Below are positions 1 to 64,000 of a stretch of DNA of 64,000 bases, piece after piece. Source of the DNA: Platanthera guangdongensis (lineage: Eukaryota; Streptophyta; Magnoliopsida; Asparagales; Orchidaceae); NCBI GenBank assembly GCA_039583875.1, contig CM077159.1, positions 4,963,371 to 5,027,370 on the forward strand, given 5' to 3'. Under the pieces are notes generated by a model. That model worked only from the letters and a program-made list of their open reading frames with translations, was not told the DNA's origin and made no database searches. The position numbers were made by a program, and so were the translations under genes. Every line of letters starts with the position of its first letter. The first letter of the stretch is position 1.

Positions 1-642
1 TGGTCTGCATTGATTACAGCCTTAATTGCATAATCTGTTCTGAAGGAAAGTCCACTGAATTGTTCCTTGAAAAATTCCTTGAAACTTGCTCCAGAAGTAA
101 ATGAAAACGGCTGGCAGATCTTCTGAATTAAATGCAGAATAACTTCTATCTGATTTGAATTTGAATTCTGAAAGATAACTGAAATCGTCGAACTGAGCTC
201 TGCTATCGTCGAGCTGAGCTCAGCGAACTGGAAAATGCAAGCAGCAAAGAAATCGTCGATCTGAGCTCAAGGATCGTCGAACTGAGCTCAGAGATAAGGA
301 TCCAGTGCAGAGTCAAAATCGTCGACCTGAGCTCAGCGATCGTCGACCAGAGCTCGACGATATTATGAGGTTTGAGCTCAGCGATCGTCGAATGGAGCTC
401 GACGATCTGTCAATAGTTGAGCTAGACGATCGTCGACCGGAGTTCGCCGAAACGTCGTGCTGAGCTCGACGATTTGGACTTAGTCTCCAGAAAAACTTGG
501 GTCTTCAGGGCAGCTTCCAATCCTAGCCTTCTAACCCTTAGACTCAATTCTAATTGACCTATTAAGCTATACAGAAGGTCAAAACACAGATTCCTAGAGA
601 CATAGTGATCCTGACCCAAATTAGTAATAGGGTGTTCCAACA
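1..642 (-). repeat. 3' LTR of copia element A, truncated by window edge
   Basis: This segment matches 10646-11287 base for base in length, with three substitutions seen by eye and no indel. It ends in CA at 642 (TGTTGGAACACC on the minus strand) next to a purine tract, as a 3' LTR should. The first 913 bases of the LTR lie outside the window. The near-identity implies a recent insertion or recent gene conversion. Confidence 0.95.
184..475. repeat. U3 array of ATCGTCGA / GAGCTC words (A 3' LTR)
   Basis: About ten degenerate units of ATCGTCGA followed by CTGAGCTC, some inverted as TCGACGAT, at irregular 20-50 bp spacing. It lies about 170-460 nt from the 5' end of the LTR in element sense, so in U3. 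The same words recur at 3984-4275 and 7740-7964 inside the element. Confidence 0.9.
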
Positions 643-655
643 ATCTCCCCCTATT
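643..655 (-). promoter_or_regulatory. Polypurine tract of element A
   Basis: On the minus strand a purine-rich stretch containing AGGGGGAGAT abuts the TGTTGG start of the 3' LTR. This is the expected plus-strand primer. Equivalent tracts abut the LTRs of C (13966) and D (19054). Confidence 0.85.
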
Positions 656-822
656 TGGGTTAGGAAAACTATTTACAGACATAGGAAAAACCAAACAACA
701 TCATACAGTCAGAAAAACATAAAAACAACAGCAGCTAGACATCACAGAACCATCACAGAGATATATATAAACATGATATCCAGAGGGCAGTCAGAAAAAC
801 CAAGAGTTATCACCTTACAGAG

Positions 823-3800
823 TTATTCCTTTTCTTTGCCTTTTACCATTTTAATTTCTCTGTTAGGATTTAATGCTTCTTTGTTGGATCTTGTATCATC
901 AGCTGCTCCCAGATATGTTTGCTTTGAAGTCCTTGGAACCACTACAGCAGGATGTAATTCCATGTACCTGTCTGCATCAAAAAATTTGCTGGAAGCATAT
1001 CTTTCTAGTTCTTTCTGTCTTTGTTCTGACATTGTGGAGATGTTGGAAGTGTCTAGGCCTTTCTCTTTGGCTTTCTTTATTTGATCTAATGCAGCCAGCT
1101 CTTTCATTCTAGCAGTCCAAGCCACATGATTCTTCTCAGGGTCCTCAAATGGAACAGGTGGCTCATACCTGTTGGAAGAAGTATCTTGAGGAGTCCTGGC
1201 AGTCACAGTTTCTCTGAGCTTATAGGGGAATGGACCTGAAGATGTATCAGAAGGAACATGTCCTCCCCTGGAGTAAGGATGCTGCCTGGAATTCCCTTTG
1301 GAGTAAACCTGAGTCTCTCTTTGGTTTCCCCTATATCCTCCCCTTCTAGAGTAAGAGCCCCTAGACTGGATTTCCCTTTGATATGTTCTAGCATGAGGTT
1401 GGTAGGGAGCCTGGCTTCTAGCAGGGCCTGAACTTGCTGAGCTGCCACCTGCACCTGCATCAGGTGGAGGTGGTGGAGGAGGATGAGGGTGCTTGAGCTG
1501 AGTGGAACCTTTCTCATACTTCCTCTTCTTCTTCATAGCCTTTAGCTGGTTCTTAGAGAACTGCATCCAATGCTCAGTGATTGGGCAGTTGTGCAGAATA
1601 TAGTAAGGGACATCATTGTCATCTCTAACTTTGGCAGGAGGGACCCTCTTCAATGCCTTACTTCTTGCTTTCCTTTTCTTTGCAATGGTGGCAGATGAAT
1701 CATCAGAAGCAGTGTTATAATCCTCAGATTCAGAACTCTATGCATCATATAAGGCATCAATCTTCTTCATCAATGTTTCTTTCAGTTGAACAGCAGCTGA
1801 TGGGGCAGAAGCAGAAGGGGCAGCAACAGGAACAGCAGCAGATGGGGCAACAGATACAGAAGCATCAGCAGATATAACAACAGGTACTGGAGCAGCAGTA
1901 GAGGCAACAGTGATTATTTCAGGAATTTTGGCAGCAGCAGGCTCAGATACAACAACAACATCTACAGCAGGCTCAAAAACAACAGCCTCTGTCATCAGAG
2001 AGTCCTGGGGGATGGGCTCAACAGAATCCATTTGATTTTCAGCAGCAGATGGAACATTTGCTTCAGCAGCAGCAAGAACAATTTCAGAGGCAGATACAGC
2101 CTTGTTTTCAGCAGCAGCAGCAGTAACATCATCAGAAGCAGCAGTCACTGAAAGAATAAAAGCAGAAATGATACTGGGGTCACAGCATGAGAAGGGCACC
2201 AGAGCCTTGGACAGATCTTCAGAGGGCTGGACAGCATAGGCTTCTGGAAGGCAGCTGTAATATGCAGTATCAAATGTAGATAGCAAAGACCTTGAGGTCT
2301 ATTGCTAGGGCTGGAGTAGCAGAGGCAACTGGAACAGAAGAGGTAGCAGACACAGGAGCAGCAGCAGCAGCAGCATGAAGACTGTCTTCATAGGGCATCT
2401 CCCCCTGCCTGGATGCAGATACCTCTGGATCAAGGCAACCTGCTGGGGGGCTGCTGGAGGAAGGAGAGAAGAAAGCCTGGCAGAGAGAGCTGCCACTGAC
2501 AAGTGCAGAGGAGCCAAAGAGGTCTCCAAGAGAAGGGAGAGCCTGGGGGCAATGAGCTCATACAAGCTTGTCAGCAAGGGCTGAAAGATCTACTTGCTCA
2601 AGAAGAGGAGCAGAGGTAGAGGGTACAGGGATGGCTGATGAAGCTGGAGGAGGAGGGCTGAAGGGTGGAATGAATGGCTCAGGAGAGGGGATGGTGGAGA
2701 TGGAGGATAATGGGATGGATATGGATGGAGTGAATGTGGGTTGGGCAATAATGTGGTGGAGAAGGTCTTGGAAAAGAGGTGGAAGAGGAATGGTAACTCT
2801 GGAGGAGAGGAGGGGGAATCATCCATGTAGGATTCATCCAGAAGTGTGAAGGATGGAAGGGATGGGGATGAGGTGACATCTGGTGGGGGATAAGAGAATA
2901 GGGGATGGAAGTGGTCTGCTGGTGGAGATGAGATGGTTGCTGGAGATGGAATAGAAGTTGGAGATGGGCTGGAAATTGTAATGGTGGAGGGAGCTGGAGT
3001 GGTGGATGGAATGGGTAGGGTTGGGCTTGGAGGAGAAGGAGAAGCAGCACTAGCAGCAGGCAGGTCCTCTGCAGGGCAGAGACCTGGGGTGGAGTGACTC
3101 TTAGAGTCCTGGTGCCTGAAGGGGCAGATGGAGAGGGCCTGCTGGGCTTGATGATTTGCCTGTCCCATTTCCCAAATAGGGCACAGGTGAGTCTCTTGGA
3201 GGCATTGATGTGCACTCCAGAGGAGACTAGCAGAGTAGGGCACTTAGCCTGAAGGAAGACTCCCAGAATTCTTCCATAATTCACAAAGGTTTTGTTTATC
3301 TTTTTCTTCAACAGATCAAAAAAGACTTCTCCCCAGTTCAGATTTTTCTTATCTACCAGAGCTCCCATGAGGCAGAGCTGATGTCTGGAGATGGTGTCAT
3401 GAGCAGAATGTTTGGCCAACAGGACCTTGCCTACAACATCGGCCAGAAACCTGTATTCAACTGACAAGTTCCTCTTAAACAATTTGCTAGGGTTTCCCTC
3501 AGGATGACCCATCCTGGCAAGTATATCAGTAAACTCTTCTCCAGAAGAGTTTAGCAGAGTCATCTCCATTTCTAAAACCAAAAACCTTTGTTAAGACTGT
3601 TGGGGTCAGAGGTACCTGGGTGCCACCAATAGATCCAACAATGGTGTTGTTGTCAAGGTTGTGTGCAGTATATACCCATTCTTTGATTTCATCTGAGGCA
3701 AGTTTGATTCTTGTGGTCATGAGGGCAGATAAGTGCTGATCTTTGAATAAACTGAGGATGTCCTGGAAGATTTGATCGGTGGTGTTGAAGGAGTCCAAAT

Positions 3801-3882
3801 CGATGTCAAACCCTGCATCAAACTTCATGGCGGCGAGGACAGCAACTGAAGACGGCCATGGTACCTGCAAAAAACTTAACAA
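823..3882 (-). pseudogene. Extra 3' ORF of element A (env position), frameshifted
   Basis: A long extra gene between pol and the 3' LTR, of unknown function. Probable start is the ATG at 3859 or the one at 3828. In order it shows: an N-terminal globular domain (about 3860-3140) holding FLADVVGKVLLAK at 3411-3449; a Pro/Ser-rich linker (about 3110-2640); a hydrophobic helical stretch near 2577-2430; an Ala/Val-rich part (2286-1738); a Lys-rich block and an Arg/Gly-rich block with SRRGGYRG (1653-1290); and a charged C-terminal tail ending at 823. The N-terminal block is shared with the 3' ORFs of C, D and G, so this is a real gene family. Reading it needs about four or five frame changes, mostly one extra base in a short run (for example near 3590 and 2545). 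No signal peptide or clear membrane anchor is visible, so a classical envelope is not supported. Confidence 0.75.
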
Positions 3883-3970
3883 ACAAAACGACCAAGGTAG
3901 AACTGTTTGGAGGGAAGAAAATTTCTGCAGAGAAATTGAAAGCGCAAGAGAGAACGACGGCGAAAAATGA

Positions 3971-3980
3971 GTTTTATATT
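3971..3980 (-). promoter_or_regulatory. TATA-like box upstream of A 3' ORF
   Basis: Minus strand reads AATATAAAAC. It sits directly after the 3984-4275 array and about 112-143 nt before the two candidate ATGs at 3859 and 3828. Elements C and D have the same order. Promoter function is inferred. Confidence 0.5.
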
Positions 3981-3983
3981 AGG

Positions 3984-4275
3984 GTTCGACGCAGAAATGG
4001 AAAGATCGTTGAACTCAGTTCGACGATTGAGGCTTCTAAAGGAATCTGAAGAGACTCCAAAATCGTCGATCTCCGTTCGACGATTTGGAAAGGCGTCGAG
4101 CTCCGTTCGACGATCGTTCAGTGAACAAAATCGTCGAGCGCCTTTCGACGATCGTTGACCAGAAGAGATAGTCCATACTATCAAAGGAGCGCTGAACTCA
4201 GTTCGACGATTCAGGAAATCGTCGAACTCCGTTCGACGATCTTTGTGAAAATCGTCGAGCGCAGTTCAGAGATCA
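3984..4275. repeat. Dyad array between pol and 3' ORF of A
   Basis: Seven or so units built as ATCGTCGA, a short centre of about 7 bp, then TCGACGAT; the two arms are exact reverse complements in the best copies (for example 4062-4084). Words match the U3 array of the same element. It fills the gap between the RNase H stop (4313) and the 3' ORF. Confidence 0.9.
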
Positions 4276-4312
4276 GAGAAATTTTAGACACTAAGGAAAA
4301 TCAGAATTTTGC

Positions 4313-4850
4313 CTAGTCTTGGTCATTTTTAGCTTTCAAAATCTTGGATATTATTTGAGACTTCCTCCATCTAACATTCCTAACTGATTTAGGAAAGAAG
4401 GTGTGTTTCTTTTCATCCAAAGGCTTGGTGAAAATATCTCCCCTTTGTAAATCAGTTGGGATATATTGCAGTTCAATTTTATTCTTTTCAACATTGTCCC
4501 TTAAGAAGTGATGCCTAATCTCTATGTGTTTTGTCCTACTATGGAGGACTGGATTTTGAGCTATGGAGATAGCACTTGTATTGTCACAAAAGATTTTTGA
4601 CTTCTCTAAGTTGTAACCATAGTCTAGGAGTTGATTTTGAATCCACAGAATTTGTGAACAACAACTGCCTGCAGCCATATATTCAGCTTCAGCAGTTGAA
4701 GTTGACACAGATGTTTGTTTCTTGCAAAACCAAGAGACAATGTCTATCACCAAGGAAACTGACAAGTTCCACTGGTGCTTTTCCTGTCAATTCTGCATCC
4801 AGCATAATCAGCATCAGAGAATCCAGTTAACTCAAATGCTGAATCTTTTG
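4313..4850 (-). pseudogene. pol: Copia RNase H, element A
   Basis: RNase H would remove genomic RNA during reverse transcription. Visible blocks are FSDADYAG (near 4821), STAEAEYMAAG, CDNTSAISIA and the C-terminal KHIEIRHHFLRD, all typical of copia RNase H with its acidic catalytic residues. The frame breaks twice near 4745-4757, by an extra C and an extra A, so the domain is split over two frames. Pol ends at 4313 and the spacer array follows. Confidence 0.88.
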
Positions 4851-6020
4851 GATACCAGAGACCTAGATTTGGACAACTTTTAACATACCTAAGAATCCTC
4901 TTTACTAATGTGAGGTGTGACTCTCTAGGGCTAACTTGGAATCTAGCACATATACATGTAGCAAACATTATATCTGGTCTACTAGCTGTAAGATACAGTA
5001 AAGAGCCAATCATTGCTCTATATGTTGTCTGATCAACAGGTTTCCCATGTTCATCAGCATCCAATACAGCATTGGTAGGCATGGGCGTTTTCATACAAGA
5101 TGCCTCAGACATGCCAAATTTCTTAACCAGCTCATTAGCATATTTGGTTTGAGAAATAAAGATGCCCTTCAGCATGTTGTTTGACTTGCAATCCTAGGAA
5201 GAAGGATAGCTCACCCATGCTACTCATCTCAAATTGTAGAATGCATTAGGTTAGAAAACCTTCTGCACAAGTTTTGAGTCAGTAGAACCAAAAATGATAT
5301 CGTCTACATAGATTTGTACTAGTAGGGTATGGGACTTATGGGTTCTAATGAAAAGAGTTTGGTCTACTCTACCCCTTATAAAACCATTTTCAAGAGAAAG
5401 CATGCTAGGGTCTCATACCATGCTCTAGGAGCTTGCTTGAGACCATATAATGCTTTATTTAATCTAAAAACAAAATCAGGATGAGTTGGAGAGATAAAAC
5501 CTGGAGGTTGTCTGACATAGACTTCCTCTTTGATGTCTCCATTTAAGAAGGCACTCTTGACATCCATCTGATAAACCTTGAAGCCTTTGTGAGCTGCATA
5601 AGCTAAAAATATCCTGATGGTTTCTAATCTTGCAACAGGTGCAAAGGTCTGGTCGTAGTTAATTCCTTCTTCTTGAGAATATCCTTGGGCAACTAGCCTT
5701 GCCTTGTTCCTTATTATTACTCCTTGATCATCCAGTTTGTTTCTGAATACCCATTTTGTTCCAACAATGGAATGATCCTTAGGCTTTGGGCACTAGTTCC
5801 CATACTTTGTTCCTCTCAAATTGATGCAACTCCTCTTGCATGGCAATGATCCAGTGTGGATCGTGCTCTGCATCTTGAATGGACTGAGGTTCAATTTGAG
5901 AAAGAAGCAGGTGTGCAACAGGTTTTGGTTGACCTGATTTCTGGTTTGCACACCAGCTGAGATTTCTCCAATTATTCTGGGAAATTGGATGGTCTCTTGA
6001 TGTTACTAAATCAACCAGGG
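4851..6020 (-). pseudogene. pol: Copia reverse transcriptase, element A
   Basis: The RVT_2 type reverse transcriptase copies the element RNA. Visible in order: WIIAMQEELHQF, a segment with [44 protein letters not shown], the catalytic [10 protein letters not shown] near 5302, and MIGSLLYLTASRPDIM. Frame breaks: an extra A near 5790, a lost base near 5388, and extra bases near 5255 and 5235. The catalytic Asp pair is intact. Most lesions are one-base gains in short runs, so part of the damage may be sequence error. Confidence 0.88.
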
Positions 6021-6951
6021 GGTGTTGATTGTTCACCAACCTGTGTTGTTGTTTCCTCTTGTGGTACAACAACTGGCTCTTCAGGTTGTGCTTCAATATG
6101 TTGAGCATTGCTTTCATCTTCACTGCTTTCATCCTCTTGAGCAACCTGTAGCTTGTTCATATCTTCAACTAGAGAGTGTTCCTGCAAAGGTTCTATGGTA
6201 GAAGAAATCTTCTCCTTGAAAGACATGTTAGTTTTATCAAAAGAAACATGAACAGATTCCTCAATTTTCAATGATGATTTATTATAGACCCTATAGGCCT
6301 TGCTGATCATGGAGTATCCCAGAAACACTCCTTCATCAGCTTTGGCTTGAAATTTTGCTAGATATTTCTTATCATTATTGTGAATATAGCAAATGCAACC
6401 AAAAATTTTGAAATAGTCAACTTTAGGTTTCTTCCCTTTGAGTAATTCATAGGGAGTCTTTCCCTTCAGTTTATGTATCAGACTTCTGTTCAGCACATAG
6501 TTGGAGGTGTTCACTGCCTCTGCCCAGAAGGATAGAGGTAGATGAGCATCTGACAACAATGTAGTGGCAGATTCAATAAGGGTTCTATTTTTCCTTTCAA
6601 CTACCCCATTTTGTTGAGGAGTTCTAGGAGCTGAGAAAGTATGCCTGATCCCTTCACTCTGGCAGAACTCTTGCATAAGAAGAGAATCAAACTCTGTCCC
6701 ATGATCACTTCTGATCAGGGCAATGTGAGTATTGAACTCAATCTTTATACATTTGAGAAACTCTGTCAGACACTTAAAGTTATCAGACTTCTTCCTTAGA
6801 AAGAACACCCAAGTGAATCTAGAGAAGTCATCTACAATCACTAAAGTGTAGGATTTCCCTCCTAGGCTTTGTACTGTGATGGGTCCAAATAGATCCATGT
6901 GTAACAGATACAATATCCTAGGTGAATCACTCTTATTAAGTGACTTAAAAC
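6021..6951 (-). pseudogene. pol: Copia integrase core, element A
   Basis: Inserts the cDNA into the host chromosome. The DDE residues are visible: HMDLFGP, RSDHGTEF and QQNGVVERKNRTL. The downstream GKxPxVxxxxxFGC block (KKPKVDYFKIFGC) and GYSMISKAYRVYN are typical of copia. An extra T in a TTTT run near 6951 separates this domain from the upstream pre-integrase region, and an extra C in a CCCCC run near 6021 separates it from reverse transcriptase. No residue needed for catalysis is lost. Confidence 0.9.
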
Positions 6952-7545
6952 TGTTTCTTAGTTTGCTTGCCTAATTGACAAGCCTTGCAGAGTCCTTCCT
7001 TCTTGTAGGGGCCAGAAGGTAGTCCTCTAACAAGGTTGTCCTTGGAGAGCCTAGCAATAGTTCTAAGGTTTAGGTGTCCTAATCTCTTATGTCATAAAAC
7101 ATTTGGTCTACAAACTGAATTGAATAAACAGATATCTATAGTAGTTGAAAGAAAGTCTACTAGGTAGATGTTACCTTTCCTTTTACCTGTCAACACAGTT
7201 GTGTTGTCCTCTGACTTGATTTTGCATGAAGTTTTGCTGAAGGTTCACCTGGTATCCTTCATCACATAGCTGACTGATGCTGATTAGGTTGTGCTTCAGT
7301 CCTTCCACATATGCTACCTTCTTGAAGGTTACAGAACCAATCTGGACTGCTCCATATCCTTTAGTTTGTCCAAAGTTGGAATCACCAAAGATAACTTTGG
7401 GTCCAAGCTTGGCTCTAAAGGAATTTAGGTTGTCCTTGTTCCCTGTCATGTGCTTAGAGCACCCACTATCCAAATACCATTGCTGGTTAGATGTTGGATA
7501 GGTCTTCACCTGCACATGAACCAATTCACTTATTTTTGACCCAGT
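6952..7545 (-). pseudogene. pol: Copia protease and gag-pre-integrase, element A
   Basis: The aspartic protease that would cleave Gag-Pol. The catalytic triplet is in WYLDSGCSKHMTG, followed by ISISQLCDEGYQV. Downstream lies the gag-pre-integrase zinc region (HKRLGHLNLRTIARLSKDN and CKACQLGK). The Trp normally before HKRLGH is a TGA stop at 7092-7094. An extra A in an A run near 7545 separates the protease from gag. Confidence 0.85.
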
Positions 7546-9603
7546 TTACCTTGGGCCTAGGTTGATAACCTTTAAATTCAGAAATGAAAGATATCCCTGG
7601 CTGACTCTTATATCCTTCAGGATGATATCTCCTTGGAGGTATAATCCATTCAGTATAAGGGTTAAAGGTTTGGGATGAAGAACCCTTAGGGTTCAATTTT
7701 GACTTGCCCTTTAAAAAAATTCCAGAACTCTGACCTCTGTTCGACGATCTTGGAGCTGCGTTCGACGATCGTGGGTCCGATTGTCGAGCTCCGTTCGACG
7801 GTCGACTATGGCTGAGGTCAGGTATATGGGATCGTCGAGCAGCGTTCGACGATCTTGGCTGAGATCGTCGATCAGCGTTCGACAATTTGTCCTGAGATCG
7901 TCGAGCTGCGTTCGGCGATCGTCGATCTTCATTCAGCGATCGTCGATCTCCATTCGACGATTTGTGCTGGACTTTAGTTTTCTGAGGCAGATCAGAATTT
8001 TTCCTGGCAACCTCTACAACTCCCTTTCCCTTGTCATAAATGAACTTGATAGGGGTTGTTAGAACAATAGGTTGGCTGGATGAGGCACCCAAGCCCAGTG
8101 TACTGTTGAATCTTGAGTTCACTGTGCTTGTGATGTCCATCAGCTTGATGCTTCTCCCATTGAGAGATTCTTCAAGCTTCTTGGCCTCAGAGAGCTCACT
8201 CTTCAGTGAAGCTATCTGTTCCCTATAGTTCTCCAACTCCTGAGAGAGTTTGAGGTTTTCTGATTTTAAAGCATTTTGTTCAGATAATTGATTTCTGAGA
8301 GAGATGATCTCTTTCTCAGACTTTAGCAGGTCTAAACATAGTGCTTTAAATTCAAGTTTAAAATCTTCTGAAGTGAAATCAAAAGAGCTGATTACCTGAT
8401 CTTCTTCAGGTTGAGTCTCTGAGTCTGACTCTGACTTCTCTTCCTCTGAGTTGTGTTGTGAGGCATTGATTGCCATCATGTAGAACTCCTTTTCCTTTGC
8501 ATCATCCTCATCATCACTTAAGCTGGAAGAGGCTTCTGACTCCTCTTCAGTCTCACTCCAGGATTCAGCAACAAATCCTTTCCTTGTGTGCTTATTTCTG
8601 CTGGAGGAAGGTTTGCTATTTCCATTCCTTTTGGAGTCCTTCTCCTTTCTTCTTTCTTTTCTGTCCCTTCTGTCCTTGTTCTTGTTTTCTGGACAGTCAG
8701 GAACCATATGCCCTGGTTTCCTGCAACCAAAGCAAATAATGTCTTTGCTATTGCCAATGGACTTGTCATACCTTGGCTTATCCTGCTCCTTGTATGATCT
8801 TCTTCTGAAGTCCTTTCTGGACCATCTTATAGAATCTTTTGGCCAACAAGCTGAGAAGTTCATCATTGGCTGTTCCTTTTTCTTCAGGCGGATCCTCAGT
8901 TGCCTTGAATGCTATAGTCTTCTCCTTTCTTGTGGCTGGTGAAGCAGCCTTCTGTTCTTCTTCTCTGTTCTTGATGAGTAGCTCATAAGATTTGAGCTTA
9001 CCCAACAAGGCTTCAGTGGTGATCTCATTCAGACTTCTGGCATCTTTAATTGGCCAGATTCTTGAATCCCAAGTGCTGGGGAAGCACATTAGGATCTTGT
9101 CATTGAGTTCTGTCAGTGAGATCTCTTTGTCTAATGTCCTCAGTTCACTGACAATTAGACTCAGTCTGTTGTACATGTCTCCCACTGACTCTGTTTCTCC
9201 CTTCTTGAAGTTCTCATATTGGGAGATGAGATGGGATCTTCTGTCCTTTCTCTCATCAGCTGAGCCAGAGACAATTTCTGAGAGCTTGTCCCAAATTTCC
9301 TTGGCTGAATTGCATTCAGCTACTTTTTGAAAAGATGTCATCTGACATTGTCTGAGCTAAAATGTTCATTGTCTTGGCATCAGCTACTTTCCACTTTTTG
9401 ATGTCAACATCTGTTCCTGATGGAGGTGGAACAGCATTTGTGCTTGTGCCCTCTGGAGGTCTTGGACACACTGTCAAAACAAAATTAAAAATGTCTTCGT
9501 CAATAGAATTCATGTAGAGTCTAATCCTTGCTTTCCAAAGTGCAAACTTTGACAGATTGCACACTGGAGGTCTGGTGCTAGCATAATCTTTGTTTTGGGC
9601 CAT
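7526..9603 (-). pseudogene. gag: Gag of element A
   Basis: Structural protein that coats the RNA. Start ATG at 9603 (MAQNKDYASTRPPVC). The N-terminal copia Gag domain (LYMNSIDEDIF, DERKDRRSHLISQYENFK) is followed by a zinc knuckle CFGCRKPGHMVPDC (CX2CX4HX4C, 8693-8734), an acidic Ser-rich stretch, a coiled coil with heptad leucines (about 8370-8170) and an Arg/Ser-rich repeat region (7740-7964) where the family DNA array is read as protein. Two frame breaks, an extra T near 9331 and an extra base near 8812, split it in three. The related copy at 57545 reads through the first site. Confidence 0.9.
7740..7964. repeat. Dyad array inside gag coding region of A
   Basis: About eight units of the ATCGTCGA...TCGACGAT words lie inside gag and are translated as SSNADRRS-like repeats. 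The array sits just before the segment leading into the protease. Element G has its own array at the matching place (49865-49935). Confidence 0.9.
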
Positions 9604-9714
9604 GATTTGTGCAAGCTAAATCTAATAATAAAATACAAAAGAAGGATCTAGTTTGGGATCTTGGGGTTCAGGTGTTAGCCTGTACAACCAAACATATATG
9701 GTATGATTAACCAA
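9604..9714 (-). other. Leader of element A
   Basis: About 110 bases between the primer site and the gag ATG. No ORF. It would hold packaging signals, but none can be pinned down by eye. The plus-strand copy in element I (57430-57544) is clearly related. Confidence 0.6.
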
Positions 9715-9730
9715 CCTCCCTCTGATACCA
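9715..9730 (-). promoter_or_regulatory. Primer binding site of element A (tRNA-iMet)
   Basis: Minus strand TGGTATCAGAGGGAGG, two bases from the LTR end. The first twelve bases fit the initiator tRNA-Met 3' end used by plant copia elements. Confidence 0.9.
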
Positions 9731-9753
9731 ATTGAAAGGGGAAACTAGATCAG

Positions 9754-9790
9754 ATATACTCTAAAGGGGGGGGGGGTGAATAGAGTATAT
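9754..9790 (-). other. C-rich-loop hairpin near LTR 3' end (A)
   Basis: Ten-base arms ATATACTCTA (9754-9763) and TAGAGTATAT (9781-9790) are exact reverse complements around a loop TTCAC plus a C run on the minus strand. Families D and E have other arm sequences that also pair. Confidence 0.75.
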
Positions 9791-10042
9791 GGTGCTTTTT
9801 AAAATACAAAGAAAAACTTTTGCAAAGCTTTACAACAATTGTTGTAATGAGTGTAAGCAGGGAAGCAGAAATAAAACTAAACACAAAACTAAACTATGCA
9901 AGAGCTAAGCACAAGAAAATCTAGGCCAGAAACAAAAAGAAAACAAGCAAAACCAGATGACACAAGGAATTATAGTGGTTCCCCAAACTTGGGTACATCC
10001 ACTCTTCTACCACCCTAGGTAGGAATCCACTGCAGGATGAGT

Positions 10043-10165
10043 TGATCAGGTGTCCTGGGCACCAATGAGCTTTTGATAAGGTGCTCAAAAACCAAAACAG
10101 ATTTTTTGATCAGGTGTCTTGCCACCAATGAGCTTTTGATAAGGTGCTCAAAAACCAGATTCAAA
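10043..10165. repeat. 65-bp tandem duplication in A LTR
   Basis: GATCAGGTGTC...CTCAAAAACC occurs twice, starting at 10043 and 10108, with few differences. Element I has the same pair at about 57017-57130, so the duplication is a fixed part of this LTR family. Confidence 0.85.
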
Positions 10166-10828
10166 CTTTTGAAGGGAGTTTGAAAAACCCTTTACAGAGT
10201 GGGGGTTGAGAGAGTTATGACAGTCTTCTCTTTTCTCAATCAACTGAGAAGACTAAGTGGATTGATTTCAAAGCTCCCCCTGAGTCCTTGATCTTCAGGA
10301 AGATGAGCTTTGTTGAGGGTGATAGGCCTTCAAAGATAGATCTCCAGCAAAAGTTGATTTCAGCAAGCTGAAATGTTGAGTGTCTGGAGTCTTGAAATGA
10401 TGTTGGCCTTGAACACTTTGAAAGCTGAAGAGATCTGAAGAATGTTTGAAAGCTTGATCTCTTCTTGATGAGTGTTCTTCTGAATTCTTGCTGACAGAAT
10501 ATTTTTCAGAGTCTCTGTATATTGAGAGGTGTCCTATTCTTGTCAATCTCTATCTATTCTTGTCTATTCTCTGTCTTTATTCAAAAACATTCTATCTTTT
10601 ATTCTCTGAGTCTGAATAGAATATTACTCTGTCAAAGATAGCCATTGGTCTGCATTGATTACAGCCTTAATTGCATAATCTGTTCTGAAGGAAAGTCCAC
10701 TGAATTGTTCCTTGAAAAATTCCTTGAAACTTGCTCCAGAAGTAAATGAAAACGGCTGGCTGATCTTCTGAATTAAATGCAGAATAACTTCTATCTGATT
10801 TGAATTTGAATTCTGAAAGATAACTGAA

Positions 10829-11119
10829 ATCGTCGAACTGAGCTCTGCTATCGTCGAGCTGAGCTCAGCGAACTGGAAAATGCAAGCAGCAAAGAAATCG
10901 TCGATCTGAGCTCAAGGATCGTCGAACTGAGCTCAGAGATAAGGATCCAGTGCAGAGTCAAAATCGTCGACCTGAGCTCAGCGATCGTCGACCAGAGCTC
11001 GATGATATTATGAGGTTTGAGCTCAGCGATCGTCGAATGGAGCTCGACGATCTGTCAATAGTTGAGCTAGACGATCGTCGACCGGAGTTCGACGAAACGT
11101 CGTGCTGAGCTCGACGATT
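10829..11119. repeat. U3 array of ATCGTCGA words (A 5' LTR)
   Basis: The same array as at 184-475. Two of the three LTR differences fall in it: GACGAT to GATGAT near 11003 and TTCGCC to TTCGAC near 11092. Confidence 0.9.
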
Positions 11120-11287
11120 TGGACTTAGTCTCCAGAAAAACTTGGGTCTTCAGGGCAGCTTCCAATCCTAGCCTTCTAACCCTTAGACTCAATTCTAATT
11201 GACCTATTAAGCTATACAGAAGGTCAAAACACAGATTCCTAGAGACATAGTGATCCTGACCCAAATTAGTAATAGGGTGTTCCAACA

Positions 11288-12262
11288 GCCTTTCTCCTTA
11301 TTCTTGTGTTTGCTGGAAGAAGGCATGTTGCTTTGCTGTCTCCTAGAGTCCTTCTCCCTTCCCTTCTCCTTCTTCTGATTTTCTGTACATTCTGAGAGGA
11401 AGTGTCCAGGTTTCCTGTAGCCAAAGCAAACCACTTCTTTAGTGGGGGTTTTGTCATACCTTGGCTTGTCATCCAATCTGTATGATCTCTTCCTGAAGTC
11501 TTTCCTTACCATCTTGTAAAATCTTTTGGCAAGTAGTCCCATCAGCTCTTCATTTATTATTGGAGTCTCTGACTCCTCAACAGCCTTGAATGCAATGATG
11601 TGCTCCTTCCTTGCTGGTGGATGTGTTTTTTACTCAGCTGCCTCTCTGTATTTGATGAGCTGCTCATAGGACTTTAGCTTTCCCAAAAAGAGATTCAGTG
11701 GAAATCTCATTTAGGCTCCTGGCCTCCTTGATGGGCCAGATCCTTGAATACCATGAGCTTGAGAAGCACATAAGGATTTTGTCATTCACCTCTGTGAGGG
11801 TGATGTCCTTATCCAAGGTCTTTAGCTCATTGATGATTGATCTCAACCTATTGTACATGTCAGCTACTGATTCTGCTTCCTCTTTCTTGAAATTCTCATA
11901 TTGGGATATGAGATTGGATCTCCTATCCTTTCTTTCATCAGCAGATCCAGCCACCATTTGATTGAGGGAATCCCAGATGGCTTTGGCTGATGTGCATTCA
12001 GCCACTTTTTAAAAAATGTCATCTGACATTGTTTGAGCCAAAATATTCATGGCCTTGGCATCAGCAATTTTTGCCTTCTTCTGGGCCTCAGTCCACTCAG
12101 GTGGTGGAACTGCATTTGTGCTTGAGGTTGCTGTAGAGGTAGATGCTTGAGGAGGACCTGTCACAATGGAATTGAAAATATCCTCATCAATAGAGTTCAT
12201 ATATAACTTGATTATTGCCTTCTAGATGGCAAACCTATTTAGGTTACAAACTGGAGGTCTGG
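11288..12262 (-). pseudogene. gag: Gag fragment of older copia element B
   Basis: Related to the Gag of A: RPPVCNLNRF, LYMNSIDEDIFNS, DERKDRRSNLISQYENFK, LLAKRFYKMVRKDF. It is cut at both ends by other elements: A enters at 11287 just after the zinc knuckle, and the C LTR enters at 12263 within the first codons. The first Cys pair of the knuckle is broken (CFGYRKPGHFLSEC, Cys to Tyr), a Trp near 12225 is now TAG, and frameshifts near 12005 and 11690 split the frame. Its LTRs are not in the window. Confidence 0.88.
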
Positions 12263-13216
12263 TGAAAGAATTGGTTTCAAGATACCTAAAACACCTAGAG
12301 GGGTGGGGGGTGAATAGGTACAATTCTTTTTTACTTAGGCAGATAAATATTATATCACTGCTAGATCACTTATGCACTATTTATCACAACACAGATTTAA
12401 AATAATACATCAACACAGATGACACACAGTTTTATAGTGGTTTCTCAAGTGATGGGTACATCCACTTTCCTCCTTCGCCTATCAAGCAGTGTATTAGATT
12501 TGGCCTAACTTCCTTCTTTCTTCTCAGATCCTCAGATCTTATATCTCAGAACCTTGAAAGGTCCCTACAGCTCAGACTTCAATAAGTTCTACAACTCAGA
12601 TTCTTCCAGAGAACCCTACCTCAGATTGAGTCCACACTCCTACAACTCAGGCAATCAAGCCCTACCTCAGCATCTTCAATAGACCTACAACTCAGAGAAA
12701 TTAATCTCCTACCTCAGGCACTTAGCCCTACCTCAGCCTCTTCAACATGCCTACAACTTAGAGAAATTAATCCCCTACCTCAGGCACTCAGTATTACCTC
12801 AGCCTTTATAGATTTAGGCTTACAACTTAAAGAGATAACTCTCCTACACTCAGATCTATATAAGATCCTACAGAGAAAAGTGATTATAAAAATATAAATC
12901 CTTCACCCAGGTTGAAAGAGAATGGGTTGAAGGTTTCTTGGTCAGTTCTTGATAGATCTGACAGCTTTAGATCCAACCTGTCTTAGCTTCTTCAAAGCTT
13001 CTTGAATTTGAACAAAGTAAGGTTGATCTTCTTGGAGATGATCTTCAATCAGCTCCCTTCTTCTATTCAGATGTGGCTCCGAATTCTTCTTGCAGATTTG
13101 TTCTTGATCTGCCCTTAAAGACTTGTTGATTTCTGGATGAAGACTTCTCTTCTTCCTCTTAGTTGTTGTTTATCTCTTCTTCTTCACACACACCTTTTTT
13201 TGTTGATAGAATAGGT

Positions 13217-13226
13217 CTTTATATAG
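13217..13226 (-). promoter_or_regulatory. TATA box of C LTR
   Basis: Minus strand CTATATAAAG, about 146 nt downstream of the U3 array edge. The same ten bases form the TATA box of D. Confidence 0.75.
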
Positions 13227-13371
13227 ACCCCCATCCGAGGTTACCGGCTGATCCGGTTCCTAACGGCCTTCTGACAGCTCTGACAGATGCAACAACATTG
13301 TTAGTTATGATAGCTGTCAAGTCTTTAGTCATGATACTTGATCCTTCATTGAACTTCAACTCAGCAGCAAA

Positions 13372-13832
13372 GTGTCGAGAAAATACTTCAAATGTGTCGA
13401 CACAAATAGATCATGTGTCGACACAATCCTTGGTGATGTCGACACAGCTCTCATAATGTCGACACAACTCTTCTTTTTCTTCTTGACACGGCTTCTATGG
13501 AATGTATCGACACAAGTCCTGTGTGTCGACACAACAGCTTCTAGTCTCGACAAAGTTGATGTCGACAGAATTCTAGAGTGTGTCGACACAAGTCCTGTGT
13601 GTCGACACAATTGTTGTTGACAGAATTCTGGAATGTGTCGACACAAGTCCTGTGTGTCAATACAGTTGTTGTCGACAGATTTTCTATGTGTCGACATAAA
13701 TCCTACGTGTCGACACAATCTGGCTCCTGGTGTCGACACAGCCTTTCCCAAGTGTCGACACAATTCTTCTCAGGTGTCGACACAGCTTTTCCCAAGTGTC
13801 AACACAATTCTTCTCAGGTGTCGACACTTGTA
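13372..13832. repeat. U3 array of GTGTCGACAC (C LTR)
   Basis: About 16 intact GTCGAC cores in 460 bp, most as the 10-bp palindrome GTGTCGACAC, with a few decayed copies (GTGTCAACAC, TGTCAATACA, TGTATCGACA). Spacing is irregular, 15-40 bp. Confidence 0.93.
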
Positions 13833-13965
13833 CTTAGAAAGTTTTTCTGCATTTCCTTAACCTGCACATTAAAACTCAACACAACATAAAATACACATTG
13901 ATTAATATCATTGAGTTAGGTAAGGCTTCTCCAAATCCGGTACACATTTTCCAATGTACCCAACA

Positions 13966-13980
13966 ATATCCCTCTATTTG
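13966..13980 (-). promoter_or_regulatory. Polypurine tract of element C
   Basis: Minus strand AAATAGAGGGATAT next to TGTTGGG. Shows that 12263-13965 is the 3' LTR of the element extending to the right. Confidence 0.75.
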
Positions 13981-14226
13981 GAGAAGTCATAACCCTTAGT
14001 CAATGATATACATCACTTTATAATAAAACACAGAATATGATGTATAAAAGCATTATTTGACAGGGTAACACATAAAAAAAACCAGCATATTGTATCATCA
14101 CAAAATATAATAAAATATAGTGAGCATGAATCAATGTTTTGTTGAAGTACAAGAAGGTTTTGAACAACAGATTACATAGATTTTAAAACACAAGATTACA
14201 TAGTTCTAAAATCTAGTAAATCTATT

Positions 14227-17128
14227 CTAGGACTGATTAGGCTCCTTGATGACAATGTCTTTTCCAGATTGAATACTTGCTTGTACATTGGCTTCAGTGT
14301 CTTCAGCTGGCTTCTTTCCTTTAAGATCCTTTTTCTTGAGTTCTTCATCCTTGATATTTTGCCTTTCAAAATAATGATAAGGCTTTGGAAAGTACTTGCT
14401 AGGCTCCACAGAGTTAGAGGTATTTTTCCAGCTTTGATATCTCTTTTGAATTGAAAAATGGCATCTTGTCGTTTATAATACTTGCTCCATTCTTGTTCAG
14501 AGTACCATTTACCTCTATCATGCATGTTGTCTTTAACTGCTTGTCAGGCAGTGAGAATAATATTTCTGGAGGTGGGACTCCATCTTTCAAAATCAGGTTT
14601 TAACTCAGCCTGCTCTCTAAACCTTTTCTTAGAAAGTTGAGCTTCTTGCTCTCTTTTCAAGGCTGCTTCAGACATCTCAACCTTCTCAATAATCACATTC
14701 TGAACCTCCTGTGGAGGACTGTACATTTGTTGTACGGCAGATTGAATGACCTCAAAATCAGCAGGTGGATAAATAATGTGAGCTACTTCCCGCTGAACCC
14801 CTTCATTGTGAGCAGGTTGAATTCCTGACTCACCAGTATTATCATCATCACACATGGGAGGATAACCAAGAGTTACTCTGATAGCATTAGTTATCGATTT
14901 AGCATGTTCGGAGCCTGCATTGACTAACACTCTCTCCCCCTTTATGACTTCTCATTCAACATGGTCTTGTAGATCATCTTTTTGAAATCTAATCTGGTTA
15001 GCTAGGTAATTGGTGCCTTCCTTATAGAATGATTTGAATTTTTGTAGTTGATCAGCAATGACCTTTTGAGATTCTTGGATAGCAGTGCTAACATCTGTCA
15101 AATTTGCTTTGAGTTATTTATCAAACTCAGTCTTTTCTTTATCAATGTTTACAGTGAAAGCAGTTGTTGTATTCTTAAGTTCTGTTACAATAACATTATG
15201 TGATTTTGTCAGATTGTCATTCATTCTGAGTTGATTTTCCAAAACATAGCCTTGTTTCACTACTATATCATCTATTTGAGTTTTGGCTTCCACTTGTTGC
15301 TTTGCTAAATATACTACAACATTACCTCCCTTATGGAAGCAATCTGTCATTTCCTTTTTATGTAAATTCACTTCAAATCTGATAGATTTAATATCTTGTG
15401 TCAGCCGAAGTTGCAATTCTTTATTGCTCTCATCAACATATTTTTCTAGGCTTGTCTTTGTTCATCTAACTTTACTTGCAGTTGCACCAGTAGTGAATTG
15501 AAATCTACTGTTGGAGCTGGAGTTTGTGGGACAGTCTGTAAGGCTTTCTTATAGTCAGAGCTTCTCTTCCTTAGCTCCATAAGCTTTCTCTTCTTTGCCC
15601 TAGAGGCTTCTTCATCTTCTGAGGACTCAGATGAGCTTGTTATGTCCACTGTATCTTTTGGACTAGATGCTATAATGGGCATCTCCTTATCAGTCCTTAG
15701 CAGCTCCCCCTTAGTTCTTGCACCTAATAAATCAGGAAAAGTTCTTCTAAAGTAACTTTTTTTGCATTTGTATTGGAGGTATAACTGTCTCTTTAGCAGA
15801 AGGTTCTCCTTCAAATTCCAAAGTTTCTTCCCTGGTAATGACATCCTCAGGGACATTGTCTTGGTGATTTTTATCAATATCAGTCATAGGCACATCCAGT
15901 GCATCTTTCTCATATCTATAGCAGTTTAATTTATGTCCAGTAGTACCTCAAGTGTAGATTGTGTAGCTGATTCACTGTCCAATGCAACTGTGTGTACAGG
16001 TGGTTGGTGCTCATGAGCTCCCCCTGACGGTAATGCCTCTTGTTGAGCTGAAACTGGAGAAAGCTCATTGGCTCCCGCTCATTAAGCTCTTCCTGGACCT
16101 GAACTTCTGAGATGTTGGTGGCAGGAATCTTCTCCCCCTGCACCGGATCATCATCTACAGTCCCTGGAGCAGGTGATTTCCTAGTATTCTCTGGTCATTC
16201 TTCATCTGAGCTGAAGACCACTTCTTCTTCTGAATCACTGGAAGATTCAGTTGTCTTGTGGATTGGTTTCTTCTTTTGCTGTATCTGTTTTGTTTGTTTC
16301 TGTGGAGTAGAAACATCTTTGGTCAGAACTCTATCCGATCTTGATAGTATTCTCAAATCCATTCTTCTCATATGATTGATCTTAGATCTTGCAATTTGAT
16401 TCATTACTTCAGGAATATTCTCAACCAGACATAAACTCAGAATTCTACCCAGATTGGGTTTCTTAAGACTTTCTTTGATTTTGTCAAAAATAACAGCAGA
16501 CTAATTTGTTTTCACCTTGAATATAATTCTGGTCATCAAATTGAACATGTAGGCTGAAATCCTATCATGTCCCCCTGACTTGCATAGAATTACTTTCCCT
16601 ATAATTTCAGAAAGAAATTTACCCTCGGAATTCATCCCCTTCTTATTCATTGAGGATCCAATCTTGGTTGTGGGATCTATTCCACACCATTGGAGTGCTT
16701 CTCTTGTCATGGAAGATGTTATTTCATCTTCTTCTTTAACCCTGGGTAGCTGAAATGTTTTACTTAAACTCTTCTAAGTGAGTTTGACATTGGTTCCTTG
16801 TACAAATGACTTAATTTTTACCCCCTTTGAATCCAGAGATGCCGTCGTGTAGAATTCAAGAACTTCCTTTTTCCATATCCTTGTAGGTTCTCAGACCAAA
16901 TACTCCAATCCATTTTCTGTGATTAGGGTAATCACAGCTTTGAGTTCTCTAGATCCACTCGCAAACACATCGTGAACTAGTTCATAGCCCTCGTTAATGT
17001 TTTCTCCAGCTTTGGCGCCATTAGGGATGAGAGAGATTTGAAGAGAAGTGAGATGAAGGTCTGTCGACACAAAGTTTTGGTCTCGAGAATTTGGAGAGCG
17101 TAGTCGCCAGGGTTTTACTTCCACCTAT
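14227..17128 (-). pseudogene. Extra 3' ORF of element C, broken
   Basis: Same protein family as the 3' ORF of A and D; function unknown. Likely start ATG at 17021. The N-terminal domain includes SRELKAVITLITENGLEYLV and FLSEIIGKVILCK (16579-16617). A Ser/Thr/Glu-rich linker (about 16400-15950), a long helical stretch likely to be coiled coil (about 15480-15060) and a C-terminal block follow, with RWSPTSRNIIL near 14560 and KYFPKPYHYFERQ near 14390; D has matching EIWSPTSKSLIL and KYYPKPFSYQRR. Stops and frameshifts occur throughout (for example TAG/TGA near 16890, 16780 and 16500). The gene was cut just upstream of its start by insertion of D. Confidence 0.75.
17124..17128. other. Left target duplication of element D
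   Basis: CCTAT here and CTTAT at 29050-29054 flank D; one mismatch, as expected for an old insertion. Confidence 0.7.
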
Positions 17129-17850
17129 TGAAAGTTATTAGTTGTCTGCCTAAATCACCTGGAGGGGGTGAATAGGTGAGATGTGCGTCTTTTTGTGCAA
17201 TAAAAATTAGATCTATGCACAGAACTATCTACCAATCACTCACAAACGAAGCAAGATTTATAGTGGTTCCCCAATCTTGGGTACATCCACTTTCCCTCAC
17301 CGATCTAGCAATAAACTAGACTCGGCTACTCCACTATCTCGGATTGAAAAATCAATCCGACACCTCGGAACAACGTTCCTACAATCTTGATCCACAAAGA
17401 GGATCTACACTCGGAAGATAAAACTTCCTACAATCTCGGAGTCAAAAGCTCCTACACTCAGAGAAAACTTCTCCTACAATAATGCAATAAAATGTGTATG
17501 AAATACAAACAAAGAATCTCTATCAGATCTACAAGAATCGGCATGGATCTTCTTCTTCTAGACTTTTCGGCTTTATCAGAGAGGTGAAGAAAATCTCGGC
17601 AAGATCAGATCTGGATCTTCTTGACTTTACACGATCGAATAGAAGATGAGAAGTTGTGCGGCAACTCGATCTGTAAAATCTTCTTAATCTGAATCCTCTG
17701 AAAATGAAAACCCTAGCCGGATGAGAATCGGCGGCAGCGGCTTCTTGGAGAGAGAGAGAGAGAGAGGATTAGAAAACTTAGAGCAAACCTTTGGCTGCAA
17801 AAACTTCTGATAGAATTTCTTCTTGCTTAGGGTTTGTCGGTTTGACAAGA

Positions 17851-17860
17851 CTTTATATAG
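17851..17860 (-). promoter_or_regulatory. TATA box of D 3' LTR
   Basis: Minus strand CTATATAAAG. It lies 121 nt from the near edge of the U3 array (17981). The other LTR has it at 27847-27856 with the same spacing. Confidence 0.8.
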
Positions 17861-17980
17861 GATTAAAGATAATCTGTCATAATTAATTCATAATAAGGGA
17901 CACGTGGACCAATCACGTCAAGGCTCATTAAAGAATCTGTTAAATTGGATTTAACAAAATTTTCAGAAAACTGAAGTAAT

Positions 17981-18726
17981 ATACTCGAGTGAAGAAGATA
18001 CTACTCGAGTACATTATATAAATACTCGAGAGAGATGAAAATAACTACTCGAGTATTTTGAGATAGTTACTCGAGTAACCTGAAGAGAACTACTCAAGTA
18101 TAATCTTGAAGAAAATTAAGAAGTTGATCAGCTACTCGAGTACTAAAAATACTTACTCGAGTACTTAAGGAATTACACGTGAAGTGGAGTTAGACTACTT
18201 GAGTACAAGAAATACTACTTGAGTAAATGAGAATGAACTACTCGAGTGGTAGATGAACTACTCGAGTCAGGGACTTAGAATATTTTCTGAACTGGGATTC
18301 TGGGTTACTCGAGTAGTGAAGTTGAACTACTCGAGTGAATAAGAACTACTCGAGTACATGGAAATAGCTACTCGAGTAATTGACTTAGAGAAATTATGAG
18401 GGAAGAAATTCTGGTTACTCGAGTATAAATACTCGACTACTCGAGTAGTAAGTGAACTACTCGAGTACATGACTTAACTACTCGAGACAGAATATATAAA
18501 CTACTCGAGTACTATAAAGTATTACTCGAGTAATTTACTTAGAATATATTTATAGAGGGAAAACTGTAAACCCGAGAGTAAGAGGAAAACTACTCGAGTA
18601 GTTGTCTTAACTACTCGAGAGCCATAAATTAACTACTCGGGATCTATCATCCTTACTCGAGTAAGAGTAATTTTACTCGAGTATAAACAGAGCTATTCAC
18701 TCGAGTAGGTATAGAACTACTAGAGT
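17981..18726. repeat. U3 array of TACTCGAGTA (D 3' LTR)
   Basis: About 24 intact CTCGAG cores in 745 bp, most within TACTCGAGTA or ACTCGAGT palindromes. Decayed copies are mainly ACTCAAGT and ACTTGAGT, the changes expected from CpG deamination on either strand. Confidence 0.95.
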
Positions 18727-19053
18727 AAAACACTTAGTAAAATTTTCTTAGATAGAATTCTCTTCTCTTTGGTGAGACCACCATCAAGTCTTTTCCAATA
18801 AGTCCTAGTGCTTGAATATGAAGTGTATCCCAATAGAGAGACTACACATGAGTCAACACCTTGGATCACACAATGAGGGATTACATTGTATGGTCTTGTG
18901 TTTGGTGACCCATTATAGACTGACATTGGTCTACACTTGCCATTAGATTCTTGGAAACACATAACTCAACCAAAGCATCAAATACAACTTAATTCATCTT
19001 AGTTCAAGGGTGACTTCATCAAATCTGGGTTAATGTGGATACAATACCCAACA

Positions 19054-19066
19054 ATCTCCCCCTATT
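19054..19066 (-). promoter_or_regulatory. Polypurine tract of element D
   Basis: Minus strand AAATAGGGGGAGAT adjoining the 3' LTR. Confidence 0.85.
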
Positions 19067-19274
19067 TGTAGAAGTCAGAACCCTTTACACTAAGGTGAAT
19101 TATAGACATAAAAAGTGTTATATAGACAAATCAGTGTAAGCAAGCATAAGGCTAGAAACAAGATAACATGATCAAAAACTTAGAATTATATAAATGTGAT
19201 TATCCAAAATATCATTTCTACAACAATATCATTTCCACATCTTCACATGTCCTTGTAGCTTAGACTTGATGGTG

Positions 19275-21624
19275 CTACATGTCTTTCTTCTCTTGTTGTC
19301 TCCTCTGATAGCTGAAAGGCTTGGGGTAGTACTTAGGAGGTCTTGGAGGAGCAGCAGGGTTATTTCTCCCAAATTCTTTGTCATATAGTCTCCTCTTGGT
19401 CATAGATTTTTCATATAACTCTCATTCCTGTGAACTGTAATGAATGTTCCTGCTTTCATGGAAGTCCATAACAAGTTTGAGAGTATCCAAGATGAGGGAC
19501 TTAGAGGTAGGAGACCAGATCTCTACAAATTCTGGAGCTTTCCTCTTATCAGCATCAAAAACTGGAATGGACCTGCTGGCAGAGGGACCTACACCATATT
19601 TTCTTTTCTTTCTTGAAGTCTGTATCTCAGGAGGAGCTTGAAGAAAAATATTTGCAGGGTCATCCTCCCAGATTTGCGCATAAGAGTCTGGAGGAGGGCC
19701 TTCCTGGCCTTCAGGTCTGGGAGAGAAAGTAGGTTGCAGAGGAGGAGCAGGAGCAGCAGCAGCTAAGGGGTTGAGATGATGAGGAATGATATTTGGATCA
19801 GCAGCAAATTTAGGAAGGATTTGATTGTGCATCCAGACAGCAGTGTCATATGTATGGAATTTAACAGTCTGAATTTGTGCTAAGACATCATCATGGATTT
19901 TTATCAATTTGGCTTTCCAAAGCACTTGCATGGCAGCATCTTATTTTTCTAAGTATTCTTTCACCAAATTCTCCCCCTTTCTGACTTCAATATATAGCTT
20001 AGAGATGACATCTTCTTTGAAAATACCAACCTCTTCACAGATCTTCATCTTTGTAGATTCAGCTCTTTTATCCGTTTCAGATTACCAGCAAGGGTGTCAC
20101 CTTACTCCATCACTTGACCAACACTAGTAATAGTGTGGTCTAGAGCCTTCCCACCAATTTGGAAAAGGTGTCTTAGCTAGTCAGTGTTGTGTTGGATTTC
20201 TGCAAATCCTCTGCTCATCTCAGTCTCTAGAGCAGTAACTTTATCAGTAATAGCTTTTAGGGAAGCATCAAAGTAGGTTCTCTGTTATTGAAGCAGAAGG
20301 ACAACTTGAGTCATCAAATCATTTGTTGAAGCAGCAGTAGCAGCAGGAGGAGCACTAGAAGAGGGAACTGGAGGAGGAGGAGCTACCCATGGAGCTATTT
20401 CTGTAATGGAGACTGTGCTCTGTGCTCTAATAGTATGAATCAGGGCATCCCCTTCATTAGTGACTGAGGGTATGGAGAAGTCCAGATTCCTTAGAGGAGC
20501 TTCAGCTGGCTCAGGGGATAGCTCATCATCAATGACAATGGTCTCATCCTGCTCTTGGTTTGCAACAGGAAACTTTGCTGGAGAAGGAGTATGTGCTAGA
20601 GATAGTACTGGAGACTCTGGTGGAATTTTAGTAGTAGTTTCCTTCGGAGAGAGAGGAGGAGGAAGATCATTTGCAGTCAATTCTTCTATCATCTCATTGA
20701 TAGCAGATTCTGTGGAGAGTAGAGTTTCTTGAAGTTGTTGGTCAGATGGAATCTCTTCTGGAGTCTGAGGAGGTGGAGGAGTTGCTGCTGGGAGTGTAGG
20801 AATCCTTACTGGGATAGAAGGAGCAGGCTCCCCCTCAATAGGTGCACCAGAGGAGCTGGCAACCTGAGGTAGAGAGGGAGATGTGGTCTTGTCCTCTATG
20901 TCTGGTACTTCTGGAACCATTGCAGACTGAGAGGGATTCTGCAGTTTTAACTCCCATCTTTGTATGGAGGATATATAGACTTTCTTCATGTGGTGAAGAA
21001 CAGTCCCTTTAGAGAAACTGAAGATTTCTGGGTTGAGTTCATGGAGGACTAGAGAGATGATTCTGGCATAATTAGGGGCTTTAATGCTGCCTTTAATCTT
21101 GTCCAGGATCATCATGCCAAACTGGAAACTCTTCCTGCATACTATGGCTTGCATGAAGTCAAAGAAGTAAAGAGGAAAGTCTCTGATAGAGTTGGTTCTG
21201 CATAGAAGGACCTTTCCAATTATATCAACCAATAACTTACCTTCAGCATTCATATCTGACCTCTTGATGTACTGTGCAGCAGTAGAAATACCACAGAATA
21301 AACAAGTCCTGTCTGATTCTTCTTCCCCAAGATCATCATCTTCGTCTACAATCAGCAATCGAAGAAGTTGAGATACTGAAGTTTTGGTAAGCTTGATTTT
21401 GATACCTTTGACCTTTGATTTGAGAACGGCACCATGGCGCTTAACTTTGACATTTCTGAAGAACTCGACAACTTCTGGAAAGAGGATTCTGCAGGGTTCT
21501 TGAAGAATGAAGGTGAGTCCGGCAGTGTCGAGTAGGATCATCAGGTTATGAAAGTCGTCGGAAGTTCGGCAATGCCGGCGGCAACCAATTCGAAACCAAC
21601 GCTAATTTTTGAAGAGGCGGCCAT
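19275..21624 (-). pseudogene. Extra 3' ORF of element D
   Basis: The best preserved copy of the extra gene. Likely start ATG at 21624 (MAASSKISVGFELVAAG), with a one-base frame break near 21560, then an open frame from 21541 to 20285 (418 codons). N-terminal domain: GLTFILQEPCRILFPEVVEF and LLVDIIGKVLLCR (21197-21235), plus a helix-rich part to about 20960. A Pro/Ser/Thr-rich acidic linker follows (20900-20340). The C-terminal part lies in other frames: EIWSPTSKSLIL near 19500 and KYYPKPFSYQRR near 19320, ending at 19275. Function unknown. The domain order matches A, C and G; sequence similarity is low outside the named blocks. No signal peptide or membrane anchor is seen. Confidence 0.78.
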
Positions 21625-21760
21625 GATTCAGAAACCCTTGGAAAATTTCGGCGGGGAGAAAGAAATGGCGCGGCTCTGCAACTTGTTGTTGGAAGGCGAA
21701 GAGACAATCGACTATTTGAGAGCGGAAATGATTTCATGTAGGATATTGATGGAATTTCTT

Positions 21761-21770
21761 ATTTATATAA
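21761..21770 (-). promoter_or_regulatory. TATA-like box upstream of D 3' ORF
   Basis: Minus strand TTATATAAAT, continuing AAG. It lies 118 nt from the near edge of the spacer array and about 137 nt before the ATG at 21624. The array-to-TATA distance in both LTRs of D is 121 nt. Promoter role is inferred. Confidence 0.55.
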
Positions 21771-21887
21771 CCCAAGGTTTATGTCTAAAGAAAATAAAAA
21801 TGAAGAAATCATACCTTAGAAGTGGTGGCATAAGCCTCGGGTTGCGTATAAGAAAATTTTGAATTAGTAAGAAAAATGTCCCAGCAT

Positions 21888-22115
21888 ATACTCGAGTGAG
21901 TTGATATTACTTCGAGTAGATGAAATGAGGTACTTGAGTAGATGTGTCTGGAAGTACTCGAGTAGGTATGCTGAAGTACTCGAGTAGGTGAGTTGAGGTA
22001 CTCGAGTAGGTGAGTCTGCTACTCGAGTAGGTCAAGTGGGCTACTCGAGTAGGTTAAGAGGACTACTCGAGTAGGTCATTATTCTTACTCGAGTAGGTTG
22101 CTTCTTACTCGAATC
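21888..22115. repeat. TACTCGAGTA array between pol and 3' ORF of D
   Basis: Eight intact CTCGAG cores and three decayed ones in 228 bp, the later ones spaced at about 21-24 bp with AGGT following. Same word as the D LTR array, different from A and C. Confidence 0.93.
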
Positions 22116-22191
22116 AAAGAGTTAGAATTTTGTATAATTCCAGCTTTTGACAAATCCTTGAACTTTGAGCCTTCTTGAAAGTATGTCTTCT

Positions 22192-22680
22192 CTAATCTTC
22201 TTTGTTGAGCATTCCAAGTTCCGTTTTGAAGAACGAGAACTTGGTCTCATCCAGCGACTTCGTGAAAATGTCTGCAATCTGCCTGTCTATAGAGACATAT
22301 TGAAGGTTTATGTCTGCATGCTCCACATACTCTCGGATGAAGTGATATCTTAGCTCTATATGCTTTGTCCGGTCGTGCGAGACTAGGTTGTTGGCTATTG
22401 CAATTGCGCTGGAAGAGTCGCAAAATAATGGAATCTTCTGGAACTTCATGTTATAATCTTCAAATTGATTCTTTATTCATAGCAGCTGTGCACAACAACT
22501 GCCTGCAGAGATGTACTCTGACTCAGCCATTGAAATTGCTACACAGTTCTGCTTCTTGCTACTCCAGGAGATAAGCCTTCTTCCAAAGAATTGGCATGTC
22601 CCGGAAGTGCTTTTCCTGTCGTCTTTGCTCACTACAAAATCTGCATCTGAAAAGCCCATTAGCTCGCTATCATTACTTCT
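22192..22680 (-). pseudogene. pol: Copia RNase H, element D
   Basis: Shows MGFSDADF, MAESEYISAGSCCAQLL, CDSSSAIAIANN and KHIELRYHFIREYV. A Trp codon near 22475 is TGA, splitting the domain; otherwise the frame is kept. The C-terminal end at 22192 is followed by the array after about 75 bases. Confidence 0.88.
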
Positions 22681-23690
22681 TGGGTACCATAAGCCAAGAT
22701 TTGGCGTACCTTTAAGGTATCTCAAAATCCGCTTTGCAGTAGCATAGTGAGATTCCTTAGAGTTCACTTGAAATCTAGCACAAACACATGTTGAGAACAT
22801 TATGTCAGGTCTACTGGAAGTAAGGTAGAGCAAGGATCCAATTATGCTTCTGTACTTGGTTTCATCAAAAGGTTTCCATTTTTCATCCTTGTCCAGAGAC
22901 ATAGTTGAACCCATTGGAGTCCCGATTGAGGTTGCGTTCTCCATTCCGAATTTCTTAATCAGCTCTTTGGTAAACTTGGTCTGCGAGATGAAAATTCCAT
23001 CTCCATATTGTTTCACTTGAAGCCCTAAGAAATACTTCAGCTCGCCCATACTGCTCATTTCAAACTTCTCTTGCATAAGTTTTGAAAACTTCTTGCAGAG
23101 GTTATCATCAGTAGAGCCAAAAATAATGTCGTCGACATAGATTTGCACTAGCAAAATCTTGCCTTTTATTTCCCTAAGAAATAATGTCTCGTCTATCTTT
23201 CCCCTTGTGAACTTGTTCTCAAGTAGAAAGTTAGACAGTGTCTCATACTAAGCTCGAAGAGCTTGTTTCAGACCATATAAAGCTTTATGCAATAAATAAA
23301 CGTAATCAGGAAAGTTAGAATCAACGAAAGCTGGAGGTTGTTACACATACACCTCTTTCTTTATGTCACCATTAAGGAAGGAAGACTTCACGTCCTTTTG
23401 ATAGACAGTGAAGCCTTTGAGTGCAACATATGCTAGGAATAACCTTTTTTCCTCCAGCTTTTCCACTGGAGCATACGTCTGATCGAAGTCGATTCCTTCT
23501 TCTTGACGATAACCTTTAGCGACGAGTCTGGCCTTGTTCTTTATGATCGTTCCATCCTCATCCATCTTGTTCCTGTAGACCCATTTTATGTTGATGACGT
23601 TTTAATTCTTGGGTCTTGGAACAAGTTTCTATACTTTGCAGCGCTTGAACTGTTTTAGTTCTTCTTCCATTGCCACTATCCACGATGCGT
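22681..23690 (-). pseudogene. pol: Copia reverse transcriptase, element D
   Basis: Shows [41 protein letters not shown], the catalytic [10 protein letters not shown] (23128-23139 for YVDD) and IIGSLLYLTSSRPDIMF. Several codons are now stops (near 23629, 23600, 23338 and 23250), including Trp to stop changes. Damage is by substitution rather than indel. Confidence 0.88.
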
Positions 23691-24960
23691 CTGAGTTTGC
23701 TTCCTCAAACTTCTTTGGTTCAACCTGCGAGAGAAAACTTAGATATAAATTTTCGTTAATTGTACCTCTATGAGTTCTGACACCATCCCGGGGATCTCCT
23801 ATGATCTGGTCCATGGGGTGATCCTTCAGATGTCTGAGCTCTATAGTCCTTGTATCTGGATTCTCTTCAATCACTGGAGTGACTTCATTATCTTGCACAA
23901 TTTCTTCATCTGGATCATCAACCTCTCCAATAGGAGTTGGAGTGGTGATCTTGATGAACTTTTCACCTTTATCTTTAGATGGTTCATCCAAGCCGAGTTC
24001 TTTCAACTTTGTACCTGGATCTTCAGTAAGCACACTAGAAGAGTTGCCTTGCAGCAAGCTCGTCTCATCAAATACAACATGTATCGATTCTTCTACGACC
24101 ATGGTTTTTATATTGAATATCCTGTATGCCTTACTATGGCTACTATATCCTACAAAAATACCTTCAAAACTCTTTTCGCTAAACTTGGTAGTATGATACT
24201 TACCATTGTTAAGCACGAAGCATTTACAACCAAAGATTCTAAAATATGAGACAGTTGGTTTCCTGCCCTTTAGAAGTTCGTAAGGTGTCTTATCGTGGTT
24301 TTTGTTTATGAGTGCTCGATTTTGTACGTGGCATGCAGTGTTGACGGCTTTAGCTCAGAAATATTTTGGTCGTGAGGCATCACTCAACATGGTCCTGCAG
24401 GCCTCTATGAGTGTCTTATTCCTTCTCTCAGTCACTCTGTTCTGTTATGGAGTACGAGGAGAGGAAAACTCATGAAAGATACCCAAGCTTTCACAAAATT
24501 CTGTCATGGCCCAGACTTGAACTCTGTTCCATTATCACTTCTGATTTTGATTATGGAGCAGTTGTATTCATTCTGGACTTGCCTGACAAAATTAGTAAAG
24601 ATGTCGAAGGTATCTGACTTGTGTTTCAGAAAGAACACCCACACAAAGCACGAGTAATCATCAACAATTACTAACGTATAATCCTTACCTCCCAAACTTC
24701 TAATTTGTAGTGGACCAAACAAGTACACATGCAGTAGGTGTAAACATCTATTAGAATCTTTGCCGATAACGCTTTTAAAGGTAGCCCTTGTTTGCTTGCC
24801 TTTTACACATGCATGACAAGGTCTATCTTTGACGTACTTGACATTTGAGGCATCACGTACTAAGTTCATTGAAAATAATTTATTAATAGTTTTGGAATTA
24901 ATATGTGCTAGTCTTTTGTGTCATTGGTCACCAAGAGATGCACTATCTTTTGCTTAAAAG
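23691..24960 (-). pseudogene. pol: Copia pre-integrase and integrase, element D
   Basis: Shows the CHACVKGKQTRATF end of the pre-integrase zinc region, LGGKDYTLVIVDDYSCF, RSDNGTEF and FVGYSSHSKAYRIFN. The first catalytic Asp, normally in the H-x-D-L-F-G-P block, reads HVYLFGP (Asp to Tyr). Several nonsense changes lie between 24217 and 24500. Enzyme activity is not expected. Confidence 0.85.
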
Positions 24961-25016
24961 TACACTGGTGTAGAAGAGTTTATACAAATGAAATTCAAAC
25001 AAAATATGTTTCTGCT

Positions 25017-25360
25017 TCAAGTGCCGGATAGAATCGTTTCCACATTGTCAATAGATTTTATCAAGGACTTATCAGCGTGAAACTCAACTATGTATCCTTT
25101 GTCACAGAGTTGGCTTATGCTTATGAGATTGTGTTCCAATCCTTCAACATAAGCTACATCTGAGAAAGATACACTACAGTTTGTAATCATACCATAGCCT
25201 TTAGTGATTCCACGGTCTGAACCTCCAAAGATATCCTTTGGTCCATTCAAGACTGGAGAGAAGTTCTGAAGTAGGCTTCTAGTCCTGGTCATATGCCGAG
25301 AGCATCCACTGTCCAAATACCAGATTGGTGTTTTGGTGACCTTTGGACATACCTGCAATC
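25017..25360 (-). pseudogene. pol: Copia protease, element D
   Basis: Aspartic protease with the active-site triplet in WYLDSGCSRHMTR, then KGYGMITNCSVSFSDVAYVEGL and ISISQLCDKGYIV. Frame open for 113 codons. Upstream stops part it from Gag. Confidence 0.88.
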
Positions 25361-25439
25361 ACAATCAGTTTGCCTTAAAAACCCAAATATATTTGGGTCC
25401 TTGGTCTCAGGTTAGAACACTCCCCCTACGAATATTAGC

Positions 25440-27040
25440 ATTACGAGTGGTCTTCCTCATATTGCTAATATGTGGGATTGCAGCAGTTCTGGGATTAAAC
25501 TAGCAATCGATGGCAAAGTGACCAATTTTGCCACAACACCGACAGTCAAATCTGTTGTATCTTTGCCTTATGTTCTCCTGCTTGGCCTTTTGAGATTGTG
25601 GTCTAGCAGGGGCAGCACTTTTGGAGGAAGAAGCTTAATGATGATGACAATCACATGTTTTCTTCTCCTTCACTGGCTTTTCTACAAGAGGCTTTGCCTT
25701 TGGTGCTTTCTTGAAGTTATGACCATGATTGAAAGGGCCATAGCTCTAAAGAATCACTTCTTCATAAGGTGCCTTAAAGACACTTTCACCAAAGTTTCTG
25801 GGGCAAGTCCATCCTTGATAACGGGACTTTGGCTCTACAAAGGTAGGCCTAGCAAAGTGTCCGTAGGATGAGTCAAGATCAAACTCATTTGACGGAAATA
25901 TGACCTTTTTGAAAGAGGTCTGATCTTGAGGGTCTTTCCCCTTCTCTTTGGCCAAGGCCTTCTTGGCGGCCTAATTCTTCCGTTGGACCTTATTTCTCCT
26001 AGAAGATTTGCTAGGAGCCTCTTTATGGCCTAGTCCAGCACCCTTGGCCTTTGCTGAGAATTCAGCAACGAGTGGAAGAACATTCTTAGGTTTTGAGAAA
26101 CTTTCAATAAGTTTTCTCTCAACAATGAGTTGTTCTTCCAACTCATTGATGATTTTCTCCTTTAGATCAAGGTGCTCAAGAGGTTTGTTGTATTCTTCAA
26201 TAACATTATTGAATTTCTCTTTGAGTGAGTCAGTCTTAGCGACTTCTTCTCTCAAGATGCTTTCTTCAGCTTTTAGAGACTTTATCTCTTTAGACTGAGT
26301 TTTCACGACACGGCGACATTTGTCGTATGCCATGATCAGCTCATTGTACTGGGCCATGAGTTCAGACTCATCATCAGAAGAGCTGTCCTCACGATCATGC
26401 TCAGAAGCTTCAGATTCTGAAAGAGTGTGGAAACCACTCGTCACCACACATCTTCCCAAAACCCCGAGGTAGTAGGAAGGGGGGACGGGGGTACATGAAC
26501 ACAAGGTAACTAAATACTGCCTTGTGGGGCTGTCATTTAATTCTCCGTTAGTGAAGACTCTACCATAGACCCTTAGGCCATTTACTATCCTTAAGAAATT
26601 CTCAAATGTGTCAGCATGGTGTCCTTGTTTCCTTGTCGGAAGGCTTCATACTTTTGATTTAGAAGGGACCTTCTATCATCCCTCACTTCTTATGTACCTT
26701 CCATCAAGGTAACTAAAGACTGTCACATCTCCTTTGCAGACTGGCAGTGGATCAGGTTTTGCAGCATAGAGTCATCGACTGCACTTGCTATAATGTTTTT
26801 GGCCTTTTTATCTAATGACACAAGTGCAATCTTGTTTTTATCTAGATCCATTAGTTTCTTTGGAACTTTCTTGGTTGGATCTATTGTGGAGACTGTCATG
26901 GGAATGTAAGGAAATTCTTCAACTATCATGAAGATCCTAGGATCCACAGCTTCCATAAAGAATTTTATTCTCTCTTTCCACATGGGAAAATTATTCTTGG
27001 TGCACAAAGGAAGCTTGGCAAAATCTTTAGTCTTGTCCAT
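25440..27040 (-). pseudogene. gag: Gag of element D
   Basis: Start ATG at 27040 (MDKTKDFAKLPLC). N-terminal part has NFPMWKERIKFFMEAVDP, followed by a coiled-coil region rich in Glu/Lys/Leu (about 26390-26060) and a zinc knuckle CRCCGKIGHFAIDC near 25500-25545. A Trp is TGA near 26722 and a Gln is TAA near 26690; the frame changes near 26560. The Gag is more distant from those of A, B, G and I than they are from each other, so D is a separate lineage. Confidence 0.85.
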
Positions 27041-27106
27041 GTTTGGTAGATCTCAAAAGACAACTATATAAGGATCTGATCAAGGTGTTAACCTTTTAAT
27101 GATCAA

Positions 27107-27122
27107 CCTCCCTCTGATACCA
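27107..27122 (-). promoter_or_regulatory. Primer binding site of element D (tRNA-iMet)
   Basis: Minus strand TGGTATCAGAGGGAGG, two bases from the 5' LTR. Confidence 0.9.
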
Positions 27123-27846
27123 ATTGAAAGTTATTAGTTGTCTTCCTAAATCACCTAGAGGGGGGTGAATAGGTGAAATATGCGTCTTTTTGCAGAATAA
27201 AAATTAGATCTATGCACAGAACTATCTACCAATCAATCACAGACGAAGCAAGATTTATAGTGGTTCCCCAATCTTTGGTACATCCACTTTCCCTCACCGA
27301 TCTAGCAATAAACTAGACTCGTCTACTCCACTATCTCAGATTGAAAAACCAATCCTACACCTCGGAACAATGTTCCTACAATCTCGATCTACAAAGCGGA
27401 TCTACACTCAGAAGATAAAACTTCCTACAATCATGGAGTCAAAAGCTCCTACACTCGGAGAAAACTTCTCCTACAATAATGAAATAAAATGTATTTGAAA
27501 TACAAACAAAGAATCTCTGTCAAATCTGCAAGAATCGGCCTGGATCTTCTTCTTCTAGACTTTTCGGCTTTATCAGAGATGTGAAGAAAATCTCGACAAG
27601 ATCAGATCTGGATCTTCTTGACTTTACACGATTGAATAGAAGATGAGAAGTTGTGCGACAATCTCGATATGTAAAATCTTCTTAATCTGAATCCACTAAA
27701 AATGAAAACCCTAGCCGGATAAGAATCGGCGACGACGGCTTCTTGGAGAGAGAGAGAGAGAGGATCAGAAAACTTAGTGCAAAAATTCGGCTGCAAAAAC
27801 TTCTGATAGAATTTCTTCTTGCTTAGGGTTTGTCGGTTTGATAAGA

Positions 27847-27856
27847 CTTTATATAG
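27847..27856 (-). promoter_or_regulatory. TATA box of D 5' LTR
   Basis: Minus strand CTATATAAAG, 121 nt from the U3 array edge. This is the likely genomic promoter. Confidence 0.8.
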
Positions 27857-27976
27857 GATCGAAGATAATCTGTCATAATTAATTCATAATGAGGGACACG
27901 TGGACCAATCACGTCAAGGCTCATTAAAGAATCTGTTAAATTGGACTTAACGAAATTTTCAGAAAACTGAAGTAAT

Positions 27977-28727
27977 ATACTCGAGTGAAGAAGATACTAC
28001 TCGAGTACATTATATAAATACTCGAGAGAGATGAAAATAACTACTCGAGTACTTAGAGACAGTTACTCGAGTAACCTGAAGAGAACTACTCGAGTATAAT
28101 CTTGAAGAAAATTGAGAAGTTGATCAGCTACTCGAGTACTAAAAAGACTTACTCGAGTACTTAAGGAATTACATGTGAAGTGGAGTTAGACTACTCGAGT
28201 ACAAGAAACACTACTCGAGTAAATGAGAATGAGCTACTCGAGTGGTAGATGAACTACTGGAGTCAGGGACTTAGAATATTTTCTGAACTGGAATTCTGGG
28301 TTACTCGAGTAGTGAAGTTGAACTACTCGAGTGAATAAGAACTACTCTAGTATATGGAAATAGCTACTCGAGTAATTGACTTAGAGAAATTCTGAGGGAA
28401 GAAATTCTGGTTTCTCGAGTATCAATACTCAACTACTCGAGTAGTAAGTGAACTACTCGAGTACATGACTTAACTACTCGAGACAAAATATATAAACTAC
28501 TCGAGTACTATAAAGTACTACTCGAGTAGTTTACTTAGAATATATTTATAGAGGGAAAACTGTAAACCCGAGAGTAAGAGGGAAACTACTCGAGTAGTTG
28601 TCTTAACTACTCGAGAGCCATAAATTGACTACTCGGGATCTATCATCCTTACTCGAGTAAGAGTAATTTTACTCGAGTATAAACAGAGCTATTCACTCGA
28701 GTAGGTATAGAACTACTCGAGTAAAAC
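27977..28727. repeat. U3 array of TACTCGAGTA (D 5' LTR)
   Basis: Same array as in the 3' LTR. Some copies decayed in one LTR are intact in the other, for example ACTCAAGT at 18104 against an intact copy near 28090. Confidence 0.95.
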
Positions 28728-29049
28728 ACTTAGTAAAATTTTCTTAGACATAATTCTCTTCACTTTGGTGAGACCAGCATCACGTCTTTTCCAATAAGTC
28801 CTAGTGCTTGAATATGAAGTGTATCCCAATAGAGAGACTACACATGAGTCAACACCTTGGATCACACAATGAGGGATTACATTGTATGGTCCTGTGTTTG
28901 GTGACCCATTGTAGACTGACATTGGTCTAAACTTGACATTAGATTCCTGCAAACACATAACTCAACCAAAGCATTAAATACAACTTAATTCATCTTAGTT
29001 CAAGGGTGACTTCATCAAATCTGGGTTAATGTGGATACAATGCCCAACA

Positions 29050-29060
29050 CTTATTTATAT
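29050..29060 (-). promoter_or_regulatory. D target duplication overlapping a TATA-like box of C
   Basis: 29050-29054 (CTTAT) is the right target duplication of D. The minus strand here reads ATATAAATAAG, the same string as in the D spacer TATA. D thus landed on the presumed TATA box of the C 3' ORF, about 110 nt before its ATG once D is removed. Confidence 0.5.
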
Positions 29061-29103
29061 GTTTCTAATCAAAGAAGGTCAAAAGGCGGGTATAAATACT
29101 CTT

Positions 29104-29412
29104 ATTGTGTCGACACTGTTGGGATTGTGTCGACACAGACTACTAAAGTCTCGATAGAGAATTACTATTCTATGTGTCGACACCAATTGCGATGTGTCGA
29201 CACAAATAATCTTAAGAGCTTACACTAATCTCTGCGTGTCGACATAGACGACTGTATGTGTCGACACCAACATTTAAGTGTCAGTATAGCTATGTGTCGA
29301 CACCAAATTCTGAGTGTCGACACAATCTTCTGGATGTGTCGACAGAATTTTCTTATGTGTCGACACCATCTACTAAGTGTCGACACCTTTTTCTTTAAGT
29401 GTCGACACACAT
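29104..29412. repeat. GTGTCGACAC array between pol and 3' ORF of C
   Basis: Twelve GTCGAC cores in about 300 bp, most as GTGTCGACAC, flanked on the right by the C RNase H stop. Same word as the C LTR array at 13372-13832. Confidence 0.93.
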
Positions 29413-29435
29413 TTACTTCGTCAAATTTATCATTC

Positions 29436-30607
29436 TTATTCTAAGTTCAGCATGTCTAATTCAATTTTAAAATAATTGAATTTAGTTTCATCCAGTGGTT
29501 TCGTGAACATGTCAGTAATTTGAAAATTAGTATTGACAAATTCTAAACATATATCTTCCTTTTCAACATGATCTTTAAGAAAATAAAATCTTATTTCTAT
29601 GTGCTTAGTTCTGCTATGAGAAACAGGATTTCTAGCAATAGAAATGGCACTATTAGAATCACAAAATAATGGAGTTCTACTTACCTGGAGTCCATAATCT
29701 TCAAGTTGATGTTGAATCCATAATAGCTGAGCACAGCAGCTGCCTGCAGCAACATATTCAGACTCAGGAGTGGAAATAGCCACACTTGTCTGCATTTTGC
29801 TGCTCCATGACACCAATCTTCCACCTAAAAACTGACATGTGACAGTTGTCCTTTTCCTGTCTTCTTTGCATCCTGCAAAGTCTGCATCTGAATACCCAGT
29901 TAGTAGAAAATCTCTATTCTTAGGGTACCAAAGGACAAGATTTGGTGTTCCCTTAAGATATCTCAAAATTCTTTTGACTACAGTATACTAAGATTCTTTA
30001 GGGCATGCTTGATACCTAGCACAGACACATGTAGCATACATGATGTCTGGTCTACTAGCAGTTAAGTATAAAAGGGAGCCAATTATCCCTCTATACAAAG
30101 ACTCATCTACAAGTTTTCCTGCATCATCTTTGCCTATAGGTATACTTGACCCCATTGGAGTTCTCATGGTGGAGGCTGACTCCATACCATATTTCTTAAT
30201 CAACTCCTTGGTGAACTTAGACTGGGATATGGACAAGCCATCATCAGTTTGTCTACCTTGGAGTGTCAAGAAGAATTTCAGCTCACCCATACTGCTCATC
30301 TCAAACTTCCCTTGCATAAGTTTAACAAACTTTCTACAAAGGTTGTTTTCTGTTGATCCAAAGATAATGTCATCAACATATATCTGGACTAGGATCATCT
30401 TGCCTTTTGATTCCCTAAGGAATAGAGTTTTGTCTATTTTCCCCCTTGAGAATTTGTTCTCAATGAGGAATATAGACAATGTTTCATACCAAGCCCTAGG
30501 GGCTTGTTTCAAACCATATAGTTATTTCTTAAGCTTATACACATAATTAGGATAGAGTGGATCTACAAAACCTGAAGGTTGTTCAACATATACTTCCTCT
30601 TTTAGGT
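29436..30607 (-). pseudogene. pol: Copia RNase H and part of reverse transcriptase, element C
   Basis: RNase H: GYSDADFAGCKEDRK, STPESEYVAAGSCCAQLL, CDSNSAISIARN, KHIEIRFYFLKDHVE. Reverse transcriptase: [14 protein letters not shown] and the catalytic [10 protein letters not shown], then IIGSLLYLTASRPDIMY. A TAG near 29985 and a TAA near 30525 interrupt it. The gene stops abruptly at 30607 in the DLKEEVYVEQP block, where plus-strand element E begins. The rest of C pol and gag is not in the window. Confidence 0.88.
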
Positions 30608-30971
30608 CCCGCCCCTTTTGATATTATCAAAGGGGGAGAAGAGATTGTTCATGAGAATTGTTCATGGGTATGATCTCATGTAGTGGGAGCTTGTTTCAAT
30701 GTGTGCATATAGATAGGGGGAGCGCGTAGAACACGTAGATAGGGGAAGCATTTAGGACACGTAGGTAGGGGGAGTGTGTATGTACGGGAGCTATATAGAG
30801 AACCTGAAACCAAATTATCTTTCTATATATATATATAATATATATAATATATATATATATTATATATATAATATATAGATATATGTACATATACATATAT
30901 ATATTCACTCTACTATCATGTATTATATTATTTCTCATGAACGAGATTTGATATTATCAAAAAGGGGAGTT
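30608..30971 (+). other. 3' untranslated end of copia element E with two polypurine tracts
   Basis: No coding seen. GATATTATCAAAGGGGGAG occurs at 30620-30638, and an almost identical purine tract at 30950-30969 directly abuts the LTR. Multiple polypurine tracts are known in Sirevirus elements. Between them are a purine-rich 'AGATAGGGGGAGCG' repeat region (30710-30770) and an AT microsatellite. Confidence 0.65.
30828..30905. repeat. AT microsatellite
   Basis: Imperfect TA/AAT run in the E untranslated region. Confidence 0.9.
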
Positions 30972-31124
30972 TGTTGAAACCGTTGCTTCACATTCTCTAT
31001 ATTTGACAATATCAAATCTTAGGTTGTATTTGATCGCACCGTGTGTTGATAGAGTGTGCTGGTTGATAGGTTCAAGTAAAGAAATGAAGTCTCCTATGGA
31101 TTCTAACTTCGAGCGATAAGAGTT

Positions 31125-31605
31125 ACTGCTGGGCGGTAGCAGTGAATTAATTGGATGGAGCTCTCAGGAAACTACAGCGCCGCGCTAGTGGAAGGAATTA
31201 ATCTGGCCAGCCTCTCGAGAAACTACCGCCAAGAGTTAATTCTTACCGCCCAGCATTAGTCTCTCGACGAGTACCGAGAAGGCTTTCTCAAGAAATTAAT
31301 CTTCCGCCAGGCGACATTGCTTTCCTCACCGCACTAGCCTCTCGACGAATGTCGTCAAGTATTCCTCAAGAAATCGACCTACCGCCAGGAGATAGTGTTT
31401 ACCGCGCCGCGCTAGCCTCTTGACGACTTGCAAGGACTCCTCGGGAACCAACCGCGTAGCGCTACCTTCTACAGCTAGGCGCTTGCTAATTGAAAAAGAA
31501 AGATTTGTCTGAAATATTATTCCATATTTGAATGACAGCTGGCACAACAAGCACGGGAATCTACCGCCGGGCGCTAGTCTTAGCGCCGACGGTAGACTAT
31601 TTTCA
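31125..31605. repeat. U3 array of CCGCC / GCGCTA motifs (E LTR)
   Basis: About ten degenerate copies of an ACCGCC(A/G)GGCGCTAG-like word in both orientations, for example near 31196, 31228, 31245, 31302, 31380, 31402, 31450 and 31562, often followed by CTCTCGACGA. A further pair lies near 32407-32440. Confidence 0.75.
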
Positions 31606-31613
31606 TGAAGACG

Positions 31614-31622
31614 TATAAAAGG
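31614..31622 (+). promoter_or_regulatory. TATA box of E LTR
   Basis: TATAAAAGG directly downstream of the U3 array. Confidence 0.75.
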
Positions 31623-32497
31623 CCGCCTTGGTTTCTGTGACTTGTGATTGGAGAACGAAAAGTGACGGGAGTTCGTGCATTCTAGGGTTCGGTCGCTCAT
31701 TCTTGCACTCCGTTCAAAAAGTCTCCGTCGAATAAGAAGAAAGTCGTCTCCCTCCTGTTCGTGAACGAAGGACTCCAACGATCTGGGATCTACATCGAAT
31801 ATAAAGAGCCGACCAGTTGCTAGCAAATGAAGATCTCACGCGTCGGCTGCGGATCGCTCAACGGAGAAGTCGTAAGAGGGAGAACTTCATACTTTAAATT
31901 CTCTACATCCTTATTCTTATAATTTTTTTCTTTTCTTAATTTTTTGGCGAGGGAAATCGACCGGAAGGTCGTCAAAATCCGAGAAGGGTTTTGTGAGAAA
32001 TCGATATGGAGGGTTTTCGGATTTCGAGGAGGATTACGTGAGAAATCATCCCGAGGAGGGGACGTCTAGATCGTGTGGATCTAGCGGGGCTCTAAGACCC
32101 TTCCTTGTTTGGAGGTGAAGAGCCAGCTCGAAGACCTTTCTTGGAGGGAAAGGGAGAGAGCCAACCGGTTTGTGGAGCGGATCAGTATAGAAACCAAAAG
32201 AGTTTTTATTTCTCATCGCCTTCGATCTCCGGCATCACGAAGATCACAATTTTGTAATCATCTAGAACAATTGTTATTCTAATTCATGCAATGGAATTCC
32301 TGTTTCTATTTCGATTAAGTCTGTGATTGTTCTGGGTTTGTCAAGTGAGTACGTGTGTTGTGGGGCTTGCAAACAAACTTGCACAGGAAAATGAGTTCAT
32401 AGACTTACCGCCATGCGTTAGATACCTAACGCTCCACGGTAGCTTCCAGAACTCGATCTTCTGAGCAAAATAATTCTAAATTTTAATTAATGCGTAA

Positions 32498-32528
32498 AAC
32501 TTTATTCACCCCCCCCCCCTCTAAGGTT
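32498..32528 (+). other. C-rich-loop hairpin near LTR 3' end (E)
   Basis: Arms AACTTTA (32498-32504) and TAAGGTT (32522-32528) pair over 7 bp with one G-T wobble. Loop is TTCAC plus a C run. Same place as in A and D, with a different stem. Confidence 0.65.
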
Positions 32529-32545
32529 GGCCACTAGATCCAACA

Positions 32546-33190
32546 GTATGGACCCTTACGAGGCACTGTACGGACGGACTTGCAGGACCCCACTATCTTG
32601 GATCCACGATGAGGATTCAAAGGCACTCGACTCGGAGTTCGTGGTGGACACAGATGCTCAGGTGAGATTGATCCGTGATAGGATACTGGAGGCCCGGAGT
32701 AGACAGGTCAAGTACTATGATGTGTGGCATCATCAGGTGTAGTTCCATGTGGGAGACTGGCTTTTTATGAAGATATGGCCGATGCATGGAGTCTCGCGGG
32801 TATGCGGGCGGAAGAAGCTCAATCTGAGATACATGGGGCCCTACAGGATCCTGGTGCGGATCGGCCACTTAGCCTACAAACTGGAGTTACCTCCGAAGTT
32901 AGCGAGATTGCATGAAATCTTACACGTCTCTTCACTTCGGAGGGCTCTGCTATGACCTGAGCAGCTGATTTCCACTACAGATGGCCTGGTGGCTTCGGAT
33001 CGATCAGTTAGTATGGAGCCGGTCAGGACCGATGATACAGCAGTATGGGTCTTGCGATGTAAGAAGGTCCTGCAGGTCAAGATCCTCTGGATAAATCATG
33101 TGTAGGAGGAGCACGCCTGGGAGCCACAAGACCAGATGCAGCAGAGGTACCCGGATCTCTTCGAGTTAGCTATACCTTCAAATTCCTAGG
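32546..33190 (+). pseudogene. pol: Gypsy integrase C-terminus and chromodomain-like tail, element K
   Basis: Begins mid-integrase at [18 protein letters not shown], then HVGDWLFMKIWPMHGV, RYMGPYRILVRIGHLAYKL and LHEILHVSSLRRALL (GPY/F region), and ends with a chromodomain-like KKVLQVKILW...HAWEPQDQMQQRYPDLFE. Stops at 32742, 32955 and about 33105 interrupt one single frame. The 5' part is absent at the junction with E. Confidence 0.85.
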
Positions 33191-33277
33191 GATGTTACAT
33201 ACTTTTACTTTAGTAGAAACCCCGTAGGCCTAACTTTAATTTTGGGGACAAAATTTTTAATTTTATGTATTGGGATT

Positions 33278-36200
33278 TGTAACATCTCTCAAATACTAGA
33301 CACCTAAGAGTGGTTTTGACATGACTAGGTCATGATAAAATCCTAGGAAGCTCAAAGGCCAAGTGAACAAAGGCATGAAGGTGGAAATCACATTTGTCTG
33401 CCTATAGCACAACCTCATCACCACCCCTAGGGTCACCAAGGATCGATTGCGGTCAATCAAAGTGCTCATGTTGACCAAAGTCAACCCTAACCCTAAATGG
33501 ATCAAACTAACCTATATAAGGCTAGTTAACCTTCCATTAGCCAAATTGACCCCACCTACACCTTCCTAACCCTTAAGGGAGGTCAATGGGTCACCAAGGA
33601 CCCATTGGGGTAAACTAAAGAGGTCAAGTTGACCAGAGTCAACCTAGCTCTAAAATGGTCAAAGTGACCTAATTAAGGGTCAAGTGGCATCCAAGGTGCC
33701 AAACCGACCCTATCCAACTCTTCCTAGACCTTAGGGGGTGTCAATGGGTCACCAAGGACCCATTGGGGTCAACTCAAAAGATCAATTTGACCAAAGTCAA
33801 CTCAACTATAGGTTAGGTCAAATTAGCTCAAGTTGACCTGACATAGCCAAACCCACTTGGGCTAGGCCCAATTGAGGGGGCCCACTAGCCTCATGAGGTT
33901 TAGAATTATCCAAAATGTCACTCATTTTCTAAAAATAATGACTAGGAGAGAGAAAGCTCCACTTTCCCTTTAATGTAGGAGAGAGAAAATAAAGAAGAGG
34001 TCGTTCAGCACCAAGGGAGGCCAAGGGACTCCTCTCTTCAATTCCAATTGTTGTAGATTCATTCCCCCCCCCCCCCACTTTCAGTTTTGAGGAGAGCAGC
34101 AACCATGGCAGGCCTCTTGGTAGCTGAATATAAGGATTTTTAGTTGGCCGAAAAGTTCTTTCATGGGCATTAAGGGCCATTGAGCTTAGACCCTTCACCT
34201 CCCCCATTTGACGTTTTAAAAGCTTCCCTAGACCCCCAGCAGCCGTTTCCAGCATTTCCTTGAAGAATTTGAGCCCTCTGGTGTAGAGTTGCAGAGCACC
34301 AGAAACCGCCACCACCGAAAATGGCGTCACTGTGATTGGCAAGGCTTCAGCCACCCTAGAAGGTCGACTTCTCCCCCTCTCCCGTTGTGCTAGCATCTTA
34401 GATCGACTAGGAGAGTTATCAGGCTCAATTGAGCCCGATCTAGAGAGAAATTCAGAAGAATTTTCCTTGAAAAAGAGTGGTTGAGGGTTTGCCGGAAACG
34501 GCCTCTCCGGCGGGCGTGCCGCCGCCCAGCGATATCCCCCACCTCAACGGAGGTGGTGTTGGCGGTGGTCGGCCAGGGAGGTGGCTGGGAAATGCGGCTT
34601 GAAGTTGCTCCATGCTGGGGCTATCTCTGTCGTTGGTGCGCTGGGGAAGATGAATAGATCCCGTCAAAATTGCGCCAAGATTCGTGCGCCTAATTTTATT
34701 AAGGAGTAATTATAATTCTTTATGTCACAGATCATTGTAGTGTTTGAATTAATTATTAAAAATACTTAGAGGCTTCTTCTGTAAAATTGGTTAACATCAA
34801 AGTGGTAGCACTTGAAGTCTAGTTTAGTTTATTTTAAAATTGGTTTCAGCCAATTTGGGTCACTGGTCTGACCACAGCACACCAAATGGTGCAAGCTATA
34901 CCTAGGGCTAATCAGAGACTAATTTGAGTGCCCCCACTAGACCATTTAGGTAAATGCCTTGAAATTTGGACCATAGGCTAAATATATAGACACACTCATC
35001 ATATCCAAAATTGGAATTTTTTGGAAAATATTTTCCTAAAGTTTCTGTAAAAATTTAATACTACATATATGAATTAATTAAGGGGTCTAATGACCTCAAA
35101 GCCATCTAATATTTTGGTTGTTGTCCATTAGGGTCAAGGCATGACTGGTAAAAAATTTCACCCCATTTTGGATTTATTTGAGTAGGTATTAGTGTGACCA
35201 AACTTTGGTCCCTTAAGAGTAAATTAGGGCAAAGGTTGTTTGATGGTTAGAGTGGTCAATTCTCACCCAAAGGGGATGGGACTTTGGCCAGAGACTCAAG
35301 GTCATCTAAAACACTCCCACAAGAGATTTGGGGTGGTTTAGGGTTGAGATGTCCTAGAAACCTAATGTGAACCCTACGGTTGGTTATTCAGCCTAATGAA
35401 GGACAAGGGACCACATGCCCGTGGAATGCCTTGGAACTTGGTAGAGGAGTTCATAGGGTGGAAATAAGGCTTAGAAAATGTTATTAGAATTTTTAGGAGC
35501 ACTTAACCCCTCTGAAATAATTTAGGACCAATTAGGGTACTTCTACTCATAATTTTATTGCATGATTATATGATCTTGGATGTTCATGAAACTTAGACAG
35601 TGATCTTATATAGTTGTTATTAATCTCTGGAAATTGTTGTATGAATTTTGGATTAATATTTATAGTACTTCATTCGTAAACATAGTAATTGCCCTATTAG
35701 TGAGAAAAAATTATTATGAGTTATTTACTCACTGGAAAATTATAAAATTTGGTTTTAGGACATTTTAAGGCTTCGTCATGCTTTGTGAATTTTTATGAAT
35801 TTATTGGAAGCCTTTTCATATAGGATGCTTGACAAAATGCCTTGTGTAGAATATTCTCAAAAGATTTATTTATGTGGCAAAATGTGTTTGGAAAAAATTA
35901 CTAAATTTTGTCAGTTGTCTTTTTTGGCCACTTTTAACATCTAATAATTTTTATATGATTTTTGGATGGTTATTTCTATTATTTCATGTTTTGCCCTATT
36001 AATGAGGTTAATTAATTAATATTTTCTTTGGAGGTCAAAACATTTTTGGAAAATTGATAATTTCAGTATTTACTATTATTTTGATGATATACACTTGTCA
36101 TAATTTTTGTGAGGGCATATCTTGTCAGAAAATTATACTTGTTGTTCAAAAGCCTAGGTGGCCTGATTTTGCAGAAAATATAATAAATGTCAAATGAATT

Positions 36201-38189
36201 AGGAAAATGTTATCTTTTGGATTTAATCTTAAAATATAATGATAGACCCCCAGTAATAGTCTTAGGTCATTTGGATGAATAATTGGAAGGGTCACCATGC
36301 ATGCACACCATGTAGCTCAATAGGTCTGCACAAAGTAAAAACTGTAGAACTAAGATATCATTTGAACATTGTATGGAAAAGGGTAGTTAGTCTACCTGGT
36401 CTGATTGGAATGTATAGGGTCACCAAAAGAAGGTAGTTTGTGTGATCCCGGTTGTGCAAGGGCAGAGGTGTGCTCGGGATCGACGATGGATCATCTTTCC
36501 CTGCAAGATGTCTAAATACACTTAGGTTTTGATCAAGTATAAAATTAGGAGAGTTTGGGAACATGGGCAGATACCAAAAATAATAAGTGTCTTGAGAAAG
36601 AGAGATTTGGGCTTCAGTCCATCGTAGTTCCTATTGCCCTTGAGAGCCCATCACAGGGAATGCCCTGGGCAGTCCAAGAATAACCTTAAACTGTTAGACC
36701 AAAATGTAAACGACAATTAGTAAAAACTAGGGCTTCACCTTCACTCACCCCGATGACTTGGGAGGCTAGCTTGGTTGGGTTGTCCGAGCGGTAGGCTCGG
36801 TGGCTTTGGAAATGGGCAAGTTAGCCCGGCGAGCCGAAGGATCGGAAGGTAGTTGTAACGGATGGGTTAGTCCGGGGAGTCGATGGCTTGGAAATTCAAG
36901 GTTGCATGTGCATAAAGTGGTTGTCTTATGTATTTGATAGTTGATCACACCGACGTCGATACGATGACTCGGTGGGTGTGGTTTACACTTAGCCAAGGAA
37001 AAGTCTGGCGGTTGGTCGGCATAGTGTGTGGTGACTCTGGTGTGTCCTTCAGAGGTGTACATAAGGGCTAGGCCTGGTAGTGTGAATACCCGCCTAGGAG
37101 TGGGGTGGCCCAACCCACTATCATTATTGGCCACTACGGAGGCTCTTGGGATTAAAGCTAGCTTCCAAAATCGGTGAACTAAAGGTCTGTGCGCATAGAG
37201 TCGTGTGTGTGTGTGTTGCACTTGCATGATTCATGGCATAACATATCACATCACACATACCTACATTTAACGTGACACCCCATCGTATAAACTAGTATAG
37301 GATAGCTTATATGATGGGCGGCTTGCAAAAGACCCCTTAACTTATAAGTTAGTATGGGCATTCATATAAGTTAAGGTTAATTATTTACCTGCCACTTTTC
37401 TTTATGGCGCACTTTACTTTTATCCTTAATTACTACTCTACTTGTTATAGAACTGCTAGTTTAGACTCTTGTATAAGGTATACTATATGACTTCTAGATA
37501 GTTCCACCGTCACCTATTTTGTTTACACTCCACCCTCATAAGCTTCCCTAACTCTCCTCCCGCACAGTGCCTAGGAGTCGCGGGGGCGTGGCAGGGATGA
37601 TATTTGGCTTAGTCTTTATGACTAACGTTTGGTGGACCAAACATTTTAGGGGCTTCGGATGGGAGATAGGGAGCAGTAGCAGGAGAGGCAGCACCAGCAG
37701 AGCGAGGTGCACATGGAGGTGGGCCAGTCTAGCACGGGAGCACCAGCTTTTGGCTCCGTGAGGATTAATTTTACTTAGCTTTTGTGAGTGTTGTAGTGAG
37801 GACATGATGTACTGGGCATGAGTTGTTTATATTTATACTTTATTATTCTGTTTCAGTAATAGTAAAGTACCAGGCATGGCTCCGTGAGTGTTAGTTTTAC
37901 TTAGCTTCCGCGAGAGTGTTATAGTGAGGATATGATGTATCGGGCATGAGCCGTTTATATTTCTACTTTATTATTCTGCCTCTGTGGACTTCACTGTGAT
38001 TTATGCTTATATATATATATATGGTGATTTTGTGGACTTGAGTTATTTGTAGTTCTACTTCTTTAATGATCATCCATGTCGGCAGAATATGCGTTTTGTA
38101 GTGGCGACCCTCCCGAGTGTTCGTGTCACCGCAAAACGGCGGTTCTGGGCATAAGACCCATTAGCGTAGCAAAAAAAAGGGGTCTTACA
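33278..38189 (+). repeat. Probable 3' LTR of gypsy element K, about 4.9 kb
   Basis: TGTAACATC at 33278 follows the K pol end and a short untranslated stretch; a TTACA near 38189 is a possible end. No convincing gene was found here. Reading frames such as 33929-34396 and 36766-37227 on the minus strand show no family resemblance. Contents include a 158-bp triplicate repeat, AT-rich sequence 34.7-36.3 kb, and a poly-C run at 34065. The right end is uncertain because of the partial duplication at 37060-39170. Confidence 0.5.
33390..33865. repeat. 158-bp tandem triplicate
   Basis: GTCACCAAGGA recurs at 33432, 33590 and 33748, exactly 158 bp apart, each followed by a GTTGACC(A)(A/G)AGTCAAC block and preceded (in the last two) by CCTTAGGG..GTCAATGG. 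Copies are diverged. Confidence 0.8.
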
Positions 38190-39170
38190 CATTTATAGAG
38201 GCGTATGGGAGGTCTAGGCCTGGTAGTGTGTATAGCCGCCTAGGAGTGGAGACTCCCGCTCCACTGCTGCTGTGGCCACAACGACGGTACCAGAGAGTTT
38301 AGCTAACTCCAAAACGTGGGAACTAAAGGTCTGTGATCACAGAGTCGTGTGTGTGAGTTGCACTTGTATGAAACATAGCATGCATAACATATTACATCAT
38401 ACATACACACATTAAGACATTCATATTACCGACCCTTATCATATAAATTAGTATGAGCTATTTTATATGATAAGTTACAATTCCTAAAATCGTAACTTAC
38501 AAGTTTGTATGGGTATTCATATAAATTAAGGTACTCCTTTGATGGTAGCATATCTGCAAATAGTTACTTTTCTGCACAATACTTACTTTTACTATACAAC
38601 TCTTCCTTTTTATACTATTGTTCTTTACTCACCATGCCTTGTACTATATAGAACTGCTAGGTAGTTTACTTTCATGATAGTATATTTCCATCGTCACCCT
38701 ACTATTTTGAGTTCACCCCATGTTGTCCTCCGCTTTCATCCTCTCGCACGGTGCCTAGGAGTCGCAGGGGGAGGCGAGGACAAAATGTCTTAGTCTTTAT
38801 GACTAACGGTCGGTTGTGACAGTATCATTTTAGGATCTTGAGGAGATGGAGCACCAGCACGACCAGAAGGATGAGGAGGCAGGACTTGAGGAGCAGATAT
38901 CGCTCACTACTACTACGGCTCAATGTCAGGTGATGATGAGTGATAGTTTTTGCTTCCTCTTAGAGTGATATGAGAGAGAGTGATTTATTCATTATAGCAT
39001 GTACTGGGCATCTGCCCTTACTCTCTATGTACTCGTTGTTGGACTATACAGTTTCTTTATATTTATATGTGATGATGCTTCTATGTTGTGGACTTCTAAT
39101 TATTTATTATACTTCTGTTCTTATATTGGTCTGTAGGTTAAAATGATCGTACTAGATGGCAGGATCGATG
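37060..39170. repeat. Two diverged copies of a gypsy LTR 3' segment in tandem
   Basis: GGCCTGGTAGTGTG...CCGCCTAGGAGTGG and the AACTAAAGGTCTGTG...GAGTCGTGTGTGTG block occur at about 37070-37230 and again at 38218-38365. GCCTAGGAGTCGC recurs near 37568 and 38753, and the closing CTAACG-GT segment too. Each copy spans roughly 1 kb. This suggests two LTR ends side by side. Confidence 0.65.
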
Positions 39171-39250
39171 TCTTGCGGTGTTGACTAACCCATGTGTTAG
39201 TGTCGTCGTAAGTAGGTGGTTCTGTGTGTTAGATCGGGTAACTCCTTGGC

Positions 39251-41544
39251 AGGGGGGCGATCTTAGAGAACTAGAAATTTGTCAGGAGTTTTCTTCTCCA
39301 AGAACATCCCAGCGAAATGGGATAGCTGAGAGGAAAAATAGGTCTCTCATAGAGGCTGGAGGGACACTGCTCAGTGACACTTCTCTCTCAAAATATTTTT
39401 GGGCTGAGGTAGTAAACACTACTTGTCATGTATTGAATAGAGCCTCTATCAACAAGTACCATAAGGAGACTCCCTATGAGATTATGAAAGAAAAAACCAA
39501 ATCTAGCCTATCTCAGAATCTTTTGTAGCAAGTGTTTTGTGCTCAATAGTGGGAAGTCCTACTTGACTAAGTTTGCTGCCAAATTTTATGAAGGGATATT
39601 TGTTGGGTACAACAATCATAGCAAAGCATATAGAGTCTACAACTTGAAAAATCAAGTTGTATAAGTGTCTATGAATGTAGTCTTCGATGAATCATCAATG
39701 ATTAATAGTGAGCTACTAAGATCCTGTAGATCTGCAGGTGTAGAGTTGAAGATGGATAAACTGACCATCAAGAACACTTCTCCAACTACCCTAGAAGAAG
39801 ATGATGGTGTGTACATTACTGAAGAAGGACAAAGTACACAGGATATGGCCGAAGACCAGCAGGATCCAGCCACTGAAGTTCTTGATGCTGAAGCAAGAAT
39901 GCCTCCTGCAGTTAGGCATTTGAGGGATCATCCCCAAAATAGGAGATGCTAGCTAAGGCATTACAACAAGTAGCAGAAGCCTCAACATTGTTATGTACTC
40001 CAGCTTTCTATCTCAAGTTGAACATAAAAGGTTTATAGATGCCAACATAAGCCCATTTTGGATTGTGGCAATGCAAGAAGAACTGAACCAGTTCAAGAGA
40101 TGCAAGGTCTGGAAGCTGGTTCCCAGACCACAAGGACATAACATCATTGGAACGAAGTGGATCTATAGGAATAAGCTTGATGAAAATTGTGTTATAATAA
40201 AGAACAAAGCAAGACTCGTGGCCAAGGGATATAGACAAGAGGAAGATATTGATTCTGATCAAACATTTGCTCCAGTAGCTAGATTGGAAGCTATAAGACT
40301 ATTCCTTGCATATGCTGCACATAAAGAATTCAAAATCTACCAAATGGATGTGAAGTCAGCTTTCCTAAATGGTGACCTAAAAGAAGATGTCTATGTTGAG
40401 CAACCCTCAAGTTTTGTTAATTCTAACTTTCTTGATTATGTTTTTAGGCTTAGAAAAGCTTTATATGGGTTGAAGGAAGCCCCTAGAGCATGGTATGAAA
40501 CCCTGTCTAGCTTTCTCATTGAGAATAAATTCTCAAAGGGAAAGATAGGCAAGACATTATTCCTAAGGGAAGTCAAGGGTAAGAAAATTCTAGTCCAAAT
40601 TTATATAGATGACATAATATTTGGGTCTACTAATGATGGCCTATGCAAAAAGTTTGTCAAACTTATGCAACGATAGTTTGAGATGAGAAGTATGGGTGAA
40701 CTCAACTATTTCTTGGGCATCCAAGTTAGAAAATCAGAGGATTGAGTATTCATCTCTCAGTCTAAGATCACCAAGGAGTTGTTTAAAAAATTTGGAATGA
40801 AGAGTGCCTCCATAATGAAAACTCCTATGGGGTCAAGTGTGTTAATAGACAAGGATGAAAATGGGAAACCTGTTGATGAAATCTTGTATAGCGGCATAAT
40901 TGGCTCCCTTCTCTACCTTACTGCTAGTAGGACAGACATTATGTATGCTACATGTGTTTGTGCTAGATAGCAGGCTAGCCCTAAGGAATCTCATTACTCT
41001 ACAGCAAAAAAAATTTAGATATCTCAAGGGCACACTTGATCTTGGTCTATGGTACCCTAGGAATAATGACTTTGAACTAATTGGATATTCAGATGCAGAC
41101 TTTGTAGGTTGTAGAGAAGATAGGAAAAACACCTCTGGCACCTGTCAGTTTTTAAGTGGAAGATTGGTCTCTTTGAGCAGCAAGAAGCAAACATGTGTTG
41201 CTATATAAATAGCTGAATTAGAGTATATCTCAGCTGGAAGTTGTTGTGCAGAGCTACTGTGGATCCATCATCAGCTCCAGGATTATAATTTCAAGCTAAG
41301 TAGAACTCCAAAGTTTTATGATTCTACTAGTGCAATCTCTATTGCTAGGAATCATGTTTCTCATAGCAGGACTAAGCATATAAAGATTAGGTATCATTTC
41401 ACTAAAGAGCAAGCAGAATGTGAGGACATTAGTCTTGAGTTTGTCTCGGTAGACAACCAAGTGGCTGATATTTTCACCAAGCCACTAGATGAAGTCAAGT
41501 TTAACACCTTCAAATTTGAATTGGGTATGATGAACTTAGTATAG
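39251..41544 (+). pseudogene. pol: Copia integrase, reverse transcriptase and RNase H, element P
   Basis: Starts mid-integrase (SPRTSQRNGIAERKNRSL with the catalytic Glu; FWAEVVNTTCHVLNR). The reverse transcriptase frame 39993-40676 has [62 protein letters not shown] and [10 protein letters not shown] (Ile in place of the usual Val). Stops at 40676, 40744 and 40967 and a frameshift near 41015 follow. RNase H continues to 41544 (GYSDADFVGC, AELEYISAGSCC, KHIKIRYHF). The reverse transcriptase is close to that of C, but P lies on the other strand. Confidence 0.88.
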
Positions 41545-42240
41545 CTTTAGTAGCTCTTCATGTAATTTTGTTGCAGGTAGTATTAATCCCTACAGGATAA
41601 CAAAAGAGTTATAGACTGCGAAGAGAAATGCTCCTATTGAGGAGGAGCAAGTTTAGTCTGATATTTAGGACAAGCTTGACACTTATCTAGAGACTCTTCA
41701 GAAAAGAAGAACAGATTGTCTCTAAGGAAAATGCTAAGGTTGAGGGGGGATATTCACTCTGAACTCCCAGCTCAAGATACAGTGTATAACATTGACTCCT
41801 CTGATTCTAACAAAGATAATGTTGTTGCTGATGCACATTCATCAGAGTATATGATGGTTGACTCAGAAGAAAGAGTTTCTGCCAGGGATAGTTGTATCAG
41901 GGAGCTGCTGTGCACAACTGCTGTGGATACAACATCAACTCGAGAACTACAATCTCAAGGTAAGTCATTCACCCTTATAGTGTAACTCATCCAGTGCAAT
42001 TTCTATTATTAAGAATCCTATCTCATATAACAGGACTAAGATTATAGAAATTAAATATCATTTTCTTAAATAACATGTAGAAAGTGATGTCATTTGCCTT
42101 GAATTTGTCCCCACTAACAATCAAGTTGTTGGTACCTTCACTAAGTCATTGGATGAGGCTAAGTTCAATTCTTTCAAAATTGTGTTAGAAATGCTTATTG
42201 TTGAATGACCCATGTACATCAAGTGTTTCAGTTATAGATC
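41545..42240 (+). pseudogene. Second RNase H remnant and copia 3' sequence
   Basis: 41890-42208 is a second, more decayed RNase H C-terminus (SSSAISIIKNPIS, KYHFLK stop HVES, FTKSLDEAKFNSFK). Segments with GAGGGGG(G)A.ATTCAC occur at about 41740 and 42440. The mixture suggests two overlapping copia remnants. An open frame at 41716-41985 is acidic and matches nothing I recognise. Confidence 0.65.
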
Positions 42241-42994
42241 TACATGTCTATATTTTTGTTTTCAACTCATAATGTATTCCATCTGCCTTAGTGTTAAAGA
42301 ATAACTTTAGAAAGTATATATAGATAGCAATTAATCACTTTAACTTGCTAGGTTAAACCTCAGTGAGATCAGCTGAATCAGCTGAGAAACATACAATGTT
42401 GGACAAAAAAATGTTCCTCCAAAAATAATGATATAGTTGAGGGGGAGCATTCACATGTTCCCACTCAAGATGAGGTCATTCCATCCACCCTGTTTGTTGA
42501 GGAATAAACTCTTCTTGAGCATGTTGGTCAAAAGGACCAAGAGAAAAGTTCACCCATGATTCTTTCTCCACCCTAAATAGAGGAATTGAGACAACCCGCA
42601 TTTTCTCAGCATTAAACGATGTATCAGAATAAGAGAAAATATGCATCGTGATGGCACGTCATGCAAGGGACAACTGCAGACGCTCATGCAAGAACCTAAA
42701 CATAACACTTTGTATGAAATTCTCAAGTTTGCAATGAAGAAAATATATCTCAATTAAGTTTTGATGGTCGTGTCTCTCAGCTCAGTGGATCAACTAGTCC
42801 ACGGGTAAACATATAAATATATATTGCGGAAGACGCTTTATTTATTTTGATTATTACCCTACATGAGCATGAACATCCAATATGACAACTCTTGATATGC
42901 ATACTGCTAGATTTAATATAAGTATAGAAAGAGTTTTTACGTTCGTTAAAATAAAGAGATTTTTGATCAAAAGATGTCATGAAGATGAGGTAAG

Positions 42995-42995
<1 letters not shown>
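42241..42995. other. Unassigned repeat-derived sequence
   Basis: No ORF above 70 codons with family resemblance, no LTR end that I can fix. Probably the tail of P or a neighbouring remnant. Confidence 0.4.

Positions 42996-43070
<75 letters not shown>
42996..43070. repeat. TA dinucleotide microsatellite
   Basis: About 36 uninterrupted TA units. Confidence 0.97.
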
Positions 43071-43073
<3 letters not shown>

Positions 43074-43079
43074 TTTATG

Positions 43080-45174
43080 TTTGAAAATAACTAACATGCA
43101 ATCCTAGCATAAATCCTTCCCATAGATCAAATTAATCCAATAAAACATCTAGATAGTGGCACAGCAGCTAGCAAGTAAACCAACATCTTACAATAATCTC
43201 TGGTGGGCGTCAACAACCTAACACAAACCAACCAAACATCAAGCATGTCTGAACTAGAACAAGGACAACAAAACAACCTCACAACGGTGAGGGAATAACC
43301 ACTGCAACAACTGCAGAACACCAGCAACTACCAACTCTAACTACTCGAACGGCTACTGCACCGAGCCCGAGGCATTCAAAAGATAAGAATGCCTTAGCAA
43401 GAATGTATAAGTGGCAATAAAGGTCAACAGTAAAATAATCAAAGGGGAGTCAAAGTGTTGCCAACCCAAGACAGGAATAGTTGTCAAGCCACGACAAACA
43501 AGTCATCAAATTATAAGAAAGAGTATTTTAAATAATTAAGTACGATAAGTTACACCGAGTGAGAAATGAATCCATGCTTTGCTAACATCTGCAAGAGTAA
43601 GAATATGAATACATGTATAAATGCAGTACACACAAGGAAGAGATCGATCAGCTCTAAACACGTGAATCATTAACAATGACAAAAATGGTACTGAGTCGGT
43701 GGCACATTGTCCAACACAAACCATCATACCAAACATCTCACAAAGTCACTATGGTGGTGGTCACATTGTCCAACCCAATCCAACAGTCCAAACATCTTTA
43801 AAAGGCTCTGTGGTGGTGGCCACATTGTCCAGCACAACCCAATAGTCCATAAAAAAATATGAAAACTCACCAAGTGTAATGATTCACAACCGACACTAGG
43901 TTAGTGGTCCTTTATCCACTGCCAACCAAAAGCCACAACTAAACATCCATAAACAACGATAAAACCCCAAACAAGGCACGTGATTTCTCCAATGACGAAA
44001 AGGAAGGAAAAATCCCGAAAATTCTTTTAAGACCATACTCGACGAATCAGACTTTATTCGGCGAGAGAAATCCCAAGTCCACCCTGATTCATCGAATATA
44101 CTCGACGAATACAGGAGTCACTTGACGGATCATACTCGGCAAAATTAAGCTAAGCCTAGAGATACTCGACAAATTGACGCACAATCCTCTAAGAACAAAT
44201 TTACTACATTCACGGATACTCGAAATACTCAACGAATACTTGGTCCACCGGATACTCGGCCCTTGGTTCGACAGTTAGAATCTTACTTCCTCTACCCGAC
44301 GACGAATTGCAATAAGAAACCTTAACCTTAACAAATCGACGGATTTAAACTTAGCGGAACCCTACACTACTTACTAAGGAGGAAAGAAAAAGAGGGAAAA
44401 CATTGAACAAGGAACACGGAAATCACCACTTGCCTACCTTCCTCGGCCTCACGAATCGAGCCACAAGAACTCCGCGAATACGATTCCTGAAACTTTTCGG
44501 GGCAAACGAGCGTAGAAACCGAATACCCTAATGCCAAAAAATCAATGAAACTGGAAAAACTCACCATGAACGTGAAGATCTCGACGAGAGCTTTCCGAAT
44601 CTACCCTCCGCCGATGATTTCGTACACTGGAACACCTACAGGCAATGGTCGGTAACCTCGTGATGTTCGTCGCTCTCTCCTTCCGCGCTTCGGTCCACCG
44701 GCTCGGTAAGGTGATGACAAATAGGGTTTCGCCTTACACATACTTATAAATACATTTACATTATTATATTATTAATATAATAACTCGAGAACTCAAATGA
44801 TGAGAAATACCAAAAAACCTCTTTTTCGATGGAATTCGCACCAAAACTAAATGTCGATGCTACGAGTCCTACGACGAAGTCAAAAATAGGATCCGACAAA
44901 CCAAACTCTGTTCAAAGTTTCCCAAAGTTAAAACAACAACAACCCTCAAAACTCCACCAACCCTCCAAATAAACCCGGTTCGCAACAAAAATTCACAAAC
45001 ACGCTAAATATTAGCCATACTAATTATCCCAAGTCAAAACCTTGGATTCTGATGAGCAAAAATTCATGCTCCAGCAACGGCGCCCGTTAACTACACGTCA
45101 ACGTAACGCCCTAATGTTAAAAATACGTCACTAAAAAAGTTTAAAATAAACGACGAAAAATCAGGGGCGTTACA
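43080..45174 (-). repeat. 3' LTR of gypsy element M (left end uncertain)
   Basis: Minus strand TGTAACGCCCC at 45174 follows a polypurine tract (AGGGGGAGTGG, about 45176-45190) and the pol end, as in gypsy elements. The left boundary near the TA run is a guess. Repeats of GG-CCACATTGTCCA near 43700-43830 and a CpG array at 44036-44275 lie inside. Confidence 0.6.
44036..44275. repeat. TACTCGACGAAT array in gypsy M LTR
   Basis: TACTCGACGAAT at 44036 and near 44108, with variants TACTCGGC, TACTCGACAAAT, ATACTCGAAATACTC and TACTCAACGAAT; about eight copies in 240 bp, overlapping GACGAAT words beyond. Confidence 0.8.
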
Positions 45175-45279
45175 ACCACTCCCCCTAAAATAATGTTTCG
45201 TCCTAAAACTTGATACACAAATCGAATCTACTATAACAAGAAAACAACCAAAGGTTATCAAATAGAAACACGTACTAAA

Positions 45280-46875
45280 ATAACTAGGAGAATAGATGAG
45301 GATGGGCCTCTCTCATAGCTGACTGCAACTCCCAAGTCGTGCTCTCAACGTTTTGGTTTCGCCAGAGAACCTTGACCTTGGGAATTGTCTTCCTCCGCAA
45401 CACGCAATCCTGGGTCTCCAAAACACAAACAGACACCTCGACATAGGAAAGAGTAGGTTACAACTGGGGCACCAAAGTCAAGGACATGCCGGTCACTAAG
45501 CACACATTTCCGCAACTGCCTCACATGAAACACATCATGCACAATAGGTAAATTAGCGGGCAATTACAGCCTATAAGATGTCACTCCGATGCGTTCAACA
45601 ACCTGGAAAGGTCCCACATACTTGGGATCCAACTTGTGGTTCCTTCCAAACCTCTTAACACCTGACATCGGAGAAACTTTGAGAAAAACCATGTCCCCAA
45701 CTGCGAACTCAAGATCAGCCCTTCGTCGATTAACGTTCTTCTCATAATGCTCCTGTGCTATATGAAGCTTCTCTCGAATATACAACACAGAAGTACTCAG
45801 TTCTTCCAAAGTTTCCGGACCCAACAACGGTCTTCCACCAACATCAGTCCAAAATAAGGGGGTCCGACAGTGCCTCCCACACAAAGTTTCAAAGGGGGAC
45901 ATCTGCAAACTCTCCTGATAACTATTATTATAGGCAAATTCAATCAATATAAGTCGCACGCCCCACTCTCCTCTGTGGTCCAGGGTGTAACATCTGATCA
46001 TATCTTCCAAAATCTGATTAACTCTCTCCGTCTGACCATTGGTCTGTAGATAATAAGGGGTTGAATATCTGAGGTCGGTACCCAATCCTTACTGCAAACG
46101 TTTCCAAAAACGAGACGTAAACCTATAATCTCAATCGAACACGATACTTGACGGTACTCCATGCAATCTAATGACCTAATCCAAATACAACTCTGTTATC
46201 TTCTTCATGGAGTAACACATTTTGAACGGCACAAAGTCAACACACTTAGTCAATCTATAAACTATGACCCTCACAGAATCATGTCCTCGAGTAGATCTCG
46301 GCAAACCGGTAATAAAGTCCATAAAGACGCTCTCCCACTTCCAACTCAGAATATACAAAGGCATTAGCTTGCCACCAGGCCTTCTATGATCTGCCTTAAC
46401 ATGCTTGCAGGTGAAACATTCAGACACAAACTTGGCTATATCGTTCTTCATCCAATACCACCAAACGATCTTCTTCAGATCTCTATACATCTTTGTAGAA
46501 CTAGTGTGGTAGGCAACACTAGAAACACACACATCATAAATACTTTAGCCTCTTGTGGTCCATAAAGATGTCAATTTTCACGCCATACAATTAATGTTGC
46601 CATAGCGTAAGAGCGAATATCATGGCTGCCTATTCCAAGTTATGAACCGGATAATTCCTTTCATGCATCTTTAGCTGGCGTAAATCATAAGCTATAATCT
46701 TCCCAAACTGAAGAAGAACGCAATCCAAGCTGCTCCCTAAGACATCATTATAGATCTCATAGCCATCCATACCACATGGAGAACACAAAATAGGTGTCAT
46801 GGCCAGATGACTCTTCAACTCCCCAAAAGCTCGTGCGCACACATGCGTACAAATGAACTTCTGATCCTTCCTCAT
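45280..46875 (-). pseudogene. pol: Gypsy RNase H, integrase and chromodomain-like tail, element M
   Basis: RNase H end: [20 protein letters not shown] and [12 protein letters not shown]. Integrase zinc region: CFTCKHVKADHRRPGG; core: FMDFITGLPRSTRGHD and QTNGQTERVNQILEDM; GPY/F: KYVGPFQVVERIG, then HDVFHVRQLRKCVL. The tail in another frame has TIPKVKVLWRNQNVESTTWE. Frame breaks near 46085, 46175, 46560 and 45400. The gene is cut at 46876 by the LTR of G. The rest of M is not seen to the right of G. Confidence 0.87.
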
Positions 46876-47054
46876 TGTTGGGAAAAATCCTTATGATTTA
46901 GCTTAACAAATTATGTTTAGTGATTTTACATTCTAGGTCTATTACCCATGTTATATAGTGATGGTAATTTCGTCTTAGAAGTCCTAGGGTGTCAGTGATA
47001 TAATGGATATATATACAAGAAATACTGAATTGAAGAGAAAAATCATGAATTGCC

Positions 47055-47290
47055 AACACGCGTCAACTAGATCTCAAAACAACGTCGACTGACAGTCGAC
47101 GTTACTTTGAATTGAAGTCAGAGCAACTTAATTTGGATATTTTGATAACACTTAAGGATTAAATCAATGTAAGCTTCGACACGATATCGATGGAACATCG
47201 ACTATAGAGATTTACATACAGAAAATCATAAATTAATGTCGCTTTAACAACTCATCGTTACGTCGACTGGATTTATTAATAAAACCATTT
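47055..47290. repeat. ACGTCGAC words in G LTR, with a 23-bp palindrome
   Basis: AACGTCGACTG (47081-47091) and CAGTCGACGTT (47093-47103) are exact reverse complements around one base. Related words: CGCGTCAAC at 47059, TCGACACGATATCGATGG at 47176, CATCGACT, and TTACGTCGACTGG at 47259. Confidence 0.8.
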
Positions 47291-47359
47291 TTGTGGCTTC
47301 AATCTAAATTAAATCAAGGGGTTTATATAACAAATTCTTGACATTAGTGGATGTCGATC

Positions 47360-47370
47360 TATATATATAA
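47360..47370 (+). promoter_or_regulatory. TATA box of G LTR
   Basis: TATATATATAA about 70-80 nt downstream of the array. Confidence 0.65.
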
Positions 47371-48064
47371 TGAGAGACAAAAATAAGCAACAATTATTGA
47401 TTATCAATCATCAAAAGTAGACGATCAAGAAAATCATATCTGATCGTAAGAAGATTGTATTCAACAGAGAAAGCTTAGAAGATTATCATTTGTAACCAAA
47501 TCTCTTCCAATATCAGTCGATGGTTTGATAGTTGTTGGATCGGATAAGAGAATCAGTACTTCTTCTCAAGAGAAAGTTGCAACATACTCATAGAATATGT
47601 TTGAAAGATCATCTGGAGATTGGACTCATAATCTTTGTTATTTTGATATTCAGAGATTCATCAGAAGCCCCACAGATCATCATTAATTGTCCTCAGAAAT
47701 TTAAAGAGAGGACACTAAGAGAAGAATCATCTTAACTCAAATTTTCTCTTAAACTTCTGTTTACATTTGAGAAAAAGAGTTTTAAGAATCTCTCTGCAAA
47801 GGATTCAGTGAGAGGTTCTTAGAGTTTCTTTGAGAAAAGACTCAGATTGTAATTGGTTCAAGATCTCGTTATCAAAAGATCTAGTGTGGTTCTAAGAGTC
47901 TCTGATCAAAATACTTGGACACTGTGATAGTGAATTCTTACCAGGGGTAGAAGAGTGGATTTAACCAAATTGAGGGAAAATTGTTATAATCCTTGTGTCT
48001 TTTGTGATTTTTTTTATTTCTTATTATGTGTTGTTGTGCTCTGATTTTAATTAACTGCATCTAA

Positions 48065-48125
48065 TTTTGGTTTATAGTTTATGTAAATGCAAATTTTAGT
48101 TTATAGTTTATGTAAATGCAAATTC
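48065..48125. repeat. Short tandem duplication upstream of G gag
   Basis: TTTATAGTTTATGTAAATGC occurs twice, about 31 bp apart, just before the gag ATG. Confidence 0.85.
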
Positions 48126-48152
48126 TGTGAATTAATCAAAGAATTTACAAAA

Positions 48153-49690
48153 ATGGCTTCAAATACTTTCAAAGGATTTGCATCTACTAGGTCACCAGTC
48201 TGTAATCTTGATAGGTTTACACTCTAGAAATCCATAATTAGATTGTATATGAACTCTATTTATGAGGGAATTTTTGAATCAATCTTGATAGGACCACCAA
48301 TGCCATGTAGAAGGGATGCAGATGACAATATAATTACAGAACATGTACCAAGAAATTAATGGACTGATGTGGAGAAGAGAGTTAAATTTTGTGATGCAAA
48401 AACTATGAATATCTTGGTCTCTATCATGTCAGAAGATATATTTCAAAAGGTTTCAGAATTTCTCTCAGCAAAAGATATATGAGAATCACACTCAAAGATT
48501 GTTGATGGATGTGTAGATGACAGAAAGGATAGAAGATCACTTCTAATCTCTCACTATGAAAATTTTTGGAAAAAATCTGATGAATCTATAACATAGATGT
48601 ATGACAGATTCAGTATGATAATTAATGAGTTAAAATGACTAAACAAGGATATATATCTCACAAAAATTAATGATACGTTTCTCATATTCTTTTCTAGTAC
48701 ATGAGATTAAAGAATTTTGGCTATTAGAGAAGCAAGGTGTCACAAGGAAATCACTACAGATGCTTTGCTTGGGAAATATAAATATTTTGAGCAATAGTTG
48801 AAAAGTAGTGCAGAAATTGAAGCTAAAGTGAATATCTTATCATCTAGAGAAAAATCAGTTCCATTCAAAGTTATTGAAGATGAACCATTTGTTAACGAAA
48901 ATAAAATGTTCAATCTTCTAGTAAGGAGATTTAGAAAATAGATTTAATCAAAAGGTTTAAGAAGAAGAGACAGAAGTATGGGAAAACCAAAATTTGACAA
49001 GGCACCCAATAAGGAGATAATTTGTTTTACTTGCAAAAAACATGGATATATTTCAACAAAATGTCCAGAACAACAAAACGAAATATCAAGCTCAAAGAAA
49101 CAAAAGAAGAAATATCTGAAGAAGAAGAAGAAGGGTAAGAGAAAGGGAAAAGGTTTTATTGCTGAAATCTAGTGTGACACAAGCTCAGAATCCAGTTCTT
49201 CATCAGATAATGAAGATGAAAAGCTGCTGAAGAAGCTTGTCTCATGGCTCTGGAGATAGAATCTGATCATGATTCAATTGAGGTACAAGATTATTTTCAT
49301 GATATATACTTTACTTTTGATGATTTTAAGATATGTTTTAGAGAATTTTGTATATATCAAATAGAACTTGAAAAGGAAATAAATTAATTAAGGCAAAAAT
49401 TGAAAATATATGAAGAGTATCCTGATGATATTAAGCAAATAGAATAATATAAGCATTTAAAAGTTGAGATAAATAATTTGAAGGAACATATTAGAAAGTT
49501 AACAGAAGAAAATTCTTTATTGAAAGAGGAACTATCAAAGGCAAAAGTCTTTGAAGACTCCTTGAATGGAAGGAGTAATCTGTTTAAGAATATTATTGAA
49601 AACCTTAAGAAAAAGTTTGATAATTTGGGCTTAGGAGCAAACCCTAATAGGATAGTAGTAATAGATAATAAACCTACTTTGAAAATCTTG
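48153..49690 (+). pseudogene. gag: Gag of element G, heavily decayed
   Basis: ATG at 48153 (MASNTFKGFASTRSPVC). Recognisable: LYMNSIYEGIFESI, DDRKDRRSLLISHYENF, CFTCKKHGYISTKC (zinc knuckle, 49021-49062), a Lys-rich stretch, and a coiled coil (49470-49600) ending in DSLNGRSNLFKN, which matches the A Gag coiled coil end. At least ten stops; many replace Trp codons, as in FTL-stop-K and DI-stop-ESH. So decay is mainly by G to A or C to T change. Confidence 0.85.
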
Positions 49691-49864
49691 TAACATTCAT
49701 TAAAGCAAAGGAAGTACCGTCTACAATAGTACATAATAACTATTCAAATTTCAATAATGATAAGAGAAAGTTTAATGGAAAAAGTGTTGCAAATAAACAA
49801 CCAATGATAGATAAGAAACAAAAATCAATAATTTCATTGAATTAGGAATATGCGCTGATTTCAA

Positions 49865-49935
49865 CGCAACTCTTATGAAACGTCGACATCAAATTGATGC
49901 TTTCCAAATGTTGTGTCGACTTTAACTCGACGCAT
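49865..49935. repeat. Small CGTCGAC array between Gag and protease of G
   Basis: ACGTCGACATC, TGTGTCGACTTT and CTCGACGCAT within 60 bp, plus CAACGCAACT. Lies at the same place as the gag array of A, before the FYPKGYYERP segment. Confidence 0.6.
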
Positions 49936-49959
49936 ATCACTTGAGAGCAAATATTTATA

Positions 49960-50670
49960 TTGAAAAAAATTTTGAATGATGTTTGTCATGATTGTTTCAT
50001 CAAAGGTCATATAACTAGAAGTTGTTCGTTTACGACCAACATTTTTTATCCTAAGGGATATTATGAAAGGCCTTCATATACTTTCATTACTCCCTATAAT
50101 GGAAAAAGAAGTAATGGGTCCAAGGTAACATGGATCCCAACTAATGTTTGCATTCATGTGCAGGAAAAAGGTTGTCCTTCCACAAATCAGCAGTGGTATC
50201 TGGGCAGTGTATACTCCTGGCATATGACTGGACAAAGATATATGCTGATAAATTTTAAGGCCAAAATGGTTCCAAGGCTAGTATTTGGCTATTCCAATTA
50301 TGGTAAGACCAAAGGTTATGGTATGATCAAAATTGGGGATATAACCTTTGCTAAAGTAGCTCATGTTAAAGAACTTAAACATAATTTGATTAGCATTAGT
50401 CAACTTTGTGATGGTGAATACAAAGTTGTTTTCACTAATAATCATTGCCAAATAGTAAATTATAGAACAAATGACATTGCGCTAACTGGATCTAGAAAAT
50501 GCAATATATTTGTTGTCGATTTTGACTCTACTAACAATGAATTGTGTTTATTCAATACTGAAATAGACAGGAATGAGTTATGGCATAGAAGGCTTAGCCA
50601 TGTAAATCACAAAACCATTGCAAAGCTTTCAAAAAATTAGTTAGTAAGAGGTTCACCAAAAGTTGTAGGA
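49960..50670 (+). pseudogene. pol: Copia protease and pre-integrase start, element G
   Basis: Frame 49960-50640. Shows FYPKGYYERPSYTFI, NQQWYLGSVYSWHMTG, ISISQLCDGEYKV and ELWHRRLSHVNHKTIAKLSK. The active-site Asp-Ser-Gly reads Gly-Ser-Val, so catalysis is lost. The gene then runs out at about 50670 and the next recognisable sequence is the 3' ORF. Confidence 0.85.
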
Positions 50671-51744
50671 GATTCATTTAAAGGAATTTTGCAATTATTT
50701 ATAAACGCTGGTTTAAATAAGCTAATCACTACGTGATGCTTATTATATTTTGTGGAATTAACTGAGTTCATTAGTTTTGTTACAATAGATAAAGATGGCT
50801 CAATGGTAGGGCAAATAAATGAATTAAAGGTTAGTATAATGACAGAACTTATACAAACAACATTTGATCTGCCATCAGGAGAATGAGATGTTGAATTAAC
50901 TGAAGAAGAAACTAAGGAAGCTCTAGTAAAGATGAATTTCTGTAAGAATAAACCAATTAATTTTAAAAGAAAGATTTTTCAGAAGAATATGAGTTTCTTG
51001 CCGATATAGTGGGAAAGGTGCAGAAGTGTAAGATATTGGCACATGATGTTATTCCCAAAGCTCAACTGCATTGGATGAGAATTCTGGTTTTAAAAAGAAG
51101 ATTAATTGGAGTAAGTGTATTCTACATCTTATAAGTCATAAGTATAGCCATAAGGATAATGCATATATGACCTTTATGAGTCAGATATTAAAACTGCACT
51201 TCCCTACTCAGCGCAAATCAAAAGGAGTAAATATACCACCAGGAAAGAGACTCACTATTGCTTTAATCTCAAAGAAAACTAGATAAATACTAAAACCTGG
51301 TTTAAAGAAAGAGGTTTCTTCCACATCCTCACTATTAATCGATGAGTCAGTTCCAACAATAAAAACATCTCTACCTGATGTTTCTCATGAATTAGTAATT
51401 CCCACAATTACAACAGAGCTTCCATCACAAAATATTGTTCCAGAGTTAAGTTCAGATCAAAATATCAACAATGAACTTCCAAATATAGATATAGATATGC
51501 AACACCATAATGATCAACTTTCTCTGGAACACAAACATGCTGCAGCATCAACATCAGAGACATTGGATATTAATAAAATAGTTCTTCAAGCCATACAACA
51601 AACATCTACTTCACTGACATCTCTTATAGACGAGCATGCTTTAAATTACAAACCCTCTATTCAAAATATGCTTAATTAGATTTCTGAGGTGCAAACTTAT
51701 ATAAAATTTATTCAGAATAAACTAGTCTCCGCAGAAGTAACAAG
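50671..51744 (+). pseudogene. Extra 3' ORF of element G, joined to the protease region by a deletion
   Basis: VELTEFISFVTIDKDGSM and FLADIVGKVQKCK (50994-51032) match the N-terminal domain of the 3' ORF in A, C and D; then a Ser/Thr/Pro/Glu-rich linker to about 51490 and helical text to 51740. Integrase, reverse transcriptase and RNase H are missing between 50670 and 50700. Stops near 50736, 50886 and 51285 break it. The sequence stops at about 51744, where gypsy N begins. Confidence 0.75.
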
Positions 51745-52016
51745 ACCTTTCTTAACCTTTGTTATGCTACTAGAAGAGGAGGTAGGAGGTAGAGAGAAGA
51801 AATTAGGGTTAGGGCGAGAAGGAGAGGGAGAATACCTGAATATAATTCTTCATAATCCTCCAAGAGGGGGTTCTGGGTATATATATACCCAAAACCAAGG
51901 GGGGCGACCGACCCCCAAATGGGCTAAACTATGTGGTTCAGCCCCGCCGGTCCGAGATTAGTGAATGGGGCTGAACCAGCTGTTTTAGCCTCGTTGTTCC
52001 ATGCCGCCTCCTTAGG
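51745..52016 (-). repeat. Untranslated end or LTR part of gypsy element N
   Basis: Lies beyond the stop of the N pol tail in element sense. No ORF. Holds a perfect inverted repeat: TGGTTCAGCCCC (51934-51945) and GGGGCTGAACCA (51967-51978). Confidence 0.5.
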
Positions 52017-53068
52017 TCATCGAGCATATTTGTGCCCCTTGAACCGTAGCACGTTCGAGGGCATAACATTCCCCTCCCCATCAAGCACCAACTTGTCCCC
52101 AAGGTGGAAGTCAGGGAACGAGTCGCGAAATTCCAGTAGATTGACCCAGATATTATGTGCAGATGTCAAAATTTTCCATTTAACTAGTATCTCGGGACGG
52201 TATTCAGTACCATGTTGCTTCAACTTGATCATTAATATTTCTTCTGGTAAAGGACGCAGCTCCCCCGCTATGGTAGCCTTGGTTAAGAGAAGGATTGTCT
52301 GGACGGCGTCGCCCATCTTCTTCTTGAGTTGGGACACATGAAAGGTCGGGTGTATACGATAGCCTTACGGAAGCGCCAAGGTGTATGCCACCGGTCCCAC
52401 TCGCTGAGTAATGTAGAATGACCCATAGTATCGTGATACTAACTTTTGATTCGCCAAGCGGGAGACGGAGAGCTGTCGGTAAGGCTGGAGTTTGAGGAAT
52501 ACCTCGTTTCCCACTGCAAATTCCCTCTCGGTCTGATGTTTGTCTACCTGCATCTTCATATTGTTCTGAGTTGCACGGAGATTATCAAGCAGGAGAGCCA
52601 AGGTGCGATCACGAATGCGCAATTATCGGTCGACCAACGGAAGAGATGTGTTGTCGAGCTCATATGAGCCCAAAGAAGGCGGAGGGCGGCCGCATACAAC
52701 CTCGAATGGGGTAAGCTTGTTGGCAGTATGATACGAGGTATTGTAACAGTACTCGGCCCAGTGTGACTACGGGGGTCCATGTACGGAGCTCATCCATCAC
52801 GAAGCAGCGTAAGTAGGTTTCCACCCCGCGATTGAGAACCTCTGTTTGGCCATCCGACTAGGGATGATAGGTCGTGCTCAGGCATATTCATGTTCCTTGT
52901 TGCCGAAAATTCTCCTTTTAGAAGTTGCTCACAAGCGTTGGGTCACGATCCGAAATGATAGACCGAGTCACACCGTTAAGGCGTACGATTTTGCAAAAAA
53001 AAGATCGGACACGATCTCTCCCGTGTAGGGGTGGCTCAGGGCAAGAAAATGTGCATATTTGGAGACAC
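52017..53068 (-). pseudogene. pol: Gypsy integrase and chromodomain-like tail, element N
   Basis: From right to left: VSKYAHFLALSHPYT near 53060, an SDRDPTLV segment and the SDGQTEVLNRGVETYLRCF block near 52890-52790, a region with LDNLRATQNNMK and FAVGNEVFLKLQPYR (52622-52500), KLVSRYYGSFYITQRVG, and a tail with ILVKWKILTSAHNIW and FPDFHLGDKLVL. The chromodomain-like tail differs from those of J, K and M. Several stops and frame changes. The upstream part of pol is lost where the H LTR starts. Confidence 0.8.
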
Positions 53069-53069
53069 G

Positions 53070-54740
53070 AGTGTGTCGATTAAGACACGGGCATGTTTGA
53101 GCCCGTGTGAGTCTCTGTGTTCGACGATCGTGCCTGGATCTAAGCACACGGCCGGGGACACGGCCGTGTGCCAAGCCGTGTTCGGCCCAGATTTGGGGAT
53201 TTTGTGCGGATTTGAGCCTTCCATTTTCTTTAATTAAGATCTGACGGCCCAGATGAGTTCCTGCTCTGTTAAGGTCGGAAATAGAGGATCAATTCCTCAT
53301 TTCTCTCTTAAGCACTCTCTTTCAAGGAGTTAGAGAGAGGAGGAAGAAGGAGGAGGATTCCGGCCGCCGGCGGAGCATCAGAGCACCGTTTAGAGAACCG
53401 AGAGCGGATCTGTGGAGGAAATACCGTTGCGAAGGCTTCTATCCGTGTCATTTTCCGTGGCGCAAAAGAGTACTACAAGGGTAACGATTCTCTACTTGAG
53501 CATGTGAAGCTCTCTTCCTTTTTGCATAGGGAAACCCGCTCCCGCGAGTGTGCGGCGAGTGTGCGGTGTTCCTTGGGGTTGACGGGAATAGTCCCCCTTG
53601 TGTTGCATATAGAGTCCGGAATCGAAGTACGGACATAGGCATTGTGTGTGAAGCCTACCCGGACATGTTGGTCTGGATCGGTGATGTTGCATTTGTTATG
53701 GTTTGCCGGAGAAGACTCCGTTCTTTGGGTTTTCGGGTTTCTATGCGGTAGATTACAGTAGGGATCCTTGGGGATTAACTCCAAGGCGCACCCGAAAAAC
53801 TGAGCGGAATCGTTGTTCTGCTAACTTGGCGGTCTGGGAACCAACCTTGAACATAACTGGGTTATGTGATTGTTTGGAAATGTCAGGATCCGAGAGAAGC
53901 TTGGCTCGTGCGTACGTCTTAAGGTGTACTATGCATTGTGAGCAACGGGCAAGTGGAATCGGACCTGGGCTATGTTGTTCGGTGCGAGAGACCCGAAAAG
54001 GGGACTGGCCGTTGGCATAGTCGGGAGCCTTAGACAGTGGTCAAAAAGGATAAAATGCACATGTTGTTTCCATCCATGGGGTGGTGGTGAAGACGTTGAA
54101 GTGTCATGATTCACCGATAATGTGCTCTGAGTGCACGGGGTGTTTGGCCGTGCGAGCCTACACCTGTGGCGAAGTATGTTTGTACTATACTATTTAGCCG
54201 AGCTAATGTATTGCAGGGAAGGAGCGCCGCCGTCCCGAGTTAGGGGCGGGGTCATTATAATTTGGTCGGCATTGGCTGATCGTTGTTTTGTTTGCCACTG
54301 TGCGGTGGAATGTTGCTTGCAGGTGCTGCGGAGCCAAGTACCAAATAGTGGGCTGGAGCCCACGTTGCTTAGCTGGCCCTCGAAGGCCCAAGCGAAAAGT
54401 TGTACTTTATTTTATCATGTGTGGTCGGCTTGCGAGCCGATGTATGGAAAACATTACTTTATTAAGTGAACCTCTGTAAGGCCATAAGTCCGTGTACCTT
54501 TCAGTGTATTTGTTTTCATTCCAGTTGTAGTGGTGGTGGACATTCATGTTTATTGGATACAATTATGTGTTCTTTCAACTATTTTAAACGTTTTCGCTAG
54601 AATGCTCTGTGTTAGGACGAGTAGTCTTAATTGGATAGTTTGGTTATTCATACGTAACCCTTACGCCTGTCCGTGGTATATGGCGTCGGGTTCCAGCTGG
54701 ACCTTCTGTTATATGTCATATGATGGATGAGGGTGTTACA
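53070..54740 (+). repeat. 5' LTR of gypsy element H (left end approximate)
   Basis: Ends in GTTACA at 54740 next to a primer site. The part 54200-54480 resembles the J LTR at 58760-58990 (TAGGGGCGG, CGGCTTGC..GCCGA). It begins with a cluster of palindromic ACACGGCCGTGT words at 53082-53195. Reading frames inside show no protein family. Confidence 0.7.
53082..53195. repeat. ACACGGCCGTGT words at start of H LTR
   Basis: GACACGGGCATG, AGCCCGTGTG, GCACACGGCCGGGG, ACACGGCCGTGTGCC and AAGCCGTGTTCGG in about 110 bp. Cores are CpG-rich palindromes. Confidence 0.7.
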
Positions 54741-54743
54741 ATT

Positions 54744-54755
54744 TGGTATCAGACT
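54744..54755 (+). promoter_or_regulatory. Primer binding site of element H
   Basis: TGGTATCAGA then CT, three bases after the LTR; the initiator tRNA-Met match is shorter than in J. Confidence 0.7.
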
Positions 54756-55030
54756 TCTGGTTACGGTCAGGCTTAAATGAATTCGTGGGCGAATTCTTTT
54801 AAGGGGTGGTGAGCACATGTGTGCGACATCGTTATAACATCAAAAACAACCCATGAATGTCCACTTAGGAATGAAAAATACACTTATTTTGTGGAACCTG
54901 AGTGTTCTAATGATTGCTTTTAGCAATTTGTGTGTCGTCTAATCTAGATTCTTTGCTATTATAGGCAGCTAGGAGCGGTGCTGGTCAATCGAAGCGTCCG
55001 CAATCGGCGGAAAGTAGTGCACCGAGGGAT

Positions 55031-55892
55031 GTGCCTACAACACCCCCTTCAGTGGAAACCATCAGGTTGGTGGCTGAAGCAGTTTTTGCCATGATAAATG
55101 CCCAACCTGCAGGTCAAATGCATCACGCACCTCCTGTGAATGAGCAAGAACCGGTTAGGGTGGCAGAGCCGAGAGTGGTGGAGTGCTTGGCAGTGGATCA
55201 GGTAGAGCCGAGGAGGGCTATGGAGAGACAGCTCAAGAATGTAATGGGCTTTAATCCTCCGAGGTTCAATGGGTTTGGAATGCCAGCTCAATCTTAGGAT
55301 TGGCTCTCTACGATAAAGAGGGTCTTGACGGCCACGTTAACTGAAGAGTGGCAGAAGACCTCCATAGCGACCTTCCTTTTGTTTGGTGAGGCGAGGCTGT
55401 GGTGGGATGAGTTGGAGTTTCATCTCTTAGTGGGAATGAAACTTGCTGATGTGCCTATGGAGGAATTCTCAAGATTGTTTTTGGCCAGATATCTACCCTC
55501 TGCTCAGAAGCTTGAGATGGAAAATCAGTATCTTGGGTTGACTCAGGGAGCCAGAAGCGTGGACGAGTATCTTCCCGAGTTTACACGGTTGGGTCGGTAT
55601 GCTGGTGCTATGTTTACGAAAGAAGAGAGGAAGAACAACCGATTTTATGAAGGTCTACGCGGTGACCTACAGTTACTCCTTGCTGGGCCTAAGGTGCAGG
55701 GCTTCCTAGCCTTGGTCAATTCGGCCCGGTCATTGAAAAAGGTTGTGAAAAAAGTCCAAAAGAAGAAGGACCTAGGGGAAAAGAAGGCAGAGTTCAAAGT
55801 GCCAAATGCAAAGTCAGGATTCTGTAGATCGAACAAGAAGTAGAAGACTTCGAACTCAGCCCCTTCGTCTGGTGCGTCGGGGGCAACCACAA
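55031..55892 (+). pseudogene. gag: Gag of gypsy element H, interrupted by copia I
   Basis: Shows FNPPRFNGFGMPAQS, a TAG at about 55296, ARLWWDELEF, EFSRLFLARYLP, DEYLPEFTRLGRYAG and FYEGLRGDLQ, a gypsy Gag core closely like that of J. A Lys-rich stretch follows, then a TAG at 55841. It ends at 55892, where the LTR of I begins; the five bases before are CACAA. The remainder of H is not seen. Confidence 0.82.
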
Positions 55893-56062
55893 TGTTGGAA
55901 CACCCTATTACTTATTTGGGTCAGGATCACTATGTCTCTAGGAACCTTTGCTTGACCTCCTGTATAGCTTAATAGGTCAATTAGAATTGAGTCTAAGGGT
56001 TAGAAGTCTAGGTTTGGAAGCTGCCCTGAAGACCAAGATTTTGTGTTTTGAGACTAAGTCAT

Positions 56063-56350
56063 ATCGTCGAGCTCAGCACGACGATTCGTCGAACTCCGAT
56101 CGACGATCGTCTAGCTCAACTTCGACAGATCGTCGATCTCCATTCGACGATCGCTGAGCTCAACTTCATTATATCGTCGAACTCCATTCGACGATCGGTG
56201 AGCTCAGGTCGACGATTTTGACTCTGCTTTGGATCTTTATCTCTGAGCTCAGTTCGACGATCTGTGAGCTCAGATCGACGATATTTTGCTGATGTATATT
56301 TCCAGATCGCTGAGCTCAGCTCGACGATAGCAGAGCTCAGTTTGACGATT
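56063..56350. repeat. U3 array of ATCGTCGA / TCGACGAT (element I)
   Basis: About twelve arms of the family-A word; several ATCGTCGA...TCGACGAT dyads with 7-bp centres, for example 56132-56155 and 56173-56196. Confidence 0.92.
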
Positions 56351-57359
56351 TCAGATAACTTCCAGGATGTTTCTAAATTCAAATTCAAATCAGTTAAGGA
56401 GTTATTCTGCAATTAATTCAGAGATTTCCTAGCCGTTTTCATTCAATTCTGGACCAAGTTTCAAGGGATTTTTCAAGGAATATTTCTGTGGACTTTCCTC
56501 TAGAAGAGATTTGACAATTAAGGATGCAATCAATGCAGGCCAATGGCTATTCTTGACAGAGAATGTTATTCTATTCTGTACCAGAGAATAAAAGATAGAA
56601 ATTCTGAATCTCTCAAGGAACACACAATACAGAGAGAGAACAGAGATCACAGAGACACATTCAAAAATATTCTGTCTAAAAGAATTCTGAAGGACACTCA
56701 TCCAAGGAGATCAAGCTTTCAAAAATCTTCAGATCTCTTTAGTTTTCAAAGTGTTCAAGGCCAACATATTTCCAGACTCCAGACATTCAACATTTAAGCT
56801 ATTGCTGAAATTATCTATTGCTGGAGTTCAATCTTTGAAGGCCTATCACCCTCAGCAAAGCTTTTCTTCCTGAAGATCTCAAGGATTCAGGGGGAACTTT
56901 GACATCAACAATCCACATAGTCTTCTCAGTTGTTTGAGAAAGAGAAGACTGCCATCACTCTCTCACCCCCTCTCTGTAAAGGGTTTCTCAAACTCCCTTC
57001 AAAAGTTTGAGCTTGGTTTTTGAGCACCTTGTCAAAAGCTCATTGGTGGCAAGACACCTGATCAAAAAATCTGCCTTGGTTTTTGAGCACCTTATCAAAA
57101 GCTCATTGGTGCCCAGGACACCTGATCAACTCATCCTGCAGTGGATTCCTACCTAGGGTGGTAGAAGAGTGGATGTACCCAAGTTTAGGGGAACCACTAT
57201 ATTTCCTTGTGTCTTCTGGTTTTGCTTGTTTTCATTTTTGTTTCTGGCCTTGATTTTTCTGTGATTCGCTTTTGTTTAACTTAGTGCTGTGATTAGATTT
57301 ATTATTGCTTCCCTGCTCACTATTATTACAACAGTTGTTGTAAAAACTTTCAAAGCACC

Positions 57360-57391
57360 ATATACTCTATTCACCCCCCTCTAGAGTATAT
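57360..57391 (+). other. C-rich-loop hairpin near LTR 3' end (I)
   Basis: Arms ATATACTCTA (57360-57369) and TAGAGTATAT (57382-57391), 12-nt loop TTCACCCCCCTC. Confidence 0.8.
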
Positions 57392-57413
57392 CAGATCTAG
57401 CTGCTCTTTCAAT

Positions 57414-57429
57414 TAGTATTAGAGGCAGG
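57414..57429 (+). promoter_or_regulatory. Decayed primer binding site of element I
   Basis: TAGTATTAGAGGCAGG in place of TGGTATCAGAGGGAGG: three changes, two of them G to A or C to T. Confidence 0.75.
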
Positions 57430-57544
57430 TTGGTTAAACATACCATACCTGATTGGTTGTACAGGCTAACACCTGAACCCAAAGATCCCAAGTTAGATCT
57501 GTTTTTCTTTAGTATTTTATTATTAGATTTTGTTTTCACAAATC

Positions 57545-58324
57545 ATGGCCCAAAACAAAGATTATGCTAGCACCAGACCTCCAGTGTGCAATCTACCCAA
57601 GTTTGCACTTTGGAAGGCAAGGATTAGACTTTACATGAATTCTATTGACGAAGATATCTTTAATTCTGTTTTGACAGTGTGTCCAAGACCCCCAGAGAAC
57701 ACAAGTACAAATGTTGTTCCACCTCCATCAGGAACAGATGCTGATATCAAGAGATGGAAAGTAGCTGATGCTAAGGCTATGAACATCCTAGCCCAGACAA
57801 TGTCTGATGATATATTTCAAAAGGTAGCTGAATGTAATTCAGCCAAGAAAATTTGGGACAAGCTCTCAGAAATAGTCTCAGGCTCAGCTGATGAGAGAAA
57901 GGATAGAAGATCCCACCTCATCTCTCAATATGAGAATTTCAAGAAGGGAGAGACTGAGTTAGTGGGAGATATGTACAACAGACTAAGTCTGATTGTCAGT
58001 GAACTCAGGACATTAGACAAAGAGATCTCTCTAACAGAACTTAATGACAAGATCCTAATGTGCTTCCCCAGCACTTGGGATTCAAGAATCTGTCCAATTA
58101 AGGATGCCAGAAGTCTAAATGAAATTACCACTGAAGCTCTATTGGGTAAGCTCAAATCTTATGAGCTACTCATCAAAAATAGAGAGGAAGAACAGAAGGC
58201 TGCCTCACCAGCCACAAGAAAAGAGAAGACCATAGCATTCAAGGCAACTGAAGATCTGCCTGAAGATAAAGCCACAGGCATGATGAACTACTCAGTCTGC
58301 TGGCCAAAAGATTCTACAAGATGG
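57545..58324 (+). pseudogene. gag: Gag of element I, truncated
   Basis: ATG at 57545 (MAQNKDYASTRPPVC). Open through the whole N-terminal Gag domain (LYMNSIDEDIFNSV, MSDDIFQKVAECNSAK, DERKDRRSHLISQYENFK), so it serves as an unbroken reference for the A Gag frame. A frame break near 58275 precedes the cut at about 58324, where gypsy J LTR sequence starts, before the zinc knuckle. Confidence 0.9.
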
Positions 58325-59235
58325 CCAAGCTTGGGGCAAGGCTTCTTAGAATCGTTCGGTCTGTGTTTGTTGGAATCCTGACATGAGAAGTCAGAGCTTG
58401 CAGGCAAGCCCGGGGATAAGCCCACGAGCGGGTGGGGCCTTGGCAAGAGTTCCTTGTGGCGGCCTGTGCGCCATTTGAGGGAGTTGTGTCTCCCTTAGTG
58501 TTTGCGGCTTTATGCCAATGGGGAAATGTGAGTACCCAAATGATGTGATGTTGTGCTAGATGCATACGCAGTAGGGTACCTTGGGTGAAGCCCGGGTGTT
58601 GCATTCATGTGCATAGTAGGCCCTTTTATTATATGCTCAACCAATAGAGAACATGTTTGATGATTGAGACATCCAAGCCTGTTTTTAATGCTTTTCTGTC
58701 TATAGATATTTATATTGCATATGAAGTGCTGACTTGCAGGTTGGAGGGTTCCCCGGGGTCCGTTAGGGGCGGCCGGGAGGAGATGTGTTGTTACACAGTT
58801 TGAGGTCAGCCTTTGCTGACCCACGTTACTAATAATTTGTACAGGGCAAGGATCGCATGCAGGAGCTAGCACGTCGGCCAAAAAGGCCTAAGCCCCATGA
58901 AGTGTTTTTCCCTCTTTTGTAGCACTACATTTATGATGTTGTTTGTTTGAGACTCTTTTGTTCCGGCTTGCATGCCGAGGTAGACTAGGAGTGCTATGCA
59001 CATTCATGATTGTAATTTTACTTGAGTATGGACTTTTGTGGTAGGCCTTAAGGCCTTAGTTGTTACTCTTTTGGTTAGTGGATAACTTCTAGTTGTGTTT
59101 TGTTTCCGCTGTGTTGTGCAAGTGTTTTGAGTTTGGGTAGCTATATCAACTTATAATACTAAAGCTGTGGCGTTCGTATGTTGTGGGGCCCCGGCCGGAC
59201 CCATATTATACACTCATTACAGGGGAGGTGTTACA
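58325..59235 (+). repeat. 5' LTR of gypsy element J, 5' truncated
   Basis: Ends GTTACA at 59235 next to a primer site; related to the H LTR. The start of the LTR is missing at the junction with I. No TATA box or gene seen. Confidence 0.75.
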
Positions 59236-59238
59236 ATT

Positions 59239-59254
59239 TGGTATCAGAGCCAGG
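59239..59254 (+). promoter_or_regulatory. Primer binding site of element J (tRNA-iMet)
   Basis: TGGTATCAGAGCCAGG, three bases after the LTR. Confidence 0.88.
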
Positions 59255-59371
59255 TTAGATTCAAGGTCAGTGCGTAGAGAAGTTATCCACATAAGAGTAA
59301 CGCGGGACCGTGAGTGTCCTTATGTTTTAGTCTTGAGATTGGAGACTAATCCCGTATTTCTTGTTTTCCTG

Positions 59372-60553
59372 AAGAGTGCAAGCAACGAGGCGGGCACTTC
59401 AAGAGCAAGGGATGATCTCTCGGCGAGCAGTGCCACTGCTCCAGGTCTTCTGGGCACGGGTGTAAACCCGGCCGACTTCTGTCGTATGCTTGCAGAAGCG
59501 ATGGTGGCAGCGCAAGCGGCGGCTGCAGCCCAGGTAGCAACCCCTGCTACACCGGACACGGCGACGGCCGTGCCAGGCGGAGAAGCCAGGCGAGTGGAGC
59601 CATTGGCAGAAAGGGTGGTGGTAGGACATGGAGACCGACACATGAGGTATTTCCTGAGTTTCCATCCCCCGTATTTCAAGGGTCTTGGAATGCCAACGGA
59701 TGCGGAGGATTGGTGGGTTCGTATTCAAGAACTGTTAAGGGCGACAGAGATGCCATAGGAGAAGAAATCCGAGTATGCGGCGTTCATGTTGGAAGGAGAC
59801 GCCAAGTTGTGGTGGGTGAGCCATAGCGGCCGCCAGTTCCCGGGACGCACCCCGTCGGTGGAAGAATTTGGGGACGCTTTTCTAAAGAGGTATATTCCAG
59901 TTTCAACACGGTTGGCCCTGCAGAGGCAGTTTCTGCATCTAATGCAGCGAGACAAGACAGTGGACGAGTACGTGCAAGAGTTCACCCGTTTGGGTCGTTA
60001 TGCGGGAACGACAATGGCGGATGATGTAGAGAGGGATAACCTCTTCTACCAAGGGTTGAGGGAGAATCTGAGACAACCCCTCATCTCCTTGAAGAGGGCG
60101 GGATTTAATGAGCTAGTTGAAGCCGCCAGGAGTTTGGAGAATGATCTGGAGCGAACCCAGCGTCGAAAGGGTTTAACTCCCAAGCATGGGGAAGGGAAGC
60201 CCTCCCAATCTCATGTAAAGTCTGATGGGAGTAGGTGGAGGAGGAAGCCTCACACTTCCAGGTCGGGGGAGAGGAGCAATTAGACGCCTGGGGGTTCTCA
60301 CTCTAGGGGACCGCCGACGTGTTACAACTGCGGGAAGGTTGGGCACATAGCCCGTGCTTGTCAGCAAGGGGGAGTGGGGCAAGATACAAAGCAGGAGCAG
60401 TCTGTGCGCTCGGTCCCCAGTGCTGCAGAGAAAGGAAAGATGGCGGAGTCGAGCGCTTCTCGGTTCCAACCGGTGCAACCAAGGGATTACAACCTTGGAC
60501 AGCAAGAAGCGATCCTGTCAAACCGATGTGGTGACAGGTATGAAGAAATCTAA
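59372..60553 (+). pseudogene. gag: Gag of gypsy element J
   Basis: No ATG is obvious at the N-terminus; the frame is open from the leader. Ala-rich N-terminal part, then HPPYFKGLGMPTDAEDWW, AKLWWVSHSG, DEYVQEFTRLGRYAG, a basic stretch, and a zinc knuckle [14 protein letters not shown] (60320-60361). In-frame TAG stops at 59756-59758 and 60281-60283 interrupt an otherwise intact frame. The end overlaps the start of the pol frame by a few codons near 60540, in another frame. Confidence 0.87.
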
Positions 60554-62033
60554 GTTTGCATTTGTGCTTCATACTTTTAGACCCCCCCCCCTTTCCGTGT
60601 GTTGTCTTGTTGTAGGCTTCGTGTTAGTTTCTGGATACCCCGCTAGGGTATTGTTCGATACGGGGGCTTCGCACTCTTTTCTTGCGGAGAGTTTCATCCG
60701 AAGGGTAGGAGTCGAGTCTTTCTCGGCGGACGCGGAACTGAAAGTGCGCATGCCCAATGGGTCATCTATGACCACCGGGGCTAAAGGGCGCATCTGTTGG
60801 GAGCTAGACGGAGTTGACTTCGCTCTGGAAGCGGCAGTGTTGCCGTTAGTAGAGTTCGATGTCATTTTGGGCATGGACTGGCTTGCAGAGCAGCGCGCCA
60901 GCATTGATTGTTTATCAAAGGTTGTGACCCTAAAGAGTAAGGGGCAAGCGGAAGTCAAATTTGTGGGCCTTTGTGGAGTAGCCCATTCCCTAATTACGGC
61001 CATGCAAATGATGCGGGCGGTTAGCCAGGGAGGTGTGGCGCTGGTAGCGTTGTTGGAGGTTCGTCTCTCCCAGCTATCTATTGAGGAAGTGCCTGTGGTG
61101 GCAGAGTTCAAGGATGTGTTTCCGGATGAACTTCCTGGAGCGCCTCCTCGGCGGGAGATCGACTTCTCGATCGAGTTAGTGCCGGAGGCTAGACCGGTGT
61201 CGCGTCCTCCATTTAGGATGGCACCAAAGGAGTTGGCGGAACTTAAGGTACAGTTACAGGAACTGTTGGAGCAAGGGTATATTAGACCCAGTTCCTCACC
61301 GTGGAGCGCACCGGTGTTGTTTGTAAAGAAGAAAGACGGTAGCATGCGCCTATGCATAGACTACCGAGAGCTGAATAAATTGACCGTCAAGAATAAGTAT
61401 CTGATTCCTCGGATAGACGATTTGTTCGACCAATTGGTGGGGTCAGTGGTATATTCGAAGTTGGACTTGAAGTCAGGCTACTATCAGCTGCGAATTCGGG
61501 ACGAGGACATACCCAAGACTGCTTTTGGGACAAGGTACGGACACTTTGAGTTTACAGTGATGTCGTTCGGGTTGACGAACGCACCATCGGTGTTCATGGA
61601 TCTGATGAATCGAGTATTTCGGGATTACTTGGATTCGTTTGTGGTTGTCTTCATTGATGACATCTTGGTGTACTCCAAGTCTGAAGTGGAGCATGAGACC
61701 CACTTGAGAGTGGTCCTGCAAGTGTTGAGGGAGAACCAACTGTTTGCAAAGTTCTCAAAGTGCGAGTTCTGGTTAGCCAAGCTGGCGTTTTTGGGCCACG
61801 TGATTAGTGGTGATGGGGTGGCAGTGGATCCAGCGAAAGTGGAAGCCATCAGAGATTGGCCGGTGTTGAGGACCGTGGCGGAGGTCAGAAGTTTTCTTGG
61901 ACTAGTCGGGTATTATAGGAGATTCGTGGAGAATTTCTCGAAGATAGCTCTACCCCTCACCTCTCTCACTCGTAAAGACCATAAGTTTGAATGGACCAAA
62001 GAGTGCAGTCAAGCATTTGAGGCCCTGAAGTAG
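60540..62033 (+). CDS. pol: Gypsy protease and reverse transcriptase, element J
   Basis: Open frame. Aspartic protease [11 protein letters not shown] (near 60648) and VILGMDWL; reverse transcriptase with [49 protein letters not shown], the catalytic [11 protein letters not shown] (near 61652) and [18 protein letters not shown]. All catalytic residues are present. A TAG at 62031-62033 ends it just before RNase H, whose frame continues directly. I chose the ATG at 60540 since upstream text in this frame is a shadow of gag. A poly-C run (about 60580-60592) follows the start. Confidence 0.9.
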
Positions 62034-63833
62034 AGGCTTATGATGGCTCCAATCCTGAGTTTACCGCAAGGGACCGATGGATTTCAGATTTTCAGTGACG
62101 CATCGGGATGCGGTTTGGGTTGCGTGTTGGTGCAACATGGCAAGGTGATAGCTTTTGGGTCTAGACAGCTGAAACCTCATGAGAGGAATTACCCCGTCCA
62201 TGACTTGGAGTTGGCGGCGGTAATCTTCGCGCTGAAAATATGGCGACACTATGTGTATGGCGCAAGGGTGGAGATCTTCACGGACCATAAAAGCCTGAAG
62301 TATCTCTTGGACCAAAAGGACTTGAACATGCGGCAACGCAGATGGGTTGAGTTTCTTGGAGACTACGAAGTGGTGATTCAGTATACGCCGGGTAAAGCCA
62401 ACGTGGTGGCGGACGCTTTGAGTAGAAAGTACTCGGGGCAAGGAAATTGGATCGAAGCTCATGATGAGCGGTTGGTACGGGAATGGGAGTCCCTTGGATT
62501 GGAATGTGTTGCGAGAGGCGAGGCTAGCGTGGCTCGGTTGAACTGGATTGAAGTGCAAAACGACTTGTCCGATCGTATTCGGGAAGCGACTCGATTGGAT
62601 GTGGAGTTTCAACCTTTGGTGTTGGAGGCTCAAAAGGGCGAGAGCAGCGCCTGGGAGATGATTGGTGGAATCTTGAGAAAGGATGGAAGGGTTTGTGTAC
62701 CGCAGTTTGGCAATCTCCGTGAGGAGTTGATGTTTGAGGCCCACTTCTCAAAGTACTCCATTCACCCGGGCAGTACAAAGATGTACTTGGATATGAAGAA
62801 AACCTTTTGGTGGCCGGGGTTGAAGCGAGATGTAGCTTTGTATGTGAATCGTTGCCAAACATGTGCCTTGGTGAAGGCCGAATGTCAGAAACCGGGTGGG
62901 TTCCTGAAGCCCCTTCCAATTCCTGAGTGGAAATTTGAGGACATCTCCATGGACTTTGTGCATGGTTTGCCTAGATCGCAGCATGGTAATGATGCTATTT
63001 GGGTGATCGTGGATCGCCTAACCAAGGTGGCTCACTTCATCCCAAATCGGAAAGAGGACAGCGTGGAGAAGCTGGTGGAGTTGTATGTTCGCAACATTGT
63101 GCGACTGCACGGAATTCCTAAGAGCATAGTCAGTGATCGAGATAGACGGTTTACGTCTAAGGACTGGAGATTGGTTCAGAAGAGCTTGGGCACGAAGCTA
63201 AAGTTCAGTACGGCGTTCCATCCTCAAACTGATGGGCAAACGGAGAGAACGAACCGTACTATGGAGGATATGTTGAGAATGTGTGTTCTTGATTTCGGCA
63301 AGAAGTGGGAGGATCACCTCTTCATGGTAGAATTTGCGTACAACAATAGTTTTCAAGCAAGCATAAAAATGGCGCCATACGAAGCTTTGTATGGGAGGCA
63401 GTGTCGAACGCCAATGTCTTGGGCAGAGGCGGGAGACACCAAACTGTTGGGAAAGGATGCGGTGGTTGACGCTTGTGAGTTGGTACGGACCATCCAAGAA
63501 CGTATGAAGGTGGCACAGGACCGTCAAGCTAAATACTTTAATGCTCGTCACCGGAAGGTGGAGTTCGCGGTAGGCGATTGGGTCTACTTGAAGATCAAGC
63601 CGTTCAAAGGCGCCTCACGTATTCGCCGGCTCAAGAAGTTGAGTCCAAGGTTTTTGGGGCCTTTTGAAGTAGTTGAGCGGGTAGGAGAAGCAGCTTATCG
63701 GTTGGCGCTGTCCGTGGATTTGAGTGGATTGCATGACGTCTTCCACGTCTCCGTTTTGAGGAAAGCCTTGGTGGAGGCTAGCGTAGTGATTGAGCCGGCA
63801 TCGGTGCCGATTGAGCAAGACTTGAGGACGTGA
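62034..63833 (+). CDS. pol: Gypsy RNase H and integrase, element J
   Basis: Same frame as the preceding ORF after one stop. RNase [43 protein letters not shown] and VVADALSRK. Integrase zinc region HPGSTKMYL...[11 protein letters not shown]; core [46 protein letters not shown] block [17 protein letters not shown] then [14 protein letters not shown]. All expected catalytic residues are seen. Typical of the Del/Tekay group of plant chromoviruses, by pattern. Confidence 0.92.
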
Positions 63834-64000
63834 GTCCTTCCAATTGCTATAGAGGATTCGGAGACTCGGCAGTTGCGGAATAAAGAAGTTAGACTCGTGA
63901 AAGTTCGATGGGACAACTGTGGTCGTGAGGAGTTCTCTTGGGAACGAGAACAAGCCATGCTAGAAGATTATCCAGAACTCTTCATGTCAGGTACAATTTA
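63834..64000 (+). pseudogene. pol: Chromodomain-like C-terminus of J pol, cut by window end
   Basis: After a TGA at 63831-63833 the same frame continues with ETRQLRNKEVRLVKVRW and EEFSWEREQAMLEDYPELF, the usual end of Del/Tekay-type pol. The stop removes this tail from the integrase unless it is read through or is an error. Confidence 0.75.

Follow-up and report, generated by a model that had tools for sequence, protein, structure and literature searches.

A candidate internal promoter upstream of the 3' accessory gene in three Sirevirus-type Ty1/copia retrotransposons of an orchid

The closest described counterparts of the locus analysed here are the Sireviruses, in which boxes of a repeated palindromic word have been reported not only in the LTRs but also ahead of ENV (Bousios et al. 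2010, PMC2829016, used throughout in the passages available). According to these passages, the boxes coincide with CpG islands in the LTR, upstream of ENV and in the 5' part of ENV, the LTR TATA box lies downstream of them, and a CGG-CCG core is present in 12 of the 13 published words, with Tnd-1 as the exception. Linker boxes occurred in nine of nine RM elements with ENV and in none of four without it; six further ENV-bearing Sireviruses have no boxes, which counts against a promoter role. The same passages propose an internal ENV promoter, crediting Peterson-Burch and Voytas 2002, state that it was not conclusively identified, and leave open the route by which the 3' gene of linker-bearing Sireviruses is expressed. 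For the Ty3/gypsy element Grande, an accessory gene 'transcribed from its own promoter' has been described (Gomez-Orte et al. 2013, via the available part of PMC11963269). Because both accounts precede the present analysis, the idea of an internal promoter is not new for plant retrotransposons.

The window, that is, the whole stretch of 64,000 nucleotides of Platanthera guangdongensis DNA analysed here, contains three elements, D, C and E, in which a linker between pol and a 3' ORF can be inspected (Table 1). Judged from its sequence, the D segment 21624-22115 probably serves a Sirevirus-type Ty1/copia element as the promoter module for its 3' accessory gene, which would be co-regulated with the LTR. 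A copia-type reverse transcriptase is encoded in a D pol piece (RVT_2, 3.3e-21), and the pol regions of the three elements share 67-70% pairwise nucleotide identity. The PPT AGGGGGAG and the AT/TG attachment site are exact in D and E, with the variant AGAGGGATATTG in C; multiple copies of the PPT follow pol, within linker and ORF (three in D, four in C, two in E), and gag-pol holds one copy in D and none in E. All three LTRs carry the polyC integrase signal ATTCACCCCC, and in D and E the LTR/PBS junction reads TTTCAATTGGTATCAGAGG; the PBS region of C falls outside the part found in the window. The published CGG-CCG core is absent, the cores being CTCGAG, GTCGAC and CGTCGA/TCGACG. The assignment of D, C and E to the Sirevirus-type Ty1/copia elements is based on the reverse transcriptase, PPT, attachment-site, integrase-signal and LTR/PBS features.

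Table 1. Positions of the elements, word arrays, TATA boxes and open reading frames discussed in the text (numbered from the first letter of the window)
Feature	Position	Strand	Remarks
Element D, Ty1/copia retrotransposon	LTRs 17123-19053 and 27119-29049	minus	LTR pair 95.1% identical
D 5' LTR	27119-29049	minus	word array 27978-28723; TATATAAA from 27855 downward
D 3' LTR	17123-19053	minus	word array 17982-18727; TATATAAA from 17859 downward
D linker array, TACTCGAGTA, ~22-bp spacing	21889-22115	minus	3' of pol stop near 22192
D linker TATATAAATA box	21760-21769	minus	between array and ATG
D 3' ORF ATG	21622-21624	minus	reading frame of the D copy broken soon afterwards
D 3' ORF, open stretch of 438 aa	20288-21601	minus	weak PF20167 match, 24.6 bits, cut-off 45
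D 3' ORF, later open stretch	19425-19940	minus	NLS-like KKRK
C linker array, TGTCGACA word	29100-29420	minus	C is the element receiving the D insertion
C linker TATA box ATATAAATAAG	29050-29060	minus	split from the downstream part by D immediately after
Remaining C linker: leader, extra TGTCGACA word (17062), ATG at 17021	17019-17122	minus	
C 3' LTR, TGTCGACA word, 16 core copies	12264-13965	minus	TATATAAA from 13225 downward
Element E	1-11287	minus	third element with its own words, TCGTCGA/TCGACGA half-sites
E linker array, ATCGTCGA-N7-TCGACGAT dyads	4003-4258	minus	lower edge placed by eye
E linker TATAAAA box	3972-3978	minus	ATG candidates 3859, 3828
E 5' LTR array, outer dyad same as linker	10825-11125	minus	
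E third array, inside open gag frame, outer dyad same as linker	7720-7965	minus	

The first-pass annotation had described eight copies of a word, a TATA-type box and an ATG between pol and the 3' ORF of D, and all three were found again on recounting: eight linker copies fit YACTCGAGTR, seven are exact TACTCGAGTA (spanning 21955-22095), and ten are within two mismatches, with successive gaps of 42, 24, 22, 22, 21, 22, 22, 22 and 20 bp. Beyond these seven, the window holds 34 exact copies, all in the D LTRs (16 + 18), which brings the count to 41 with none elsewhere. When one mismatch is tolerated, there are 61 matches against 1.07 expected from shuffles, and 59 of them fall within the LTRs and linker of D, the other two lying at 46284 and 59019. 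The number of words in D is far beyond chance.

Element C has the same plan with a different word. Beside the 16 core copies of its LTR, TGTCGACA occurs 12+1 times in the linker, and it is absent from the 3' ORF and from the 1172 nt of pol that are present. D lies inside C, flanked by ATAAG/ATAGG, and its insertion point (29049/17122) is directly downstream of the C linker TATA box. In E, half-sites number 11 per LTR stretch, ten in the linker, nine inside gag and none in the 3' ORF. The outer dyad ATCGTCGA-N7-TCGACGAT is common to LTR, linker and gag while the centre varies, as would be expected for a dimer-binding site or for the stem of a hairpin. Over the 642 nt of LTR that E has in two copies, identity is 99.5%, marking a young element. 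Its gag array is in frame and encodes basic RSSNAARRS-like repeats, a possible double constraint on one stretch of DNA; no TATAWAW follows this array on the minus strand of E gag-pol.

Each element thus has one word, used in its LTR and again in its linker, and the three elements have three different words. Within the compartments counted, a word is confined to the LTR and linker of its own element (plus gag in E), strays apart: one 7-nt E half-site in D gag-pol, one TGAGCTCA in the E 3' ORF and one CTCGAG in the C linker. The proposal of a linker promoter co-evolving with that of the LTR is supported as far as the words are concerned, given that each element has its own word in both places and the three differ. 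A palindromic high-copy word in the LTR and upstream of the 3' ORF is seen in all three elements with a linker in the window, and the order of array, TATA box, leader and ATG is the same in each; the sample is these three linkers, and patterns and window sizes were picked after inspection of the sequence. Three further pieces stand outside this count. By eye, a pol/3'-ORF linker is missing within the window from a second E-family copy (55893 onward) and from element F (46880-51700), and a pol fragment at 39.3-42.2 kb has a pol end with no array. The second E-family member, on the plus strand (55893-58330), has the same LTR words and ends within gag. In element F, GTCGAC-type words form a small CpG-rich group at 49853-49935, in a decayed gag/protease region; the position of this group resembles that of the E gag array, and similar words occur in the probable F LTR near 47083-47264. 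Searches for relatives returned four matches by word pattern in viral contigs, with one word pair each, and nine stretches by peptide pattern, none of which encodes a pol relative.

A TATAWAW box is located between the main array and the ATG in all three linkers. The frequency of such a box in dinucleotide shuffles is 0.136 for D, 0.106 for C and 0.013 for E, the C value referring to the upstream part of its stretch (the downstream part has no TATAWAW), and in random element-body segments of equal length it is 0.050, 0.036 and 0.034, respectively. All three together were obtained in one of 20,000 draws of random body segments (5e-5), for a pattern that was carried forward from four TATA patterns tried and picked after inspection of the sequence; the stricter TATAWAWA is absent from the E linker. 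Taken alone, the D box is unremarkable, and it is notable only because C and E also have one. From TATA to ATG, the distance is 145 nt in D, ~106 nt in C (for the empty site, minus D and one duplication copy) and 119 nt in E. Two details count against a promoter: an upstream ATG at 21737 in D, near the expected start site, and the position of the C word at 17062, which falls between TATA and ATG.

The spacing of array and TATA box had been presented as a likeness between linker (118 nt) and LTRs (121 nt). Recounting gave 119 nt in the D linker and 122 nt in both D LTRs, so the match is real in D and is missing from the other elements: the distance in C is 47 nt in the linker vs 168 nt in the LTR (measured from the last near-exact word; shorter from a degenerate copy), and in E it is 24 nt in the linker, while a scan of 500 nt of the LTR revealed no TATAWAW. 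A conserved array-to-TATA spacing was consequently rejected, and the likeness within D is probably due to chance, since C and E do not show it. The E LTR also has no CpG downstream of its array (0 in 9751-10750), which speaks against a simple promoter role, and with TATAWAW missing from the scanned part as well, the linker anatomy is not obligatory for a working promoter.

An origin of the linker promoter by copying from the LTR, the other suggestion made at the outset, did not survive the alignment of linker and LTR that had been proposed as its check. With the words masked, the D linker matched its own LTR at p=0.02 through decayed words, and C and E gave no significant match (p 0.32 each; letter shuffles, 100 each). 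Non-array sequence common to linker and LTR was not found, and the LTR-copied promoter was rejected. When the linkers are compared with one another, D and C align best, words aside, at the TATA box itself (shuffle p 0.12, not significant), a leader match links D and E (p=0.05), and C and E do not match (p=0.28).

The distribution of CpG singles out the same region. In the interval that starts at the array edge and takes in the first 200 nt of the 3' ORF, all three elements are CpG-rich compared with the remainder before the 3' LTR: 22 CpG in 461 nt vs 5 in 2371 nt in D, 10 in 301 nt vs 11 in 2856 nt in C (part downstream of D only) and 12 in 341 nt vs 1 in 3017 nt in E, stray words contributing one of the ten in C and two of the 12 in E. 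Between array edge and ATG alone, there are 9 in 261 nt (D), 4 in 101 nt (C, downstream of D) and 7 in 141 nt (E). The D contrast is set by the comparison with the 3' ORF and is weaker against gag-pol, with an observed/expected ratio of 0.44 in gag-pol vs 1.08 in the linker after the array. In E, 137 of 146 CpG lie in four islands totalling 1369 nt (the two LTR arrays, the linker and the gag array), leaving 9 in the other 9918 nt; as the E LTRs are nearly identical, this emptiness is very probably older than the insertion.

Most word centres in the D and C arrays follow one another at 19-24 bp or at about a multiple of that distance. The best-fitting period is 20.5-21.8 bp in four of the five arrays (21.6 in the two D LTRs, themselves copies of one another, 21.8 in the D linker and 20.5 in the C linker) and is weaker in the C LTR, where 10.8 fits best and 21.6 almost as well; each of the five arrays surpasses random placement (p 0.001-0.002) under a random model without tandem duplication. 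With array, TATA box, leader, ATG and local CpG retention in place, an internal promoter is the best reading of the linker anatomy. The words, their spacing in D and C, the TATA boxes and the CpG retention are present, and the plan is repeated in three families with different words. The anatomy in three of three linkers and the CpG retention support such a promoter; two of the arguments made at the outset, from spacing and from LTR copying, fail. We infer factor binding, a start site in the linker and a separate mRNA, in the following manner. A dimeric DNA-binding factor would occupy the array of palindromic words, spaced by about two helical turns, and, once bound, would activate a TATA-box core promoter 24-119 nt downstream, giving a short mRNA that encodes the 3' ORF protein. 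The LTR word would be bound by the same factor, placing transcription of the genomic RNA under its control too; accessory gene and genome would be co-regulated because the LTR carries the linker word.

The main rival to an internal promoter is expression of the 3' ORF from a spliced RNA initiated in the LTR, the array and TATA box being incidental or otherwise used, an alternative that we judge distinctly unlikely. Both D (TTTTATTTTCTTTAG at 21785) and E (TTTTTTGCAG followed by G at 3865) do have an acceptor-like site ahead of the ATG; the D site passes a pyrimidine threshold reached by 1.2% of 1821 minus-strand YAG and the E site fails it; the single acceptor-like YAG in C 17000-17122 is poor. 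The C LTR (12264-13230) has six AGGTRNG donor-like sites (five AGGTAGG, one AGGTGTG), but crude tests found no such donor in D 27040-27855 or in E 9600-10700. For BAGY2 and Athila, the available passages of PMC2829016 cite spliced ENV mRNAs, so the route has precedent, yet it leaves the presence of array and TATA box in three of three linkers unexplained. It is also improbable that the arrays serve as RNA or DNA secondary structure (hairpins, sources of small RNAs, signals for reverse transcription or packaging), with some other route leading to translation of the 3' ORF. The linker arrays fold strongly as RNA (z -7.5 in D, -4.4 in E), the E dyad has the shape of a stem-loop, and for maize Sireviruses, small RNAs have been reported to map over palindromic clusters in the LTR (available part of PMC10760457, citing Bousios et al. 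2016). Strong folding is, however, expected of any array of self-complementary words and thus does not separate the readings, a single D or C word, being a contiguous palindrome of 8 to 10 bp, cannot fold into a hairpin by itself, and the helical-turn spacing suits protein binding. A structural role would in any case be compatible with a promoter. Least probable, and very much so, is a reading of the arrays as neutral or silenced relics that reverse transcription has homogenised between LTR and linker, the TATA boxes being there by chance: each TATA box taken singly is weak evidence, and once an element has inserted its words do degrade (5 substitutions across 230 bases, counted in words that the D 5' LTR has intact), but array, TATA box and CpG are kept in three families, the flanking sequence is not homogenised, the young E holds nearly all its CpG in the islands described above, and the D LTR pair differs less in the array zone (25/756) than elsewhere (65/1175), a difference that shows no selection because intactness in one copy was what defined a word.

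If the linker is an internal promoter, the nature of its product becomes of interest. The 3' ORFs of D, C and E are all interrupted in the window. A PF20167 match like that of D reaches 16.5 bits in an E piece (cut-off 45). The 438-aa stretch of D is 57% identical over 312 aa to a protein of Platanthera zijinensis, the single relative common to three protein searches, two of which scored the best 7990 and best 7987 candidates; by eye, the start region of the orchid relative P0001 resembles that of the D 3' ORF. Among the 14 pieces examined, a single one from each element (D, C and E) holds an NLS-like KKRK, which is weak evidence given its frequencies in shuffled pieces (0.012, 0.145 and 0.176, respectively). 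In a search for a transmembrane segment, as expected of an envelope protein, simple hydropathy on these broken frames gave no 19-aa window above 1.2 in four D and six C pieces and values up to 1.68 in four E pieces. The AlphaFold model of the protein was too poor for use (mean pLDDT 41.9). A speculative extension, which we regard as unlikely and whose logic would resemble that of foamy virus Tas or VANC, is that the 3' ORF encodes a nuclear dimeric DNA-binding protein recognising the word of its own element. Production of this protein would begin at the internal promoter, and the protein would then open or protect both arrays and switch the LTR on, forming a self-encoded two-promoter feed-forward circuit in which word and protein co-evolve by family. 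Should the product indeed bind the word of its element, D, C and E would be wrongly labelled as having an 'envelope' gene, and an abundant group of plant retrotransposons would carry a self-encoded switch.

For the expression of the 3' gene, the fixed location of the TATA box in all three families yields precise predicted start sites and hence a testable idea, and the family-specific words offer a clean test of specificity, namely which protein binds which word. The literature listings and passages covered contained no report of a TATA box in a Sirevirus linker. Relative to the literature examined, the three linker TATA boxes, the words without a CGG-CCG core and the gag array of E appear to be new.

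Two more distant systems are analogous in logic only. VANDAL elements are DNA transposons. In their VANC anti-silencing system, as in the elements described here, a short motif is repeated in non-coding regions and varies among related TE families, whereas VANC carries DUF1985/DUF287 and the D 3' ORF has a weak PF20167 match (available part of PMC5735166). Foamy viruses likewise have a second promoter before a 3' gene that is activated together with the LTR promoter, Tas binding both; these are animal viruses whose two promoters are little related in sequence, and no homology is claimed (available part of PMC7390438). Among plant elements, Grande differs in superfamily, and shared palindromic arrays were not found in the available description. 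The Sirevirus RM boxes remain the nearest counterpart, being alike in the high-copy palindromic word, its presence in the LTR and upstream of the 3' gene, the use of one word per element and the CpG islands. They differ in that D, C and E have words without the CGG-CCG core, that the TATA box is reported for the LTRs and that no array inside gag was found in the available passages of the published description (PMC2829016).
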